DNA from: Alphaproteobacteria bacterium
GTDB taxonomy: Bacteria > Pseudomonadota > Alphaproteobacteria > UBA9655
Assembly (NCBI GenBank): GCA_019752515.1
Contig: JAIEMB010000016.1
Coordinates: forward strand, 1-64,000
Reading direction: 5' to 3'
Length of the DNA: 64,000 nucleotides
Shown here: positions 1-64,000 of the stretch, piece after piece
Position numbering within the stretch: the stretch's first letter is position 1
How the letters are laid out: each line of letters opens with the position of its first letter
Made by a program: the position numbers and the translations under genes
The notes under the pieces: generated by a model
What the model was told of the DNA's origin: nothing
The model's input: only the letters and a program-made list of their open reading frames with translations
Databases searched by the model: none

Positions 1-83
1 TTATCTGCAAAGGTGTCAAAATAACGCTCTGTCCTTGCGACATTGCTCTTTGAGTTAGGGGAAGACGCATCCGCAAAATCTTG
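1..83 (-). repeat. Near-identical duplicated segment, copy 1 (partner 4542-4624)
   Basis: Positions 1-83 match 4542-4624 with three mismatches that I can count, then similarity breaks off abruptly at about 84/4625. It encodes the LQDFADASSPNSK linker at the start of the autotransporter translocator. The copy continues beyond the left edge of the window, so its full length cannot be seen. Confidence 0.85.
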
Positions 84-3000
84 CAGCTGCCCCACAACAA
101 CTTGAACATTGTTAGCTGAGTAGACAACTTGAATCTTCGTCCGTCCAAGCCCGATATAATGGGAAAAACGACGGTTAATTCCTTGACTTGCCGTTAGTAT
201 GTTAAAGGTTTTTCCTTTTAATCCTTCTCGGTTCGTTTGAAAAGGCTTAAACATAAGTGTACCATCAAGATTTGCTTTTCCTCCTATGGCAATAACGTCA
301 GAAGTTCCATCTGCAGCAGCCTCTATCTCATGAATTGCCGTAGGCCTGGCCGTATAGTCCTTCAAGATTGTCAACTTGCCAATCGAGTTTCCAGGAGCCG
401 CTGTCCCTGCTAGCGTTAAAGAACCTATACTTCCGTTTCCTTCTACACGCCCTGACTTATCCACCGTAACAGAACTGTTCTTCAAACTCCCATTAACAGC
501 TAACGTTCCTTCCTTAACAGCTGTGGAACCTGTTAAGGAACTTTCTCCGGTCATATTAAGCCGACCCGTTCCTTTTTTTATGAGAAAACCTGGGCCACTA
601 ATCTTTCCTACATAAGTCCCCGCTGCAGCTTGATTAAAAGTCACCGTTCCGTTATCGACTATATCTCCCGTAAGACTATCCGTGTTGCCCGTGACACTGC
701 CATTGTTTTGAATTTTAATCGAAGAACTAATGCTGCTTGTAGAAGAAAAACTAACTGATCCATCTATAATAAGTCTACCATTTCCCTGAATATTTCCAGA
801 AAAAATACCCCTCGAAGCTTGAGAAAATGTGAGAGTACCGTCATCCACAAAGAGACCTGCCGCTGGAAGAGAACCTATTGATTGACCTTGGCTATTCGTA
901 ATAATCGTACCCGTAAGACTGCTACCATCCTTGGCAATGGTTGTATCACCTGTATAAATATTGTGTCCTGTATAAGTAACCGCCCAACCACCCTTGATAG
1001 TCACAGACCCAGTACCTTCTATATCTCCCGAAAATGTCCCATGATGGGTTTGGTTAAATACAAGCGTACCGTTATTTTTAATTCCTGCAGCAAGAGGAAG
1101 GCTGGTTACTGGAGCAATCAATGTACTTCCTAAGTTAATTAGAGTTCCCCCTTCATAAGCGTTATTTCCGGTAAGGGTTAAGGAAGCCGGTCCAGAAGGA
1201 CCTATATTAAGTGCCCCACTTCCTTGAATACTTCCTCCAAATACAGAACCAGATTCCAATATCCCGAGTACCACAAGGGAAGGAGAAGGAAAAACACCTA
1301 CAGTAATACCTCCTGAACCAACACCTCCTGAACCTGAAAGCGTCCTAAAATTTTGAGAGGCAAACAAATCTAGTGTTCCATCATTAATCTCCAATGCAGT
1401 TGGGGCCCCTGTGCTCATTATTTGGAGACTTCCCCCTTTAATTACTGTTGAGCCTGTATATTTAGAAGAAGTGGCAAGTATCAGTGACCCTTCACCTGTC
1501 TTCACAAGATTTCCTCTCATAGCCTGGGGGCCGTCTTGAATAGTACCATTGAAGGTTTGATCACTATTACTATTCACAGTTAATGTTCCGTTAGATCCCA
1601 GGTAAACATTGCTTCCTGTTACTCCTGTTAAGCCTCCAATAGTTTGTTGACCCCCATTTAAATTATATAAAGCTCCCGAGGCATTTAAGTTAAGTATTGA
1701 TTGAGGAGAAACATTTCCTTGTAAAGTTGCAACGCCTGAATTAACCGTTGTCTCCCCTGAATAAGTATTGTTGTTTCCTTCTAAACCTAAAGTAAACGGA
1801 CCGCTTGTGCCTGTAATCGATACCCCCCCTACCCCGGAAATATTGCCTGAAAATGTAGAGGGAATAGATGATGAAGGCTGTTGGAATGTTAAAGTTCCAT
1901 TGTTTATAATATCTCCTGATATACTGCCTGAGGATCCTACACTTATCGTAAGGCTACTCCCATCATTATTAATGGTTGTCCCGCCTGCATAGGTGTTCGT
2001 ACCTGTAAGGTTTACAGCTCCTCCCCCTTCAATAACAACGTTCCCAGATCCAGCGATGTCTCCCGCAAAAGTTCCTGGAAAATTTTGATTAAAAATGAAT
2101 GTCCCATTGTTTTGAATAAGATTTGAAGTAAGAATATTTGTTGCTACAGTTAAGCTGCTTCCATCATCAGCAATGGCAGTTGTTCCTAAATAGTTATTAG
2201 GTTCTGTAAAAGCAATTGCACCTCCTCCTTGTAGGGTTACATCTCCAAAACCAGTAATACTTCCTTGAAAAGTTCCAGGTGTGTTTTGGTTAAAAACAAC
2301 GTTTGTTCCAGGTAGTGAAAATATCACATCTCCTTGTATACTTTCAGTCGTCCCCATCAAGGTCGTACCACTTGTATTAATAGTTGTTCCACCTGAATAA
2401 GTATTGCTACCTAAAAATTCTGTAGTTCCCCCTCCTTCTATATTAACAGCCCCAGGGCCACTTATATTTCCCTGATATGTAGATGTTTCACCAGCTGATG
2501 ATTCAAAAGTAATTGTTCCTCCATTAATAGCCGTAGGCCCTGTATACGTATTTCCACCTGATAAGATAAGTCCCCCCGTTCCTACTTTTGTCAGCCCACC
2601 TAATCCACTAATAACACCAGCAAAACTTGAATCTTCGTTTTTTACTCCTACTGTAATCGTATTTGCTCCCAAACTAATATTAGATCCTGATACCCCATTA
2701 AGTGACGTAATAGACTGATCCTGGAGTAGCATATAAGTACCGCCAGAAGCTTGGAGATTCAGAGCCGACTCTGAATTCTCACCTCCAATAATCCCAATAA
2801 GAGTACTCGCATCTGTAATTGTGGTTTGCCCGCCCCAACCATTATCCATATTGGAGAGCGTAACCTGTCCTCCTCCTTCTATTATTACATCACCAAAAGA
2901 AGAAACAAAATAAATAGATCGATTATATTGCCCTGGAAAACCTTGGTTAATGATAAGAGTACCGTTATCCTGAACTTCGATATAACCCTGGAGAGATTGT

Positions 3001-3104
3001 GTTGTCTGAAAACTAGAGCCACCTGGGCCAATTACAAGTGGTGTATCAGCTGCAAATGCAACGGAGGACTGTAAAAAAGAAATTAGTAGAATTTGTTTTT
3101 TCAA
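1..3104 (-). CDS. PATR-type autotransporter adhesin, 5' part (runs off left edge)
   Basis: Surface autotransporter: exported by Sec, passenger expected to be displayed outside the outer membrane by a C-terminal barrel that lies mostly beyond the window. About 1034 codons are present. The start is TTG at 3104: a TAA lies immediately upstream in frame, and a GGGGGAG ribosome site sits about 9 nt before it. Residues 2-20 (KKQILLISFLQSSVAFA) form a signal peptide. The passenger is made of glycine/asparagine-rich passenger-associated repeats of the form 'GxGxLxxxGxNTYxGxTxIxxG' (PATR/TIGR02601 type). Near the left edge is the usual 'GTAAPGNSIGKL' linker that precedes the barrel. The last 83 bases in the window are almost identical to the same region of the next autotransporter (4542-4624). 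Family is clear; ligand unknown. Confidence 0.85.
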   Translation of the reverse strand, partial: MKKQILLISFLQSSVAFAADTPLVIGPGGSSFQTTQSLQGYIEVQDNGTLIINQGFPGQYNRSIYFVSSFGDVIIEGGGQVTLSNMDNGWGGQTTITDASTLIGIIGGENSESALNLQASGGTYMLLQDQSITSLNGVSGSNISLGANTITVGVKNEDSSFAGVISGLGGLTKVGTGGLILSGGNTYTGPTAINGGTITFESSAGETSTYQGNISGPGAVNIEGGGTTEFLGSNTYSGGTTINTSGTTLMGTTESIQGDVIFSLPGTNVVFNQNTPGTFQGSITGFGDVTLQGGGAIAFTEPNNYLGTTAIADDGSSLTVATNILTSNLIQNNGTFIFNQNFPGTFAGDIAGSGNVVIEGGGAVNLTGTNTYAGGTTINNDGSSLTISVGSSGSISGDIINNGTLTFQQPSSSIPSTFSGNISGVGGVSITGTSGPFTLGLEGNNNTYSGETTVNSGVATLQGNVSPQSILNLNASGALYNLNGGQQTIGGLTGVTGSNVYLGSNGTLTVNSNSDQTFNGTIQDGPQAMRGNLVKTGEGSLILATSSKYTGSTVIKGGSLQIMSTGAPTALEINDGTLDLFASQNFRTLSGSGGVGSGGITVGVFPSPSLVVLGILESGSVFGGSIQGSGALNIGPSGPASLTLTGNNAYEGGTLINLGSTLIAPVTSLPLAAGIKNNGTLVFNQTHHGTFSGDIEGTGSVTIKGGWAVTYTGHNIYTGDTTIAKDGSSLTGTIITNSQGQSIGSLPAAGLFVDDGTLTFSQASRGIFSGNIQGNGRLIIDGSVSFSSTSSISSSIKIQNNGSVTGNTDSLTGDIVDNGTVTFNQAAAGTYVGKISGPGFLIKKGTGRLNMTGESSLTGSTAVKEGTLAVNGSLKNSSVTVDKSGRVEGNGSIGSLTLAGTAAPGNSIGKLTILKDYTARPTAIHEIEAAADGTSDVIAIGGKANLDGTLMFKPFQTNREGLKGKTFNILTASQGINRRFSHYIGLGRTKIQVVYSANNVQVVVGQLQDFADASSPNSKSNVARTERYFDTFAD

Positions 3105-3125
3105 TTAATTATTCTCCCCCAATTT

Positions 3126-3263
3126 TTATTTTTTTAAATTAACAAAGTAAAGATCCCAAAGCGAAGTATTAAATCCCACTCTTGCAACTATAGGTTTTAC
3201 CCTTTGAAAGACTGTAACACTTGCATACGGTAAGCTCCGTGGTATAAATAATTTACTTCTCAT
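3126..3263 (-). pseudogene. Small remnant resembling the last strands of an autotransporter barrel
   Basis: A 45-codon open frame (ATG at 3263 preceded by AGGAAAG; TAA at 3126) lies between two autotransporter genes. Its middle reads ASVTVFQRVKPIVARVGFN, which resembles the final strands of the neighbouring autotransporter (ISAQLG...ALVRVGYDF). I infer that it is what is left of a third copy after deletion. It could instead be a chance small frame or a leader peptide for the TTG-started gene 22 nt downstream. Confidence 0.3.
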
Positions 3264-3289
3264 ATCTTTCCTATCTTACAAAACTATCT

Positions 3290-6200
3290 CTAAAAATCAT
3301 ACCCGACCCTGACGAGGGCATCGCCGAGGTTTTGGCCACTTCCAAGCTGGGCAGAGATGTTCGCGAGGATGTAGAGACCTTTTGCGAACTGAACGGTCAC
3401 GCCAACACCAGGGGCTACTTGATTACGGACCTTGCTGTCTCCTAATAGGGTGAGGGTTTGAGGTTCTCCTATGAGTCCGCCCTTAACATGGGTTCCGCTG
3501 ATCGGATGCTTGTGAACATAAGATAGCTGGAATGCAGGTCGTACAAGGGCATCACAGAGAACATAGGTCCGGTAGATTTGAGCGCCCACTTCTCCCCTTA
3601 AGAACTGGGAGGTCTTGGACTTAATCCTAAAGTTCAGGCTTTTTGCTCCACGCTCTCTAAATCCTTGCTCTTTTGCAAACATATAGGTTCCATCTAAGAA
3701 GGGTTGGAGCGTAAAGGGTTGAAGCATCCACGCATAGCCTACTTCCGCATCTGCTGAGAACTGACCCGCCTTATGGCTTTGTTTGGCAACCCGGTTGATG
3801 CCAGGGAACTTAATGTTTCTCTTAGAATGGAACTGATCTCCTCCTGCAATAATTTGCCCATCTGCATAAAGGCCCGTTTGGCTGAGCCATGTTCCATAGA
3901 CTCCTCCATAGTAGCTCTTCATCCGCCCGTACCCGCGCTCTTGACCCCAATGGAAGGGGGTGGTAGAAAAACCTCCTAAAATACCAAGGTACGTATTGCA
4001 GAGAACCTCATGGTCACCACCAATGCTGAGTCCACCTGTCTGACTGCGAATGCTGGGATTTCCATGGTTGCTCTTTGACTTTTCAATTTGACCATAAGAT
4101 TGAATCCAGAGAGAGGATTTACCGACCCGTATTCTCTGATTACCCGGCCGCATGGCTTGGGTTTCACCTCCCAAAGCTAAGAAGTTGGCCCGTGGTCCTA
4201 TCTGATTCTTTGAGACTTGCTCGAACGTATTAAAGCCACTCAAGAGCTTGTCATCCACAAGTTTGCGGAAGGAAGCGAGCTCTTTGGGTGAGAAGTTCGC
4301 AAAAACACCTTCCCGGTTGCGGAGTTCCGTGTCAATCCAACGGGATTCCCTCAGATACTGCTGTTGAGTACTGACCGTCTTGTTCACAAGCTCATTGTGA
4401 AGGAAGGATATCCCTCCCAAATCTCCATACTGGGCCGGTTGAATCTGGTTGAAGGCATTATTCACAAGGCTCGTGTTTTCCGTTAAGAGCAATCCATCTA
4501 AAATGTTAATAACGTGCGTCAAATCAGGCCTACCAGCCGTATTATCTGCAAAGGTGTCAAAATAACGCTCGGTCCTTGCAACATTGCTCTTTGAGTTAGG
4601 GGAAGACGCATCCGCAAAGTCTTGTAGAGATGTTACAAAAACTTCTATGCCTTTGGTTAAATATATAACTTTATATTTAAGACGATCATCGGATATAAGA
4701 TTTGAAAATTCACCAAATCTCCCTTTTCTCGCACCCAGACACATGAACCTTTGATTCTTTACATCCTCTCGGCTTCCTCCCAACACCTTTACATGCAAAG
4801 TCCCTGCAAGATTTGCTTTTCCTCCAATCATGAGGCGACTTACTGCGTGCTTAGGAGTAACTTCAACTTTATAAGTTGCTGTAGGTGTCATCGTAAAATC
4901 ATTAAGGATTTTTAAAGTACCAATAGAATTGCCGGGAGCAACCGTTCCTGCTGCACTCAATGAACCAATGGTACCTGTTCCTTTAACCGTAGTCCCAGAA
5001 GAAGACGTGAGAGAACTATTAGGTATAGTTGCGTTAACCGTCAATGTCCCTTCATTGAGAATCGTGTCACCCAGATAGGAGTCGACGGTTCCAGCTCCTG
5101 GTTCTCCCAGGACAAGAATTCCAGGCCCATCTTTTGTGAGACTTCCAAGGCCAGAAATGGTTCCAGAAAGAGTTGTTGTTATTCCATTATTAACGAAGAA
5201 GGTGCCACCTTCTTTACCCAATTGTATTAACCTTCCACTTGAGAAACTTTTTGTTGTTTCAAGTGCTCCTCCATTTAAACCAAGAGATGCACTTGATGCA
5301 CCTAAGTTAGTATCTGAACCTACGCTTATAGTGCCCTCATTAGCTTGCATGCTTAAATTAAGAGTATTTGTTCCTGTCAACGTTAAAATTCCAGCTCCTA
5401 TCTTTATCAACACACCCCCTTCTATAAGTCCTGAAAGTGTCGTTACATTGTCCTGTCCATTGACTTGGATTGTTCCTGTTCCTGAGATTATGTTTCGAGA
5501 ACTATTTAAGGATGCGGAGGTCTGAAGTGTTGCACTGCCTCGAATCGTAAGAGTACCTGAAGAAGCTCCTAAGTTACTGTCCGAGCTTATGGTAAGCTCT
5601 CCCATACTTATGGTTGTTCCTCCTGTATAAGTATTTTCTCCTGTCAATTCGAAACTTCCGGTCCCTGTTTTGGTTACTGATCCACTTCCACTAATGATTC
5701 CATCAAATTCCCCAGTATCATTTTGATTAAACGCAAGAACCGCATTATTAACAATGTTTCCTGGTAGGCTTGTCGCTGAAGCAACCAATGTTCCCTCATT
5801 AATTTGGGTGCCTCCTGTATATGTATTTATTCCAGTTAAACTGAGAGTTCCTGTGCCTGTTTTTGTTAAAGATCCGGCTCCTGAAATAATGCCGGAATAC
5901 GTTGTTGTATTTCCAGCCCTATCAACTTGAAATATTCCTCCTCCAGAATTTAAGGTTATGGGGCGAGAACTCGTAAACGTTTTTGAAGCTTCGAGTGTTC
6001 CTCCATCGAAACTGAGAGTTCCCATGACATTCCCTAAATTGCTATCTGAACTTATAGTCAACGTACCACCATTAATGGCTGTCCCTCCACTATAGGTGTT
6101 TTGTCCTGCTAAAATAAGGGTTCCAGGACCTGCTTTCGTAAGCTGGCCACCTCCTCCTATAATTCCCGATAGCGTTGTTGCATTTCCTGCCGTATCAACC

Positions 6201-9200
6201 TGAAATGTTCCTCCTCCTTGATTTAAGGTTATCGATCGAGAATTACTTAAGCTTGCTGTTGTTTCAAGTGTTCCTCCATTAAAGGAAAGAGAAGCTACTG
6301 ATTCTCCTAAGTTGTTATCTGAACTTACACTCAAAACACCCCCATTAATGGCTGTCCCTCCACTGTAACTATTTACTCCTGTAAAAGTTAGGGTTCCCGT
6401 TCCTGTTTTTGTAAAACTTCCTGTCCCTGTAATACTTCCACTAAAAGCACCTGGACTCGTATTACCATTTACGGTGAGATTTCCTCCTAAATTAACATTT
6501 CCGCCTGTTCCAGAAAGGGAACTCAGAGTCTGATCATTTGTCATTATATACGTGCCCCCCATTATATCTAAGGGTGAGCTTTGAGGAAGATTTCCTTGTA
6601 ACGTTCCATTAATAAGGACTGTTCCACCCGTATAGGTATTACCATTGGCACTAGAGAACGTCAGGTTCCCAGAACCTTCTTTAATCAATTGACCACTCCC
6701 CTCTATGGTTCCTGAAAGTGTGGTTGTTCCAGTATCAACCTTGAATGTCCCTACCTTCTCATTCAATGTAATATTGCGAGAACTCGATAAAGTCTCTGTT
6801 GTTTCAAGGAGTCCATCCGTAAGGGTAAGAAGCCCATTAGCTGCTCCTAAGTTACTGTCTTTGCTAATGATTACCGTCGACCCATTGAGAACTGTTCCTC
6901 CACTATAGGTACTATTTCCTGGAGTTCCTGACAAATTTAGGGTCGCACCATTTGTTAGAATCAAACCACCTGTGCCAGTAATTGTACCACTAAATGCCGT
7001 TGTGGTCACATTTCCACAGGTTAACGTATTTGCTCCTAGCTCTATGATTCCTCCCGTTCCAGCAATAGAAGCTGCCGTTTGATTGCTCCCGCCTAAATTA
7101 TAGGTTGTATCTGGGGAAAGTGTTAGAGCTGAGCTTTTGGAAATGTTTCCTTGAATCGTTCCTGCTATTATTGTGGTGGCCCCTGTATAAGTATTTGTTC
7201 CTGTAAAAGTCACAGCTCCAGTCCCTGTCTTTGTTACTGATCCACTTCCTTTGATGATCGCTGCAAAAGTTCCGTTCGTGTCTTGGTTAAATGTAAGAGC
7301 TGCATTATTGATGATATTCCCAGGCAAACTTGTAGTTGTCCCTACTAGAGTTCCCCCATTAATAGTTGTTCCTCCTCCATAACTATTTGCTCCTGTAAAA
7401 GTCACAGCTCCAGTCCCTATCTTAGTTACTGATCCGCTTCCACTAATAGCTCCGGCAAAAGTGCCATCAACGTTTTGATTAAACTCAAGGGATGCGTTAT
7501 TAGCGAAATTCCCAGGCAAACTTGTAGTTGTCCCTACCAGAGTTCCCCCAATAATAGTTGTTCCTCCTTCATAACTATTTGCTCCTGTAAAAGTCACAGC
7601 TCCAGTCCCTGTCTTTGTTACTGATCCACTTCCACTAATAGCTCCGGCAAAAGTACCATTGGGATTTTGATTAAACTCAAGAGAGGCGTTATTAGCGATA
7701 TTCCCAGGCAAACTTGTAGTTGTCCCTACCAGAGTTCCCCCATTAATAGTTGTTCCTCCTCCATAACTATTTGCTCCTGTAAAAGTTACGGCTCCAGTCC
7801 CTATCTTAATTACTGATCCACTTCCACTAATAACTCCAGCAAAAGTACCATTGGGATTTTGATTAAACTCAAGAGATGCGTTATTAGCGATGTTCCCAGG
7901 CAAACTTGTAGTTGTTCCTACCAAGCTCCCTCCATTGATAGTTGTTCCTCCTCCATAACTATTTGCTCCTGTAAAAGTCACAGCTCCAGACCCTGTCTTT
8001 GTTACCGATCCACTTCCACTAATAACTCCGGTAAAAGTGCCATTAGTACTTTGATTAAACTCAAGAGAGGCGTTATTCGTAATGCTCCCAGATAAACTTG
8101 CGTTTGTCCCTACCAGAGTTCCCCCATTGATAGTTGTTCCTCCTCTATAACTATTTGCTCCTGTAAAAGTCACAGCTCCAGACCCTGTCTTTGTTACTGA
8201 TCCACTTCCACTAATAACTCCAGCAAAAGTACCATTGGTACTTTGATTAAATTCAAGCGACGCGTAATTAGCGATGTTCCCGGGCAAATTTGCAGTTGTT
8301 CCTACCAGAGTTCCCCCATTAATAGTTGTTCCTCCACCGTAACTATTAGCTCCTGTAAAAGTCACGGCTCCTGTACCTGCCTTTATTACCGCTCCACTTC
8401 CACTAATAATTCCTGTAAAAATGCCATTGGTATTTTGATTAAATACAAGAGACACGTTATTCGTGATGTTCCCAGGCAAACTTGTAGTTGTTCCTATCAG
8501 GGTTCCCCCATTGATAGTTGTCCCTCCACTGTAACTATTTGCTCCTGTAAAAGTCAGAACGCCAGTTCCTGTTTTTGTTACTGATCCACTTCCACTAATA
8601 ACTCCTAAAAAAGTGCCATTGGGATTTTGATTAAACTCAAGGGATGCGTTATTCGTGATATTCCCAGGTAAACTTATAGTTGTTCCTACCAAGCTCCCTC
8701 CATTGATAGTTGTCCCTCCTCCATAACTATTAGCTCCTGTAAAAGTCACAGCTCCAGTCCCTAGCTTAGTTACTGATCCGCTTCCACTAATAGCTCCGGC
8801 AAAAGTGCCATCAACGTTTTGATTAAATTCAAGAGATGCGTTATTAGCGATGTTCCCAGGCAAACTTGCAGTTGTCCCTACCAGACTCCCCCCATCGATA
8901 GTTGTCCCTCCACCGTAACTATTAGCTCCTGTAAAAGTCACGGCTCCTGTACCTGCCTTTATTACCGCTCCACTTCCACTAATAATTCCTGTAAAAATGC
9001 CATTGGTATTTTGATTAAACTCAAGAGAGGCTTTATTCGTAATGCTCCCAGATAAACTTGCAGTTGTCCCTACCAGGCTCCCCTCATTGATAATTGTCCC
9101 TCCTCCATAACTATTTTCTCCTGTAAAAGTCACAGCTCCAGACCCTGCTTTTGTTACCGATCCACTTCCACTAATAACTCCGGTAAAAGTGCCATTGGTA

Positions 9201-11620
9201 TTTTGATTAAATACAAGAGATGCATTATTAGCGATGTTCCCAGGCAAACTTGTAGTTGTCCCTACCAGGCTCCCACCATTGATAGTTGTCCCTCCACTGT
9301 AACTATTTGCTCCTGTAAAAGTTAGGGTTCCCGTTCCTGTTTTTATGAGAGATCCAGGCCCAGTAATGGCCCCCTGAAAAGCAGCTGGAGAGGTACTTCC
9401 ATTAATAGTCAACGTTGTGTTATTTCCTAAAACAACACTTCCTCCTGTTCCAGAAAGAGAGCTCAGAGCTTGCGATTCAATCAAAGTATAAGTGCCCCCA
9501 TTGACTGTTAGGGGCGTATTTTGGGAAAGTGCCCCCTGCAACGTTCCTTCATTGAGGATCGTTCCTCCCCCATAACTATTAGCTCCTGTTAAAACTAAAG
9601 CTCCTGCCCCTGATTTTGCCAAAAACCCAGAACCTGAAATAATTCCAGAAAGTGTCGTTGTATTTCCTGCCGTATCAACTTGAAATGTTCCTCCTCCTGG
9701 ATTTAGGGTTATAGGACGAGAGCTACTTAATGTTGCCGTTGTTTCAAGAGTTGCATTATTGCCAAGAGCAAGAGGAGCTGAAGAGTTTCCTAAGTTTTGA
9801 TCTGAACTTATGTTCAGAATTCCGCCGCTTAGAGTGGTCCCCCCATTATAGGTATTTTGTCCTCCTAAAGTGAGAGCTCCTTGCCCTGTCTTTATGAGAG
9901 ACCCCGGTCCTGTAATGGTTCCCTGAAAAGCGGCTGGAGAAGTGCTCCCATTAATGGTTAATGTTATGTTGTTTCCTAAAGCAATACTCCCCCCTGCCCC
10001 AGAGAGAGAACTCAAACTTTGAGAACCATTAGGCGTATAAAGTCCTCCATTAACGACAAGGGTTGTACTTTGAGGAAGAATTCCTTGAAGCGTTCCACTT
10101 TTAATTTCCGTACCACCTCTATAACTATTATTTCCTGTTAAATTTAGTGTTCCTTGACCATTTACGAGAAGTCCCCAGCTTCCTCCTGTACCACCGGCGC
10201 CTAACTGATCCGTAATGTTGTCTGCGTAGGTTTGTGTTTGATTCGCTCCTGGAGAAAAAGTCAGGTTTCCATTGCCTGCCAAGAAAACTCCGCTCCCAAA
10301 GGTTTGGCCATTCCCAGACCCTGCTCCCCCTATCCCCGGTGTTAGGGTACTTCCCGAAAGAGAGCTGTTTCCACCAATTGTTAAGGTTCCTCCCCCTACA
10401 ACAAAAATACCTCCTCCCATAGCCGCACCGCCACCACCAGAATTACCACCTTTCGTGCCATTACCACCGCCAAAACCCCCATCAGCCGAGCTACCACCTC
10501 CACCACCAAACCCACCATTAGCTGAACCACCTCCGCCACCGCCAAAACCACCTTCACCTGTTTCTCTTCCTAATCCACCACCGCCTCCACCAAATCCTCC
10601 AGGGCCTCCTCCTCTTGAACCTGCACCACCTCCACCGCCAAAACCTCCTTCACCTCCAGGTCCAGCTTGCCCTGCTCCACTGCCACCTCCACCGCCAATA
10701 CCCCCATTGTTTTGATTAGAAGCGAACTGTCCTATACTGCCTCCCCCTGCTCCTGGTATACTATTTCCCCCGTTACCCGTTGAATCTCCAGAAGCTCCTC
10801 CCGATCCTCCTCCCCCATTTAACCCTCCTGCAGCATTGGGAATACTTCCTGCCTGTTGAAAACCTTGAGTAGAAAGAATCTGACCAATCCCTGTTCCTCC
10901 AAATCCACCCCCCCCACCAGCACCGTTACCTCCCATTCCTCCGCCGCCACCAACACTAAACTGTATCTGCCCTCCTGATCCTCCAAGCCCACCTCCTCCT
11001 AGGCTTGCGTCTCCCCCCATTCCACCACCACCACCTAGGCTCCCTAAAGGACCTTCACTTCCAGCACCGCCTGTAGCTTTGTTGTTAATAAAATTAACAT
11101 CTGTGAGGGTAACAGCAGCATTCTGGTTAACAAAAAGAGCTCCTCCAGCCCCAAAGCCACCCCCACCACCTGAATAACCTGCACCTCCTTGGGCGTTCAT
11201 ATTCTTGAGGGTGAGGTTACTTAGAGTAACCTTTATAGGTTGTGGAGTTTGATTAGGAGATCCTCTGTCATTAAAGGCAGGATTAGGAAGCCCGCTTACG
11301 AAAAGGCCACGATGTTGAGACTGGCCGTCAAGGGTTAAGACTCCCCCTCCTTGCCCCTGCACCATTTGAATATTACTAAATAGGAGAGGAAGGGAAGATT
11401 GAAGTGTGATGGTTCCTGCCGTCTGAATAGAAATTTGACTTGTTATGCCATTATTAACAACCCCACCAGGCGCTCCTGCAACGTTTGCTTCTAAAATTGC
11501 CTGCCGTAAAGATCCAGCACTACTATCATTTGTATTTGTCACTTGAAATGTCGTATCTGCAAGAGCACAAGTAGACTGAAAAAGAATGGATAGTTTGACA
11601 AGTCCAAAAAGAAGCTTCAT
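3290..11620 (-). CDS. Giant PATR-repeat autotransporter (2776 aa)
   Basis: Complete surface autotransporter. Residues 1-22 are a signal peptide (MKLLFGLVKLSILFQSTCALA). Residues about 23-140 look like the start of a beta-helix. About 144-405 is an extreme glycine-rich stretch (GGGGGFGAGG-like). From about 450 the passenger consists of PATR repeats, including an 11-fold tandem array at about residues 760-1464. The linker 'GTVAPGNSIGTL' is followed by DFADASSPNSK, and the barrel domain (PF03797 type) covers roughly 2500-2776, ending in ...VRVGYDF with the terminal Phe typical of outer-membrane proteins. The passenger should fold as a beta-helix outside the cell and act in adhesion or as a coat, which is inference from the family. 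It is followed by a remnant and a second autotransporter on the same strand, forming a tandem family locus. Confidence 0.93.
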   Translation of the reverse strand: MKLLFGLVKLSILFQSTCALADTTFQVTNTNDSSAGSLRQAILEANVAGAPGGVVNNGITSQISIQTAGTITLQSSLPLLFSNIQMVQGQGGGVLTLDGQSQHRGLFVSGLPNPAFNDRGSPNQTPQPIKVTLSNLTLKNMNAQGGAGYSGGGGGFGAGGALFVNQNAAVTLTDVNFINNKATGGAGSEGPLGSLGGGGGMGGDASLGGGGLGGSGGQIQFSVGGGGGMGGNGAGGGGGFGGTGIGQILSTQGFQQAGSIPNAAGGLNGGGGSGGASGDSTGNGGNSIPGAGGGSIGQFASNQNNGGIGGGGGSGAGQAGPGGEGGFGGGGGAGSRGGGPGGFGGGGGGLGRETGEGGFGGGGGGSANGGFGGGGGSSADGGFGGGNGTKGGNSGGGGAAMGGGIFVVGGGTLTIGGNSSLSGSTLTPGIGGAGSGNGQTFGSGVFLAGNGNLTFSPGANQTQTYADNITDQLGAGGTGGSWGLLVNGQGTLNLTGNNSYRGGTEIKSGTLQGILPQSTTLVVNGGLYTPNGSQSLSSLSGAGGSIALGNNITLTINGSTSPAAFQGTITGPGSLIKTGQGALTLGGQNTYNGGTTLSGGILNISSDQNLGNSSAPLALGNNATLETTATLSSSRPITLNPGGGTFQVDTAGNTTTLSGIISGSGFLAKSGAGALVLTGANSYGGGTILNEGTLQGALSQNTPLTVNGGTYTLIESQALSSLSGTGGSVVLGNNTTLTINGSTSPAAFQGAITGPGSLIKTGTGTLTFTGANSYSGGTTINGGSLVGTTTSLPGNIANNASLVFNQNTNGTFTGVISGSGSVTKAGSGAVTFTGENSYGGGTIINEGSLVGTTASLSGSITNKASLEFNQNTNGIFTGIISGSGAVIKAGTGAVTFTGANSYGGGTTIDGGSLVGTTASLPGNIANNASLEFNQNVDGTFAGAISGSGSVTKLGTGAVTFTGANSYGGGTTINGGSLVGTTISLPGNITNNASLEFNQNPNGTFLGVISGSGSVTKTGTGVLTFTGANSYSGGTTINGGTLIGTTTSLPGNITNNVSLVFNQNTNGIFTGIISGSGAVIKAGTGAVTFTGANSYGGGTTINGGTLVGTTANLPGNIANYASLEFNQSTNGTFAGVISGSGSVTKTGSGAVTFTGANSYRGGTTINGGTLVGTNASLSGSITNNASLEFNQSTNGTFTGVISGSGSVTKTGSGAVTFTGANSYGGGTTINGGSLVGTTTSLPGNIANNASLEFNQNPNGTFAGVISGSGSVIKIGTGAVTFTGANSYGGGTTINGGTLVGTTTSLPGNIANNASLEFNQNPNGTFAGAISGSGSVTKTGTGAVTFTGANSYEGGTTIIGGTLVGTTTSLPGNFANNASLEFNQNVDGTFAGAISGSGSVTKIGTGAVTFTGANSYGGGTTINGGTLVGTTTSLPGNIINNAALTFNQDTNGTFAAIIKGSGSVTKTGTGAVTFTGTNTYTGATTIIAGTIQGNISKSSALTLSPDTTYNLGGSNQTAASIAGTGGIIELGANTLTCGNVTTTAFSGTITGTGGLILTNGATLNLSGTPGNSTYSGGTVLNGSTVIISKDSNLGAANGLLTLTDGLLETTETLSSSRNITLNEKVGTFKVDTGTTTLSGTIEGSGQLIKEGSGNLTFSSANGNTYTGGTVLINGTLQGNLPQSSPLDIMGGTYIMTNDQTLSSLSGTGGNVNLGGNLTVNGNTSPGAFSGSITGTGSFTKTGTGTLTFTGVNSYSGGTAINGGVLSVSSDNNLGESVASLSFNGGTLETTASLSNSRSITLNQGGGTFQVDTAGNATTLSGIIGGGGQLTKAGPGTLILAGQNTYSGGTAINGGTLTISSDSNLGNVMGTLSFDGGTLEASKTFTSSRPITLNSGGGIFQVDRAGNTTTYSGIISGAGSLTKTGTGTLSLTGINTYTGGTQINEGTLVASATSLPGNIVNNAVLAFNQNDTGEFDGIISGSGSVTKTGTGSFELTGENTYTGGTTISMGELTISSDSNLGASSGTLTIRGSATLQTSASLNSSRNIISGTGTIQVNGQDNVTTLSGLIEGGVLIKIGAGILTLTGTNTLNLSMQANEGTISVGSDTNLGASSASLGLNGGALETTKSFSSGRLIQLGKEGGTFFVNNGITTTLSGTISGLGSLTKDGPGILVLGEPGAGTVDSYLGDTILNEGTLTVNATIPNSSLTSSSGTTVKGTGTIGSLSAAGTVAPGNSIGTLKILNDFTMTPTATYKVEVTPKHAVSRLMIGGKANLAGTLHVKVLGGSREDVKNQRFMCLGARKGRFGEFSNLISDDRLKYKVIYLTKGIEVFVTSLQDFADASSPNSKSNVARTERYFDTFADNTAGRPDLTHVINILDGLLLTENTSLVNNAFNQIQPAQYGDLGGISFLHNELVNKTVSTQQQYLRESRWIDTELRNREGVFANFSPKELASFRKLVDDKLLSGFNTFEQVSKNQIGPRANFLALGGETQAMRPGNQRIRVGKSSLWIQSYGQIEKSKSNHGNPSIRSQTGGLSIGGDHEVLCNTYLGILGGFSTTPFHWGQERGYGRMKSYYGGVYGTWLSQTGLYADGQIIAGGDQFHSKRNIKFPGINRVAKQSHKAGQFSADAEVGYAWMLQPFTLQPFLDGTYMFAKEQGFRERGAKSLNFRIKSKTSQFLRGEVGAQIYRTYVLCDALVRPAFQLSYVHKHPISGTHVKGGLIGEPQTLTLLGDSKVRNQVAPGVGVTVQFAKGLYILANISAQLGSGQNLGDALVRVGYDF
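4542..4624 (-). repeat. Near-identical duplicated segment, copy 2 (partner 1-83)
   Basis: Same segment as 1-83, here inside the complete autotransporter at the passenger/translocator junction. The flanking passenger sequences (towards higher coordinates) do not match, so the identity has a sharp edge. Confidence 0.85.
7228..9340 (-). repeat. Tandem array of eleven 192-nt (64-aa) passenger repeats
   Basis: The motif around 'ANSYGGGTTINGG' recurs at a fixed 192-nt interval (for example near 7366, 7558, 7750 and on to 9286), giving eleven 64-aa units of the general form TFTGANSYGGG...LPGNI.NNASLEFNQ...GSGSVTK. Units differ at scattered positions, but several are nearly identical in nucleotide sequence. 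The period is a multiple of three, so gain or loss of units keeps frame; this is a likely site of length variation. Confidence 0.92.
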
Positions 11621-11725
11621 TTTATTTTTTCCCCACTATTTTTCATTTACCTCCACCCTTGGGAGGCTATTTTTTACTATTCTATAAAATTTTAGGGAAA
11701 ATGACGAGTTATCTTTTTTTATTCT

Positions 11726-12265
11726 CTAACCAGAATATTTTGATAAAAAGAGCGCTGAAAGTTTTGTATCTTTCAATTTACTTCCTCGGGACGAGCCAAA
11801 TTCAAAGGCGTAAGCATCTTTTAGACAGGAGCCAAAAATGCCTGCAATGGTTGATATAATACCAACCGCTTCTCCCGGCAAACTCATCCGAAAAAGGGTA
11901 ATCGTAATGAGACACGAAACCAACCCCAATGCAGCTGAAATAACCATAATATCCGCTCGCAAATTGCTTCGCCCTGCATTTGCTAAGGCAATATCCCTCA
12001 AGCGCGCACTGTCCCGATCTTTATATTCTGCCATTTCAAGCTCATAATTCATTTTCAAGATGGCCTCTTGAAATTGAAGAGCCAACTTAGGATCAGTCTT
12101 CAAAGCTTGAATAACATTTAGAGGGTCCTTTTCCCCCGTCAGCGAATGAGCAACTTCAACAACCTTATGAGCAACTTTCTCACTTTGCTCTCCCCCTAAC
12201 CAACGCGCAATGAATGGTGCAAATTCACTTAATGCATGGGCGAAAGGAAAAAGAGGAAAACTCAT
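11726..12265 (-). CDS. GTA-type holin with three membrane segments
   Basis: Predicted holin for release of phage or gene-transfer-agent-like particles (matches the GTA_holin_3TM pattern, PF11351). It has an N-terminal segment PLFPFAHALSEFAPFIARWLGG, a charged central helix rich in E/K/D with AEYKDRDSARLRDIA, then two hydrophobic segments (about residues 105-125 and 130-150). The ATG is preceded by GAGGGAGAG and overlaps the stop of the lysin gene by 4 nt, so the two are translationally coupled as a lysis pair at the 3' end of the phage cluster. Length (179 aa) fits the family. Confidence 0.75.
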   Translation of the reverse strand: MSFPLFPFAHALSEFAPFIARWLGGEQSEKVAHKVVEVAHSLTGEKDPLNVIQALKTDPKLALQFQEAILKMNYELEMAEYKDRDSARLRDIALANAGRSNLRADIMVISAALGLVSCLITITLFRMSLPGEAVGIISTIAGIFGSCLKDAYAFEFGSSRGSKLKDTKLSALFLSKYSG

Positions 12266-12690
12266 CTTGGCTCTCCCTCATCCAACTTATAAAAGATATG
12301 ATGTCCTAAACGGATTCTAAGTTTCTTGGCTTTAGCCCAATACGGCTTACAATAGGTTGCATGATAATGATCACTTTCACGTGTTAAATCTGGCCACAAT
12401 CCGGAAGCTGTTTTTTTAGCAATGGCTTGGGAAACTTTAAAAAGAGGGTCTTTTATCAAGTCTTCTTGTTGAATAAGAGTTCGATTGGGGTCGTTTACAT
12501 CCCAACAGGAAAACTGCTTTGGTTTAAAGCACACTTCCGTGATGGTCTTTCCGTATTTTCCTCCCCGCTTCCAACGATTAATGATCACATTCGCTACAGC
12601 AATGAGAGCTGCGGGTCCATACTTTGCAAATTCTCCTCGCGCTTCACCATAGATCGTACGGGCGAGGATATCGAGGTCATGTTCTGTCAT
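12262..12690 (-). CDS. SleB-family cell wall hydrolase (endolysin)
   Basis: Peptidoglycan hydrolase of the Hydrolase_2/SleB type (PF07486). The characteristic ARTIYGEARGE stretch lies at residues 10-20, with Glu16 the probable catalytic acid, followed by ALIAVANVIINR and CFKPKQFSCW. No signal peptide is visible, so it needs the adjacent holin to reach the wall. The gene overlaps its upstream neighbour (12687-13211) and the downstream holin by 4 nt each. Start supported by AAAGGAG. Full length (142 aa) for this family in phage and GTA clusters. Confidence 0.85.
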   Translation of the reverse strand: MTEHDLDILARTIYGEARGEFAKYGPAALIAVANVIINRWKRGGKYGKTITEVCFKPKQFSCWDVNDPNRTLIQQEDLIKDPLFKVSQAIAKKTASGLWPDLTRESDHYHATYCKPYWAKAKKLRIRLGHHIFYKLDEGEPR

Positions 12691-13211
12691 AAGTTATCTC
12701 CTTTCAAAAGACGTTGCCATGTTTTTCCATTAAAAAAGATAAGAGCTAGCCCTTCTTCTTCGAGGAGAAGAGCAAGCTTTCCCAAATTCTCTTCTCTAGG
12801 CAATGTCGCTTTTTCATAGAGTGGAAGAGTGTTTGAGGAAGGTTTAGGGAGGGAAAGAATGTCTTTCCATGCTCCCTCATCTTGCGTCCATGTCGTGCTC
12901 ACATGATCTCTGACACAACAATAGAGTGTATTTTCATATGTAACGAGGTCCAGTTTTTGGTATGGAATTTGAGATGTCCAAGATCCACAAGGGTTAAGGC
13001 TGGCTTTTGGCAAATAAAAGGTCCCAAAGTCACTTCCAAATGTCCCAATCAGAGTCATTTGATCATTCACAACTTGAATTTTTCCAATTCCCTCTCCCCG
13101 TTCAGGATGCTCTTCAAGATGAGTGAGACGTTCTTCAAGTTCTTTAAAATTCCCATCAATTTCGTCAGCAGAAAGGGGGGCCCCTTTAGTGGCACGATAA
13201 ATAATAGACAT
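12687..13211 (-). CDS. Phage tail-associated protein with a carbohydrate-binding-like module
   Basis: 174 aa; product not recognised with certainty. The N-terminus SADEIDGNFKELEERLTHLEEH is a short coiled coil typical of trimeric tail-fibre stems. Residues 77-118 (WTSQIPYQKLDLVTYENTLY, CVRDH and a later Trp) resemble CBM5/12-type modules: an aromatic start, a 'D.V.Y....Y.C...H' core, then W. The same module can be recognised in the 609-aa protein of this cluster. Strong AAGGAG ribosome site. Located just before the lysis genes, where tail fibre or host-recognition genes usually sit. Host-binding role is inference. Confidence 0.55.
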   Translation of the reverse strand: MSIIYRATKGAPLSADEIDGNFKELEERLTHLEEHPERGEGIGKIQVVNDQMTLIGTFGSDFGTFYLPKASLNPCGSWTSQIPYQKLDLVTYENTLYCCVRDHVSTTWTQDEGAWKDILSLPKPSSNTLPLYEKATLPREENLGKLALLLEEEGLALIFFNGKTWQRLLKGDNL

Positions 13212-13225
13212 ATGAGAACTCCTTT

Positions 13226-14095
13226 TTAGGGTTTGAAATAAAGATTTATAAAGTTTGGATGACCTGGAACAGGCTCACATTGGAAAGAACGAAATACAAT
13301 CTGACCCCATCCTGTTTCCACAACAACTTGCACGTAACCCGCTGCAATTGTCCCAGGTAAACTCAGATATTCTTCTTCACGTGGTGGAGAATAAAAGATA
13401 ACATCTTGATTAAAAATCGAACCCCCAAGAGGTGGCAATGTATGATTATCCTGCAGCGTAGAAGAACTATAAAGTCGAACGCGCGTTTGGGTTTGAACAG
13501 AAGTCAGAGCGTAATAAATTTGCTGAATATCACTAAGGGCAATCCCTTCTTTATAATACCCTCCATACCCTCGCAAAATCTGAGTATTCAGCTTGCCTGG
13601 TGGAGAGGAAAGGACTTGTCCTGTTCTTAAAGTTGTCGAGCGCTCTTGGTGATGTTGGGTTTCAATTTGAAATGGCTTGAGGTAAAGAGGTGTTGATATC
13701 ACCAATTTTCCCTCTGGCAAGTCTTTACCATAAAAAACAAAAGCCTCTCCTTTGAAAACTCCTTTACCCAACCCCAAATACTCTATAACAATTCCCTGAC
13801 ATTGTGACTTTTCAACATCCCACTCATATCCATAAGTAACAGCGTTTTCAGCATAAAGCTCTGTACTCTCAAGCGCTACATTTTCTGAGATGAGTTGAAT
13901 TTTTATTTTTTTATTTTCAATGGGAAGAGCGCTAAGAACACATCGTAAAATCAATGTTTCCGCAATTATTTGGGATTCTTGAAACAAATCGCATGGCGAA
14001 GGATGGAATATATCTAACACACCTTCTTCTTGATTAAGTTCAACGGAAGGAGGCTCATAACCCTGCGGAGAGGGCATGAAGGGTAAGATGCGCAT
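13226..14095 (-). CDS. Hypothetical protein of the phage/GTA-like cluster (289 aa)
   Basis: I do not recognise this protein. It has no membrane segment and no signal peptide, is rich in beta-prone sequence, and begins MRILPFMPSPQGYEPPSVEL. The start is supported by GAGG 8 nt upstream. It sits 14 nt upstream of the 174-aa tail-like gene, and after the 69-aa and 609-aa genes, on the same strand with short gaps, so a tail or baseplate role is likely from position only. Confidence 0.6.
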   Translation of the reverse strand: MRILPFMPSPQGYEPPSVELNQEEGVLDIFHPSPCDLFQESQIIAETLILRCVLSALPIENKKIKIQLISENVALESTELYAENAVTYGYEWDVEKSQCQGIVIEYLGLGKGVFKGEAFVFYGKDLPEGKLVISTPLYLKPFQIETQHHQERSTTLRTGQVLSSPPGKLNTQILRGYGGYYKEGIALSDIQQIYYALTSVQTQTRVRLYSSSTLQDNHTLPPLGGSIFNQDVIFYSPPREEEYLSLPGTIAAGYVQVVVETGWGQIVFRSFQCEPVPGHPNFINLYFKP

Positions 14096-14111
14096 AGAAT
14101 TTGCCTCATTC

Positions 14112-14321
14112 TTATTTTTTTTCTCTTTGATAATCTCTCAGTTCTTCATATCTCTCTCTTAGCTTTAAAACCAACGTATCAATGTGTTCTATGATATGAG
14201 ATAGCTTTTTAAATTGAAACGCAATCATATCAAGTTCATCGATTATGGGAGCTAGTTTACTAATTTTTTCATCTAGGGCTTTTAAAGTTGGGCTTTTTGT
14301 GTTTAGGTTAGGGTCAGACAT
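14112..14321 (-). CDS. Small coiled-coil protein of the phage-like cluster (69 aa)
   Basis: Begins MSDPNLNTKSPTLKALDEKI; the ATG at 14321 is preferred over an upstream in-frame TTG because AGGAA lies 7 nt before it. The rest is one long charged helix with heptad-like leucine/isoleucine spacing (KLAPIIDELDMIAFQFKKLS, then LVLKLRERYEELRDYQREKK). No function is recognised; small coiled-coil proteins are common in tail modules as chaperones or spacers. Confidence 0.55.
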   Translation of the reverse strand: MSDPNLNTKSPTLKALDEKISKLAPIIDELDMIAFQFKKLSHIIEHIDTLVLKLRERYEELRDYQREKK

Positions 14322-14461
14322 AATCAATTCCTGTTGGTTGATTGTGTTTAGTGGCGGCAGATGGTACGGCTTTTGCCGCCACGTTTATAGGGAGAAAATG
14401 TTTTTTACATGAAGCAAATTTAATATTCTTTAATAAAAAATGATGAAGTTATGTGATATTG

Positions 14462-16291
14462 TCAAATTCTTTGTTTTTTCCTTAATCCACTCTTGACTTC
14501 CACATCAACAGGAGCACTCCATGAAGCTGCCATTTTAACTGTCATCTCATGGTCAAGTCTTTCTTTGGTTCTTAAATCCTTAAAAAACAATCGTAACCGC
14601 GTTGATTTTTGGGAGAGACCCTTTTTTAAAGCCGAGGGACTATGGTAATGAAGCATGCTTGCTTCTTGTTCAAGAGGTCCATTAATGAGCTCAATACCTC
14701 GTAAAAGAGAACCAAAATTATGACTTTCAGCAGGCCTTTGATCTTCATACGAGAAATACGTCAGTCCTGTGGAAGTTTTCCTGATCCCATTTTTGTGAAC
14801 CTGATAACCCTCTTCACAATATCCCTGAAAAGCATATGATGGTATTATTTCTTCCTCTACCCTCTCAACGTCTCCAACGCCAACGGAACAAAGTAATGTG
14901 ACGTTAACATAACGCTCACCTGTTTCTCCCTTAACGATTAAAGAATACTTCACAATTTTTCCTTTTACTTGGCCACCAGGCAGTCGAGGATCTGACAATG
15001 TTAGACACATATCTGTTGTCACATTTTTTAGGATATTCCAAGGTCCTTCGAAGGAAACCTCAAGGGAGCGTGCACTTTTTGCCAATTCCAATTTTGCTCT
15101 CTCCATAGCATGTTCACAAGCTTTATGGCCTCGCTCAGTGAGAAAAAAGGACGCACGTGCAGGATGGCCCAAAGGGGTGTGAAAAACCTTTTTAAAGAAC
15201 CACTTATCCTCCTCAAAGAACAAATCGGAAGTATGGTCTCTCTTGCATTTATAAATACTTTGCTGATAACAGACCTTAGCCCCTTCACGATAATAGGTTT
15301 CCGGACACCACGCATAAAGATGAGGTTCAGGATTAATATTTTGGAGAGTAAATTCCAGTTTCTTTATCTCTCCTTCTCCCGGTACAAGCGGTTGATAGGA
15401 TTGATAAAGAGAAAATGAGAGCGTCTCCTTTCGCTTTTGCTGATATTGCCATCCTACCCAAAGAATTGGCTTGAACCAGTGACGTTTCAGACGATAGCTC
15501 ATAGGTTGATCTCCCTCTTCATTTAATAAAAGAGGAGGTGAATAAGGGGGATAAAGTGCTGAGGAGGGCGTCACAGGCTTAAGTTCGCTTTTTATAACCC
15601 AAATGCCCGAGCGTCCTAACCGTTTTCCAGCTTCAGGCCACTTTTCTGTTAAGGCTTTTTTCGTGTAAGTGCTAAGTTTACGATTTGGGAAAGCCTTACC
15701 AATGGCCGGCCCGAGATTTGTAACCCCTTTCTCCGTCTGCACCCAATAAGCATTCACTTTTACGCTGCAACCATGAAGAGGATTTCTTACTTTTTTCATT
15801 CGAAGCGATTCTTGAAAATAATTATGATTTATCTCAAATGCTTCACCACACTCAAACCAATCGGACCAGGACAGTTTTCCCGTTCGTCTGTCACAATAGA
15901 GAGAGGCCGTTCGAGCACCTTGAATCTCATTTTCATCATTATGTTTTTCATTCTTTACCCACAAAGCATCCCAGTAGGGGGAAATCCTGCTTTCACTTTG
16001 CAAGCGGCTTATCTGTTGTGGAAAGTCGTTGGGCTTTGCAATCAGTTCAATGAGACTAAAGTTCTTTGCAAGCTTTAGAGGAACCCCACACAACGACCCT
16101 TTAAATATAATGTCTTGATTGTCTTCTTGAAGCGTAGCTTCTGTTCCCGTAGGGGGAAGGCGGGACCCTGCTTCAATGAGAAGTTTGGCTTTTGAAAAAC
16201 AATCTTCTTCTTGAGAAATTTCTAAATCAAAAATAGATATATTTTCTTTACTTTTAAGAATATAATGTTCCCATCTAAGATAAATATTCAT
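14462..16291 (-). CDS. Large phage tail/baseplate-like protein (609 aa)
   Basis: Not assignable to a named family by eye. ATG at 16291 is chosen over the ATG at 16306 because AGAAG lies in front of it. The N-terminal third reads like a tail hub or baseplate protein (beta-rich, DIIFKGSLCGVPLKL). Around 15186-15320 the protein has YYREGAKVCYQQSIYKCKRDH followed by W, matching the carbohydrate-binding-like module of the 174-aa protein. It is the first gene of the distal phage unit, and its start faces the divergent transporter gene. No tape-measure-like long helical protein is present anywhere in the cluster. Confidence 0.6.
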   Translation of the reverse strand: MNIYLRWEHYILKSKENISIFDLEISQEEDCFSKAKLLIEAGSRLPPTGTEATLQEDNQDIIFKGSLCGVPLKLAKNFSLIELIAKPNDFPQQISRLQSESRISPYWDALWVKNEKHNDENEIQGARTASLYCDRRTGKLSWSDWFECGEAFEINHNYFQESLRMKKVRNPLHGCSVKVNAYWVQTEKGVTNLGPAIGKAFPNRKLSTYTKKALTEKWPEAGKRLGRSGIWVIKSELKPVTPSSALYPPYSPPLLLNEEGDQPMSYRLKRHWFKPILWVGWQYQQKRKETLSFSLYQSYQPLVPGEGEIKKLEFTLQNINPEPHLYAWCPETYYREGAKVCYQQSIYKCKRDHTSDLFFEEDKWFFKKVFHTPLGHPARASFFLTERGHKACEHAMERAKLELAKSARSLEVSFEGPWNILKNVTTDMCLTLSDPRLPGGQVKGKIVKYSLIVKGETGERYVNVTLLCSVGVGDVERVEEEIIPSYAFQGYCEEGYQVHKNGIRKTSTGLTYFSYEDQRPAESHNFGSLLRGIELINGPLEQEASMLHYHSPSALKKGLSQKSTRLRLFFKDLRTKERLDHEMTVKMAASWSAPVDVEVKSGLRKKQRI

Positions 16292-16318
16292 TTTTTTTCT
16301 TCTCATAAAATAAAAGTG

Positions 16319-16347
16319 TTGACGAACCGAAAAAGCCTCTTTAGATC
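16319..16347 (+). promoter_or_regulatory. Possible sigma-70-like promoter for the EamA transporter
   Basis: TTGACG at 16319-16324 followed after 17 nt by TAGATC at 16342-16347, in the 77-92 nt gap between two divergent starts. The -35 is good, the -10 weak. Confidence 0.35.
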
Positions 16348-16383
16348 TAGTGACCTATTCATTTAAAGTGAGAGTATCGATAA

Positions 16384-17310
16384 GTGACATTTCAAATTTC
16401 ATGGTTTAATTCCAAAGGCTATATTCAGGGAATTTTCTGGATACTCCTGGCCTGTTTCATTAGTAACTCAAATGATATCTTGATAAAGCATGTTGGGAGT
16501 CGCTTATCAGGTGCGGAAGTTGCTTTCTTCCGTTTCTTCTTCAGTACACTTGTTCTCTTGCCTTTTATGGCCTTTCGCGGCAAAGCTGCTTTTGTCACTC
16601 ATTATCCGAAAGCCCAGTGCATCCGAGCCTTACTGCTTATGTTAGCCATGGCTCCTTGGTGCTATGGGGTTGCGGCTCTTCCCCTCACTCTTGCTACTAC
16701 TTTATCATTTACTGTGCCCTTTTTTGTCCTACCTTTAGCTAAAATCTTTCTAAAAGAGCATGTAGGATGGCAAAGATGGGCAGCAACTCTGTTTGGATTC
16801 ATGGGAATTCTTGTGGCGTTGCATCCGACAGGAAATACCTTTAACCCCATGGCTCTTGCCCTTGTGGCTTCAACGATCATGTTTGCAACCCTTGATATCA
16901 TCAATAAGAAGCTTTTAACAGAAGATGAAACTCTTCTTTCTATGTTGTTTTACTCAGCCCTCGGAACAGCAATTTTAGGGCTTATTCCTGCCATTTTAAC
17001 TTGGCAAACCCCTACCTTACAGGAGCTTTTCTACCTCCTGCTCTTAGGGGGTGGTGCTAGCCTCATTTTATTTTGCCTTCTCAAGGCATTTGCAGCAACA
17101 GAAGTCTCTGCGTTAGCCCCTTTCAAATACTTTGAACTTATCTTATCTGGAATCTTTGGGTTAATTGTCTTTCATGAATTCCCAACCGCAAGCACTCTTT
17201 TAGGGGCGGCTATCATTGTCCCCTCAACGCTTTACATTGCCGTTTATGAAACGAAGCAGCAACGACAGAGAGCTGTACGCGAAGAACTGGAATTGAAAAA
17301 AGCAGCCTGA
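16384..17310 (+). CDS. EamA/DMT-superfamily permease
   Basis: Inner-membrane transporter of the drug/metabolite type with ten hydrophobic segments in two EamA halves (308 aa, usual length). The first half includes LSGAEVAFFRFFFSTLVLLP, the second FKYFELILSGIFGLIVFHE, both typical of the family. GTG start. Related permeases in intracellular alphaproteobacteria import host metabolites such as S-adenosylmethionine; the substrate here cannot be read from sequence. It lies on the plus strand inside a minus-strand phage-like cluster, divergent from the 609-aa gene and convergent with the 171-aa gene, so it is an inserted cargo gene. Confidence 0.85.
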   Translation: MTFQISWFNSKGYIQGIFWILLACFISNSNDILIKHVGSRLSGAEVAFFRFFFSTLVLLPFMAFRGKAAFVTHYPKAQCIRALLLMLAMAPWCYGVAALPLTLATTLSFTVPFFVLPLAKIFLKEHVGWQRWAATLFGFMGILVALHPTGNTFNPMALALVASTIMFATLDIINKKLLTEDETLLSMLFYSALGTAILGLIPAILTWQTPTLQELFYLLLLGGGASLILFCLLKAFAATEVSALAPFKYFELILSGIFGLIVFHEFPTASTLLGAAIIVPSTLYIAVYETKQQRQRAVREELELKKAA

Positions 17311-17359
17311 TATGGTTAATTTACGTTCTGCAAAATACATATTCAGGACCTTAAAACAC

Positions 17360-17875
17360 TTATACTTCCTCTAACTCTAATTTCCATCCTACCGTAAGCC
17401 CCCATTCATCGGTTTCAAGATGATAATTCTTAACGATCATCATTAAACAGGGGTGATAGGTGATAAATCCTCCTGGAAAGTTGGGAGGTAGAAAAATCCA
17501 AAGCTCCTCTCTCCTTTCTATCGGCCAGACCTTCTTTGATGATTCGTATAAGCAAAGAGATAAGGCTTCCCTTTCAAGTTGAATTTTTTCCAGCCCTTGA
17601 GGAACACATTGTGTCATCTGTTGAATACATCTCACCTTAAGAACATCTCCAACCCAAAGACCGTCAAAAGCTGGAGGTGCCTTATCCTTACACCCTATGG
17701 TTGATTGAAATTTACGGTGCCCTTTGTGACTCACACAAACAAGGCTCCCATTTATCGTCCGGCGTAAAATCCCTTGAGAAATGGGAGTAAGTGTCTGTGT
17801 ACATTCCCGTGCAGTAAACGGGGAAATAACATTCCCTTTGCCCATGACCTCTATGATAAGATCCGTCTCCTTCAT
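17360..17875 (-). CDS. Phage tail-like protein of unknown class (171 aa)
   Basis: Start set at ATG 17875, which overlaps the DUF3168 stop as ATGA; a longer in-frame start at 17932 would overlap that gene by 61 nt. Beta-rich protein with 'ILRRTINGSLV' and 'DGLWVGDVLKVRC'. It occupies the place where GTA and HK97-like clusters encode the major tail (tube) protein, directly after DUF3168, so a tail-tube role is possible but rests on position alone. Last gene of the connector unit before the inserted transporter. Confidence 0.55.
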   Translation of the reverse strand: MKETDLIIEVMGKGNVISPFTARECTQTLTPISQGILRRTINGSLVCVSHKGHRKFQSTIGCKDKAPPAFDGLWVGDVLKVRCIQQMTQCVPQGLEKIQLEREALSLCLYESSKKVWPIERREELWIFLPPNFPGGFITYHPCLMMIVKNYHLETDEWGLTVGWKLELEEV

Positions 17876-18231
17876 CGGATGGCTCCAGAAAGACGCGCCT
17901 TTAAGCGAAACGTGTGAACGCGTGTTTGGCAATCATTTAAAAAACTCAGTGTACTTTCTATAATTTTTAAACTCACCTCTAAGGTCTCTGAAACATAGGA
18001 TTGGAGGGCGAGATCAACTCCTTTTACAAGTCGTAAAATTTCACTCGTTCCTGCATAACGGCTCCAAATTTTAACCGTTAAGGTCACCATTGTGGGGCCC
18101 CATGGCACACCTTGCAACACCATCTCAGGTTCAATCATAATATAAGGATAAGGCGTTTGAGGAGGTAACTGAAGGAATGCAGGACAAATATGCGCTAAAG
18201 ATTGAGTTAGGTCCCATAAAAGCTCATTCAT
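17872..18231 (-). CDS. DUF3168 tail completion/terminator protein
   Basis: Matches the DUF3168 family (PF11367; GTA gp8/gp17-like tail-completion proteins) with the usual pattern: 'TPYPYIMIEP', then 'GPTMVTLTVKIWSRYAG' and 'TRVHTFRLKARLSG'. The ATG at 18231 (MNELLWDL), with GGAG 8 nt upstream, is preferred to an in-frame TTG at 18246. Overlaps the head-tail adaptor gene by 8 nt and the 171-aa gene by 4 nt, so it is tightly coupled. Confidence 0.75.
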   Translation of the reverse strand: MNELLWDLTQSLAHICPAFLQLPPQTPYPYIMIEPEMVLQGVPWGPTMVTLTVKIWSRYAGTSEILRLVKGVDLALQSYVSETLEVSLKIIESTLSFLNDCQTRVHTFRLKARLSGAIR

Positions 18232-18607
18232 CTCTTGTCTCCACAACCGTCATAGATAAATATCGATTAAATTGGATAAGAAGGGGTGGGCTGGCTAAAA
18301 GGAGCTTTTTTCGCGAATGGCGCAAGTGCCATAAAAACATAGCCTTCGGCGGAAGCGTAATTCCAGCTCTGATGGTAACCCGGTAGCGCGCTAAAGGAAG
18401 GGAGGAGAGAAATCCTTCCGAAAATGCCGTTGGCCCCTTCACACCATCATCATGAAAACCATCCTTACCCATGAGGAGCCAAAGAGAAGCCCATAGTTGT
18501 GGGCCTTTTCTCCACTTTTCACGCCACCCTCCTGTTCCATCCATTTCTCGCGAGGAAAGAAAAAGAGTCAATGATTCTTTCAAATCTTGCGTAGTAATAT
18601 CTTTCAT
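18224..18607 (-). CDS. Phage head-tail adaptor (PF05521-like)
   Basis: 127 aa. The C-terminal part 'LARYRVTIRAGITLPPKAMF' and 'LSMTVVET' follow the head-tail joining protein pattern (RYRVTIR ... W ... V.E). Good ribosome site (AAGGAAAAGG). It lies 13 nt after the connector gene and overlaps DUF3168, the same order as in GTA and HK97-type genomes (connector, adaptor, tail completion). Confidence 0.7.
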   Translation of the reverse strand: MKDITTQDLKESLTLFLSSREMDGTGGWREKWRKGPQLWASLWLLMGKDGFHDDGVKGPTAFSEGFLSSLPLARYRVTIRAGITLPPKAMFLWHLRHSRKKLLLASPPLLIQFNRYLSMTVVETRDE

Positions 18608-18620
18608 GTTGTCCTTTTCC

Positions 18621-19139
18621 TTATCTTAAATGATGAGTTTTGTAAGGCCGCAAGAAGGATAAATCTGCTTTTTGATGGTCATAAAAAAAACGCGCCATCA
18701 TAAGTACAGCCATTTTCAAATCAGGAGGAAGGGCATCAGCCGTTTCCCCATATCCTGCCCAATAAACAAGAGTGAGCTCTTTCTCACAGACGTTTGAAGA
18801 AAGCAAAACGCGGTTGTCTTCAACCGTATAGGGAACTCCTATATCACCTGTTGTTACAACCTCCACCTCTAAAAGAGGAGGCTGAGGAAGGGTAACCTCA
18901 AGAAGTTTTCCTTCTCTTTTGACAAGAGGAGAACAAAGAGGATAGGGAGGTTTTATAGTCATCAACCATTGTTGTCTAATGAGAGACCGTCCTGTAACTG
19001 TCTCTATATGTCTCCTTGCTGCCCTTATAAGAGTGTTTAGAAAGTCGTTTTCTTGGTCCGAATTAATCCTTAAATAAAGTTTGGTTTCTTCTATTGTAAT
19101 AGGTTCTCGCAATGGAGGTATTTTTAGAAATAATTGCAT
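18621..19139 (-). CDS. Head-tail connector, gp6-like
   Basis: Matches phage connector proteins (PF05135/TIGR02215 type): N-terminal EPITIEETKLYLRINSDQE, DFLNTLIRAARRHIETVTGR, and later LPPDLKMAVLMMARFFYDH. 172 aa, complete. It seals the portal to the tail interface in the virion. Start supported by GAGAGG. First gene of the connector unit; its start lies 60-97 nt from the divergent small secreted gene. Confidence 0.82.
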   Translation of the reverse strand: MQLFLKIPPLREPITIEETKLYLRINSDQENDFLNTLIRAARRHIETVTGRSLIRQQWLMTIKPPYPLCSPLVKREGKLLEVTLPQPPLLEVEVVTTGDIGVPYTVEDNRVLLSSNVCEKELTLVYWAGYGETADALPPDLKMAVLMMARFFYDHQKADLSFLRPYKTHHLR

Positions 19140-19235
19140 ATAATCCTCTCAAAATTAACGTATTATTTATTATGTTGGCTACATAATTAAAGTATAAAGA
19201 TGGTGTTATACTTGTTTAAATTAGATAATGGTGTT

Positions 19236-19391
19236 ATGAAGTTTTATGTGTTGTTTGTGGTTCTTCTGGTCTCGCTTTTGAGTACTGCGTTTATTCCTTT
19301 TGAAAAGGCTTATGCAGGTGATAAAGGATATATTTTGCAGGAAACATATAATTGTTCGAGGCCAGAAGATTGTTTTCCAAGAATGCCATAA
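19236..19391 (+). CDS. Small exported peptide (51 aa) inside the phage cluster
   Basis: The ATG at 19236 gives a canonical signal peptide (MKFYVLFVVLLVSLLSTAFI, with a likely cut after AYA) and a mature part of about 25 residues containing two Cys and ending CFPRMP. An in-frame ATG at 19200 would add 12 residues; neither start has a clear ribosome site. Plus strand, divergent from the connector gene and convergent with the capsid gene. No family recognised. Confidence 0.5.
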   Translation: MKFYVLFVVLLVSLLSTAFIPFEKAYAGDKGYILQETYNCSRPEDCFPRMP

Positions 19392-19432
19392 TTAAAAAGT
19401 CGTTGTTTGAAGGTAGTTATTTAAAGGCGCTT

Positions 19433-19462
19433 CACCCCGCTCAACTGAACGGGGTGGTTTAG
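19433..19462. terminator. Hairpin between the small peptide gene and the capsid gene
   Basis: Stem CACCCCG (19433-19439) pairs with CGGGGTG (19450-19456) with a 10-nt loop and a T-rich tail on the plus strand. It lies between two convergent stops and can serve both directions. Confidence 0.55.
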
Positions 19463-19464
19463 TT

Positions 19465-20676
19465 TTAAGCTGCAAAATTCAAAACTTTTAAGGCTTCAAA
19501 ATTCAAAACATCTCCCCCCACGCGACGCGTTGTATAAAACTCCACATAAGGTTTAGAACTATAAGGATCTCTTAAAACACGAATGCCCGTTCTATCCACA
19601 ATTTGGTATCCTTCTTTAAAATTGCCAAACACAATTGATTTGGAAGCGACTCTTTGAGCCAAACCTGGCATATCGTCACACACAATCAAAGGATGGCCTA
19701 AGAGTGTAGGTGTGGGCATTCCTCCTAAAGGAGGTTGCCACACGTATTCATGACTTTCAGGGTCTTTTAGTTTGCGTAAGACACCTTGAGTTAAGCGTGA
19801 CATAAGCCAGATCGCACCAGAAATATAGGGTGGCTTTAAGGTATGAAAAAGATCAAGTAAGGTATCAGCACCTCTCCCCGGTCCAAAGTCACCATCAATG
19901 CCTGTCTTGAGTTCTTCAAGTTTTCCCCATTCCCAGCGTGCCTTTGCTACTGTTTCATATGCTAAAATTCCTTTGGGTTTATTATTGCCATCTCCTCGCA
20001 AAAAGGCTGTATTTTCCATCATGGCCATTTTCTGTGCTATTTTTTGTGAAAGCCAATCCTCTACATTAAGACTGGCGTCATCCAACAATTTTTGAGTCGC
20101 GCGTGGACGAGCATACATTTCATGAACAGGAATCCGTATTTTTGCAAGTTCAGGCGTTCTTGTTTCCGCCCTTTCTTGGGTTTCAGCAACCCACCCCACA
20201 TCAGCAGCATCTTTATCGATCAACATCTCCAAAGCTGAGCTCGAAATTTCTCGCACTGTTGCAAGACCTCGCATAACCGATCCTTCTTGTAAAGTTGAAT
20301 ACAAACGGTCATGAAGACCAGAAGGAACCAAATAACCGCCATCACGATCACTCGTCGTCGAAAGGCTCTTTCGTTCGTAATCATGCAATGGGGCATCAAG
20401 GCCTTTGCGAACGTAATCCATAAAGGCAGCTTTATGGGTACAAAATAATTCCGAGTCTGTTTCAACCTGGGGTCGACTCGCAAGTACATCAAACTGTTTA
20501 AGACGTTTTTCCGCTTGGTCCAAGCTTGTTTCAATGCGATCCATCCTTTCTTGAAGCAAAGGATCCACATAATTTTTTTTCTCCAGGGTCTTAAGACGCT
20601 CCTCATTAGCTCCTTTAAATTCTTCAAATGTTCGTGACAAATCATCCAAAGTTGTCTGAATATCATAGTTGTGCAT
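19465..20676 (-). CDS. HK97-family major capsid protein
   Basis: 403 aa, PF05065 type. Residues 1-70 are a coiled-coil scaffold/delta domain (DLSRTFEEFKGANEERLKTLEKK), removed by the prohead protease in this family. The mature shell begins near residue 100, with 'KSLSTTSDRDGGYLVPSGL', 'LRGDGNNKPKGIL', 'LMSRLTQGVLRKLKD' and 'GHPLIVCDDMPG' matching the HK97 fold. Complete and apparently intact, so the head could still assemble. Ribosome site GAGAGGATAG. Separated from the protease gene by an intrinsic terminator, suggesting its own promoter or read-through control. Confidence 0.93.
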   Translation of the reverse strand: MHNYDIQTTLDDLSRTFEEFKGANEERLKTLEKKNYVDPLLQERMDRIETSLDQAEKRLKQFDVLASRPQVETDSELFCTHKAAFMDYVRKGLDAPLHDYERKSLSTTSDRDGGYLVPSGLHDRLYSTLQEGSVMRGLATVREISSSALEMLIDKDAADVGWVAETQERAETRTPELAKIRIPVHEMYARPRATQKLLDDASLNVEDWLSQKIAQKMAMMENTAFLRGDGNNKPKGILAYETVAKARWEWGKLEELKTGIDGDFGPGRGADTLLDLFHTLKPPYISGAIWLMSRLTQGVLRKLKDPESHEYVWQPPLGGMPTPTLLGHPLIVCDDMPGLAQRVASKSIVFGNFKEGYQIVDRTGIRVLRDPYSSKPYVEFYTTRRVGGDVLNFEALKVLNFAA

Positions 20677-20700
20677 TCTATCCTCTCTTGTTGTTACATT

Positions 20701-20725
20701 AAAAAAGCCACCCTTAAGGTGGCTT
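20701..20725 (-). terminator. Intrinsic terminator between prohead protease and capsid genes
   Basis: On the minus strand AAGCCACC pairs perfectly with GGTGGCTT (8 bp, 5-nt loop), followed by TTTTTT. Unusual place: between two genes normally co-transcribed. Confidence 0.75.
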
Positions 20726-20748
20726 ATATTCCCAGAAGGGGAACGACG

Positions 20749-21216
20749 TTAAGTTGTTTTTATCTGTGAAACCAGCGCCTTACCATTTGCACCAAATGTC
20801 ACAAGGGAAATATCTATAAGGTCAATATCCAAAAGAATACGCGCTTTTTGATCTTTTTCTTCCACAGCCTTCAGGGTTCGAAATCCAATGGAAAGGCCAT
20901 CAAGAGCTCCTTCTTTAAGAAGGAGATAAGCTTCATCCGCTTTAACCACACCTAAGGCTAGACGCCCTTCCACATAAAGTCCCTGCGTATCCTCTAAAAG
21001 ATGTGTCCAAACCCCAATGGGTTGCTTCACATCATGCTGCCATAGCATTTTTGGTGTTTTGCCCATGAGACGCCATGCTCTCAAAGATTTAGAAAAAGCC
21101 CCTTGCGCCACCCGATCTCTCTGATGATCCAGAACATTAAAAAAGCTTGCGTATCCTTTTACGATCCCTCTTTCAGGTTGCTTAAGCTGATCACTTCGTT
21201 TTATAGTTGTTTTCAT
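20749..21216 (-). CDS. HK97-family prohead protease
   Basis: 155 aa, PF04586/U35 type. Cleaves the scaffold domain of the capsid protein during head maturation. His61 (MLWQHD) and Ser109 (DGLSIGF) fit the catalytic pair, and the opening 'VKGYASFFNVLDHQRDRV' is family typical. No truncation visible. Its start (21216) is only 30 nt from the start of the divergent 127-aa exported protein gene, so the two must share a promoter region. The intrinsic terminator at 20701-20725 follows it. Confidence 0.9.
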   Translation of the reverse strand: MKTTIKRSDQLKQPERGIVKGYASFFNVLDHQRDRVAQGAFSKSLRAWRLMGKTPKMLWQHDVKQPIGVWTHLLEDTQGLYVEGRLALGVVKADEAYLLLKEGALDGLSIGFRTLKAVEEKDQKARILLDIDLIDISLVTFGANGKALVSQIKTT

Positions 21217-21246
21217 AATAAGATCCTACTGAAAGGAAAAAATGTA

Positions 21247-21630
21247 ATGAAGTATGGGCTTACAATAACAGGGACAGTTCTTGGTTTTTTAATGACCTCT
21301 TCAGGAGTCATAAGTGTGAATCCTAAACAGGATGTGTGTCCCACAGGATATACATCCTGTCCTGGGTATGATTGCATTGTAATTGGCTCACCTTGCCCTC
21401 CACATAACATTGTTCATTTCACCCCGGCACCCAATACGACCTATGCTCTTCCAAGAGGAATGGGCTTTTTCTGTGGGACGACAGAAAACCCCCAAGCACC
21501 ACAAAAAATTACCGTTCCAGGTGGCGCACCCTCTGAATATTGGATATGCCCATCTTCTTCAGAGCCTGCACCTCAATCAAAACCTTCGCAAGAGAACGGA
21601 TCACATGAAAAACTTCACTTAGCAGAGTAA
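21247..21630 (+). CDS. Cys/Pro-rich exported protein (127 aa) inside the phage cluster
   Basis: Start chosen at ATG 21247 (MKYGLTITGTVLGFLMTSSG) because it gives a signal peptide and has AAGG about 10 nt upstream; the frame stays open upstream into the protease gene. The mature protein has six Cys (CPTGYTSCPGYDC, then CPP, FFCGT, WICPS), which suggests three disulfides, and a Pro/Ser/Glu-rich tail. No family recognised. Divergent from the prohead protease and followed by another small exported gene. Confidence 0.65.
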   Translation: MKYGLTITGTVLGFLMTSSGVISVNPKQDVCPTGYTSCPGYDCIVIGSPCPPHNIVHFTPAPNTTYALPRGMGFFCGTTENPQAPQKITVPGGAPSEYWICPSSSEPAPQSKPSQENGSHEKLHLAE

Positions 21631-21783
21631 GGCAGGCTATATGATATCTTATTGTTTTTCCTCAGTATCTCCTTATTTGTCAAAAAAACGATCAATATTA
21701 ATAAAATATTATGAATTTTTGATTAGAATAAAAGGTAGAAGAAGAATAAGAAAAAGACCATTTTTAACATAAAGGAGGAAACG

Positions 21784-22008
21784 ATGAAAACTCTAACAAC
21801 TTTTGCCTTTGTAGTCATGGTGGCTATTAGCATGAGTACTGCTGCAAGTGCTTATGGTGGCCTCAGAATGGAAGGCGTCCAAAATTTCATGTATTATTTT
21901 GGAGCTCCATGCCCAACACCATGTGCAATGGTACCTGCACCTTGTGCTGTGCCTTGTGCCATGCCTTGTCCAATACCATGTCCTGAAATTCATGGGATCT
22001 TCATGTAA
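21784..22008 (+). CDS. Exported peptide with Cys-Pro repeats (74 aa)
   Basis: Strong ribosome site (AAAGGAGGAAACG directly before the ATG), so translation is probably efficient. Signal peptide MKTLTTFAFVVMVAISMS...ASA, then a mature peptide of about 50 aa. Its core APCPTPCAMVPAPC then AVPCAMPCPIPC has six Cys each preceded by Pro, a metal-binding or cross-linked coat-like pattern. No known family. Plus strand, convergent with the portal gene (14 nt between stops). Confidence 0.75.
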   Translation: MKTLTTFAFVVMVAISMSTAASAYGGLRMEGVQNFMYYFGAPCPTPCAMVPAPCAVPCAMPCPIPCPEIHGIFM

Positions 22009-22020
22009 AGGCAACGATAA

Positions 22021-22059
22021 GCTATTCTAACCGGTCCCCATTGGGGATCGGAGAATAGC
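22021..22059. other. Long inverted repeat over the portal stop codon
   Basis: GCTATTCT (22021-22028) pairs with AGAATAGC (22052-22059), and inside it CCGGTCCCCA pairs with TGGGGATCGG with one mismatch. It covers the last codons of the portal gene and follows the convergent small gene stop by 12 nt. No good T tract directly follows in either direction. Confidence 0.6.
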
Positions 22060-23203
22060 CTATCAACGCTCTTTTTTCATTCACTGTTAAAAAACTGGCT
22101 TTTTCAAGTTTAGACCATAGGGTTTCACGCTTAGGAGCCAGTGCAGGAATTGAATCCGTGTCGTAATCAAGGTAAAGCCCTTCTTCAAAAAAGGTCCCCA
22201 GCCATTTAGTCAACTCCCCTTTTATCATCTCTAAATGAGGAAGAATAGTATCTTCCCAAAGATGATAACGCGCTTCTTTATAATTCGCAAAGGTGGCATC
22301 CCCTGGAACCCCCACAAGCATGGGCGGCACACCATACACTTGTGCAATCTCTCGCGCAGATAAGTATTTTCCTTCTATAAAATCAAGGTCTTTTGGTGAC
22401 AACCCCATCTCTTTCCATTCAAAATCACCTTCAATGACCATGATTCGTCCTGCGTTCTGCATGCCTTCATAAACAGCTCTTATATCGTCGCGAAGGCGGT
22501 GACGCTGTTCATCTGTTAGAGATTCATATCCTGAATCTGATTTAAAGAGAAGAGCTCCAGAAGGTCGCCCCCCATTTTGAAGAAGAGAGAGGTTATGTCC
22601 CGCAACCGCATTGTGTTGATCAATCGCATGAGCTGCTGCTTCAATAGGACTCATTCCATACCAGTCATGAAGAGGATTAAAAGATTTTATATGTAAAATC
22701 CGGGAGCGACCATTTACAGGTTCAACCGGAATTCTCACGGACCGCCCTCCTAATGTATAATCAAAAGCCTCAGGAATTCCCGTTGATCCTGGAACAATCC
22801 TTACACGATCTGGCCTCAAAAGATAAAGTTCCAAAGGCTCTCTTTCGGGTATAACTGCTTCTATGTACACGTTTCCTGCCAAAAGGAAATAAGCCGTAAG
22901 AGCCTCCATAAAACGGGAAAGACCTTGCTGAGGATTAGGATGATAGAGGAGGGTTAAGAGAGGGTGGGTGTCAAGACGCGAATCGCCCTTATAAAGTTTC
23001 CAGGATACACTCCCAATACCACGGGCTATCAAAGAAACACACCGATAAACAATAATGTTTTTCTGGTATCCCTCTTCTGCCAAACTCTCATACTGACGGG
23101 GCGTCCACAGAGGTTGATGAGCACTTCCGGTTACGAGTAAAGGAGTTGTAGCACTGGCTTTCTTTTCAGGAAGTCCTAAAAATCGACAAATCCATTGATG
23201 CAT
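22022..23203 (-). CDS. HK97-family portal protein
   Basis: 393 aa, PF04860 type: ring through which DNA enters the capsid. Motifs include 'NIIVYRCVSLIARGIGSVSW', 'FMEALTAYFLLAGNVYIEAV', 'YGMSPIEAAAHAIDQHNA' and 'YGVPPMLVGVPGDATFANY', all typical. Full length. Ribosome site GGAGGATACTC. It is the most upstream phage gene seen; no terminase gene is found beyond it, where the plus-strand Aas gene lies instead. Confidence 0.92.
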   Translation of the reverse strand: MHQWICRFLGLPEKKASATTPLLVTGSAHQPLWTPRQYESLAEEGYQKNIIVYRCVSLIARGIGSVSWKLYKGDSRLDTHPLLTLLYHPNPQQGLSRFMEALTAYFLLAGNVYIEAVIPEREPLELYLLRPDRVRIVPGSTGIPEAFDYTLGGRSVRIPVEPVNGRSRILHIKSFNPLHDWYGMSPIEAAAHAIDQHNAVAGHNLSLLQNGGRPSGALLFKSDSGYESLTDEQRHRLRDDIRAVYEGMQNAGRIMVIEGDFEWKEMGLSPKDLDFIEGKYLSAREIAQVYGVPPMLVGVPGDATFANYKEARYHLWEDTILPHLEMIKGELTKWLGTFFEEGLYLDYDTDSIPALAPKRETLWSKLEKASFLTVNEKRALIGYSPIPNGDRLE

Positions 23204-23245
23204 GAGTATCCTCCATCCATAATTAACATAAAAACAAAAGTATTA

Positions 23246-23275
23246 ATTAAAAATTAATTTTTAATACGATATAAT
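23246..23275. promoter_or_regulatory. 20-bp perfect AT palindrome beside a consensus -10 in a divergent gap
   Basis: ATTAAAAATTAATTTTTAAT at 23246-23265 is a perfect palindrome. A TATAAT lies at 23270-23275, with TTAAAA at 23247-23252 as the -35, so the palindrome overlaps a plausible plus-strand promoter for the 54-aa exported gene. It could be an operator shared with the portal gene; AT-rich palindromes also arise by chance. Confidence 0.4.
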
Positions 23276-23320
23276 TATTTAATAATATAATAATATGGTT
23301 TCTTTAATATTGAGGTTAAA

Positions 23321-23485
23321 ATGCGTATTTTCTATTTTATGGCTATAGTGGGCCTTATTTTAGCTGGGTCATCCTTTGATTCCTCAGCTAGTTTTACCCA
23401 AACACAGGGGTTGTCTAAAGCATCCCCATCAGGGATATATTTTGTAGGTAAGGTTCCAGCAAAACCAGTTGGACCACATCCCTAA
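23321..23485 (+). CDS. Small exported peptide (54 aa) upstream of the portal gene
   Basis: ATG at 23321 with GAGG 6 nt upstream; TAA at 23483-23485. Signal peptide MRIFYFMAIVGLILAGSSFD..., likely cut near SSAS, leaving a peptide of about 30 residues ending KVPAKPVGPHP, Pro-rich and without Cys. Divergent from the portal gene (117-nt gap). Same plan as the other small plus-strand genes in the cluster. No family recognised. Confidence 0.6.
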   Translation: MRIFYFMAIVGLILAGSSFDSSASFTQTQGLSKASPSGIYFVGKVPAKPVGPHP

Positions 23486-23671
23486 AAGCCAAGTTACAAG
23501 TAATATACTCAAAGAATTTTCAAGTGTCTCTACCCTAACAAATTAGGGGCACACATCTTCCATCGTATATTTATCATCTTTTCATCTTCTGAAAAGGAGA
23601 TCAAATTTTTTGATTGCCCATTTGAGGGGAAAAAATTACAACTAAAAAAAAATGTATAAAGCAGCTCACCT

Positions 23672-26600
23672 ATGAACCATCTCACTAAGAATAAGCCCTT
23701 CTGGGCTCTTTTTGGGACACAGTTTTTGGGTGCCTTTAATGATAATTTTTTTAGAACCGCCCTTGTTACCCTCGTTACCTATCATTTAGTTATCTATTCA
23801 GAAACTGTGAAATCTCTTTTTGTTTCAGCAGCTTTTGGGCTTTTCATGCTTCCCTTCTTTGTGTTCTCACCACTCGCAGGACAACTTGCGGATCGCTATG
23901 ACAAGGCAAAAATTATCCGGTGGGTAAAAGCTTCCGAGATCCTTATTGTGAGTTTAAGTTCCTATGGTTTCATTCACAAAAACCCTTATTTTTTATTGGC
24001 CGCCCTTTTTTGTATGGGTATTCACTCAACTTTCTTTGGACCTGCGAAGTATAGCATTTTACCAGATCTCCTTCCTCCCGAACGACTTTTAAAGGGAAAT
24101 GGCTACATTGAGGCCGGCACTTTTCTCGCCATTATGTTAGGAACGCTTACGGGAGCCCTCATGATTCATTGGAATGTCTCTCTTTTTATTGTCAGCTTTC
24201 AGTTGCTTGTTGTTTCTCTCCTCGGGTTTCTCATGAGCTGGCAAATTCCTTCAGCACCACAGGCTGCACCTCGGCTTAAAATCCATCTCTCCTGGACAAG
24301 GGAGATGAAGCATCTCTTCCGTTATGCGCGAAAAGATGTGCGTATTTTCAGGACTGTTATTGGTATTTCTTGGTTTTGGTTGGTAGGAGCCGTTCTTTTA
24401 GCCCAGCTTCCTCCTCTTGCAAAAGGCATTTTACAGGTTGAAGAGGGTGTTTTTATCTTCCTTCTTTTCCTCTTCACCATTGGAATCGGAGCTGGCTCCA
24501 TTTTCTGCAACTGGCTCTTTAAGGGAGAAATTACAACGAAACATGTGCCTTTACTGGCTTTCTTTATGATTCCCTTTTTATTTGATATTGCAAGTTTTAA
24601 CGCTCCTTTAGCAACTACGCCAACATCGCTTTACTCTTTTTTGTTTTCTTTTCAAGGCACTAGATTAACAGCGGATATCATTAGCCTCTCTTTTATAGGA
24701 GGTCTCTTTATTGTTCCTTTATATGCTTTTATTCAGTCTCATGTCACCCCCAGCCAACGTTCTCAAATTATTGCTTTCAATAATATTGTGAATGCGGGCT
24801 TCATGGTCTTTGCAAGTTTTACTTCGTTTTGCCTTCTAAGCCTTAATGTCTCCATCCCTATCTTAATTTTATTAACAGGTATCGGACAAGTAATCGTTAC
24901 ACTCTATGTCGTTCGAATTCTTCCCGATGATGTTTTGAGGAACTTTCTTTACACGCTTTTACGCCTTCTTTTTCGATTGGAAGTCCATGGGCTTGAAAAT
25001 TATAAGAAATCAGGTAGAAGAACGATCTTTATTGCTAATCACACGTCTTATCTCGATGCCCTTCTTTTGTCAGCTATCTTGCCCGAAAAACCCGTGTTCG
25101 CCATAAATCTCTTTACAGCTCAAAAATGGTGGGTAAAACCTTTTCTCGTTCTTGCAAAGGTTTTTCCCATTGATCCTCTCTATCCTTACGCACTCAGAGA
25201 CGTTATTGAGGAAGCTAAAAAAGGTCATAAAGTTCTCATTTTTCCTGAAGGACGCATCACCCTTACGGGAAGCCTCATGAAAATTTACGAAGGACCTGGA
25301 ATGGTTGCTGAGAAAGCAGAAGCATCTCTTCTGCCCATTCGGATAGAAGGGGCTCAATATACTTTTTTCTCTCTCCTCAGAGGGCAACTTCCTCGCAAGT
25401 TATTCCCTAAAATCACTGTCTCTATTCTCTCTCCCGTAACACTTTCTGTGGAGGCTTCTCTTGTTGGAAGGGCCCGTCGCCGTGCTCTTAGTGAACAACT
25501 CTATGATGTTATGGCAAACATGATTTTTGAAACAAGTCCTATCAGAAAAACTCTTTTTTCAGCCTTAGTAGAAAGCCGATATGTTCATGGCTCTTCTTCA
25601 AAGGTAATAGAAGATGTCACACGTAAGATACTCTCCTATAGAGAGCTTTTTCTTAAGATTTTTACCCTATCCCGCCGCATGGCTCGAAAGACCCAACCTC
25701 ATGAGATAGTGGGCCTGATGTTACCCAATACAAACAGCCTTATTATTAGCTTTTGGGCTCTTCAAGCTATTGGCCGTGTTCCGGCGCTCTTAAACTATAC
25801 AAGTGGATCTGCAGCGCTTTTAATGACCTGCCAACTCTCCCGTGTCCGAAAAGTCTATACTTCTCGTCTCTTCATTGAAAAAGCCCGTCTTCAAGACGCT
25901 ATTGAGCTTATGAAACACAATAAAATTCATCTCTATTTCCTTGAGGATGAAGCGAAAAAAATTAGATTTACAGACAAAATATGGGGTATATTTGGGAGTC
26001 TCTTTCCGAAATGGCTTTATAAGACAAATCAAACACCTGAAGACCAAAGTGTCATCCTTTTTACTTCAGGTTCAGAGGATACGCCGAAAGGCGTTGTTTT
26101 AAGCCACCGCAATCTTCTTGCCAATTGTTACCAATTAGCCGCTGTTGTTGATTTCAACAGCTTGGATAAGGTCTTAAATGTATTGCCCATTTTCCATGCC
26201 TTTGGTTTAACGGCAGGAATGCTCTTACCTCTCCTCTCTGGTATTCAAACGTTTCACTACGTATCTCCCCTTCATTACCGTGCTGTTGCAGAATTAATTT
26301 ACGATACCAATGCAACAATTCTATTTGGGACAGATACATTTTTATTCGGCTATGGGCGAGTGGCCCATCCTTATGACTTTCATACTATACGTTATGTCTT
26401 CGCAGGAGCCGAAAAGTTAAAAGCCGAAACAAGTCAGCTATGGTTTACTAAATTTGGCATAAGACTGTTTGAGGGATACGGAACCACTGAAACAAGTCCC
26501 GTTCTCTCTGTTAACACAACAATGCACTATAAGGCCGGTACGGTTGGGCGATTTTTACCTAGCATCAATTATCGTCTTGAATCCATGGAGGGTATAGCAG

Positions 26601-27058
26601 AAGGAAAACGTCTCTTGGTTAAGGGCCCAAATATTATGCTAGGTCACCTTAGAGGAGACTCTAATGGAAAGCTCATTATTCCTCCTGAGGGGTGGTATGA
26701 TACGGGTGATATTGTTACCCTTGATCCAGAAGGCTATATTCGTCTCGTCGGACGCGCAAATCGATTTGCAAAGGTGGGGGGAGAAAATGTTTCCCTTGCG
26801 GCAGTTGAGGAAGCCATCGCTCGTTTGTGGCCAGAGCATCACCACGCTGTTCTCGCGCGTCCCGACCCTAAAAAAGGGGAGCGCCTTATTCTTTATACAA
26901 CTTACCCATTTGTAGAGAGGTCAATCCTTATTTCCTTCTGGAAAGAGCAAGGATTACCAGAGTTTTCTTGCCCTAGAATAATACATACCCTTTCCTCACT
27001 CCCTCTTCTTGGCTCCGGAAAGGTAGATTACAGAGCTTTAGAAGCCAGAGAAACATAG
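23672..27058 (+). CDS. aas: Bifunctional lysophospholipid acyltransferase / acyl-ACP synthetase fused to an MFS flippase
   Basis: 1128 aa with three parts. About 1-425: MFS transporter of the LplT (lysophospholipid flippase) type, starting 'FWALFGTQFLGAFNDNFFR'. About 430-620: PlsC acyltransferase with the NHTSYLD motif (His near 455) and FPEGR near 523. About 640-1128: AMP-forming ligase with 'LFTSGSEDTPKGVVLSHRN' near 793 and the 'GYGTTETSP' motif. The protein is expected to bring lysophospholipid inwards and re-acylate it using acyl-ACP it makes itself, salvaging membrane lipids. The three-part fusion is known in alphaproteobacteria and useful in an intracellular setting. Confidence 0.92.
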   Translation: MNHLTKNKPFWALFGTQFLGAFNDNFFRTALVTLVTYHLVIYSETVKSLFVSAAFGLFMLPFFVFSPLAGQLADRYDKAKIIRWVKASEILIVSLSSYGFIHKNPYFLLAALFCMGIHSTFFGPAKYSILPDLLPPERLLKGNGYIEAGTFLAIMLGTLTGALMIHWNVSLFIVSFQLLVVSLLGFLMSWQIPSAPQAAPRLKIHLSWTREMKHLFRYARKDVRIFRTVIGISWFWLVGAVLLAQLPPLAKGILQVEEGVFIFLLFLFTIGIGAGSIFCNWLFKGEITTKHVPLLAFFMIPFLFDIASFNAPLATTPTSLYSFLFSFQGTRLTADIISLSFIGGLFIVPLYAFIQSHVTPSQRSQIIAFNNIVNAGFMVFASFTSFCLLSLNVSIPILILLTGIGQVIVTLYVVRILPDDVLRNFLYTLLRLLFRLEVHGLENYKKSGRRTIFIANHTSYLDALLLSAILPEKPVFAINLFTAQKWWVKPFLVLAKVFPIDPLYPYALRDVIEEAKKGHKVLIFPEGRITLTGSLMKIYEGPGMVAEKAEASLLPIRIEGAQYTFFSLLRGQLPRKLFPKITVSILSPVTLSVEASLVGRARRRALSEQLYDVMANMIFETSPIRKTLFSALVESRYVHGSSSKVIEDVTRKILSYRELFLKIFTLSRRMARKTQPHEIVGLMLPNTNSLIISFWALQAIGRVPALLNYTSGSAALLMTCQLSRVRKVYTSRLFIEKARLQDAIELMKHNKIHLYFLEDEAKKIRFTDKIWGIFGSLFPKWLYKTNQTPEDQSVILFTSGSEDTPKGVVLSHRNLLANCYQLAAVVDFNSLDKVLNVLPIFHAFGLTAGMLLPLLSGIQTFHYVSPLHYRAVAELIYDTNATILFGTDTFLFGYGRVAHPYDFHTIRYVFAGAEKLKAETSQLWFTKFGIRLFEGYGTTETSPVLSVNTTMHYKAGTVGRFLPSINYRLESMEGIAEGKRLLVKGPNIMLGHLRGDSNGKLIIPPEGWYDTGDIVTLDPEGYIRLVGRANRFAKVGGENVSLAAVEEAIARLWPEHHHAVLARPDPKKGERLILYTTYPFVERSILISFWKEQGLPEFSCPRIIHTLSSLPLLGSGKVDYRALEARET

Positions 27059-27076
27059 CGTTTAGCCCCTCAGTTC

Positions 27077-27925
27077 TCATGCTTCTGAAACTTCACCTTC
27101 TGTAAAAACCCTATAAACAAGAGATAACGCCTGCGCATTTACAGCCCAAGCATAAAACCAGATAAACATCATAAATATATAGATCAAAATAGCTGTGACG
27201 CCTGCAAGCCATGGACTTAAGAAACTAAAAAGCGTTCCTATGAGAACAAGTGCAATTAAACCGACAAGAGTTATAAAAAGAATTTTTAGCATAATAAGTA
27301 GGACAAGTCCAACAACACGTAGGACATTCCCTCTTAAAAGTCGCCAACTCACACGTATAGGTTCACTCCTATCAATGGCAATGAGAAGAAAAGTTAAAGT
27401 AATACGAAACATTAAGTAAAAGCCATAAAGCGCAAGGAGAGTTCCTAAAACGATGTTCACAGCTATACTAGCGAATAAATATTCAGCAAGGAGAATAATG
27501 CCCGCTGAAAGTAAAGCATATACGCCTCCTAATATTCCGATTAAAAAGGAATAAAGGATCATTTTCACAAAACGCTTATTTAAATGGAGATTCCACCACG
27601 TTTTTCCTCCCTCATGAAGGACGCCGTAACGAAAACCATTGACATAAAGACTAAATACGGCAACGAAATAAGCAATAAAATAAACGAAATTCGCAAACCC
27701 TACTAAAAACCAGTCTTCACCCGCCTTTTCAGGGGAAATCATTTTTCCCATCACCGCATGATGAAGTTCCATGGGATGGCCAACAGACCACATAGAAAAG
27801 CCCATAAAGGCAAAACCAACTGCCCAGATCAAGAGAGGAGCATAAGCAACACGTATCCACTCGAGTAGATTCATTCGCACACCCCTAAAACTCTCTTTAT
27901 AAATTTTCATTACTGGCAAAGTCAT
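27077..27925 (-). CDS. Integral membrane protein of unknown function (282 aa)
   Basis: No family recognised. Five to six hydrophobic segments are visible (for example APLLIWAVGFAFMGFSMW, FVYFIAYFVAVFSLYVNGF, FLIGILGGVYALLSAGIILL, VLIGTLFSFLSPWLAGVTAI). 'RSEPIRVSWRLLRGNVLRV' between segments recalls the glycerophosphoryl-diester-phosphodiesterase membrane-domain/YciC-like groups, but only loosely. Very good ribosome site (AAAGGAGG). Convergent with aas, divergent from xthA. Confidence 0.7.
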   Translation of the reverse strand: MTLPVMKIYKESFRGVRMNLLEWIRVAYAPLLIWAVGFAFMGFSMWSVGHPMELHHAVMGKMISPEKAGEDWFLVGFANFVYFIAYFVAVFSLYVNGFRYGVLHEGGKTWWNLHLNKRFVKMILYSFLIGILGGVYALLSAGIILLAEYLFASIAVNIVLGTLLALYGFYLMFRITLTFLLIAIDRSEPIRVSWRLLRGNVLRVVGLVLLIMLKILFITLVGLIALVLIGTLFSFLSPWLAGVTAILIYIFMMFIWFYAWAVNAQALSLVYRVFTEGEVSEA

Positions 27926-28043
27926 TTTTTCCTCCTTTAAGAAGAATACTTTTTAACTATTTTAATTTTAAATTATATGTACTTAATATTTTATTAAAAA
28001 TTTTAGCTCTTGACGTTTTATTAAAAAAAGGTATGTGTGTCTT

Positions 28044-28817
28044 ATGCTAACTCTTGCGACTTGGAATATAAATTCTATCCGAACACGTCTCCCTTTGGTG
28101 CTCGATTGGCTCAAAAAAGCCGCCCCTGATATTGTATTATTACAAGAAATTAAAGCGACAGAAGATCAATTTCCCTTTGAGGAGATTGAGAATCTCCATT
28201 ATAACATCGCTCTTTTTGGTCAAAAAACCTATAATGGGGTTGCTATCCTTTCAAAATTCCCCATTGAAGATATTACACTAGGTCTTCCTGATCTTGAGGA
28301 TGGCCAAGCCCGCTATATTGAGGCTGTAATTCACGGTATTAGAGTAGCGTCAATCTATGTACCTAATGGAATGGCTGTGGGAAGCGACAAATATATTTAT
28401 AAGCTCAATTTTTTGAAGCGCTTGTTTCGACATACTAAAACCCTTCTCACTTACGATGAAGTTCTTGTATTCGGAGGAGACTTTAACATTGCCCCCTCCG
28501 ATAAAGATGTTTATGACCCTCAAGAATGGCATGAGCAGCTTTTATGTAGCACACCTGAACGGGAGAGTTTCAGAGCTCTTACCTATTTAGGCCTAACAGA
28601 TGCGTTGAGAGCCCTCCATTTAGATGAAAAAGATCTCTATACTTGGTGGGATTATCGAGGAAGGGCATGGGAAAATAACCTAGGTTTACGAATTGATCAT
28701 TTTCTCCTTTCTCCTCAAGCAGCAGATCGACTCTTGAGTTCTTCTGTCGACAAAACATCTCGCGACTGTGAGAAAGCATCTGACCATGTTCCTGTCCTAT
28801 GTCAGTTGGATTTATAG
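28044..28817 (+). CDS. xthA: Exodeoxyribonuclease III
   Basis: AP endonuclease / 3'-5' exonuclease of base excision repair (EEP fold). From ATG 28044 the protein is 257 aa; an in-frame GTG at 28035 is a possible alternative. Asn8 (TWNINSIR), Glu35 (LLQEIKA), the GGDFNIAPSD loop and the C-terminal SDHVPV are the metal-binding and catalytic positions, all intact. Usual length. Confidence 0.93.
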   Translation: MLTLATWNINSIRTRLPLVLDWLKKAAPDIVLLQEIKATEDQFPFEEIENLHYNIALFGQKTYNGVAILSKFPIEDITLGLPDLEDGQARYIEAVIHGIRVASIYVPNGMAVGSDKYIYKLNFLKRLFRHTKTLLTYDEVLVFGGDFNIAPSDKDVYDPQEWHEQLLCSTPERESFRALTYLGLTDALRALHLDEKDLYTWWDYRGRAWENNLGLRIDHFLLSPQAADRLLSSSVDKTSRDCEKASDHVPVLCQLDL

Positions 28818-28877
28818 GAGCGGGCTTTTCCCATTTAAACATGGTCATATAAAATAAAAAGTTTTAAAGGAGAGGTA

Positions 28878-29783
28878 ATGAAAAAAAATGTAGATTGGGA
28901 TAAATTTAAACTCTTTTATTATGTAGCTAAGGCCGGCAGTTTTACGGCTGCTGCAGAAACACTAAATACAAGCCAACCAGCTATAAGTAGAAGCATTCAA
29001 TTGCTAGAATACCAACTTGGGGTAAGGCTTTTTGAGAGAGTTCCTCGGGGATTAGTCTTAACAAAGCGAGGAGAAAATTTATTAAGTGCAACCGAAAGAG
29101 CCTTCCAAGAGTTTTCCCGAGCAGAAATGTTGATGCTTGAGGATGAAGAAGAACCTCAAGGAACATTAAAAGTAGCAACCACAATGGCCATTGCTACAGT
29201 ATGGATCATCCCTCATCTACGCGTTTTTTTACGAAAATATCCTAAAATTCAGTTGAGCATTATAGGAAATGACGAAGAATTAGATCTTAAAACTCGTCAA
29301 GCTGATGTTTCAATACGGCCATTTATGGAAAATCAACCCGAGTTAATTCAAGAACCCCTCTGTATCTTTAATCTTAAGCTCTACGCTAGTAAAGAATATC
29401 TCGAAGAAAAAGGGACACCAAAAACTCTTCAAGACCTTGATAACCATAGATTTATTGTTTTTGGTTATGATGCAAAAAACCCTTATAATGATATTAATTG
29501 GCCATTAAAATTAGGGATGCCAAAAGGAATGCTAAGAGAGCCATTTTTATCTATTAATAGCTCTTCAGGAATGCGACAAGCAGCAGAAGATGGTCATGGA
29601 ATTATAGCGCTCGCTGCTGAATACCCTGGTTTAGAGAAAAGTGGTCTTATTGAAATTCTTCCAGATCAATATAAACCAAGCATTCCTATTTATTATGTTT
29701 ATCCTGAACATTTAAAAAACTCAAAGCGAGTCAAAATTCTAGGAGATTATTTGAAAGACAGCATAAGGTCTGATTCGCCTTAA
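28878..29783 (+). CDS. LysR-family transcriptional regulator
   Basis: 301 aa. N-terminal winged helix-turn-helix (residues 8-70: 'FYYVAKAGSFTAAAETLNTS', 'QPAISRSIQLLE', 'LGVRLFERVPRG') followed by the effector-binding domain from about 92. Ribosome site AAAGGAGAGG. Lies 110 nt before an MHS-type transporter on the same strand, so it probably controls or is co-transcribed with that transporter, although LysR targets are more often divergent. Confidence 0.9.
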   Translation: MKKNVDWDKFKLFYYVAKAGSFTAAAETLNTSQPAISRSIQLLEYQLGVRLFERVPRGLVLTKRGENLLSATERAFQEFSRAEMLMLEDEEEPQGTLKVATTMAIATVWIIPHLRVFLRKYPKIQLSIIGNDEELDLKTRQADVSIRPFMENQPELIQEPLCIFNLKLYASKEYLEEKGTPKTLQDLDNHRFIVFGYDAKNPYNDINWPLKLGMPKGMLREPFLSINSSSGMRQAAEDGHGIIALAAEYPGLEKSGLIEILPDQYKPSIPIYYVYPEHLKNSKRVKILGDYLKDSIRSDSP

Positions 29784-29893
29784 GAATTCATTTTTAAATT
29801 GGTTATTGCCAAATGATTTCTTTCAATGATATTAAATGAAAGCTGTATTTTTGTATTATAGGACTGGCCTCGAAAAAAATCTTATCTATTTGA

Positions 29894-31228
29894 ATGGACC
29901 TTAGCTTTTCAAGAAGGAGATCAAAAATACAAATTAAAAAAAATTATAAAGCTATTATAGCTGCGATGATTGGTAATGCTTTAGAGTATTATGATGTGAT
30001 GTTATACGGCTTTTTTGCTACGATGTTAGCACCATTATTTTTTCCCACTGACAATAAAGCTATCTCTATCATTACAAGTCTAGGAACTTTTGCTGCAGGC
30101 TTCCTCATGCGTCCTTTAGGGGGAATCGTGTTTGGATATTTAGGTGATAAATTTGGTAGGAGACAAGCTCTTGTTCTTGCAATTTTTCTTGTTACCCTCC
30201 CAACACTTACAATTGGACTATTACCAACCTATGCAGACATTGGCATTGCCGCATCGATTATTTTGGTAATCTGTCGCTTATTGCAAGGTCTTTGCGTCGG
30301 AGGAGAGTACAGTGGGGCCTCTATCTTTGTGATAGAGTATACTAAGAAAGGTAAAGAAGCTTTTGCGGGAAGTATTTTATGTGCTGCAGGATTTTTTGGA
30401 GGGGTTTTGGGAACTTTCTTAGGTTTCCTCTGTACTCTTCCCTTTATGCCCCCCTGGGGCTGGCGAATTCCCTTTCTTATTGGGGCTTTCATCGGACTAA
30501 TAGGGTATTACATGCGTTCTCAAGTCAGTGAAAGCCCAGACTTTATTCGTCATAAAAGGGAAGAGATAGCGAAAGTTCCTTTGTTAATTGTGTTTCAAAA
30601 CAAAAAAATAAACCTACTTTGCACAATAGGCATTGGTGCAACGTCACTCATCCCTTTCTATCTTGCTTCAGTTTACATGGGATATTTGTTAAGCTCCCAA
30701 CTCCAAATTCCAACATTTCAAATTATGTTAATCAATGTAGGACTCAATATATCTTTAATTTTTCTTTTGCCTATGATGGGAATCATTGCCGACAAAGTAG
30801 GTAAAGAAAAATTGATGATATTATCTTCTTTATTATCTATTATTGTAGCATATCCATTTTTTTCTTCTCTTGAGAATAATTTATCTTTAATGAATATCAT
30901 TTTTATTCAAGCTGTTCTAGGGATTATTACCGCTGGTTTTGGTGCTCCTAGCATGGCCCTTCTTTCTTCATTTTTTCCTGTGCACGAGCGTTATAGTGGC
31001 ATAGGGTTTGGTTATGCCTTAGGGGGTGCTCTTTTAGGGGGAACAACCCCCCTTATTCTTGCGAGTCTTTCAAATTGGTTAGACTCTTCTATTGTGCCCG
31101 CATATTATTTAATGTTTAGTGGCCTTCTAGGTATAGTCTGCGTTTTAGGAGGCAGGAAAGAGAATCATAATTCCTCCTTTCTCCACACTTGGATGGAGGA
31201 TATACCACGAGGCTTAAAAAGCGCCTAA
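29894..31228 (+). CDS. MFS transporter, metabolite:H+ symporter (MHS, ProP-like)
   Basis: 444 aa, 12 membrane segments. 'MIGNALEYYDVMLYGFFATM' and 'PLGGIVFGYLGDKFGRRQAL' are diagnostic of the MHS group (ProP, shikimate, alpha-ketoglutarate carriers), and 'RLLQGLCVGGEYSGASIFVI' is the second signature. Likely proton-coupled uptake of an organic acid or osmolyte; substrate not readable. The ATG at 29894 is weakly supported: a strong AAGGAGA lies inside the first codons, so a downstream non-ATG start (ATA or ATT near 29927) cannot be excluded. Confidence 0.85.
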   Translation: MDLSFSRRRSKIQIKKNYKAIIAAMIGNALEYYDVMLYGFFATMLAPLFFPTDNKAISIITSLGTFAAGFLMRPLGGIVFGYLGDKFGRRQALVLAIFLVTLPTLTIGLLPTYADIGIAASIILVICRLLQGLCVGGEYSGASIFVIEYTKKGKEAFAGSILCAAGFFGGVLGTFLGFLCTLPFMPPWGWRIPFLIGAFIGLIGYYMRSQVSESPDFIRHKREEIAKVPLLIVFQNKKINLLCTIGIGATSLIPFYLASVYMGYLLSSQLQIPTFQIMLINVGLNISLIFLLPMMGIIADKVGKEKLMILSSLLSIIVAYPFFSSLENNLSLMNIIFIQAVLGIITAGFGAPSMALLSSFFPVHERYSGIGFGYALGGALLGGTTPLILASLSNWLDSSIVPAYYLMFSGLLGIVCVLGGRKENHNSSFLHTWMEDIPRGLKSA

Positions 31229-31251
31229 CGGTAAATATCCTTTTCCACAAT

Positions 31252-32499
31252 CTACGGATGAGTCTTCTCTTTTACTTTCAACGATTTCGGCCTTAGAAAT
31301 AAGAACAAAGCGCCTCCTATACAAGCTGCAATCGGAATGGTCCAGAGGGCATAATCATAGGCACGAGCCTCATAGACGCGCTGCCCCCCTACACTTATGC
31401 CTGTCCAAAATATATCCATCGTGACTCCAATAATTGTATGGAAGAAAGATCCTCCCAACATGTTGATGCAATTTAAGAAAGCAACAGTGATACCCCTAAC
31501 TCCTTCAGGAACTATTGATGTTCCAATGGAAAAAACAAGGACTTGGTAACAGCACAAAACCCCGACAGTAAACATCATCAGATAAAGAGCAGTATAACTG
31601 AGTGTACCCTGAGCCAATAACATCACAGCAAAGAGAAAAGCCATTATAAGACCACAAAGAGCAGTGATTTGATAGGATGCCCTAAATTTCTCAGCTAAAT
31701 AGGCAAGTAAAGGGCCTCCCAAAAGCATCCCCGTAAATATAGCAGATGTGATGAGAGCTGCCTTTCCTTTTTCAAATGAGTAAAGTTGCATTAGATACGG
31801 TACCCCCCAAACGTCAGCAAAACCTTCCAACGGCCCAACCATCAACAAATTAGCCCCTGCCATAAGTAAAATTGACGGTACGGTAAGGAGTGATTTGAAA
31901 TTTTTGAAGAAGGAAGGTTCTTGATGTAGAAAACTCATTTGATAGGGTTTTATGGTGATAGCCAGAAGAACGGTCAGAATAAGACCGGTTGCACCAATAA
32001 TAAGAAGAACGTTTTCCCAACCATACAAACTTATAAGGTGGCTAACGGGCATACCTCCATAAACAGCACCAAGTAAACCTAGAGAAAAAGAGAGCCCAAT
32101 CATACGTGCGTAAAGACGATATGGGAACCAAAGAGAGATCACTTTTGAAGCACCCAAAAAACCCGCGGCTGAAGCAGCCCCAATCAAAAATCGTGCTACA
32201 AGAGCAAGTGCCCACTGATCTGTCCAATAAAATAAAAAAATGGATGCGGCGCAGATAAAACAACTTAAGGAAATTACACGCCTTGGACCAAATCGATCTA
32301 AAAGAATGGCAATAGGAATTTGCATTCCTGCATACCCATAATAATAGAGAGAGGCCATGAGACCAAAATCCGTCGCATCAATCTGAAATTTTTGCATAAT
32401 TTCCGGCACGCAAAGACCTAAAAAGACACGCATAATAAATTGATAGCCAAAAAATAAGACGGCAAAAAACCACATAACCCATGGGTGAAAACTGGACAT
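31252..32499 (-). CDS. MFS transporter
   Basis: From ATG 32499 (GAGGAAG just upstream) 415 aa with 12 segments; a longer frame starts at 32583 with a non-membrane N-terminus. MFS signatures: 'MQIPIAILLDRFGPRRVIS' in loop 2-3 and 'ARFLIGAASAAGFLGASKVIS'. It resembles the anion/organic-acid branch of the family common in Rickettsiales-like genomes, but the substrate is unknown. Convergent with the MHS transporter. Confidence 0.85.
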   Translation of the reverse strand: MSSFHPWVMWFFAVLFFGYQFIMRVFLGLCVPEIMQKFQIDATDFGLMASLYYYGYAGMQIPIAILLDRFGPRRVISLSCFICAASIFLFYWTDQWALALVARFLIGAASAAGFLGASKVISLWFPYRLYARMIGLSFSLGLLGAVYGGMPVSHLISLYGWENVLLIIGATGLILTVLLAITIKPYQMSFLHQEPSFFKNFKSLLTVPSILLMAGANLLMVGPLEGFADVWGVPYLMQLYSFEKGKAALITSAIFTGMLLGGPLLAYLAEKFRASYQITALCGLIMAFLFAVMLLAQGTLSYTALYLMMFTVGVLCCYQVLVFSIGTSIVPEGVRGITVAFLNCINMLGGSFFHTIIGVTMDIFWTGISVGGQRVYEARAYDYALWTIPIAACIGGALFLFLRPKSLKVKEKTHP

Positions 32500-32798
32500 A
32501 ACTTCCTCTTGCTGAAAGATTTCGGAATAACTTAGTAAAATATGAGGGTGAGGAAAAGAGGAACTGACAGCACTAGCTGCCAATAATCAGGGAACGTATA
32601 ATAATGTGCATCATATATTTTTTCATAATCATAATATGCAGTATAGTTTATGGGCTGTCAAGCCTATCAGGAGAAAAACAAAACTCATTACTTTCAATTT
32701 GAATGAATAAAAATAATATATTGTTCAAGAAACACAATTATGGTAGATCCGAAAGGACTTTAATAGGTATATCAACAAGAAGAAATTAAGGCTTATGC

Positions 32799-34064
32799 AT
32801 GCGTGTTTGGATAATAAAAACAGGTGAAAATATTCCTTTCGAGGGAGAGACGGTTCGACCCATGAGAGCCGGGTTATTATCTAAGATGTTAGTTGAAAAC
32901 GGGCATGAGGTCACATGGTGGGTTTCTTCTGTCAATCACTTTACGAAAACCATTTATCCTCAATCTTCGGAAACAAACCTTACCCTCCCTTGTGGTACAA
33001 AATTAATATTCTTAAAATCTATCTTGTATACAAAAAATATTTCACTTCGTCGTTTTATCAATCATTTTGGCATTGCTTCTCAATTTAAAAAAATGGCCTG
33101 TCAACTTCCTAAACCTGATATTGTTATATGTTGTTTTCCAACCATTGAGTTGAGCTATAATGCTGTTAATTTTTGTAAGAAAAATAACATCCCCATACTT
33201 ATAGATATTAGGGACTTATATCCTGACGTATACATTAATCTCTTTCCAAGTGTTTTAAGGATATTTGCTAAGCTTCTTTTCTTTCCTATGACTTGGATGA
33301 CAACAAAAACGATGAAAGAGGCAACGGGTTTAACTGCCATCTCAAACACCTATTTAAAATGGGGACTTGGCTTTGCAAATAGAACCCAGCATAAATATGA
33401 TGGTGTTTTTCCTCTGTCTTACCCCCAGAATGACGAGAATACGCTTCCTGACACAGAGTTTGTGAATCGATTAAAAAAGTTAAAAAATAAAAAAATCGCT
33501 TTATACGTTGGCAGCTTCGTTTCGAGTATTGATTTAGAGACTGTTATTCAAGCAGCTAGACTTCTCCAAGAAAGAAAAATTGATGACTATCATTTTGTCT
33601 TATGCGGAGATGGAAAATATAAAGATCAATGGGAAACCTTAGCAAAAGGTCTTCATAATGTCACTTTTATGGGTTGGGTTAACTCGCAACAGATTGCTTG
33701 GCTTGCAAGGCGCTCCTGGGTTGGCTTAGGAGCTTATAAAAAAGATGCCTTGATGAGTTTCCCTAATAAAATATTCGAGTATATGAGTTTTGGATTACCT
33801 ATTCTTTTTTCTCTCAAAGGTGAAACACAATGCTTTCTTGAAGAAAATGATTGCGGCCTTTATTACGAATCGGGTAACCCTGAAAGCCTGATTAATCATT
33901 TGCAGTACTTAAATGCATCCCCTGATAGAAGAGACCATATGGGGCTTGCAGGATTACAACTTTATAAAGAAAAATACTCTCCCCCACTTGTTTATGGCAA
34001 TATGATTAAGCTTGCTACACAAATTGTAGAGAATTTTCAGAGTCCTCATCTCGCCGAAGGATAG
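32799..34064 (+). CDS. Glycosyltransferase family 4
   Basis: 421 aa, GT-B fold. The N-terminal 'MRVWIIKTGENIPFEGETVR' and 'MLVENGHEVTWWVSS' and the C-terminal 'ALYVGSFVSSIDLETVIQAA', 'VLCGDGKYKDQW' and 'FPNKIFEYMSFGLPILFSLKGE' match GT4 (WbuB-like) transferases acting on O-antigen or other surface sugars. The Glu in the final motif is the usual nucleotide-sugar contact. It stands alone rather than in a polysaccharide cluster. Confidence 0.85.
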   Translation: MRVWIIKTGENIPFEGETVRPMRAGLLSKMLVENGHEVTWWVSSVNHFTKTIYPQSSETNLTLPCGTKLIFLKSILYTKNISLRRFINHFGIASQFKKMACQLPKPDIVICCFPTIELSYNAVNFCKKNNIPILIDIRDLYPDVYINLFPSVLRIFAKLLFFPMTWMTTKTMKEATGLTAISNTYLKWGLGFANRTQHKYDGVFPLSYPQNDENTLPDTEFVNRLKKLKNKKIALYVGSFVSSIDLETVIQAARLLQERKIDDYHFVLCGDGKYKDQWETLAKGLHNVTFMGWVNSQQIAWLARRSWVGLGAYKKDALMSFPNKIFEYMSFGLPILFSLKGETQCFLEENDCGLYYESGNPESLINHLQYLNASPDRRDHMGLAGLQLYKEKYSPPLVYGNMIKLATQIVENFQSPHLAEG

Positions 34065-34181
34065 TCGCTACCTTCGTAAGTAACACTAAATGAAGCTCAT
34101 CTTTCAAAAAAGAGAAAACATTAATCATTTGTAAACGATTATGGATTATCATGCCTCCCACAAATATAGGAGGAACTGCTC

Positions 34182-34604
34182 ATGCAAATTAAGAAAATTA
34201 TGACCACAGAAGTACAATACATAGAGCCAAGCACAACACTTAAAGAAGCTGCACGTCTTATGAAGGAAAAGGATATTGGAATGCTCCTTGTTGGTGAAAA
34301 CAAGCGACTTACAGGTGTGATTACAGATCGTGATGTAACCATTAGGGCTGTTTCTAAAGGTAAGGATCCAAATACAACGACTGTAAAAGAAGCCATGTCA
34401 CCACAATGTCTTTATTGTTTTGAAGAGGAAACCGTTGAAGACGTTGCAACAAATATGAGTAAAAATCAAATCCGACGGTTACCAGTGCTCAATAAAAGCA
34501 AGGATCTTGTAGGCATTGTCTCTCTAGGTGATCTCTCCAGCAGAGGCGCAGAAATGGCTGCAGCCCATGCTCTTCATTCAATTACCGAGCATACCCGCCA
34601 TTAA
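34182..34604 (+). CDS. CBS-domain pair protein
   Basis: 140 aa, two CBS motifs covering nearly the whole protein ('IMTTEVQYIEPSTTLKEAAR' and 'AMSPQCLYCFEEETVEDVAT'), with the conserved 'GVITDRDVTIRAVSKG' ligand segment. Such stand-alone pairs bind adenosyl ligands and act as energy sensors. Strong ribosome site (AGGAGGAACTGCTC). No partner enzyme next to it. Confidence 0.88.
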   Translation: MQIKKIMTTEVQYIEPSTTLKEAARLMKEKDIGMLLVGENKRLTGVITDRDVTIRAVSKGKDPNTTTVKEAMSPQCLYCFEEETVEDVATNMSKNQIRRLPVLNKSKDLVGIVSLGDLSSRGAEMAAAHALHSITEHTRH

Positions 34605-34882
34605 ATAGTGATTATTTTGGCATTCCTAGGAGAGTCATTTTATTAATGATGCTGCACAAAACTATTGCTTCAATGGCTTGATTCTCTTGGGAATGGTAAT
34701 CACTCCCATGAAGCCTTTGATCGCTAAATGAAATTTAAGACGTAGGCGTTTATTAACGTACTCGTATTGACGAACTTAAAACTACGACAAGAACCTGGGA
34801 AATTTTGTCAAATTGGCCTTTTACTTTGATGAATAATCTTTTCTCTTTAGATAACAATGACAAATAGATGGGTTATGGTAAC

Positions 34883-35350
34883 TTAGTTGGTATACCTAAC
34901 TTTGGTTTTTAGAGCTTTTATAGCTGGAAAATAGCTCCGAAGACTTCCTAGAATTAAAAAAGAATATTGATTAATAAAGTGAGCCGCTTCTTCAGTTGGG
35001 CAACAAAGATCTATTGATTTGTCTTCCATACAAAAGGATCCAAGTTCACTATCCCATATTTCCTCTACAGAAGAAGAACCCATTAACTTGCCAACTTCAC
35101 AGCATATCTTTTTCCATAGGGGGTCTTCTATATGAGAAAGAAGACGATTGACTTGTGGATGCGGGTCCTTATCTAAGGAGAGATTTATTTTAGAAATGTT
35201 CTCAGCAACGCTATGCGCTAACTTCTTTTTAAAAAACAAAGGTAATTTAGGAGAAGGTGATGGGTTTATAGACTGCTTAACATTTGTTATATTTAAGTTA
35301 GTATCTTTAGGATCCTGAGTTACTCTATTATCAAAATTTATATGAGGCAT
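34883..35350 (-). CDS. Protein with a DnaA N-terminal-like domain
   Basis: 155 aa. Residues 1-70 are polar and low complexity. About 74-150 align by eye with domain I of DnaA: 'DPLWKKICCEVGKLMG', 'IWDSELGSF', 'KSIDLCCPTEEAAHFINQY' against LW..C......, W..PL, ...L.L.APN.F....... There is no AAA+ or DNA-binding part. Similar stand-alone DnaA-N proteins occur in alphaproteobacteria and on Rickettsia plasmids, where they may interact with DnaA partners. Assignment is tentative; no neighbour helps. Confidence 0.5.
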   Translation of the reverse strand: MPHINFDNRVTQDPKDTNLNITNVKQSINPSPSPKLPLFFKKKLAHSVAENISKINLSLDKDPHPQVNRLLSHIEDPLWKKICCEVGKLMGSSSVEEIWDSELGSFCMEDKSIDLCCPTEEAAHFINQYSFLILGSLRSYFPAIKALKTKVRYTN

Positions 35351-35442
35351 AAACTTTCCTTGTTTTGCAGGTTTTGAATGGCTTAAAAATTTACTGTTGA
35401 TACCCTCGTCGCTAAAGTCGTCCCTTTAATTAATCTTAAAGT

Positions 35443-35494
35443 AAAGTGGGCAGAGTGCTTATAGGGGAGGCTACTAAAACTCTGCCACTTTTTC
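35443..35494 (+). terminator. Terminator-like hairpin without an obvious upstream gene
   Basis: AAAGTGGGCAGAGT (35443-35456) pairs with ACTCTGCCACTTT (35479-35491), one bulged G, about 22-nt loop, followed by TTTCT on the plus strand. The nearest plus-strand gene ends at 34604, so it may end a small RNA. Confidence 0.5.
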
Positions 35495-35697
35495 TCACTT
35501 TCTAAGAGAGAACTTATTTTTACCATTAAAACACAATAAACATAACAATTTTACTTTATAACTTTTGAAAAACACACATGTACTATTTATTCTTTCAAAA
35601 GTAACTATGGAATGATGCCTCTATTAAAAAATTTTCGCAATCCAATAATAAGGATGCAATATATGCCGCTCGAAACAACATCCTAATTTAGGATACG

Positions 35698-35728
35698 AAT
35701 TTAGCCTCCTAAAATAGGAGGCTAAATT
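35698..35728. terminator. Perfect 14-bp hairpin with 3-nt loop
   Basis: AATTTAGCCTCCTA pairs with TAGGAGGCTAAATT around an AAA loop; no long T tract. Could be a bidirectional terminator or RNA element. Confidence 0.5.
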
Positions 35729-36117
35729 AATTTCTTGTTGAAGTTGCATATTACGAGTCTTTGAATAAGGAACATAAGAGAATTCATACTCTTAAATTCC
35801 TATCTTAAAAAAGACGTATCTAAAAAAATTTCCTTTTTTTTGAACATGATAACTAAAATGAAAAACATAAAATAAAAGTTATTGACGCGTATTTCAAAAA
35901 TATAATAACCTCAACAATAATGTGGGAGATGCTTTGGGCATTATATAAAAATGTCAGTTTATATAGATAACGAGGTTAACAAAAATAGAAATTAGAAAAT
36001 TTTATTAAAATTCATCTAGATTTCTTTGCATATTTGAGAGACAAAAAAATGATTTAATGTCTTATTATATTTTAGTGTTAACTTTTATATAGGATGAAGA
36101 CAAACGAATAGGGAAGT

Positions 36118-37452
36118 ATGAAGAATACGGCTCAAAAATTAAAAGAATGGGCTTTAGATTTCCAAGAAGTCTTCTGGGAAGATGTAAGGGATGAAGTCTA
36201 CAAGCTTAATCCAGAATTAGCGGCAATTTGTGATCAAATTAGTCCTGGCAAAGAATATTCCTTGTTAAAAATACGTTATCCCTATGGAGCAACTATTGTT
36301 CATAAAGGAGAATTTCATCTTCCCTCTGTAGAAGGTAGTTTGTTGTCTCTCAAAGATGAGCGTGTTCCTGAATTTATTAGAGAAAAGCTTAGCTATTGCT
36401 CTATCCCCCTTTCTCTCATTTTACGTAATGATGCAGAAGTGTTTGTTGAAGCAAATCATAGAATTACCTCTCTTAATTTTTTAAAGGCCGGCGACTTATT
36501 TGGGGTTTTTGAGAGCATTAACTATTTAGCTGATACTCCTTCTGACTCCACATGGAGTGTTTCAGCGGGGGGACGCTCCGTTTTTATGATTCCTCGTATC
36601 ACGGACAAAATAGGCCATAACCGCATTAGAAAAGAGTTTGGTATTCGCACAAATGACCCCCCATCTGATTTATCTGATCAGTGGGAAGTTTTTAAAGGTA
36701 TTTATGAGCGTTCTGGCGGAGTTAATATCTGGTGCAACACTATACTCGTTTTTACAAGCAATTGGTTTAGTAACAATAATGATGTGGCATGGCTTAAGTT
36801 TCAGAAATATCTCTTTAAGCTATGTTGGTCTCAACAACAACTTTTTAGAGATGCTGCAGAATTTAGTTTGTTATGGTCCTTATTTGGGGATGAAATTAGC
36901 AATCGAAGTTTAAAGCCGCGTCCTTATCTTGTTGATACGCTTAAACATCTTGTATCCATTGCAAACGGTGCTGGTGTTGCTTTTAAGCCTGCACTTACAG
37001 AAACCGCCCTGCCTGTGTCCTTAATCCAAGACGCATATGTTAACTGCTATAATCTAAAAACCTATATTCCTACCCTAATGCAACCGTGCAAATTAATGGG
37101 AGAAGATAAACAAGTTTACTACTCCCTCACCCTCCCTACTGTGTTAGAAAGCACGCCTTATGTACGAAATGCACCCTCTATCATTGAGGACGAACGAGAC
37201 ATTAAACGTCTTATGGATACTTTAATACGGACTATAAAAGGAAATAGCAATATTATTAACCCGATTAAACACGTAAGATATGATTTTTTTCATTCTGATA
37301 TTGACCAATATGGTGAAATATTAAGCAGCAGAAAAATTGCTGAAGATGACAATGCGTTCATCTTTTTTGGAGCAGAAAAGTTTACCGAGCGTATTTTCTG
37401 TGGGACCTCCCCTTTTTTTAGAGGGTGTATCCGGATATCTGTTACCACCTGA
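36118..37452 (+). CDS. Unrecognised protein (444 aa), first gene of a three-gene set
   Basis: I do not recognise the family. No signal peptide or membrane segment; soluble and apparently intact. N-terminus 'WALDFQEVFWEDVRDEVYKL'; notable stretches are 'LLKIRYPYGATIVHKGEFHL', 'SVSAGGRSVFMIPRITDKIG' and the C-terminal 'FFGAEKFTERIFCGTSPFFR'. Ribosome site AGGGAAG. The next gene, an S-adenosylhomocysteinase-like protein, follows after about 23 nt, and a methyltransferase after that, so a role in the same pathway is inferred. More AT-rich than the flanking housekeeping genes. Confidence 0.7.
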   Translation: MKNTAQKLKEWALDFQEVFWEDVRDEVYKLNPELAAICDQISPGKEYSLLKIRYPYGATIVHKGEFHLPSVEGSLLSLKDERVPEFIREKLSYCSIPLSLILRNDAEVFVEANHRITSLNFLKAGDLFGVFESINYLADTPSDSTWSVSAGGRSVFMIPRITDKIGHNRIRKEFGIRTNDPPSDLSDQWEVFKGIYERSGGVNIWCNTILVFTSNWFSNNNDVAWLKFQKYLFKLCWSQQQLFRDAAEFSLLWSLFGDEISNRSLKPRPYLVDTLKHLVSIANGAGVAFKPALTETALPVSLIQDAYVNCYNLKTYIPTLMQPCKLMGEDKQVYYSLTLPTVLESTPYVRNAPSIIEDERDIKRLMDTLIRTIKGNSNIINPIKHVRYDFFHSDIDQYGEILSSRKIAEDDNAFIFFGAEKFTERIFCGTSPFFRGCIRISVTT

Positions 37453-37475
37453 TTATTTAAATAATAGTGAAGTAT

Positions 37476-38828
37476 ATGAAAAAAGTTAATCATTTTTCCA
37501 ACGAAGAACTGCCTGTGCTCGCATCTATCGTTGAAACGTTTCCTTTGAAGGAAATAGTCTGTTTAGAGTCTGTTGCATTTGTCTGTGTTCAACATCTTTT
37601 ATTCACAACCATTAATTTAATGGATTCTTTAATACAATTAGGAGCCTACCCTGACAATATTCATATCATGGGAAAGCCTTACTCAACTTGCTCGCAGGTT
37701 GTGAATAAATTAACTGAAAAAGGGTGCCATTATTACCCCAATTTACCACAAAACAAAGTTGGCTGTTTCTCAGAATGCTTTTCTAGAGATATAGAATATA
37801 TGTGGCGTGAAGTTTATAATGATCTCAAGAAAAAGAACATCAAGTTAGTGGTAATCTTAGATGATGGAGGAAGTTGTCTTACTAATGTACCAAATTATAT
37901 TAGCAAAAAATTTTCTTTAGTCGGCGTTGAACAAACAACCTCTGGCTTAACAGATATACGTATGCGTCAGCTTTCCTTTCCTGTTATTGAAGTTGCTTCT
38001 TCTGCTGCTAAGCAGCTTGTCGAATCACCTATGATAGCCGAAGCTGTTGTAAACAAGTTGTCAAAAGTCCTTCCAATGGGCCGCTCTAGGCTTTCTTGTG
38101 GTGTTGTTGGAATAGGATCTATTGGAAATGTTATTATACAAAAATTATTATCCTTAAATCATGAAGTTATAGCGTATGATAAGGATCCAGAAAAAAGACA
38201 GATCTTTTTTAAATCCTTATGTACAGCTGATCTCAAGACCTTATTTTCTAAAGCAGAATATATTTTTGGTTGCGCAGGCGAAGACATTACACAAAATTTA
38301 AAAACAGAAGATATTAACACAAATAAAACGTTTATTAGCTGTTCTTCTCAAGACAAAGAGTTTTTAACAATACTAAAAATATTCGAGGAACAACGTTGTC
38401 ACTACGATAATGTCTTAGATCATCTTGAGTGTTCTTTCAACGGTAACACCGTTAGGATCTACCGTGGTGGTTTTCCCATTAATTTAGACAATTCAGGAGA
38501 GTCCGTTGCTGCCAACGACATTCAACTTACACGTGGCTTGTTACTTGGGGGTGTTCTACAAGGCATTTTATATGCGACTCGCTATCCTAAACAAGAAAAT
38601 AAACGCTATATGTTGCATCCTGCTATTCAAAGTTTTGTCGTGGCTCACTGGATGAGGTACGGCTCAACTTTCCTAATTCCCCACCACATACTTGCAGGAT
38701 TCCAGGATTTAGTATGGGTTAAAAGACACTCCCGAGGGACAGAACAAGAGAATGAGCTCATTACTCAAAGTTTTCATTATGATAATTTCTCAATAGGGGT
38801 TTCTGTTTTAATGAGTAATTATGGCTAA
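37476..38828 (+). CDS. S-adenosylhomocysteinase-like NAD-binding protein
   Basis: 450 aa from ATG 37476 (an in-frame GTG lies at 37467). The order of elements recalls S-adenosylhomocysteine hydrolase: an N-terminal half with 'KLVVILDDGGSC' and 'LVGVEQTTSGL' (compare E.TT.G), then 'PVIEVASSAAKQLVES', then a Rossmann domain with 'CGVVGIGSIGNVIIQKLLSL' (GxGxxG), and a C-terminal part with 'VAANDIQLTRGLLLGGVLQG'. Overall it is too diverged to claim the same reaction, and the usual active-site Cys and His blocks are not evident. Paired with an unknown gene and a SAM methyltransferase. Alternative: another 2-hydroxyacid-dehydrogenase-type enzyme. Confidence 0.65.
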   Translation: MKKVNHFSNEELPVLASIVETFPLKEIVCLESVAFVCVQHLLFTTINLMDSLIQLGAYPDNIHIMGKPYSTCSQVVNKLTEKGCHYYPNLPQNKVGCFSECFSRDIEYMWREVYNDLKKKNIKLVVILDDGGSCLTNVPNYISKKFSLVGVEQTTSGLTDIRMRQLSFPVIEVASSAAKQLVESPMIAEAVVNKLSKVLPMGRSRLSCGVVGIGSIGNVIIQKLLSLNHEVIAYDKDPEKRQIFFKSLCTADLKTLFSKAEYIFGCAGEDITQNLKTEDINTNKTFISCSSQDKEFLTILKIFEEQRCHYDNVLDHLECSFNGNTVRIYRGGFPINLDNSGESVAANDIQLTRGLLLGGVLQGILYATRYPKQENKRYMLHPAIQSFVVAHWMRYGSTFLIPHHILAGFQDLVWVKRHSRGTEQENELITQSFHYDNFSIGVSVLMSNYG

Positions 38829-38902
38829 GAAGATTGATTTAGAATGGCTCTTATTTCTAAAGTTAGTGAAAAACCTATAATAGTACGCGCCACTTTATAT
38901 CA

Positions 38903-38926
38903 ATGCAATATAAGATATTATTGCAT
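38903..38926. other. Small AT-rich hairpin before the methyltransferase gene
   Basis: ATGCAATA pairs with TATTGCAT with an 8-nt loop, in the 137-nt gap before the methyltransferase. Significance unclear. Confidence 0.35.
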
Positions 38927-38965
38927 AGCCTTACTTTATAAAATTTAAGATGTAGAAGGAAAAAT

Positions 38966-39715
38966 ATGACAGCTTGGAAATTAAAAAATATTACCGATTC
39001 TTACACTGAAACAAATGAATTTAGGTTTAACAATTATGTTGTTACCCCCCATGTCATGGATATTATTGGGTGTGTGGAAGGTAAATCCTTATTAGATATA
39101 GGTTGTGGGTTTGGAAGATATTTAGATATTTTTAGTAAAGATAGCCCCTTAAAACTTGTTGGGTGTGATATTTCTCCCCATCAAATTGAATTATGCAAAA
39201 AAAATAATAAAAATAAAGAAATAGATTATTATGTATTAGATATCTTGGAGCCTAATAGCCCTACAATTTTAGGTCAGAACAAATACGATATTATCTACAG
39301 TATATTTCTAGTTTTATACATGGAAACTTTGGATAAATTGAAAATATTTTTTGAAAACTGCTATAAATGTTTAAAAAAAGATGGAAAATTATTAACCTGT
39401 ACTTTAGATATTCCAAGCGCTTTAATGTATCCTGAAGTTTTTGATGTATTGGGACTTCCTACAACACCGTTAACTGAGGATGGTAAGTATGTCGATGGTT
39501 GTCCTGTGGAAATTAAAATCACGGAAGAATGTGTTGTTACATCTTATTATAGAGGATTTAATACCTTAAAAGAAATAATGAAAACTATAGGTTTTAAGAA
39601 TGTAAAGAGACGTGATTTAACTTTAGATCATATTGCTTTGCAAGCCTTTAGTAAACAAGAACTCGACATAATCAAAAAATCCAATATACTTTTTTTAATA
39701 GAAGCCGATAAGTGA
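38966..39715 (+). CDS. Class I SAM-dependent methyltransferase
   Basis: 249 aa. Motif I 'KSLLDIGCGFGRYLDIF' near residues 36-52, then 'LVGCDISPHQIELCKK' and 'YDIIYSIFLVLYMETLDKL' follow the Rossmann methyltransferase plan (Methyltransf_11/25 type). Small-molecule type rather than RNA or DNA type, judged from the fold and length. Ribosome site AGAAGGA. It follows the S-adenosylhomocysteinase-like gene: an enzyme that makes SAH next to a relative of the one that removes it. Confidence 0.85.
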   Translation: MTAWKLKNITDSYTETNEFRFNNYVVTPHVMDIIGCVEGKSLLDIGCGFGRYLDIFSKDSPLKLVGCDISPHQIELCKKNNKNKEIDYYVLDILEPNSPTILGQNKYDIIYSIFLVLYMETLDKLKIFFENCYKCLKKDGKLLTCTLDIPSALMYPEVFDVLGLPTTPLTEDGKYVDGCPVEIKITEECVVTSYYRGFNTLKEIMKTIGFKNVKRRDLTLDHIALQAFSKQELDIIKKSNILFLIEADK

Positions 39716-39819
39716 TATAATTTACCCTATACCTGTATAAATACGCTATCTCTATTCAGGAATAACCGGTATTTCTTAGGGTTTTATCTGATTATCGATG
39801 CTATACTGGCGATTAACAA

Positions 39820-39858
39820 AAACACCGATACTACGTTGAATAGTATCGGTGTTTATTA
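39820..39858. terminator. Bidirectional terminator between methyltransferase and mucR
   Basis: AAACACCGATACT (39820-39832) pairs perfectly with AGTATCGGTGTTT (39842-39854), 13 bp with a 9-nt loop, T-rich on both sides, located between two convergent genes. Confidence 0.8.
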
Positions 39859-39878
39859 TGCTTTATGAAAGCTTATAC

Positions 39879-40301
39879 TTAAGCAGCGGCTTTTTTCCGA
39901 TGAGTTCCAAGTCCAATGCCTTTAGCAATACTTCTACGACGCTTAGCATAGTTTGGAGCAACCATTGGATAATTCGCTGGCAAACCCCAACGCTCACGAT
40001 ATTGTTCAGGAGTAATGTTATAAGCTGTTTTCAAGTGACGCTTTAACATCTTTAGCTTACGCCCATCTTCAAGACATACTATATAATCTGGGTGGATAGA
40101 ATCTTCGATCGGCACAGCTGGCTCGGACCGCGAGGTGAGCATAAAAGATTGCCTTGAATTAAGAGAACATAAACTACGGTGAACTAGCTGTATAAAGCTG
40201 GGCAGATCTTCAGAGGCCATCTCATTGTTAGAAACGTATGCAGCTACAATTTCTGAAACCAATGAGGTTGATTCTAAAGATTCGTTTCTGTCTGTCATCA
40301 T
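39879..40301 (-). CDS. mucR: MucR/Ros-family transcriptional regulator
   Basis: 140 aa, PF05443. The C-terminal half 'DYIVCLEDGRKLKMLKRHL', 'TPEQYRERWGLPANYPMVAP' and 'KGIGLGTHRKK' is the Ros/MucR zinc-finger fold that binds AT-rich promoters and acts as an H-NS-like repressor in alphaproteobacteria. The Cys and first His are present, but the second His position, normally in a T-H-[HY] triplet after RHL, reads TAY, so one zinc ligand seems missing. Good ribosome site (AAGGAAGG). Divergent from the MazG-fusion gene. Confidence 0.9.
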   Translation of the reverse strand: MMTDRNESLESTSLVSEIVAAYVSNNEMASEDLPSFIQLVHRSLCSLNSRQSFMLTSRSEPAVPIEDSIHPDYIVCLEDGRKLKMLKRHLKTAYNITPEQYRERWGLPANYPMVAPNYAKRRRSIAKGIGLGTHRKKAAA

Positions 40302-40484
40302 TTACCTTCCTTTTTAAATTAATAATGGCGCTTCTGTATTGCATATTCCAAAAGTATAGTCAATATATTTTTTAACTTAAAAAAATTATAATGCATTGAT
40401 ACGAATTTTTAGAAAAGTTACTATCTTGACGAAAATATACGAATAAAAGAAGTTATTTGATAAATTTTTAAAAGAGATCCCTTC

Positions 40485-41633
40485 ATGACCCTTTCTCGTT
40501 CACCATTAAGACAAGCTTACGATTTAGATTCTAAGGTGGCTCAAGAAGGATTTGACTGGGATTCACCCTTAGAAGCTGCCAATAAAATAAGAGAAGAGTT
40601 AGAAGAAATTCTTGAAGAACTTCATAAAGAATACTCTCCTACCCAACAAAATGCTTTAGAAGATGAAATGGGTGATTTATTTCTTGCATGTGTTACCTTT
40701 GCACGCCATTGCCATGTAGATCCAGAAGAAGCTCTTAAAAAAGGGCTGGAGAAATTTAGAGAACGATACGCACGCTTAAAAAATTATGCAAAGAAAAATG
40801 ACATTTCACTTCATGAAGCCTCTGCTGATCAATTATCAGCACTTTGGCAGAGCCTGAAAAAAGCATCCAGAAACGCGAATATTTTTTTTGCTACTTTACC
40901 TATGAGTATTGGTTTACTCAGTTTAGGTTTTCTTTCCTCAGCAACGGCTGATCAGTTCCTTACGAATACTCCCCAAACACTTGAGCACATGCAAAAGAGA
41001 GTCTATATCTCTTCAGCTATAGCCAAGGCAACCAACCAAAGGACAATCGTTCTCCCAGGAATTGAGTATGATTTGGGACTTCTCCCCGATTTTCAATCTT
41101 ATTTTGTTGTTCCTATTGTACAATCCAAATTACCTATGAAGCATATAGAATATGGCTATGGTGATGTGCGACTTGGATTCAAATATCGATTTATTCATGA
41201 AACCAATACAATTCCGCAAGTTGCTTTTTATCCTATATTTACTTTTCCTTCTGGTGATCCTGATCGTGGTCTTGGAAATGGAGGAAGCTTACAATCCTTA
41301 CCTTTGTGGTTACAAAAAAGCTGGGGACAATGGACACTCTCAGGAGGGGGGGGGTACACGTTTAACCATGCCCCTTTAAAATTTAATTTCTTTTCTGGTG
41401 GTGCACTTTTACGAAGATACATAGGGGATCGCTGGATGTTGGGAGGTGAGTTTTATCTTCAAGGAGCAACAAGCCTTGTTAATCATTCTTCATTGATCCT
41501 TAATTTTGGGGGGCATTATATTTTCACACCCAATCTTGCTTGTGTTTTCAGCTCCGGTCATAGCATTGCGGGTAAGAAGTTCTTAGTCGGATACATAGGA
41601 TTTCGTATTTTATGGGGACCTGGCACCCAATGA
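40485..41633 (+). CDS. MazG-like pyrophosphohydrolase fused to an outer-membrane-barrel-like protein
   Basis: One uninterrupted 382-aa frame with two unrelated parts. Residues 7-125 match the C-terminal MazG domain: 'SPLRQAYDLDSKVAQEGFDW', metal-binding ExxE in 'REELEEILEEL' (38-42) and 'EDEMGDLFLACVTFARH' (E61, D64), 'LWQSLKK'. From residue 140 (ATG at 40902) 'MSIGLLSLGFLSSATADQF' looks like a signal peptide, and the rest is a beta-rich, glycine/aromatic protein ending in 'LVGYIGFRILWGPGTQ' like a transporter-type outer-membrane barrel. No ribosome site precedes 40902. A cytosolic nucleotidase joined to an exported barrel is hard to explain; runs of 6 A and 8 T between the parts make an indel or sequencing error possible. 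Confidence 0.75.
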   Translation: MTLSRSPLRQAYDLDSKVAQEGFDWDSPLEAANKIREELEEILEELHKEYSPTQQNALEDEMGDLFLACVTFARHCHVDPEEALKKGLEKFRERYARLKNYAKKNDISLHEASADQLSALWQSLKKASRNANIFFATLPMSIGLLSLGFLSSATADQFLTNTPQTLEHMQKRVYISSAIAKATNQRTIVLPGIEYDLGLLPDFQSYFVVPIVQSKLPMKHIEYGYGDVRLGFKYRFIHETNTIPQVAFYPIFTFPSGDPDRGLGNGGSLQSLPLWLQKSWGQWTLSGGGGYTFNHAPLKFNFFSGGALLRRYIGDRWMLGGEFYLQGATSLVNHSSLILNFGGHYIFTPNLACVFSSGHSIAGKKFLVGYIGFRILWGPGTQ

Positions 41634-41838
41634 ACTTATTTTACTTTACTTTATTAAACCTTGCGCATCAAAACTAAACTGTGAACAATTCCCTCATTAT
41701 CAATCCCTATATGTTCCTCTCTTGACTTTCAAAACGAGGTTACTTAAAAAAGTATGGTTTAAAAGAATTATTTCTTTTTTATTTGTAATGAGAATTTTTT
41801 CAAAACCTTAGTATGAATTTTAAATAACGGAGAGCAAA

Positions 41839-42888
41839 ATGATGTTTAGTTTACAAAAAATCACAGCATTGCTTCTTATCCTTGCCTTAACCTATGGGAA
41901 TGATGCAAGTGCTAAATCAAAAACTTTAAAGAATTCTGACGATTCATCGAACAGAGTGGCGAGAGGCATTGTGCGGCAAAAAGCTAATAAAGCCGATCAA
42001 AAGAAAACTAAACGCGTTGTTACACCAAATTCAAAAGAAAACCCTAAAGCAGCTCCTAAAGGTCGTAAACTTTCAGGAGCACAACAAAGAAAAGTAAGAG
42101 AATTGGTTAAGAAATCTCTGGCAAAACCATCCCCCTCTGCAAAAAAATCCCGTATCTCTCGCTCTCAAACTCAGCCCACAAAAGCTCGTGCAAGAAAGAA
42201 AGCTGATCTCAATACTCATAGCGTTAAAAGAAGAAAAGTCACTGCGAGGATACCCTCTTCTAAAAGCAAATCACCTGCTATAAAGAGGCAAGAAGCAACC
42301 CCTAGGACATCACCTGCAAGGAAGCCACAAGTAATTACTCGAGCAATACCAGGTAAGAAAATTGACGTGAAGCCTAAGGCATCACCAGCAAGGAAGCCGG
42401 CAACTAAAGCTTCTGTAAAAAAGCCAAATCCTATTCCTGTTGCAACCTTCCCGAAGAAATCAGGAGTAGCCCCGAAAACAGCTCAAGCAAAAAAGCCTTC
42501 TTCTGGGAGAAGGAGCCCTACATCGAAAAAAGAAGAAAGCAAAAAGAAGAATTCTGGAAAGGCTCCTGTATTTGAAGCCCCAAAAGAATACGGTGTAAAA
42601 GTAAAAGATCTCTCAAAGGATCAAAAAAAGAAGACCGAACAGTATCTAGGCGAGGGCTTATATAAAGAAGGGACAATCAGATTTGCCCACCCCGATCTCA
42701 AGGCTCCTGATTACGATCAATTCTTAGAAATTATGAAGCAAGAACGTAAGAATAAAGGGAAAAAAACAGGGAAATCCCTTTATACATTTGAACAACATTA
42801 CCAAAATCCAAAATACGAACCCGCTTGGCTGAGCAAACCTATTCTTTCAACTCCTAAGGCAAAGTTTGGCCCATTTGCCATCCGTTAA
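41839..42888 (+). CDS. Exported, extremely basic Lys/Pro/Ala-rich protein (349 aa)
   Basis: Signal peptide MMFSLQKITALLLILALTYG...ASA, then about 215 residues of low-complexity K/R/A/P/S sequence with loose repeats such as 'KASPARKP' and 'RTSPARKP', recalling histone H1-like tails. The last 110 residues form a different, probably folded domain ('YGVKVKDLSKDQKKKTEQYL', 'FEQHYQNPKYEPAWLSKP'). Family not recognised. Ribosome site GGAGAG; ATG at 41839 or 41842. Followed by a strong terminator, so it is a single-gene unit. Could bind acidic polymers such as DNA or LPS outside the cytoplasm; this is inference. Confidence 0.75.
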   Translation: MMFSLQKITALLLILALTYGNDASAKSKTLKNSDDSSNRVARGIVRQKANKADQKKTKRVVTPNSKENPKAAPKGRKLSGAQQRKVRELVKKSLAKPSPSAKKSRISRSQTQPTKARARKKADLNTHSVKRRKVTARIPSSKSKSPAIKRQEATPRTSPARKPQVITRAIPGKKIDVKPKASPARKPATKASVKKPNPIPVATFPKKSGVAPKTAQAKKPSSGRRSPTSKKEESKKKNSGKAPVFEAPKEYGVKVKDLSKDQKKKTEQYLGEGLYKEGTIRFAHPDLKAPDYDQFLEIMKQERKNKGKKTGKSLYTFEQHYQNPKYEPAWLSKPILSTPKAKFGPFAIR

Positions 42889-42898
42889 ACCATACTCA

Positions 42899-42936
42899 AA
42901 GCCCCTCTCTCGTATGAGAGGGGCTTGCTTTTAATT
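42899..42936 (+). terminator. Strong intrinsic terminator
   Basis: AAGCCCCTCTC pairs with GAGAGGGGCTT (42899-42909 / 42916-42926), 6-nt loop, then GCTTTTAATTTT. Directly after the basic exported protein gene. Confidence 0.88.
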
Positions 42937-43002
42937 TTCCTCTCCTCAAAAGAAATTCTACTCGCTAAGATTTATCATTAAATAAGAATTAAGTTCAGCA
43001 CA

Positions 43003-45066
43003 ATGAGCTTCTTGAAACGTCTTTATTCATCCTTTTATAATGATTTTGATCGATGGCCCTTATGGGCGCCTGTATTTTTAGGCCTTGGTATTATTGTCTA
43101 TTTTAGTCTTTCCTTTGAGCCCCCCTTATTATGGGCTTTGGGTTGTTGCCTTTTTTTTTCGCTTTCTTGCTTGGCATTTGGTTTTCACCCCCTTCGTTTG
43201 GGTGTTTTTTGCATAGGACTTATCGCCCTTGGGTTTTCGGCAGCTTATGTAAGAACCCATCTCTTAAATACGAGCATGCTGCACTACCCCTTACCTCCCC
43301 TGATTCTTCAGGGAAAAATAAATCAAGTTGAATTAAAACCTACCCTTAAAGGAACATTCACCCAACGAGTAATCTTAACAGACCTCAAGGCCGAAACGGT
43401 CGAAAACCTCCCTTCTAAGATACGTTTAACAATCAAAGGAAAGATGATCCACCTCTGGCCAGGCCAAATTATTCGTTTAAAAGTAAAGATGACCCCTCTT
43501 TCTGACCCTTCCCTTCCCGGTGGTTTCGACTTTCGACGTCAAGCTTATTTTCAAGGTATAGGAGCCACTGGTTTTTCCTTTTCCTCTCCTGAAATTGTAG
43601 GATTTGAATCCTCCTGGAAGGGGAATATTGAAAAAAGACGGGAAGAAGTTACAGATTTTTTTCTGAGTCACTTTCCCTCTCCTCAAGGAGCCATTGCAGC
43701 AGCCCTCATTACAGGTGATAAGGCTGGCATCCCTGAAGCGACTCGTGAAGACTTTATAAATTCAGGTCTCGCACATATTCTTGCAATCTCAGGGCTTCAT
43801 TTAACAATCATTGCCGGTGTAGTATTTATGATTATAAGGCGAGGTATTGCTCTTATCCCTCCTCTTTGTCTCAGGTATAACAGTAAAAAAATTGCTGCCC
43901 TTGGCACAATTTTGATGACCTTTATCTATCTTATTCTCTCCGGCTTTGGCATCCCAGCACAACGTGCATTTATTATGATTTTTCTTGTCATGGGAGCAAT
44001 CCTTATGGATCGAACGGCACTTTCCATGCGAACTGTTGCTTTTGCAGCTTTTTTGATACTTCTCTTCAAGCCTGAAGCTTTGCTCGGACCCAGTTTCCAG
44101 TTATCATTCGCAGCAGTTGTGGCTCTCATTTCAGGATATGAGACCTGGAAAAATCCACTTGTTCTGTGGTTAGCAAAAGGAGGAACCCTTCGAAAGTTCC
44201 TTATTTATGGAGGAGGACTGGTGTTTACATCACTCCTTGCAACACTAGCTACCCTTCCTTTTACAATTTATCTTTTTCATCGATTTAGCTTGCATGCAAT
44301 TGAGGCCAATCTTATAGCCGTCCCACTCACGAGCTTGGTTATTATGCCCTCGGCTCTTTTATCATGCCTTATGGCACCCTTAGGGCTTGGAGACACACCT
44401 TTATGGGTTTTTGAAAAGTCTATAGAACTCCTCATTTTTATTGCTGCAAACGTCTCGACGTGGCCAGGCGCGAATATAGGAATGCCCCACCCTCCTTACC
44501 TTTCCCTTATCTTGATCATCTTTGGAGGTATGTGGCTTTGCCTCTGGCAACAAACTTTTCGCAAATGGGGATTTCTCTTTATAAGTTTAGGCGTGTTGAT
44601 GATTTTTGAAGGAAACCCACCTCAACTTCTTATTGATGGACAAGGGAAGGTTGCTGCTCTTTATGAGAATGATGTTCTTTATGTAAGTTCTCACCGAAAG
44701 GGAAAGTTTACAGTAGATACGTGGAAAAAATACTTAAGCGCCAAAGAAATTAAGACAATGACATGTGAAGAAGGTGTATGCAAGGTCGTTTATCGTGATA
44801 CTTCTATTGTAATATCCTCTAAAAAAGAAAACCAACCTTGTTTCAAAGACGCTATTCTCATTCGATTGGAACCTAACCTGAAAGCTTGCCCAGAAGCGCG
44901 TTTAACCCTTGATTGGTACAATCTTTGGCGAGGGGGAAGTCATGCCATTTGGATCACTCCTCAAAGATATGATCTTCGAAAAGCTAAGGATATTCAAGGA
45001 AATCGTCCCTGGACACGCCGCATTATACCTCGGCGGGAACGGCCGACGAAAACAACGCCTTCATAG
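43003..45066 (+). CDS. comEC: ComEC/Rec2-family DNA-uptake channel protein
   Basis: 687 aa. N-terminal membrane segments and DUF4131/OB-like part ('LILQGKINQVELKPTLKGTF', 'GFDFRRQAYFQGIGATGF'), then the Competence domain with its hallmark 'NSGLAHILAISGLHLTIIAG' (about 255-275) and multiple membrane helices. The C-terminal metallo-beta-lactamase domain of classical ComEC is absent; a short domain of about 150 aa takes its place, as in other alphaproteobacteria. Inner-membrane channel for single-stranded DNA. Its last 44 nt overlap the convergent ppiD-like gene. Confidence 0.88.
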   Translation: MSFLKRLYSSFYNDFDRWPLWAPVFLGLGIIVYFSLSFEPPLLWALGCCLFFSLSCLAFGFHPLRLGVFCIGLIALGFSAAYVRTHLLNTSMLHYPLPPLILQGKINQVELKPTLKGTFTQRVILTDLKAETVENLPSKIRLTIKGKMIHLWPGQIIRLKVKMTPLSDPSLPGGFDFRRQAYFQGIGATGFSFSSPEIVGFESSWKGNIEKRREEVTDFFLSHFPSPQGAIAAALITGDKAGIPEATREDFINSGLAHILAISGLHLTIIAGVVFMIIRRGIALIPPLCLRYNSKKIAALGTILMTFIYLILSGFGIPAQRAFIMIFLVMGAILMDRTALSMRTVAFAAFLILLFKPEALLGPSFQLSFAAVVALISGYETWKNPLVLWLAKGGTLRKFLIYGGGLVFTSLLATLATLPFTIYLFHRFSLHAIEANLIAVPLTSLVIMPSALLSCLMAPLGLGDTPLWVFEKSIELLIFIAANVSTWPGANIGMPHPPYLSLILIIFGGMWLCLWQQTFRKWGFLFISLGVLMIFEGNPPQLLIDGQGKVAALYENDVLYVSSHRKGKFTVDTWKKYLSAKEIKTMTCEEGVCKVVYRDTSIVISSKKENQPCFKDAILIRLEPNLKACPEARLTLDWYNLWRGGSHAIWITPQRYDLRKAKDIQGNRPWTRRIIPRRERPTKTTPS

Positions 45067-46639
45067 CTTCACTATTCACCTTAACAGGATAACGAATACG
45101 AAGAGCATTTAAATAAGCGATGAGAAGGTCACTCTGATAAGCTTTTAATAGGGTTTCCTTAAAAGAATCCAGTTTTTCTTCTTTTACCTTGGGGTCCGGA
45201 GGAATAACCGTATTAAGAACAACAAGGGCGAATCCTTCTGGAGTCCACGTCATTCCCGCCTGCTGAGGTCGTAAAGAGAAGACCTCGTTTTTTATTTCAT
45301 CTGAAACAGAGGGGGATGGTTCGGAAAGAGAAAGACTTGGCAAGAGAGTCATCATAGAAACAGCTCGGTGTCCTTGATTAAATGAGTCAACATAAGCTTT
45401 GGCTTTAAGCTGAGCAGCTTTAAGCTGTTCAGCTTCAGTCCATATTTTTAAAACCTGGTTTTTAATATCTGCAAAAGGTTGGAAAGAGGCAGGCGAAACT
45501 TTGTCAACGCGTACAGTATAATAGGGACCACTGTGAGCTTGAGAGAAAGGAGTATCTGTCCCCTCTTCAAGACCAAAGGCTACCTGAAGCATCTCTTTTG
45601 CAAGTTCTTCATTTTGAGGGAGTTGAGAAGGAACCTCTCCCATCTTATCCCGCCCAAGTTTATCTATCTGCTCAAGTTTTAGAAGCTGTGCACCTTTGAC
45701 GGTTGGAGCGAGTTCCTCAAAAGTCGCCCCCCCTGCAATTTTTTCATCAATGTCTTGGGTAACTTTATAGACTTTTTCATTGGCTTTCTCCTTTTGTACA
45801 TCAGCCACGATAAGTTCTCTTACCTCCTCAAGAGGTTTTTTTCCAAACGTCTCAGATTTTGCTTCGTAAGTTGCCTTAATGTCATCTTCTGAAACAGGAA
45901 TCTCTTTTGCAATTAGAGCAGGATCTATCACTAAGGTTGTGATGGTCCTGAGCTCAGGAGTCTTAAATTCCTTTTGGTGTTTATTGTAAAAAGCTTCCAA
46001 TACTTCTGTATTTGGTGGAGGGGGAGCTGGCATTTCTTTTGGGGAAATAATGAGTGTGGAAGCTTGGCGATATTGATACTGGGCATCAAACAGACGGTTA
46101 ACCATTTCATCTGGAAGATACGCCCCGATCATCACAGCATCTTTAAGTTGCTCACGAATAAGTTCTTGACGAACCTCTGCTATGAAACTGTCCTCCGACC
46201 TGCCATTTGAACGTAAGAGCTGAGTAAAGAGAACACGATCAAAAACGCCCTTTTCATTTTGAAAAGCTTTAATGGATTGAATTTGATGACGAAGGGTCTC
46301 ATCACTTACCGTCACACCTAAATGCTCTGCTTCAAGATTAAGAAGAATTTCCTGAATGAGTTGACTCAAGACCATCTGAGCCATACCTTCTTTCAAAAGC
46401 TCATCACGGGTCACAGATCCATCCGTTTGGGCTACAACACGATGGATCTGTTCTTGTACTTTCTCAGCCAACTCATAACGGCTAATAGATAAATCCCCAA
46501 CTTGAGCCACAACAGCATTCGGATCGTGAGGACGAAACCAACTCCCCCCTCCAAAGAAAGCGACGAAGCTTAAAGCTACGATTGCAAGGAAAACCCTCGC
46601 TATACGGGATTGTGAAAATTTTTGAAAGGCCTGAATCAT
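45023..46639 (-). CDS. PpiD/SurA-type periplasmic folding protein
   Basis: 538 aa from ATG 46639 (an in-frame TTG lies at 46645). One N-terminal membrane anchor (about residues 14-33: 'ARVFLAIVALSFVAFFGGG'), then a SurA-N-like chaperone domain ('VAQVGDLSISRYELAEKVQE') and a PpiC-like region ('TPELRTITTLVIDP', 'GATFEELAP'). Acts on outer-membrane protein folding in the periplasm, consistent with the many barrels encoded here. The parvulin part is diverged, so catalytic activity is uncertain. Confidence 0.85.
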   Translation of the reverse strand: MIQAFQKFSQSRIARVFLAIVALSFVAFFGGGSWFRPHDPNAVVAQVGDLSISRYELAEKVQEQIHRVVAQTDGSVTRDELLKEGMAQMVLSQLIQEILLNLEAEHLGVTVSDETLRHQIQSIKAFQNEKGVFDRVLFTQLLRSNGRSEDSFIAEVRQELIREQLKDAVMIGAYLPDEMVNRLFDAQYQYRQASTLIISPKEMPAPPPPNTEVLEAFYNKHQKEFKTPELRTITTLVIDPALIAKEIPVSEDDIKATYEAKSETFGKKPLEEVRELIVADVQKEKANEKVYKVTQDIDEKIAGGATFEELAPTVKGAQLLKLEQIDKLGRDKMGEVPSQLPQNEELAKEMLQVAFGLEEGTDTPFSQAHSGPYYTVRVDKVSPASFQPFADIKNQVLKIWTEAEQLKAAQLKAKAYVDSFNQGHRAVSMMTLLPSLSLSEPSPSVSDEIKNEVFSLRPQQAGMTWTPEGFALVVLNTVIPPDPKVKEEKLDSFKETLLKAYQSDLLIAYLNALRIRYPVKVNSEAMKALFSSAVPAEV

Positions 46640-47068
46640 GATCAACCGTTATGTAAATTTATTTTATGGGATCGTACAGATTATTACGCAAACTCGCAAG
46701 ATAAGAACAAGTGGTTGCATTATAACTGTTGATTCTTTTCACTGCCAAAGAAAAATCATTTGAGGGCGCAAAAAAATCCTATTTATTTTTGCAATGATTT
46801 TTCATGCAAGCATTGGTGGGGGATCAATACCTAGTGTGAGAAAGGTTCATCTGAGTTTTCAAAATATTTAAGAATGGCCTTGACTATCATATTTTCGTTC
46901 TTATCCAGAACTAAGGTTAATTAAAAATTAACTTAATTTTTATATAAAATGTTGGAATAATAGCAGAAAGACTATAAAAATGCTCTTTATCAAAATTCTT
47001 ACTATTATTTTGCGATCCAAATTCCTAGGTTGTTTTACTGTATAAGATATATAAAATATATCACCTGT
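46640..47068. other. Intergenic region, no gene seen
   Basis: AT-rich, between the divergent ppiD-like gene and the truncated autotransporter. No convincing frame, RNA or strong hairpin found. Confidence 0.5.
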
Positions 47069-48847
47069 ATGTGTTGTATAAAGAAAACTACGCTTTCATT
47101 ACATTTAATATCAACAGTATTTCCTTTTTCTGCATTTGGGCAAACACTAAACATTCCGAGCGGAACAAACCAAGAGACGACCTTCGATCTCCAAAAATAT
47201 TATCCAGATGGTGTTAATTTGGAGGGCCCTTCTAGTACTCTTAAAATTCTCCAAAGTGTAAGTGGAAAATATGCTCCTATAGGTGGAGGAATTTTTGGAA
47301 GAGGTTCTGTAGTCATCGATACTTCCTCTAACGCTATTGTTATACTTTCAGGAACTCCACCCTCTTATTCTGGGTTTATTCAAATAATTGGAGCTTCTAC
47401 ATTGCAGGGAGATGTTTCACCAAATTCTTTGCTTCAACTTTCAAGTTCGCAAGCTACCTATATTCTAGACGGCACGGATCAAGCTGCCCTATCTCTTCAG
47501 GGACAAGGCGGGTCTACTATTAATTTAGGGTCTAATACTCTTACAATTGGCCAGGATTCGAAGGGGGCTATTGGGAAGTTTGATGGCGTTATTCAAGATG
47601 GCAATTCGAGTGGGGGCGATGGAGTAGGAAATCTCCAGCTTTTATTTGGTGAGTTAACTCTGGGAGGAAACAATACTTACACTGGGACAACAACGATCAC
47701 GGGCAACGACTCCTCGCTTATTGGAACAACAGAGTCCTTTCCGCCTCCAACACCAGGTATTACGAGCAGTGGATCTATTATTAATAATGGTGCACTTACC
47801 TTCAATCAGTCTTTTGATGGGACTTTTGAAGGCAATATTAGTGGAAGTGGCTTTGTTAGCATAAATGGAGAAGGCACGATCACTTATGAGGGAACGAATA
47901 CCTACACAGGAGGAACAATAGTTAATAATGGAGTTTTACAAGGCCCTCTCACTACAAATACTCCATTAAACGTAAATAGTGGAACATATGCTTTAACTGA
48001 ACCTCAAACCATTAGCATTTTATCGGGACCAGAAAAAGGGACGGTAGCGTTGGAAGCCAACACGCTAACGGTCAATGAAAATACCGCTACAGAATTTGCT
48101 GGACAGATTACGGGTACGGGAAGCCTTGTAATGGCAGGTGGAGGGACCTTAATCCTTTCAGGAAACAATACTTATTCAGGGGGAACAACACTTGATGGTG
48201 GAACTGTAATTATCAACTCTTCAACCGGACTAGGAAGTGGATCTCTTACCTTTAATAATGGGGCCACCCTTGATGCAACAAATGTTACTGTTTCTCAGGA
48301 TATAACGCTAAATGCCTCAGGTGGAACCTTCGATGTGCAACCAGGGCTAACAACAACGCTCTCAGGAAATATAGGAGGAAGTGGTGCTCTTATTCTCTCC
48401 GGAGGAGGTTCTTTATTTCCTATAGGAAAAAATACGTATTCGGGAGGAACCACTCTTAATAACGGAACTTTGGCAATTGAGTCTGATGATAGCCTAGGGA
48501 GCGGGCCTATTACTCTTATTGGTAACGCTAATTTCGGAACAATAGATGTTTCAAAAGGCACTATAAACCTCTCTCAACCGATAACTTTAAACGGAGGAGG
48601 AGGATTTAATGTAGGTTCAGGAGTAACTTTAGAACTCTCGGGAGGAATAACAGGGCCTGGCCCTGTTATCACTTCTGGTCCTGGGACTTTATCCCTTAAA
48701 GGAGAAGTAAAGTATGATGCAGGAACAATCGTTAATGCGGGGACCCTCCAGGGAAGCATTCCAGAAAGCACAGCTTTGGAAGTGAATGGGGGAACTTTTA
48801 GTTTCTCACTACCCTATAATTTTTTAAGGGAAGAAAGAAGGGATTGA
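47069..48847 (+). pseudogene. Autotransporter passenger cut short beside an IS fragment
   Basis: 592 codons from ATG 47069 (an in-frame TTG at 47030 is possible). Signal peptide 'MCCIKKTTLSLHLISTVFPF...FG', then PATR repeats ('GNNTYTGTTTITG', 'GTNTYTGGTIVNNG', 'LSGNNTYSGGTTLDGG'). It ends abruptly after 'LEVNGGTFSFSLPYNFLREE' without the linker or barrel domain, and an IS4-type transposase fragment begins 60 nt later. So the 3' part was lost through the insertion, and the product cannot be displayed by its own barrel. It could be secreted to the periplasm, but is most likely dead. Confidence 0.78.
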
Positions 48848-48907
48848 AAATATTCATAAAATTCTAGATCTTTAGTTTGACAAAAAACAAAAAAGAAAGA
48901 AAAAAAT

Positions 48908-49249
48908 ATGGATCTCTCAGCCCTTCTCAAAAGATATCAAACTCTATTACCTTGGAACTTGGCAAGAACAAAATGTTTTGTGAATATGATTTTGGGAATG
49001 ATTGCTTCAGGCTCAGTTCAACAACACAAGACCGCTCTTGGCTTTATTGGAATTGCTAAACAAAAATCCGTTTGTGCACGTATCCGTCATTTTTTAAAAA
49101 CCTTCAACTTTAATTTTTCCGATTATGCTCAAGCCATTCTGGAAATGACCCCACTCAAAGATCCGCTCACGCTCGCCCTTGATCGTACAAATTGGAAATT
49201 TGGGCGAATCGACATTAACCTTTTGGTATTGGCTGTAAGACAACCCTAG
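48908..49249 (+). mobile_element. 5' fragment of an IS4-family transposase
   Basis: 113 aa resembling the N-terminal part of IS4-type transposases: 'CFVNMILGMIASGSVQQHKT', 'PLTLALDRTNWKFGRIDINL' (the first Asp of the DDE triad lies in the LDRTNW block). The frame then ends at 'LAVRQP' and the remaining 200 or so residues, with the other two catalytic residues, are missing. No second end or clear inverted repeat was found nearby. Non-functional remnant whose arrival or deletion truncated the autotransporter upstream. Confidence 0.75.
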
Positions 49250-49407
49250 GAAAAATATTTAAGGACATCCTTAAATAAATAACCAGCGCGGAAAAATCAT
49301 CTTCACTAATAAGAAAAGTTTTTGGTTTTGAGGAGAATTGCATTAAGTATGTTCTAAATTACTTTAACTAAGACGGTAGCTTAATAATACCAAGGATCCC
49401 ATTGGTT

Positions 49408-50244
49408 ATGCCAGAACTTCCTGAAGTTGAAACTATTTGCCAAGCCCTAAAGCCCGTATTAGAGGGAGCTTCTTTTCAGAAGATTCAGCTAAACCGACCA
49501 AATTTGCGCTATCCTTTCCCTGTCAATCTCGAGAGTGAGCTTGCATATTACCCCATTAGCCATGTGCGGCGTCGAGCAAAATATATTCTAGTAGACTTTA
49601 GCCATGGCTTGACACTCATATGGCACCTAGGAATGTCTGGGCGCGTGGTTGTTGAAAACATTACGGCTACTTCTCTAAAGCCAAGTCCTCATGATCATGT
49701 TATTTTTACAACTTCTCATAACTACAAAATCACTTACCGTGATCCAAGGCGCTTTGGTTTTCTCCGACTTTCTCCCACCAACCAATTAGGCAAAATATCT
49801 CCCTTTAGTACTCTTGGGCCTGAAGCCCTCAACGATCCAAAGTTCAATGCAAAGGTGTTTTATGATCGTTTACAGTCCTGCAATATTTCTCTAAAAAACG
49901 CACTTCTCAACCAAAAGATTATTGCGGGTATAGGCAATATTTATGCTTCAGAGGCTTTATGGCAAGCGAGGCTTTCGCCATTGCGTCTTACGAAGTCTCT
50001 TACGCTTACAGAAACAGAGAGATTACTTAAAGAACTCCAGGATGTATTAAGACGCGCTATTGCTGCTGGAGGATCGACATTGCGAGACCACGCCCGGCCG
50101 AATGGGGATATTGGCTATTTTCAGCATGAGTTTAAGGTTTATAATCGTGAAAGTGCTCTTTGTTTTCGCTGTCAGGTTTTTCCACTCAGTAAGATTATAC
50201 AAAGTGGACGGGCAACATATTATTGCATAAAATGCCAGCAGTAA
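49408..50244 (+). CDS. mutM: Formamidopyrimidine-DNA glycosylase
   Basis: Excises 8-oxoguanine and related lesions. ATG 49408 gives the mandatory MPELPEVET start (catalytic Pro after Met removal, Glu next). 278 aa. 'IWHLGMSGRVV', the helix-two-turn-helix segment 'IAGIGNIYASEALWQARLSP', and the C-terminal zinc finger (CFRC ... CIKC) are intact. An in-frame TTG at 49402 is not needed. Confidence 0.95.
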   Translation: MPELPEVETICQALKPVLEGASFQKIQLNRPNLRYPFPVNLESELAYYPISHVRRRAKYILVDFSHGLTLIWHLGMSGRVVVENITATSLKPSPHDHVIFTTSHNYKITYRDPRRFGFLRLSPTNQLGKISPFSTLGPEALNDPKFNAKVFYDRLQSCNISLKNALLNQKIIAGIGNIYASEALWQARLSPLRLTKSLTLTETERLLKELQDVLRRAIAAGGSTLRDHARPNGDIGYFQHEFKVYNRESALCFRCQVFPLSKIIQSGRATYYCIKCQQ

Positions 50245-50575
50245 GATCACTCTTTAAAATCATCAATAAAGAAGTTTTTAAATAAAATGAACATTGAAAC
50301 GGATATACAGGAAACCAGCTTTTAACTAAGAGAAGTTTAAAAAATGTTTAAATTCATGCACAGTTGTCTTAGCAGATAAAAATATCGGTATGAAAGAACT
50401 AAAGGTATACCTTGAATGAAATAGATCAATAAACCTGAGTAAAATAAATGTAATTTTTCTCATTAAAAATATAAGGCAAAATAAAATGAATGGACCTATT
50501 TGGATAAGGAGCGTTAGTGTCTCCTACAATGGAGATTTTATTAGTATCCAAGCCTAGTCGGGCTACAACTCTCCC
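50245..50575. other. Intergenic region, nothing certain
   Basis: AT-rich. A 26-codon frame (50529-50609, starting MEILLVSKPSRATTLPW) overlaps the start of the next gene and might be the tail of something lost, such as a toxin partner; this is too short to call. Confidence 0.4.
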
Positions 50576-50977
50576 ATGGCAGACCCGACAGCGACTGAAT
50601 ATTTATTAGTTGGGGATACATCAAATGAAGTGCTTGGTAACGCTGTTCTTAATGCCTTAAAACAAAGTCGGTTTCTGTCATATAAAGAAGCATGCGCTTT
50701 AGAAGAAAAAGCTGAGCAGGACTATATGATTTGGATAAAAAAATTGATAGTCCGATATGGGTATAAAAATAAAATAGAATTACTTCAGAATATGAAAAAC
50801 TGCATTGTTGAACATCATGAAAGCGTTATTACTATCCGCCCTAGCCATCATGAGAGCCTGGAGGTATGGAGCTGCGAAGGAACTATCGATGAAAGTTATA
50901 TTAAAATTTCAGCAAGCAGTTCAGCTACTGAAGTGGGGGAGGCGCTTCGGATTGCTTTTAGCCACTGTACCGGTTAA
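50576..50977 (+). CDS. CdiI-like contact-dependent inhibition immunity protein
   Basis: 133 aa, soluble. The pattern 'NEVLGNAVLNALKQSRFLS', 'YGYKNKIELLQNMKNC', 'ITIRPSHHESLEVWSCEG', 'ATEVGEALRIAFSHC' fits small CdiI-type immunity proteins that I recall from CDI/polymorphic-toxin loci. No CdiA toxin gene is next to it, so it would be an orphan that protects against toxins of relatives or neighbours. Assignment is from pattern memory only and moderate. Confidence 0.5.
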   Translation: MADPTATEYLLVGDTSNEVLGNAVLNALKQSRFLSYKEACALEEKAEQDYMIWIKKLIVRYGYKNKIELLQNMKNCIVEHHESVITIRPSHHESLEVWSCEGTIDESYIKISASSSATEVGEALRIAFSHCTG

Positions 50978-51335
50978 AGCAGTTCATATAAAATTATAGT
51001 GTTGCAATTGTAAAATACAAAAAATTGTTAACAGAATAAAAAGTCTAATCAACGCAATTTACATACGAACATATTAATAAATAACTTTTAACCATTTAAA
51101 ATAATAAAGAGTTTGCTTAATTGAGCTGCCTTTAGGAAAGAAAAGAAGGCCAATTACGGAACAAGGGAGGTTGTAATTTTAAAAGAGGGAATGAAAAATT
51201 GTAAAGTATCTCGAGGAAACGTTAGAGATAAATCAGAGACAGTAGAAACTTTAATGACTTTTTTAAATTTGCTTACCCTGTGCTGACCTAAAAAGATTAT
51301 AAGTTTTTAATGTCTTGTTAACTCGTTGAATTTGC
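50978..51335. other. Intergenic region before tRNA-Thr, nothing recognised
   Basis: AT-rich with several stop codons in all frames; no convincing gene or hairpin. Confidence 0.5.
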
Positions 51336-51411
51336 TGGTGCCGGATGTCGGAATCGAACCAACGACCTACTGATTACAAATCAGTTGCTCTACCAGCTGA
51401 GCTAATCCGGC
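51336..51411 (-). tRNA. tRNA-Thr (TGT anticodon)
   Basis: Minus strand reads GCCGGAT acceptor, D-arm AGCTCAGCTGGTAGAGC, anticodon arm ACTGA-TTTGTAA-TCAGT with TGT, T-arm around GGTTCGATTCC, acceptor ATCCGGC, discriminator A and an encoded CCA (51336-51338). All stems pair. Confidence 0.96.
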
Positions 51412-51534
51412 TTGACTAAGGCTTATAGCTTAAATGACTTGAGAAACCAAGTCAAAAAATCCCTAGTCCGCTGTTGTAAAGGAGAAAATATACATAAAAA
51501 TGTCCCTATTTGCCTTAATCTATATATTATATAT

Positions 51535-51792
51535 TTAGGTATTTGAAGATTTCTTTATGGCTTGAAGCAGAGATACCGGAATTCCTTCAGGAGCATTCCC
51601 TCCTTTAAAAAGCCACTCGTAAAGAGCTTGATCTGCACAAATTAAAACGGCTTCAAACTGTTTTAATTCAGATTGATTCATCCCTCCAATATTTTTTTTG
51701 GCAAAATTACCTAAAAGAATGTCCATTTCGCGCATACCTCGATGTTGGCTTAGATATAAGAGCCGCTTTTTTAACATTAGTATCTCATCCAT
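51535..51792 (-). CDS. sdhE: Succinate dehydrogenase assembly factor SdhE
   Basis: 85 aa, PF03937. Helps insert FAD into SdhA. The RGMRE motif at residues 18-22 ('SQHRGMREMDILLGNFA') is the flavin-transfer signature, followed by 'ALYEWLFKGG'. Stand-alone between tRNA-Thr and the protease gene. Confidence 0.9.
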   Translation of the reverse strand: MDEILMLKKRLLYLSQHRGMREMDILLGNFAKKNIGGMNQSELKQFEAVLICADQALYEWLFKGGNAPEGIPVSLLQAIKKSSNT

Positions 51793-51915
51793 GACACTTT
51801 ATATCCCCTTTTGTATTGGCTAACTTCAATCGAACACCATTGATGACTATAGAAAGGTACTTTATAAATTACACTTCAATACATATTATAAAAAGAAAAA
51901 TGGGGAAGGATGAAA

Positions 51916-53184
51916 ATGAAAAAATATACACCTGTTCTCGCTGTTTTTTGCCTTATAACTCCCTTTACGGTCATTGCTAAGTTTGCTGAAGGCTACACAG
52001 AAGACATAATCCAAGCTAAATGGGGATACAAAAGCACGCCTTCTCACACAAAAGAAATTTTTAGATCTTTAAAGGTCTCAAAACCTAAAGTAAAAAAACC
52101 TGAAATCTCCAAACCTGTTTCCTTACCCTCGTCCGTAGACCTAAGGAAATATTGTAACATATTAGATCAAGGACAATTAGGTTCATGCACTGCCAACGCT
52201 ATTGCAGGAGGAACTTATGCACGGCAAATTATGGAAGTTGTTCAAGCCACACTAACAAAAAAAATAAAGCCCAATATCACTGCCATTAAAAAGAAAAATG
52301 AAAATATCTCAAGGCTCTTTACGTATTACTTAGAAAGACAAAAGGAAGGAACTCTACACACAGATTCTGGCGCCAGTATTGGAGATGGACTATGGAGTTT
52401 ATGTACGATAGGCTCTCCTCGAGAGTCATTATGGCCATATAATATTACAAAATTTGCCGTCTCCCCCCCTCCTCAGGCATATGCAGCAGCCTACAAGAAC
52501 AAAGATCTTGATAATTTTAAGGTCAGTAGTGTCGATAACCGCCTTTCTGCTTCTACTGTTCTTAGCAAGATAAAAGGAGGATTATACAATGGGGTTGTGT
52601 ACCCAATAGGGTTCGCTGTTTACGAAAGCTTTGAGTCAATAACCGTAGCAAAAACAGGAATTGCTCCTCTTCCTAAACGCGCTGAAAGATTTTTAGGAGG
52701 GCACGCTGTTCTCATTGTAGGATACGACGATTCAAAGCATGCCTTCATTGTGGCAAATTCATGGGGAACAGGTTGGGGACAAAAGGGCTTTTTTTATATG
52801 CCTTATCAGTATGTTACCAATCCTAATCTGACCGATGAGATTTGGTCTCTTAAAGCCGTGAGCCCACCCTCAATTGCTTTAACAAATGCACTTCACAACC
52901 TCCCCTCAGAAAACTCGCCTTCAGCCACCGTTTCTAAACAAGCTAAGGTTGCGAAAAAGTCTTTTCAGAAAAGAACGCAACGTAAAGCGATAAAGAGAAA
53001 ATATAATCGCTCTCTCACAAAACGGAATAAAAGGGTCGAATTTTTGAGGGTTAAGCGAAAACGGGCTCAAACGGTAAAACAGCAGAGAATATCTAAACTA
53101 CGCACGAAATATAATATACAGCAAAAAATATCAGGTAAAAAAAGAGTTGTAAAGAAGCGAAGGACCCCTCAATTGCCGAGATAA
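51916..53184 (+). CDS. Exported papain-like (C1A) cysteine protease with a basic tail
   Basis: 422 aa from ATG 51916 (GGGGAAGG 6 nt upstream; another ATG at 51910). Signal peptide MKKYTPVLAVFCLITPFTVI-A. The protease domain runs about 70-315 with the oxyanion Gln85 and nucleophile Cys91 in 'LDQGQLGSCTAN', the His in 'FLGGHAVLIVGYDD', and the Asn in 'IVANSWGTGWGQKGFF', all intact. A short region before it may be a pro-segment. Residues about 330-422 are a strongly basic K/R-rich tail ('KKSFQKRTQRKAIKRKYNRS'), unusual for the family. Related proteases occur in intracellular bacteria, where some are effectors. Target unknown. Confidence 0.88.
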   Translation: MKKYTPVLAVFCLITPFTVIAKFAEGYTEDIIQAKWGYKSTPSHTKEIFRSLKVSKPKVKKPEISKPVSLPSSVDLRKYCNILDQGQLGSCTANAIAGGTYARQIMEVVQATLTKKIKPNITAIKKKNENISRLFTYYLERQKEGTLHTDSGASIGDGLWSLCTIGSPRESLWPYNITKFAVSPPPQAYAAAYKNKDLDNFKVSSVDNRLSASTVLSKIKGGLYNGVVYPIGFAVYESFESITVAKTGIAPLPKRAERFLGGHAVLIVGYDDSKHAFIVANSWGTGWGQKGFFYMPYQYVTNPNLTDEIWSLKAVSPPSIALTNALHNLPSENSPSATVSKQAKVAKKSFQKRTQRKAIKRKYNRSLTKRNKRVEFLRVKRKRAQTVKQQRISKLRTKYNIQQKISGKKRVVKKRRTPQLPR

Positions 53185-53187
53185 AGG

Positions 53188-54492
53188 TTACTCTACATTC
53201 ATTCGAATTCGGTAGCGTAAGCTTGTTTCTTCTTGAGGACCAAGGTTTAATGTCCACTTAAGTCGATTTTCTTCTTCTTCATGGGGGTGGGTTTCTCTTA
53301 AAATAATCCACTCATGAGAAACACTTTGAAAAACCGTCACTTGTTTAGGGTCATCTGTTGTATTTTTTAAGTCAAGCCGGTATCCGGATTCAACGACCTT
53401 ACTCCCAAGCTTACGGTAATCTGTTTGCCTCATTTCAGCTGTAATTTCTTTCGTACTTCCGACACGCAAGCTTAAAGATTTTCCTATGAGTATACGAGAA
53501 GTCTTATTCTCACCAACATAAAACAAAGATCTATCTGCATTGCGGCGAAAGACTTTTATAATTCCTTGAGGAAGGGGAATCCCAAGGTCATGACCTTTAT
53601 CATTCAGAACAGAAAGCCAAGTCTCAACAATGGGTTTCATAACAACACCTTCTTCATTAAGAATAATATTATTTTTAGGGTAGATCCGAAAACTCTTTGA
53701 AGGTGTTAGATTGTGGGCAGAAAACCAAGATATATTTTTTACGGCTTGATCAGCAAGACTTATAGGACGTTCAATGTCATAAAAACGCTCTCCCGTTTGC
53801 TGAGGGTGGGCAATACGAAAATGCCCTTTTTTAATATCCATACCACTTTTGTTGTGAATGTTTATCCAATTATTGAGATCAAGCTGCTTTCCTTCAGCAT
53901 CTACGATGATTGTATAGCCCGCATCCCATGAGAAACCCTTTGCAAGATAGCCTATCTCGAATAAAGCTTCTTCCTCTTTTGGACTTGCGATTTTGAGGGT
54001 AATCAGAGGTTCAGGTACAAGCGTAAAGGGTAAATGAGAAAAAGCAACACGACTCTTTTTGACCGAATAAATTAATCCCAGGGATTGAATAATAACATTG
54101 TCCCCATCGATCGCAATCAGCTTTGCTGCTGTAGGGGCATGAGAAGAACTAAGGGAAAGAATTTGGATAGTTCCCCCAAGAGAATGTTCTAAAAGGAGTT
54201 CCCGCGTAATATGTGGAGCTTGAAAAGAAAACTCAAGAACTGATAAGGGTGGGGAAGGAGGTATCATCTGAAAAAGAAAACTATCCTCTAAAATGGATGA
54301 AGGAACATCCTTAATGAGGAGCTTATTGGATCCTACCTTTAACGAAGCTCTTCTCTTTTCTTTGATGAGAGCTATATCTTGAGGATAAAGAGTGACATTC
54401 ACTTCAAGTTGGGATGATTGGGAGACTTCTTGTACAACTGCTTTTGCGACCGTACCAGAGAGAAGGAGAAAAAGAAAAAATATACTTTTCAT
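53188..54492 (-). CDS. DUF4139 domain protein, exported
   Basis: 434 aa with a signal peptide (MKSIFFLFLLLSGTVAKA) and beta-rich body. 'LYPQDIALIKEKRRASLKVG' at the N-terminus and 'GYLAKGFSWDAGYTIIVD', 'QGIIKVFRRNADRSLFYVGE', 'GYRLDLKNTTDDPKQVTVFQ' at the C-terminus fit DUF4139 (PF13598). Function unknown; probably periplasmic or surface. Two nt downstream of rmuC on the same strand, so co-transcribed. Confidence 0.82.
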   Translation of the reverse strand: MKSIFFLFLLLSGTVAKAVVQEVSQSSQLEVNVTLYPQDIALIKEKRRASLKVGSNKLLIKDVPSSILEDSFLFQMIPPSPPLSVLEFSFQAPHITRELLLEHSLGGTIQILSLSSSHAPTAAKLIAIDGDNVIIQSLGLIYSVKKSRVAFSHLPFTLVPEPLITLKIASPKEEEALFEIGYLAKGFSWDAGYTIIVDAEGKQLDLNNWINIHNKSGMDIKKGHFRIAHPQQTGERFYDIERPISLADQAVKNISWFSAHNLTPSKSFRIYPKNNIILNEEGVVMKPIVETWLSVLNDKGHDLGIPLPQGIIKVFRRNADRSLFYVGENKTSRILIGKSLSLRVGSTKEITAEMRQTDYRKLGSKVVESGYRLDLKNTTDDPKQVTVFQSVSHEWIILRETHPHEEEENRLKWTLNLGPQEETSLRYRIRMNVE

Positions 54493-54494
54493 GA

Positions 54495-55859
54495 TTATCC
54501 AACCTTTTTGAGTTCAGGTGCTTGTAATTCGCGGGGAATTTGGTCCAGCGTATCGAGAGAAACAATTTCTGAGGCCTGTGAAACAGCTCCTAATTCTTTA
54601 AATTTTCTGGCGGTGGACAAGACGCGGTGCTCAAGGCTTCCCACGACTTGGTTATAAGATTGCACCGCACCCCCAAGGTTTCTCCCAAGGCGAGAAAAGT
54701 GATCAGTCATATCAGACAGCCTCTTATGAAGTTCTTTTCCAAGCTCACTAATTTCTTTAGCATTTTGCGCGAGCTGTTCATGACGCCATCCATAAGCAAC
54801 CGCTCTTAAGAGGGCAATGAGGGTTGTTGGTGTGGCTAATATAATACGATCTTCAACCCCAACTTCAATAAGGCTCGGATCTTGCTCGAGGGCTGCACTG
54901 AAAAAGGTTTCTCCTGGTAAAAACAAAACAACGAACTCAGGAGCTGGTTGAAATTGTTCATAATAAGATCTTTTCGCAAGAGCTCTGATATGAGTACGAA
55001 CTTGACGGGCATGATCTTTAAGTTTTTCCTCACGTATAACCTCATCTTTAGTTTCAAGTGCTTCAAGGTAGGCCCCAAGAGGTGCCTTGGCATCAACAAT
55101 AATTTTTTTGCCTCCCGGAAGATTAATGATTAGATCTGGGCGTAACCGATGATCAATTTCTGAAGAAGAAACTTGCTCCTCAAAATCACAATAGTTAACC
55201 ATTCCTGCCATTTCTACAACACGCCTTAGCTGCATTTCTCCCCACCGACCTCGAACAGAAGGGGTTTTTAAGGCATTGACAAGGTTAGATGTCTCGGTTT
55301 TGAGTTGCTTTTGGCTCAAAAGCAATTCGTTGACTTGATGCTTAAGCACAGAGTAAGCACTCATACGTGATTTTTCGAGTTCGATAATCTTTTGATCTAC
55401 GGTTTGAAGAGAGTCGGTTACAGGTTTAACAAGGTCCGAAATAGCTTTCTGCCTATGAGAAAGGTCGGTTTGAGCCGTTTCTTGGAATTTCTCCAATGTC
55501 GCTTTGGCGAGTTCCAAAAAGGATTTGTTTGTAAGGGAAAGAGCTTCTGTGGATATAACCTTAAATTTATTCTCCCACTGCTTTTGGATCTCTTCAAATA
55601 TGACAAGCCGCTCCTTACTTTCCTTCTCTGTTCGTTGAAGAGCAATTCTGAGCTCTGCATTCCGCTCTCCTTGTAGACGAAGTTCTTCATCTTGTTTAAA
55701 AAGCTGATTTTCTAAGCCCTGAACGCGGCTTGCACGTTCTTGATATAGAACAAGTTCCTGGGAGAGCAAAGATAGTTTTCGTTGAAAATAAATGAAAACG
55801 CAAAGAGCAAGAAGGGTAACACTACCCAAAAAGCTCAAAATGATACTTGTCTCCAGCAT
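54495..55859 (-). CDS. rmuC: DNA recombination protein RmuC
   Basis: 454 aa. One N-terminal membrane helix (about 5-25), a long coiled coil (30-210), then the nuclease-like domain of the family: '[20 protein letters not shown]', '[20 protein letters not shown]', '[20 protein letters not shown]', '[20 protein letters not shown]'. RmuC limits inversions and DNA rearrangements at repeats, of possible relevance given the repeat-rich autotransporter genes here. Confidence 0.92.
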
Positions 55860-56013
55860 ATTTATTCCTTTGTTTTCTGAACGTTATGCAAAAAAATTTC
55901 ACCTAATATGATAATAGTTCTGGCTTCCTTTTCCAACATGTTTTATGACAGTAATTATTCTTATTAGGGATACACTCTTTTCTGTGTTTTGACCACACTT
56001 AGCGGAGGACCAA

Positions 56014-57279
56014 ATGACAAATACGGGGCTTATCCTACAAGCATGTTCAGGCTTGGTCTTATTTTTCTTTCTTGCTTGGCTTTTTAGTGAAAATCGTCGT
56101 CATGTCAACTTTAAGGCTGCCTTCATGGGCTTTGCTATTCAAATTGCTCTTGCCATCATTGTCACAAAATTTAGCGTTGTTCGTGCAGGCTTTCTTGCCA
56201 TCGGAGATGGAGTCATGGCTCTTAAGGATGCGACAACTGCAGGTACAAGTTTTGTATTCGGTTATTTAGGAGGGGGAGAATCTCCTTTTCATCCGAAAGA
56301 AGGGGCTAGCAGTTTCATATTTGCCTTTCAAGCCTTACCTATGGTGATTGTCATTAGCGCTATTTCCATGCTCCTTTTCCACTGGCGGGTCTTACCTATG
56401 ATTGTGAAACTGTTCTCAGGGGTTTTTCAGAAGGTACTGAGTATTGGAGGAGCTTTAGGTGTGTGTGCTGCTGCTAAAATCTTTCTTGGCCAAACAGAAG
56501 CGCCTCTTCTCGTGAGGCCTTACTTAGGGAAATTTACCCGTAGTGAGCTTTTTACCGTGATGACAGCGGGGATGGCTACCACTTCCATTTCCATTATGGT
56601 GGTCTATGCAATGATACTAGAAAAAACCATACCTGATCCGATTGCTCATATCCTAACTGCATCCATCATTAGTGTGCCTGCAGCCATTACCATTTCTCGG
56701 ATTCTTATTCCCCAAGTAGGAGAAGATACATCAGGTCATCTTGTCGTTCCCTACCAGTTTTCCGGGTCAATGGAGGCCCTCACACAAGGTACAAGCGATG
56801 GGATGCGTCTTTATATTAATATTGTGGCCATGCTGATTGTCTTTTTAGCTGTCGTCGCCTTAGCCAACTCTATCCTCAGTCTGTTCCCAACTGTGGGAGG
56901 AGAGACGATGAGTCTTCAACTTCTTTTGGGTTATATTTTGGCACCTTTAGCTTGGTTTTTGGGGATCCCCTGGGAAGAAGCCGTTCCTGCAGGCGCCTTG
57001 CTTGGAAAGAAAACTATTCTTAATGAAATTGTCGCTTTTGTTGGCCTTGCTGAGCTTCCTCAAGGCTCACTCAGCTTAAAAAGCAGCTTAATTATGACCT
57101 ATGCTCTTGCAGGTTTTGCAAACCTCAGCAGTATCGGTATCCAAATTGGGGGAATTGGCACAATGGTGCCCGAACGTAAGCAAGAAATCATCTCCTTAGG
57201 TATTAAGGCCTTGATTGCTGGCACGATTGCAAGCTGCATGAGTGGGGCCATCATCGGTATTTTGTATAGCATTGGCTAA
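56014..57279 (+). CDS. nupC: NupC-type concentrative nucleoside transporter
   Basis: 421 aa, CNT family. 'FLAIGDGVMALKDATTAGTSFVFGYLGGGE' region (56170-56275), 'FLGQTEAPLLVRPYLGKFTRSELF', then the 'GSMEALTQGTSDGMRLYINI' and 'GKKTILNEIVAFV' helices are CNT signatures. Proton- or sodium-driven import of nucleosides, fitting salvage from a host. The miaA gene starts within its end. Confidence 0.92.
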   Translation: MTNTGLILQACSGLVLFFFLAWLFSENRRHVNFKAAFMGFAIQIALAIIVTKFSVVRAGFLAIGDGVMALKDATTAGTSFVFGYLGGGESPFHPKEGASSFIFAFQALPMVIVISAISMLLFHWRVLPMIVKLFSGVFQKVLSIGGALGVCAAAKIFLGQTEAPLLVRPYLGKFTRSELFTVMTAGMATTSISIMVVYAMILEKTIPDPIAHILTASIISVPAAITISRILIPQVGEDTSGHLVVPYQFSGSMEALTQGTSDGMRLYINIVAMLIVFLAVVALANSILSLFPTVGGETMSLQLLLGYILAPLAWFLGIPWEEAVPAGALLGKKTILNEIVAFVGLAELPQGSLSLKSSLIMTYALAGFANLSSIGIQIGGIGTMVPERKQEIISLGIKALIAGTIASCMSGAIIGILYSIG

Positions 57280-58126
57280 GGTTGTTATTGTAGCAGGTCC
57301 CACAGCGAGTGGAAAATCTGCTTACGCGTTCAGGCGAGCATTGAAAGACAAGGGAGTTATCCTGAATGGAGATAGCCTCCAGTTATATAAAGGCCTTGAA
57401 ATCCTAACCGCCCAACCCCCTCTTAAAGAACAACAAACAATTCCCCACCGCCTTTATGGCTTTTTATCGCCAACCGAGGGATGCTCCGTTGGAAAATGGC
57501 TCCCTCATGTTCTTAGGGAGATTACAAAGGCCCATAAGGAAAAACGCCTTCCTATCGTTGTGGGAGGAACAGGCCTTTACCTTAAAGCCCTTCTTGAAGG
57601 AATTTCACCTCTTCCTCCCGTTGATCCGAAGGTGAGAAGGAGTCTTAAGCTTCCGCGAGAAGCACTTTATGCCCATCTTCAAGATGTGGATCCAGAGCTG
57701 GCTCTTAAGGTTAACCCTCACGATCACCAACGTCTTTTAAGGGGACTTGAAGTTTTCTATGGCACAGGAAGGCCTCTGAGTTCTTGGCAGACAAAAAAAC
57801 CAAGTCCATCTCCTTTCGAATTTGAAACCATCCTTATGATGCCTTCAAAGGAAAACCTTGAACATCTAATAGCTTTGCGTCTTGAAGAGATGATTGAAAA
57901 GGGAGTTATCGAAGAGATATCTCGTATTCTGGCTCTTTCCCCTTCCCTTAATGTTATGAAGGCCATCGGCTTACGAGAATTTGGAAACTTTCTAGAAGGA
58001 AGGTGTACCCTTGAGGAGGCAAAGAAGCTCACCTTTATTCATTCGCGTCAATATGCTAAAAGACAGAGAACCTGGTTTAGACACCAATTTAAAGCTCAGC
58101 TCATTATTGACGAGCTAAATAAATAA
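57272..58126 (+). CDS. miaA: tRNA dimethylallyltransferase
   Basis: Adds the dimethylallyl group to A37 of tRNAs reading UNN codons. P-loop 'IVAGPTASGKSAYA', then 'GDSLQLYKGLEILTAQPP', 'VVGGTGLYLKALLEG' and 'YAKRQRTWFRHQF' are intact. A TTG at 57272 overlapping the nupC stop gives 284 aa and the natural start just before the P-loop; the frame also holds a GTG at 57242, giving 294 aa. Neither has a clear ribosome site, so translational coupling to nupC is likely. Confidence 0.92.
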   Translation: MAKVVIVAGPTASGKSAYAFRRALKDKGVILNGDSLQLYKGLEILTAQPPLKEQQTIPHRLYGFLSPTEGCSVGKWLPHVLREITKAHKEKRLPIVVGGTGLYLKALLEGISPLPPVDPKVRRSLKLPREALYAHLQDVDPELALKVNPHDHQRLLRGLEVFYGTGRPLSSWQTKKPSPSPFEFETILMMPSKENLEHLIALRLEEMIEKGVIEEISRILALSPSLNVMKAIGLREFGNFLEGRCTLEEAKKLTFIHSRQYAKRQRTWFRHQFKAQLIIDELNK

Positions 58127-58167
58127 GCAACAGTTTCCTCTTTTTTGTATTCTCACGTTCCCATGCG

Positions 58168-58920
58168 TTATGAAGAATAACTCCTCCCCTTTACACGGAT
58201 AGCTTTTGCAAGGTCTTCAGGTGTATCCACGCCAAAAGGAGCGCTTGAGTTTACAACTTTCACATCAATCCGTAGTCCGTGGGCTAAGGCACGGAGTTGC
58301 TCTAATTTTTCCCGAGCTTCCAATGGGTTTACGGGAAGACTAACAAATCGATCTAAGCATTCCCGTCTATACGCGTAAAGGCCAATATGATGATAATGTG
58401 GACCTTCACCAGATGGAATGGGATTGCGACTAAAATAAAGAGCTCTACCTAGGGTTTCCTCTCCTTTTAAAGAAAGAGCAACTTTCACCGTATTCGGATC
58501 GGAAAGCTCAGACCCATCTTTGATCACGGTAGCAAGCGTTGCCATATCAACAAGAGGATCCTCAAATGGCTCTAAAGCTTGTTTTACAAGAGCTGGCTCC
58601 AAGGTTGGTAAATCTCCTTGAATATTAATGACAAATCCATAGGCCCCTTTTGGATCGAAAAGGTCAGCTGCAGCTTTCACCCTATCTGTTCCTGAAGGAA
58701 GAGCTGGATCCGTTAAAATCGCATTCCCTCCAAAAGACTTTACAACTTTAACAATTTCTTCATCACCGCAAGCAACAAGAACAGGACCTACATTAGCTTC
58801 AACAGCTTTTTCCCATACATGGATAATCATAGGTTTACCTAAAATATCCGCAAGTGGCTTGTTGGGAAGTCGAGAAGCAGCAAGACGCGCTGGGATCACG
58901 ACAAGTGTTTTTTGAGCCAT
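58168..58920 (-). CDS. kdsB: 3-deoxy-manno-octulosonate cytidylyltransferase
   Basis: Activates Kdo as CMP-Kdo for lipid A/LPS core. ATG 58920 (MAQKTLVVIPARLAASRLPN) with AAGGAC upstream is preferred over a longer frame from 59022. 250 aa. Nucleotide-binding 'IPARLAASRLPNKPL', 'INIQGDLPTLEP', 'LPVNPLEAREKLEQLRALAHG' match. Implies an LPS-bearing envelope. Confidence 0.94.
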   Translation of the reverse strand: MAQKTLVVIPARLAASRLPNKPLADILGKPMIIHVWEKAVEANVGPVLVACGDEEIVKVVKSFGGNAILTDPALPSGTDRVKAAADLFDPKGAYGFVINIQGDLPTLEPALVKQALEPFEDPLVDMATLATVIKDGSELSDPNTVKVALSLKGEETLGRALYFSRNPIPSGEGPHYHHIGLYAYRRECLDRFVSLPVNPLEAREKLEQLRALAHGLRIDVKVVNSSAPFGVDTPEDLAKAIRVKGRSYSS

Positions 58921-59066
58921 TTTTTTGTCCTTCATCATAGTTAGAAAGAACCCTACCAACAAATCTCCGGAGAAGAAAGAGACTCTTCCAAAATGCACAG
59001 AATAGTTTATTAAATAAGACATATTTTGACTGAAGTGTGAAACTTAAAATACCAAAGGACAAAAAA

Positions 59067-59570
59067 ATGAAATTTATATTCACATTGCCTCTACGTAATC
59101 TTACCCTACACATCATTTTTATTATGGGATCGTATCTTTTGGGAACGGTTCATGCCCTTACTCAACAATCTACTCCCTGTACAGATTGTCCTTCTGGCCC
59201 TTATTCTGACACATGTAATAACTGTTTTGTAACAACTGTAAAAAAACTAACGTGTAATTGTATGCACAATACATATGAATATAAAATCTCTTCAATTATT
59301 ATTGATGATTCGGCAACTGACTGTAATGAAAATGCCATATTTATGAATTGTGACGGACAACTCAGGTGTGGGGCGTGCCCAGCCCCCATCCAAGAAGTTC
59401 CGGAGAACAAAAAAGAAAAGAAAAATAAAGAAAATAACAACAAAAATCGCTCATCCAAAGAAAATGAATCAAAATCGAGTTCACAAGAGGAAACAACAAA
59501 GAAAAAAGACACTCGGAAAAAAACAAAAAGACCTGAGGAGAAACCACGTAGAAAGAAAGAGGAACTTTAA
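59067..59570 (+). CDS. Exported Cys-rich protein with a cyanovirin-like segment and charged tail
   Basis: ATG 59067 (AAAGGAC upstream) gives 167 aa with signal peptide MKFIFTLPLRNLTLHIIFIM...HA. The middle part (about 30-110) has ten Cys: 'CTDCPSGPYSDTCNNC', 'KLTCNCMHNTYEYK', 'DCNENAIFMNCDGQLRCGAC'. The order C..C....L.C.C......I.....C......NCDG.L.C recalls cyanovirin-N homology lectins (CVNH, PF08881), which bind mannose-rich glycans. The last 55 residues are K/E/N/S/R-rich and probably disordered. Lectin assignment is tentative. Confidence 0.6.
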   Translation: MKFIFTLPLRNLTLHIIFIMGSYLLGTVHALTQQSTPCTDCPSGPYSDTCNNCFVTTVKKLTCNCMHNTYEYKISSIIIDDSATDCNENAIFMNCDGQLRCGACPAPIQEVPENKKEKKNKENNNKNRSSKENESKSSSQEETTKKKDTRKKTKRPEEKPRRKKEEL

Positions 59571-59585
59571 GATATATAAGTCTAT

Positions 59586-59626
59586 GAGCCTGACAAACAC
59601 AATATCCAAATAGGCTCTTGATTTTT
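59586..59626 (+). terminator. Likely terminator of the Cys-rich exported gene
   Basis: GAGCCT (59586-59591) pairs with AGGCTC (59612-59617), long loop, then TTGATTTTT. Weak stem but well placed, 16 nt after the stop. Confidence 0.4.
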
Positions 59627-59833
59627 AAAATCTAAAACCTTATTTTTTAAACATACTTAAATAGAGTAAATAAACATGAGTACTGTTACAACAAGCTAGC
59701 AATCGGTGTTGAGGGTCTGCCTTCAATACCGCATGATTTTGCATTATCAAACTCTTCATATCATCGTGCGGTTTACTGAAGCTATTATGGCTTCTATAAA
59801 TATCATAATACATATTAATTAAGGATGTACGCG

Positions 59834-61045
59834 ATGAACCGCTCATATTACTTTATAGTTCCCTTTATGCTCATACTCATTATTGCAACTGCTGAAATGG
59901 CAACAGCAATATACACACCAAGCTTGTCCACTGTAGCAGGATACTATCATGTTTCTGAAGCTATTGCCCAATGGACTGTTAGTATCAATTTGCTTGGTCT
60001 TGCCTTATCCGGTCCCATCTATGGCCCCTGGTCAGATTGTTATGGCAGGCGTACTGTCCTGCGCATTGGGATGGGATTATTTTTGCTTGGCTCTCTACTT
60101 TCACTGGCGGCAAATTCAATTAACGTTCTATTAGCTGCGCGCTTTGTGCAAGGACTTGGGGCAGGTGTAGCAGTTGTCGTGGCGTTTGCAGTTGTCCGGG
60201 ATCTTTTTGATGAAAAGAAAAGTGCACAAGTTTTATCTTATATGGGAATGGCAATTGCTCTTTCTCCAGGGCTTGCCCCTGTGCTTGGTGGATATCTGAC
60301 CCATCATCATGGTTGGAAAATGTGCTTTGGGTTTGTTAGTTTTGTTGCTGCAATACTTGTGCTTCTCTTATTTTTCTGGATGCCTGAAACCTTGCCGGAA
60401 AAAAAGCGCTCTCATTTTTCTTTGAAAAACATAGGGCGTGGATATAAAAAAGTATTTCAAAATAACCATTTTCTTGCCTTGTCTCTCATTCCCTGTTTGA
60501 TGATCGGGGCGCTTTGGGCTTTGATATCAGGACTACCTGTATTATTTACGGGATACCTTGATGTTCCTATTAAGCATTATGGATATTATGGCTTTTCTGG
60601 CGTTGCATTTTATATTTTAGGAACGTTTATAAACAGCAAACTTGTTCACACATTTGCTTTAAAAACGCTTTTACTCGGTGGATTGTGTTTTTGCTTTATC
60701 AGCACAACTTTATTGATGGGAGCTGGATATAAGGAAGTAAATAATCCTTTAATCTTGCAAGCATTATGCTGGCCCTTTCCCTTTGGCTTGGCTTTTATTT
60801 TGCCCAATGGGACCGCTCTTGCATTCTCTGAAGTACAGGAAGGATTGGGGACGAGTTCAGCTCTCTTAGGATCATTAGAAATGGCTCTGGGAGCATTTGG
60901 TGTTTTTTTGGTAGGGCAATTCTTTAAGGGTACAATTATTCCTATCGCTATGATTATGTTAGGTGGAACAGTTTTAAGTTTGTGTCTCTATTCATACCTA
61001 AGAGTAACGGATATTAATTTGAAATCAAAGAGAAATTCCGCCTAA
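59834..61045 (+). CDS. Bcr/CflA-type MFS multidrug transporter
   Basis: 403 aa from ATG 59834 (AAGG 9 nt upstream; ATG 59825 also in frame). Twelve membrane segments; 'AIYTPSLSTVAGYYHVSEA', 'LSGPIYGPWSDCYGRRTVLR' and 'RFVQGLGAGVAVVVAFAVVR' are the usual motifs of proton-driven drug efflux proteins of the Bcr/CflA group. Stand-alone. Confidence 0.88.
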   Translation: MNRSYYFIVPFMLILIIATAEMATAIYTPSLSTVAGYYHVSEAIAQWTVSINLLGLALSGPIYGPWSDCYGRRTVLRIGMGLFLLGSLLSLAANSINVLLAARFVQGLGAGVAVVVAFAVVRDLFDEKKSAQVLSYMGMAIALSPGLAPVLGGYLTHHHGWKMCFGFVSFVAAILVLLLFFWMPETLPEKKRSHFSLKNIGRGYKKVFQNNHFLALSLIPCLMIGALWALISGLPVLFTGYLDVPIKHYGYYGFSGVAFYILGTFINSKLVHTFALKTLLLGGLCFCFISTTLLMGAGYKEVNNPLILQALCWPFPFGLAFILPNGTALAFSEVQEGLGTSSALLGSLEMALGAFGVFLVGQFFKGTIIPIAMIMLGGTVLSLCLYSYLRVTDINLKSKRNSA

Positions 61046-61159
61046 ATCTCTCCATTATGAGGGTGAAGCTTCGCTCCGCAATCCTCTTGGCTAATTTTGA
61101 GTTATAAAAACCCAGAACTAATGAAGCGTCGCGTTTTCATACTCTACGAGTCTGGCAAC

Positions 61160-61882
61160 TCATAAATTTGCTTCTGGGAAGAAAAATTCAAGTGAGAAAC
61201 GGACCGTCCATTTAGTTCCTATTGAAGTAGGCACCAATATATTATAGAAAGACTGAAGATTTAAAAATATAACCTGATTATTGACCTTAAACGCACGTCC
61301 AGCCCCTCCTCCTATTGGAACAACCCATTTATTTGAGCCTTTAACATTCCAATTAGAAAATATACTAGGTGTTGATGTAAGAAACCATCTATTTGAGAAG
61401 TCATAATAAATAAAAGTATAAATGTTTAATTGATTAACACTTGGCCGATCCAGATTTCCTGCAAATGAGAAAACATTATACGCACGAAAACCAAACACCC
61501 AATTCGATGGCATGGCTGCAAATACAAGTGCTGGTCCTACACTTACTTTACCAGTTCCTAATTGGGCGTATTTTGCAGTGGGTATAGCTAATGCTGCACC
61601 AATCCCAGCTGAGATAGTTTTTAGACTAGAGGGAGCTAAATAGAACTCCGAGGTTAAGTCGCCTAACCCAAATATGTGACCTCGGGGAGCATCTGTATTC
61701 ACTTGAGAGTAAATAGGAAGAACGGGTCAAGCAATCATCTTTAAATTTTCTCCAAATTGTATAGGTAATTTAGATTTTATTTGGAAAAGATCTTGAGGCT
61801 GATTCCTGTCTGCAAATCCAAAATTAAGATCGTTTTGGATCGGAAGAGAGATACCATTAGAAAGAAATATTTTGAGCTTGCT
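61160..61882 (-). pseudogene. Broken outer-membrane transporter-like gene (MetA-pathway/'neuromedin U' type)
   Basis: The intact 3' frame (to 61702) encodes a beta-barrel-like protein: 'FGLGDLTSEFYLAPSSLK', 'VSVGPALVFA', 'WFLTSTPSIFSNWN', ending 'WTVRFSLEFFFPEANL'. The homologous sequence continues upstream in the same frame to about 61882 ('LSNGISLPIQNDLNFGF', 'KSKLPIQFGENLKMIA') but is interrupted by TGA at 61727-61729, where relatives have Arg ('..R P.LP'), so CGA to TGA is likely. The start and signal peptide are also missing (in-frame TAA at 61883-61885). PF13557-like family. Inactive copy. Confidence 0.72.
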
Positions 61883-62222
61883 TTAATAAATCTATAACGC
61901 TAGAATTATAGTTAGGTATTACGTTTGAATACAATAAAAATATTATATAAAAAATATAATTGCAAATTTTGTTGTAAACGTAAGTATAATTTTGAAATTA
62001 GATTTCAATGTTATTATGACTCCAATAACGAACGTTCATTATTATTTCCCCCTCAATGATAGGATTTCTAAGAGAAACTTCTTGTCCCCAATAAAAGACT
62101 TTATTGTATTACTAACATCTCACTAGATTCACATGAAGCTCAAATTTTTTCCCCGCCATTTTAACGAATTCTGGTAGGAAAATAGCGCTAAATGGTTTTT
62201 CCTATATGTTTTTCTACCTAAC
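61883..62222. other. Intergenic region, nothing recognised
   Basis: AT-rich; may contain the decayed 5' end of the outer-membrane pseudogene, but no readable protein remains. Confidence 0.45.
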
Positions 62223-62678
62223 TCAAGTCGCTTCTAGCACATCTTCTACGTGGCCGGAAATACTTACTTTCCGCCAAATTTTATTGATTTTTCCTTCTTC
62301 ATCAATTAAAAATGTTGATCTTTCAATTCCAAAATACTTACGACCATACATAGATTTTTCAACCCAAACCCCATAAGCTTCACAAACTTTCCCATCTTCG
62401 TCAGAAGCTAAAGTAAAATTAATTTGTTCTTTTTCTTTAAATTTCTCATGACTTCTGATAGAGTCCTTCGAAATGCCAATAATGATTGTATTCTTTTTAT
62501 CGAATTGAGATTTATAATCTCTGAAGGAACAGGCTTCTTTAGTACAGCCTGAGGTGGCATCTTTAGGATAGAAATAGATAATGGCCTTTTTACCCCGTAA
62601 TGAAGAGAGTGTAATACTTTTTCCCCCCTCAATTGGGAGTGTAAAATTGGGAGCTATATCACCAACAAATAGTGTCAT
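62223..62678 (-). CDS. bcp: Thioredoxin-dependent peroxiredoxin (Bcp/PrxQ)
   Basis: 151 aa. Reduces hydroperoxides with electrons from thioredoxin. Peroxidatic Cys45 and resolving Cys50 in 'DATSGCTKEACSFRD' define the atypical 2-Cys Bcp group; 'FYPKDATSGC' and 'GIERSTFLIDEEGKI' are typical. Divergent from the DUF3971-like gene; only 32 nt separate the starts. Confidence 0.94.
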   Translation of the reverse strand: MTLFVGDIAPNFTLPIEGGKSITLSSLRGKKAIIYFYPKDATSGCTKEACSFRDYKSQFDKKNTIIIGISKDSIRSHEKFKEKEQINFTLASDEDGKVCEAYGVWVEKSMYGRKYFGIERSTFLIDEEGKINKIWRKVSISGHVEDVLEAT

Positions 62679-62710
62679 GAATCACCTCCTATGTATGTTT
62701 CGGAGTTCTC

Positions 62711-64000
62711 GTGTATAAATTAAAACTTACCTTACCCCCTTTCTTAAAAAAAGGTATCTTCTCAAAAAAAATAATTCTCTTTTTCTTTGAATTTCTAGGA
62801 TCCCTTTTAGGACTTTTGAGTGTGCTTTTACTCCTTCTCCTTGGACGTCTTTCCATGGGCCCCCTAAATCTTGATTTTTTGACTGCGGATATTGAGGACG
62901 CTTTAAGCGCTCCTCAAATTGGGATAAATGCTTCAATTAAAGAGACTCAACTTGTTTGGCATAGATGGAACCGTCCGTTTGAAATTGAACTTGTAAACGT
63001 TCAGCTTAAAAAAGGGGAGAACCCACATTGGTTAAGAATTGAACATGTGGGTGTTTCTTTACGTCTTTTTCATCTTTTGATTGGAAATGTTTCTTTAAAA
63101 CAACTCCGTATTTATAGGCCTCATATTCTTCTTGAAAGAGATGAGTCGGGTTCATTTTCATTAGGTTTTGGTGAGTCAAAACCTGATCAAGAATTTTCCT
63201 TTGAAGAAATCGCTCCTCTTTTAGCCTTAGGAGGTTCAAATCCTGCTCTTGGTAAGATTAATGACCTCAGTAAAATTTCAATTATTGAAGCTGACATTCT
63301 TTTAAAAGATGAGGAGGAAAACCAGTCTTGGGAACTTCCTCGTTCTACTCTTGTTTTAAAACGCCACATACATGGATTTCAAACTGAACTCACCTTAAAT
63401 CCAAAAAAAGGTTATGGTTCCTTTACTCTAGGCTTAGCCCATCAATTGGGTTCAGCCCGTTTTGATGTTTTCGCCAATTTTAACCACATCTCTTTTAAAA
63501 ATTTGATTGAAAAAGATCGCCCTGTGCTAAGCCTTCCTCAGGCAAAAGACATGACTATGGATGATATCTTAAATTTTTTTCAACACTGGGACATTCCCTT
63601 AAATGGTAATGCCCATTTAGCATTCATTCCTAAAACAGCCCAACTCATCGAAGGGGCTTGTAATATTGATATGGGGAAAGGAGAGTTGGATTTGTCCTTA
63701 GCAACACTTCTTCCTCTTCCCATCGCTTCAGGAAACTTAACTGCTCTTGTCTCACCTCATTCTATTGAACTAAAGAATGCTTCTCTCTTATCAGACGAAA
63801 TGCTTTTACACCTTTCTGGAAATCTTGCTTCTCCCTCATCTCCTTTAGGGTTAAAAAACCTATTTGAACCAGGACAAGTGTTAGAAGTTCAAGGCAAGGT
63901 TGAAGATTTACTTTTAGATCATCTTGCGGCGCTTTGGCCTCAAAATCTTGCACACCTCGCTCGAGAGTGGCTCACCCAAAATCTGCGAAAAGGAACATTA
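62711..64000 (+). CDS. AsmA/DUF3971-like inner-membrane envelope protein, 5' part (runs off right edge)
   Basis: GTG start at 62711 with CGGAG 6 nt upstream; 430 codons seen, no stop before the edge. One N-terminal membrane helix ('FLGSLLGLLSVLLLLLLGRL', about 26-45), then a large periplasmic beta-rich region: 'GRLSMGPLNLDFLTADIEDA', 'LRIEHVGVSLRLFHLL', 'VSLKQLRIYRPHILLERDES', 'HWDIPLNGNAHLAF'. This pattern is that of AsmA-like/YhdP (DUF3971) proteins, which form grooves for lipid transfer between membranes. Confidence 0.78.
   Translation, partial: MYKLKLTLPPFLKKGIFSKKIILFFFEFLGSLLGLLSVLLLLLLGRLSMGPLNLDFLTADIEDALSAPQIGINASIKETQLVWHRWNRPFEIELVNVQLKKGENPHWLRIEHVGVSLRLFHLLIGNVSLKQLRIYRPHILLERDESGSFSLGFGESKPDQEFSFEEIAPLLALGGSNPALGKINDLSKISIIEADILLKDEEENQSWELPRSTLVLKRHIHGFQTELTLNPKKGYGSFTLGLAHQLGSARFDVFANFNHISFKNLIEKDRPVLSLPQAKDMTMDDILNFFQHWDIPLNGNAHLAFIPKTAQLIEGACNIDMGKGELDLSLATLLPLPIASGNLTALVSPHSIELKNASLLSDEMLLHLSGNLASPSSPLGLKNLFEPGQVLEVQGKVEDLLLDHLAALWPQNLAHLAREWLTQNLRKGTL

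Follow-up and report, generated by a model that had tools for sequence, protein, structure and literature searches.

GTA-like gene clusters of host-associated alphaproteobacteria are thought to retain heads and to lose tails. GTA clusters with heads kept and tails lost reportedly occur in Rickettsiales and Holosporales endosymbionts; they are said to be partly scattered, to belong to reduced host-associated alphaproteobacteria and to keep RcGTA-related head genes under purifying selection. The same scattering, type of host, head genes and selection are found for the GTA clusters of Orientia (PMC10732058). The cluster described here likewise keeps RcGTA-related head genes under purifying selection. 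Unlike the endosymbiont and Orientia clusters, it has a tail consisting of a tube-fold protein and a hub. No description of embedded EamA and exported genes was found for the endosymbiont or Orientia (PMC10732058) clusters.

The best solved relatives of the capsid and adaptor of this cluster are those of RcGTA from Rhodobacter capsulatus (Bardy et al. 2020, PMC7296036). As in RcGTA, the gene order is portal, protease, capsid, adaptor, stopper, tail terminator, tube protein, hub and hydrolase. Unlike in RcGTA (PMC7296036), the large terminase (TerL) is encoded at another locus, a tape measure was not recognised in the cluster, and antiparallel genes occupy the gaps. One tube-fold gene is present, whereas RcGTA has separate tail-tube and distal-tail genes, and the gp27-like fold lies in one 609-aa protein, whereas RcGTA splits it between hub and megatron.

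Sequence and cluster layout

The window was a stretch of 64,000 nt of contig JAIEMB010000016.1 (GCA_019752515.1) from an Alphaproteobacteria bacterium (UBA9655); all positions are window coordinates. A minus-strand portal-protease-capsid-neck-tail-lysis cluster is broken by five plus-strand genes (Table 1). All five ORFs were present as originally predicted, and the proposed phage gene identities were upheld by family and profile searches. Better gene starts for the hub and the tube-fold protein were taken from homologue alignments. Searches of Pfam, PHROG and NCBIfam gave no match for the 289-aa protein. The 174-aa CBM_5_12-like protein is a possible receptor-binding part, and position and sequence character suggest a holin for the 179-aa membrane protein.

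Table 1. Features of the cluster and of the genes embedded in it (window coordinates).
Feature	Position	Strand	Evidence
179-aa membrane protein, holin candidate	11726..12265	-	phrog_1544 (function unknown) 7.1e-23
Cell-wall hydrolase, 142 aa	12262..12690	-	PF07486 1.8e-18; phrog_938 endolysin 2.6e-20
174-aa protein, CBM_5_12-like domain	12687..13211	-	PF02839 3.6e-6
289-aa conserved protein	13226..14095	-	26-58% identity in relatives; no recognised family
71-aa coiled-coil-like ORF	14112..14327	-	no recognised family
Baseplate hub, gp27/gp44/VgrG-like, chitin-binding-like insert, 609 aa	14462..16291	-	model vs pyocin R2 hub; CBM_5_12 weak match
EamA-family transporter, 308 aa	16384..17310	+	PF00892 1.7e-24
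Tail-tube / distal-tail-fold protein, 171 aa	17360..17875	-	AlphaFold model, fold matches
Tail terminator, 124 aa	17872..18246	-	phrog_176 tail terminator 6.8e-6
Stopper / head completion protein, 127 aa	18224..18607	-	profile: putative head-tail adaptor 6.6e-4, SPP1 gp16 0.0078
Head-tail adaptor (connector), 172 aa	18621..19139	-	PF05135 1.6e-9; profile match RcGTA adaptor Rcc01688, 3.8e-6
sp51, predicted exported, 51 aa, capsid/connector gap	19236..19391	+	homologues in same gap
HK97-fold major capsid protein, 403 aa	19465..20676	-	PF05065 3.3e-75; best PDB match RcGTA capsid Rcc01687, 1e-77
Terminator-like hairpin after protease gene	20705..20725	-	terminator scan
Prohead protease, 155 aa	20749..21216	-	PF04586 1.5e-29
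sp127, predicted exported, Cys-containing, portal/protease gap	21247..21630	+	family A10
sp74 promoter box TATTAATAAAATATTAT-N11-TAGAAT	21696..21729	+	0 mismatches to box pattern
sp74, predicted exported, Cys/Pro-rich, 74 aa, portal/protease gap	21784..22008	+	15/15 genus genomes
Portal protein, 393 aa	22022..23203	-	PF04860 1.9e-87; phrog_12 5.6e-81; 15/15 genus genomes
sp54, predicted exported, 54 aa, upstream of portal	23321..23485	+	ORF with signal-peptide-like N terminus

The terminator proposed after the protease gene was located as a hairpin-like site (Table 1). A hairpin with a T-run was also seen by eye between the capsid and sp51 stop codons (about 19430-19460); it is absent from the scanner list. 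Terminator-like sites occurred at about twice chance (14 vs 7.6 expected), and generic sigma-70 promoter matches at chance level (17 found vs 16 expected). The cluster is probably transcribed in several units, and the gaps between such units would be able to hold other genes. The present analysis agrees with the earlier picture of a cluster that looks domesticated and is divided into units, with exported-protein genes in the gaps.

Homology, inheritance and selection

In the PDB search, the RcGTA capsid was the top match of the capsid, and the next unrelated chain followed at 1e-40. Homology to the RcGTA head and tail was found by sequence for capsid and adaptor and by fold or family for the other parts. 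The cluster also resembles RcGTA in vertical inheritance at a conserved locus under purifying selection. The portal gene was found in every one of the 15 genus genomes searched, dN/dS of the particle genes was 0.04-0.30 (close pairs), and portal and TerL distances were correlated (r=0.67, 0/2000 permutations; comparison with TerL only). In one genus member (G008) the portal gene is interrupted by two in-frame stops, and the cluster is therefore able to decay.

TerL does not lie inside the head-tail cluster as in RcGTA. It was found at a separate locus in 14/15 genus genomes, here on another contig (G000:C4:1857-3137), and adjoins the same M14-type peptidase gene in 11/14 loci. Among the loci compared, Pal adjoins TerL only in this genome.

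A functional prophage encoding exported proteins for its own lysogen would have head, neck, tail hub and lysis genes, and all of these were found. Such a prophage is highly improbable. No integrase, phage-type repressor or replication gene was recognised in the cluster or in the 20 flanking ORFs scanned; this agrees with RcGTA and differs from temperate prophages, in which an integrase and lysogeny control stand beside the structural genes. Further points against it are the split-off TerL and the conservation of the locus across the genus. In addition, the IMG/VR scan returned capsids of at most 45% identity, and neither EamA nor the exported genes had a match in the IMG/VR loci examined.

Tail

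The AlphaFold model of the tube-fold protein (pLDDT 80.8) matched tail tube and baseplate tube proteins, the highest Z being 8.8 and that for the RcGTA tail tube 7.1; the profile of the protein was found in 37/385 alphaproteobacterial genomes. The hub model matched the pyocin R2 hub with Z 17.4 (264 aligned, rmsd 3.4). No tape measure, separate distal tail or megatron was recognised within the cluster. The tail differs from that of RcGTA in consisting of one tube-fold protein and one gp27/VgrG-like hub.

The lack of a recognised tape measure in the cluster, the separate TerL, and the endosymbiont-lineage relatives that reportedly keep heads and lose tails would fit a cluster serving a purpose other than DNA transfer (capsid-based host delivery or tailless heads), its tail parts being lost. 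This is rather unlikely, since the neck, the tube-fold protein, the conserved full gp27/VgrG-like hub and the hydrolase point to a working delivery tail. The cluster would probably have GTA function, with a particle made and host DNA packaged.

The EamA transporter

The 308-aa gene product contains two PF00892 stretches, which identify the EamA domain; a PDB sequence search gave no informative match. The gene stands antiparallel beside the tube gene in 22/28 readable loci from 13 families, with dN/dS of 0.05-0.07 (close pairs). In four genomes, cluster copies were 44-69% identical vs at most 34% for paralogues. In two genomes, the top-scoring orthologue lies at non-phage loci. The gene has its own conserved sigma-70-like promoter signature (TTGACG-N17-TAAATG-like).

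Small exported proteins

The original prediction of signal peptides in four of the five plus-strand genes, two of them with six Cys each, was upheld; the fifth encodes the EamA transporter. Six Cys were counted in sp74 and in sp127, two in sp51 and none in sp54. When the whole window was scanned with a simple signal-peptide search, sp74 and sp54 were the only hits; the search was too strict for a background estimate.

The sp74 gene was found in 15/15 genus genomes, always in the portal/protease gap, at one site per genome and nowhere else. The protein carries the motif E-x-QNFYYYFG ... C-C-P, dN/dS was 0.12-0.31, and a known-family search matched none. By its sequence, sp74 is a new family of small, predicted exported Cys/Pro-rich proteins. 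The sp127 family occurs in 4/16 family genomes, in the portal/protease gap only and with two copies in a sister genus; it is absent from most genus members. Homologues of sp51 lie antiparallel in the same gap at two loci (L003 and L004), and likely relatives with a KG(Y) motif at three others (L010, L016 and L051). Known-family searches matched neither sp51 nor sp127. For sp54, no homologue was detected in relatives, and the gene is specific to this genome.

Whether the small genes are conserved in the same gaps had been named beforehand as a check, and the answer is positive: with the exception of sp54, relatives at 69-78% capsid identity carry the embedded genes in those gaps and likewise antiparallel. 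The arrangement is therefore more than chance. Recent serial cargo insertion into a decaying prophage, in the manner of phage morons, would account for sp54, for a HipA-like kinase gene that only four relatives carry, antiparallel between capsid and connector, and for the broken portal of G008. Serial cargo insertion, one of the two processes originally proposed, is very improbable as a recent event: EamA is found in 13 families, sp74 occurs throughout the genus, sister genera also have the sp127 and sp51 families, and these old families in fixed places contradict it for four of the five genes. Purifying selection on the particle genes also speaks against it. The view of the interruptions as recent cargo is not supported. 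The antiparallel genes resemble morons in lying between phage transcription units with a promoter of their own; unlike morons, which are variable prophage cargo, they keep their place across genus or families in a vertically inherited cluster.

Promoters and co-regulation

Four divergent pairs with starts 30 to 120 nt apart had been described; the measured distances between start codons were 30-117 nt. They were 92 nt for EamA/hub with the corrected hub start at 16291 (77 nt when the ORF start, 16306, is used), 96 nt for sp51/connector, 30 nt for sp127/protease (24-29 nt in two relatives) and 117 nt for sp54/portal.

That each pair shares one divergent promoter was not borne out. The 30-nt gap between sp127 and the protease is too small for a two-way promoter, EamA has a promoter of its own, the sp74 box is private and in relatives also marks small exported genes outside the cluster, and no motif is common to the gaps. 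K-mers common to several gaps of one genome were not found beyond A/T runs. CtrA full sites (TTAA-N7-TTAA) were not enriched in the window; the only gap regions containing them were those preceding the connector gene in four relatives and the portal gene in this genome. For those pairs that could be tested, a common promoter is unlikely, and no support for co-regulation of exported genes with particle genes was found in this analysis.

The sp74 box has the pattern TATTAATAAAATATTAT-N11-TANANT; all 14 genus genomes scanned have kept it, at a distance of 52-60 nt upstream of the start. In this genome, the site in Table 1 is the only one listed with 0 mismatches. Strong copies outside the cluster, in relatives, lie mostly upstream of other small exported genes. 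From this pattern, sp74 looks to be transcribed from a private promoter box.

EamA and the exported proteins could instead be working parts of the GTA life cycle, co-expressed with the particle and acting in release, producer protection, recipient receptor or uptake, or on a eukaryotic host. The sp74 and sp127 families are seen only in GTA gaps, which argues against purely independent host genes, as these would not need such places. In 13 families EamA has stood next to the tube gene for a very long time; a functional link might be the reason, and this counts against tenancy. At the distant locus L015, the portal/protease gap also holds small exported Cys-containing proteins, there on the other strand. 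Such a role is nevertheless unlikely in view of the gaps without a common motif, the sp74 box on genes elsewhere, the closeness of the sp127 and protease start codons, the EamA orthologues at non-phage loci and the absence of sp127 from most genus members.

Biological significance

The cluster is probably a divergent GTA whose gaps house host genes that are old and under separate control. A vertically inherited GTA-like cluster would encode portal, protease, HK97 capsid, adaptor, stopper, tail terminator, tube-fold protein, hub, hydrolase and a putative holin, with its large terminase encoded at a distant locus. EamA would be an old host exporter gene on the opposite strand between the tube and hub genes in 13 families of the class, and small, presumably Sec-exported, mostly Cys-containing proteins would sit in the portal/protease and capsid/connector gaps in this bacterial family. 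The embedded genes may act independently: the exporter would handle small molecules, and the exported proteins would work in the envelope or extracellularly. Stable places and selection on both genes and cluster may have kept the embedded genes in position. The secreted-protein gene with a testable promoter, sp74, resembles a tenant of long standing and is not a proven particle part. It is doubtful that the exporter and the secreted Cys-rich proteins are partners of a divergent short-tailed GTA, under their own switch, that make the envelope or a eukaryotic host ready for particles to be released or taken up.

A further outcome is a new family of small, Cys-rich exported proteins that has its own promoter box. 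In relatives belonging to at least 13 families, the cluster has retained a compact tail whose gp27/VgrG-like hub is complete. The same foreign genes have been carried in the same gaps for very long, which poses the testable question whether they are tenants or particle partners.

Organisation of the cluster

The five plus-strand open reading frames of the original prediction were confirmed in the sequence at the positions assigned to them. The first encodes an EamA transporter, and the other four carry the claimed signal-peptide-like N-termini as called by simple hydrophobicity rules. Their minus-strand neighbours encode portal, prohead protease, HK97 capsid, head-tail adaptor, stopper, tail terminator, a 171-aa protein, a 609-aa protein, small and unknown proteins, a SleB-like wall hydrolase and a putative holin. 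The terminator-like hairpin expected downstream of the protease gene was recovered by scan; a second hairpin, between the stop codons of the capsid gene and sp51, was seen in the sequence and is absent from the scanner's list. The genomes compared were drafts, for the most part MAGs, and among clusters with a closer name and the same gene order, the nearest came from a Holosporales MAG (locus L014).

An autotransporter-like, repeat-rich protein is encoded immediately downstream of the putative holin. The portal gene adjoins a gene for a fusion of MFS transporter, acyltransferase and AMP-binding ligase, which is retained beside the cluster in several relatives. A ComEC-like competence protein is encoded 20 kb from the cluster; Rhodobacter GTA recipients require DNA uptake genes.

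Locations of the features described (window positions unless a genome contig or a locus, L, of a relative is given)
Feature	Location	Orientation	Family or size
EamA transporter	16384-17310	plus	
sp51	19236-19391	plus	
sp127	21247-21630	plus	
sp74	21784-22008	plus	
sp54	23321-23485	plus	
Tube-fold protein	17360-17875	minus	171 aa
Hub	14462-16291	minus	609 aa
Autotransporter-like protein	3290-11620		2776 aa
MFS/acyltransferase/ligase fusion	23672-27058		1128 aa
ComEC-like protein	43003-45066		PF03772
Large terminase (TerL), source genome	G000:C4:1857-3137 (L065)		
HipA-like kinase, four relatives	L007:2848-4047, L009:11226-12425, L011:7694-8899, L047:16165-17364	antiparallel	PF07804
Sel1-type repeat proteins, distant relative	L015:13036-17684		
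Portal with in-frame stops, G008	L050:408-1567		
Tandem small exported genes, G008	G008:C2, about 10.7-11.2 kb (L182)		

Head, neck and tail proteins

The top solved relative of the capsid was that of the Rhodobacter capsulatus GTA (RcGTA; 1e-77, next unrelated chain 1e-40), and the adaptor profile matched the RcGTA adaptor. The stopper profile gave weak matches to SPP1 gp16 and a related head-tail adaptor. The predicted model of the 171-aa protein was of good quality (pLDDT 80.8) and matched tail-tube and baseplate-tube proteins with Z values that are modest taken alone (best 8.8, RcGTA tail tube 7.1); tail or tube proteins filled nearly all top rows. The 609-aa model showed the gp27/gp44/VgrG hub fold (Z 17.4 against the pyocin R2 hub, 264 residues) and a chitin-binding-like insert; because of its mean pLDDT of 68.9, trust was limited to the hub domains. 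The hub fold is contained here in one protein, whereas in RcGTA it is divided between hub and megatron, and the RcGTA tube is filled by a tape measure (PMC7296036). No tape measure was recognised in the cluster interval from tail terminator to hub.

Terminase and inheritance

TerL lies on a separate contig beside an M14-type peptidase gene, pal, tolB and other chromosomal genes. Of the 15 genus genomes, 14 had a detected copy, and TerL is separate from the cluster across the genus. The peptidase gene adjoins TerL at 11 of the 14 loci and was not found in its 1.5-kb flanks in G008, G009 and G012. Portal and TerL distances were correlated (r=0.67, 12 genomes, 0/2000 permutations), and dN/dS of particle genes in close pairs was 0.04 to 0.30. 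Neither integrase nor lysogeny repressor was recognised among the 20 flanking ORFs scanned. Capsid identity in an IMG/VR scan reached at most 45%, and the loci carrying those capsids gave no match to the EamA or exported genes, a weak negative since the scan relies on short exact peptide patterns. Taken together, these results lead to the conclusion that the cluster is vertically inherited and GTA-like; we infer that it produces particles and moves host DNA.

In G008, a relative with a 1.2-Mb genome, the portal gene contains two in-frame stops, and the cluster order is also permuted, with a hub fragment upstream of portal.

George et al. 2022, a study to which PMC11909080 and PMC9953437 refer, reportedly described GTA genes in diplonemid endosymbionts. 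Such genes are described from Orientia and other Rickettsiales (PMC10732058). RcGTA-like clusters were not found in the Rickettsiales, Paracaedibacterales and Pelagibacterales sampled by Kogay et al. (PMC6821227), which fits a cluster of divergent type.

Genes between the units

An antiparallel EamA gene came next after the 171-aa gene, usually within a few hundred bases, in 22 of 28 readable loci (30 fetched), representing 13 families. Cluster EamA proteins shared 44-69% identity with the query, and other EamA proteins no more than 34% (four genomes); dN/dS was 0.05 to 0.07 in close pairs. When 385 genomes of the class were searched, the 22 top EamA scores included 20 from genomes having the 171-aa gene. 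The association is strong without being obligatory, since the 171-aa gene is followed directly by the hub in the two f19 genomes, and the remaining two top scores (G149, G228) belong to EamA genes among non-phage genes. No mention of EamA together with gene transfer agents was found in the papers searched. In a distant relative, four exported Sel1-type repeat proteins are interspersed among tube gene, EamA and hub.

The original prediction proposed checking whether the small genes recur in the same gaps of relatives; sp74, sp127 and sp51 do so, and sp54 was found in the source genome alone. The sp74 profile (alignment A6) matched all 15 genus genomes and nothing in two other genera of the family. 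There was a single site per genome (two in tandem in G001), always between portal and protease wherever the contigs extend far enough to show it; in G009 sp74 lies beside protease at a contig end. It evolves faster than its neighbours, and its dN/dS of 0.12 to 0.31 in close pairs marks it as a real gene under constraint. The sp127 family (A10) was present in 4 of 16 genomes, each time in the portal-protease gap, with two copies in the sister genus (G015). In the capsid-connector gap, L003 and L004 have sp51 homologues; L010, L016 and L051 have short ORFs for exported proteins that carry a similar KG(Y) motif and are likely related to sp51; and L007, L008 and L009 have a different exported family. 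For these tiny proteins dN/dS was 0.33-0.72, from about 50 codons and few pairs. Four relatives carry a HipA-like kinase gene in this gap.

Promoters

A 17-bp AT-rich element 5' of sp74 is conserved and its flanking sequence is not. It was exact in 10 of 14 genomes, with 1-2 mismatches in the other four. TANANT comes after it at a constant spacing of 11 nt, and the start codon lies 52-60 nt further on. Among the matches listed for the source genome, the sp74 site alone matched the combined pattern without mismatch. Strong copies outside the cluster in relatives lie in front of genes for further small exported proteins, many of them rich in Cys (G009:C137, G013:C53, G011:C46, G007:C8 and a tandem pair on G008:C2). 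This does not hold for a few 1- or 2-mismatch sites (e.g. G010:C102, G012:C9, G001:C24). Three-mismatch matches are probably mainly chance, since a reversed-pattern control gave similar numbers in several genomes. The G008 tandem pair, two small exported genes with the sp74-type box, may help to define the sp74-box regulon.

A TTGACG-N17-TAAATG-like promoter toward EamA is kept within the genus in the EamA/hub interval (alignment read by eye), supported by conserved GTCAAC k-mers. The sp127 and protease start codons are 30 nt apart (24-29 nt in two relatives), which is too little for a two-way promoter between them. No motif common to several gaps was found, and full CtrA sites showed no overall enrichment. 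The divergent promoter proposed for each gene pair is therefore unlikely for EamA, sp74 and sp127.

Interpretation

A functional tie between the embedded genes and the cluster is possible, at rather low probability. A divergent GTA-like cluster that would be transcribed in several units, with old host genes occupying the intervals between them, is the simplest account. This leaves unexplained that sp74 and sp127 were found nowhere else and that EamA has kept its place beside the tube gene in 13 families. A divergent cluster enclosing old host genes would account for their fixed positions, their own promoters and the constraint on them.
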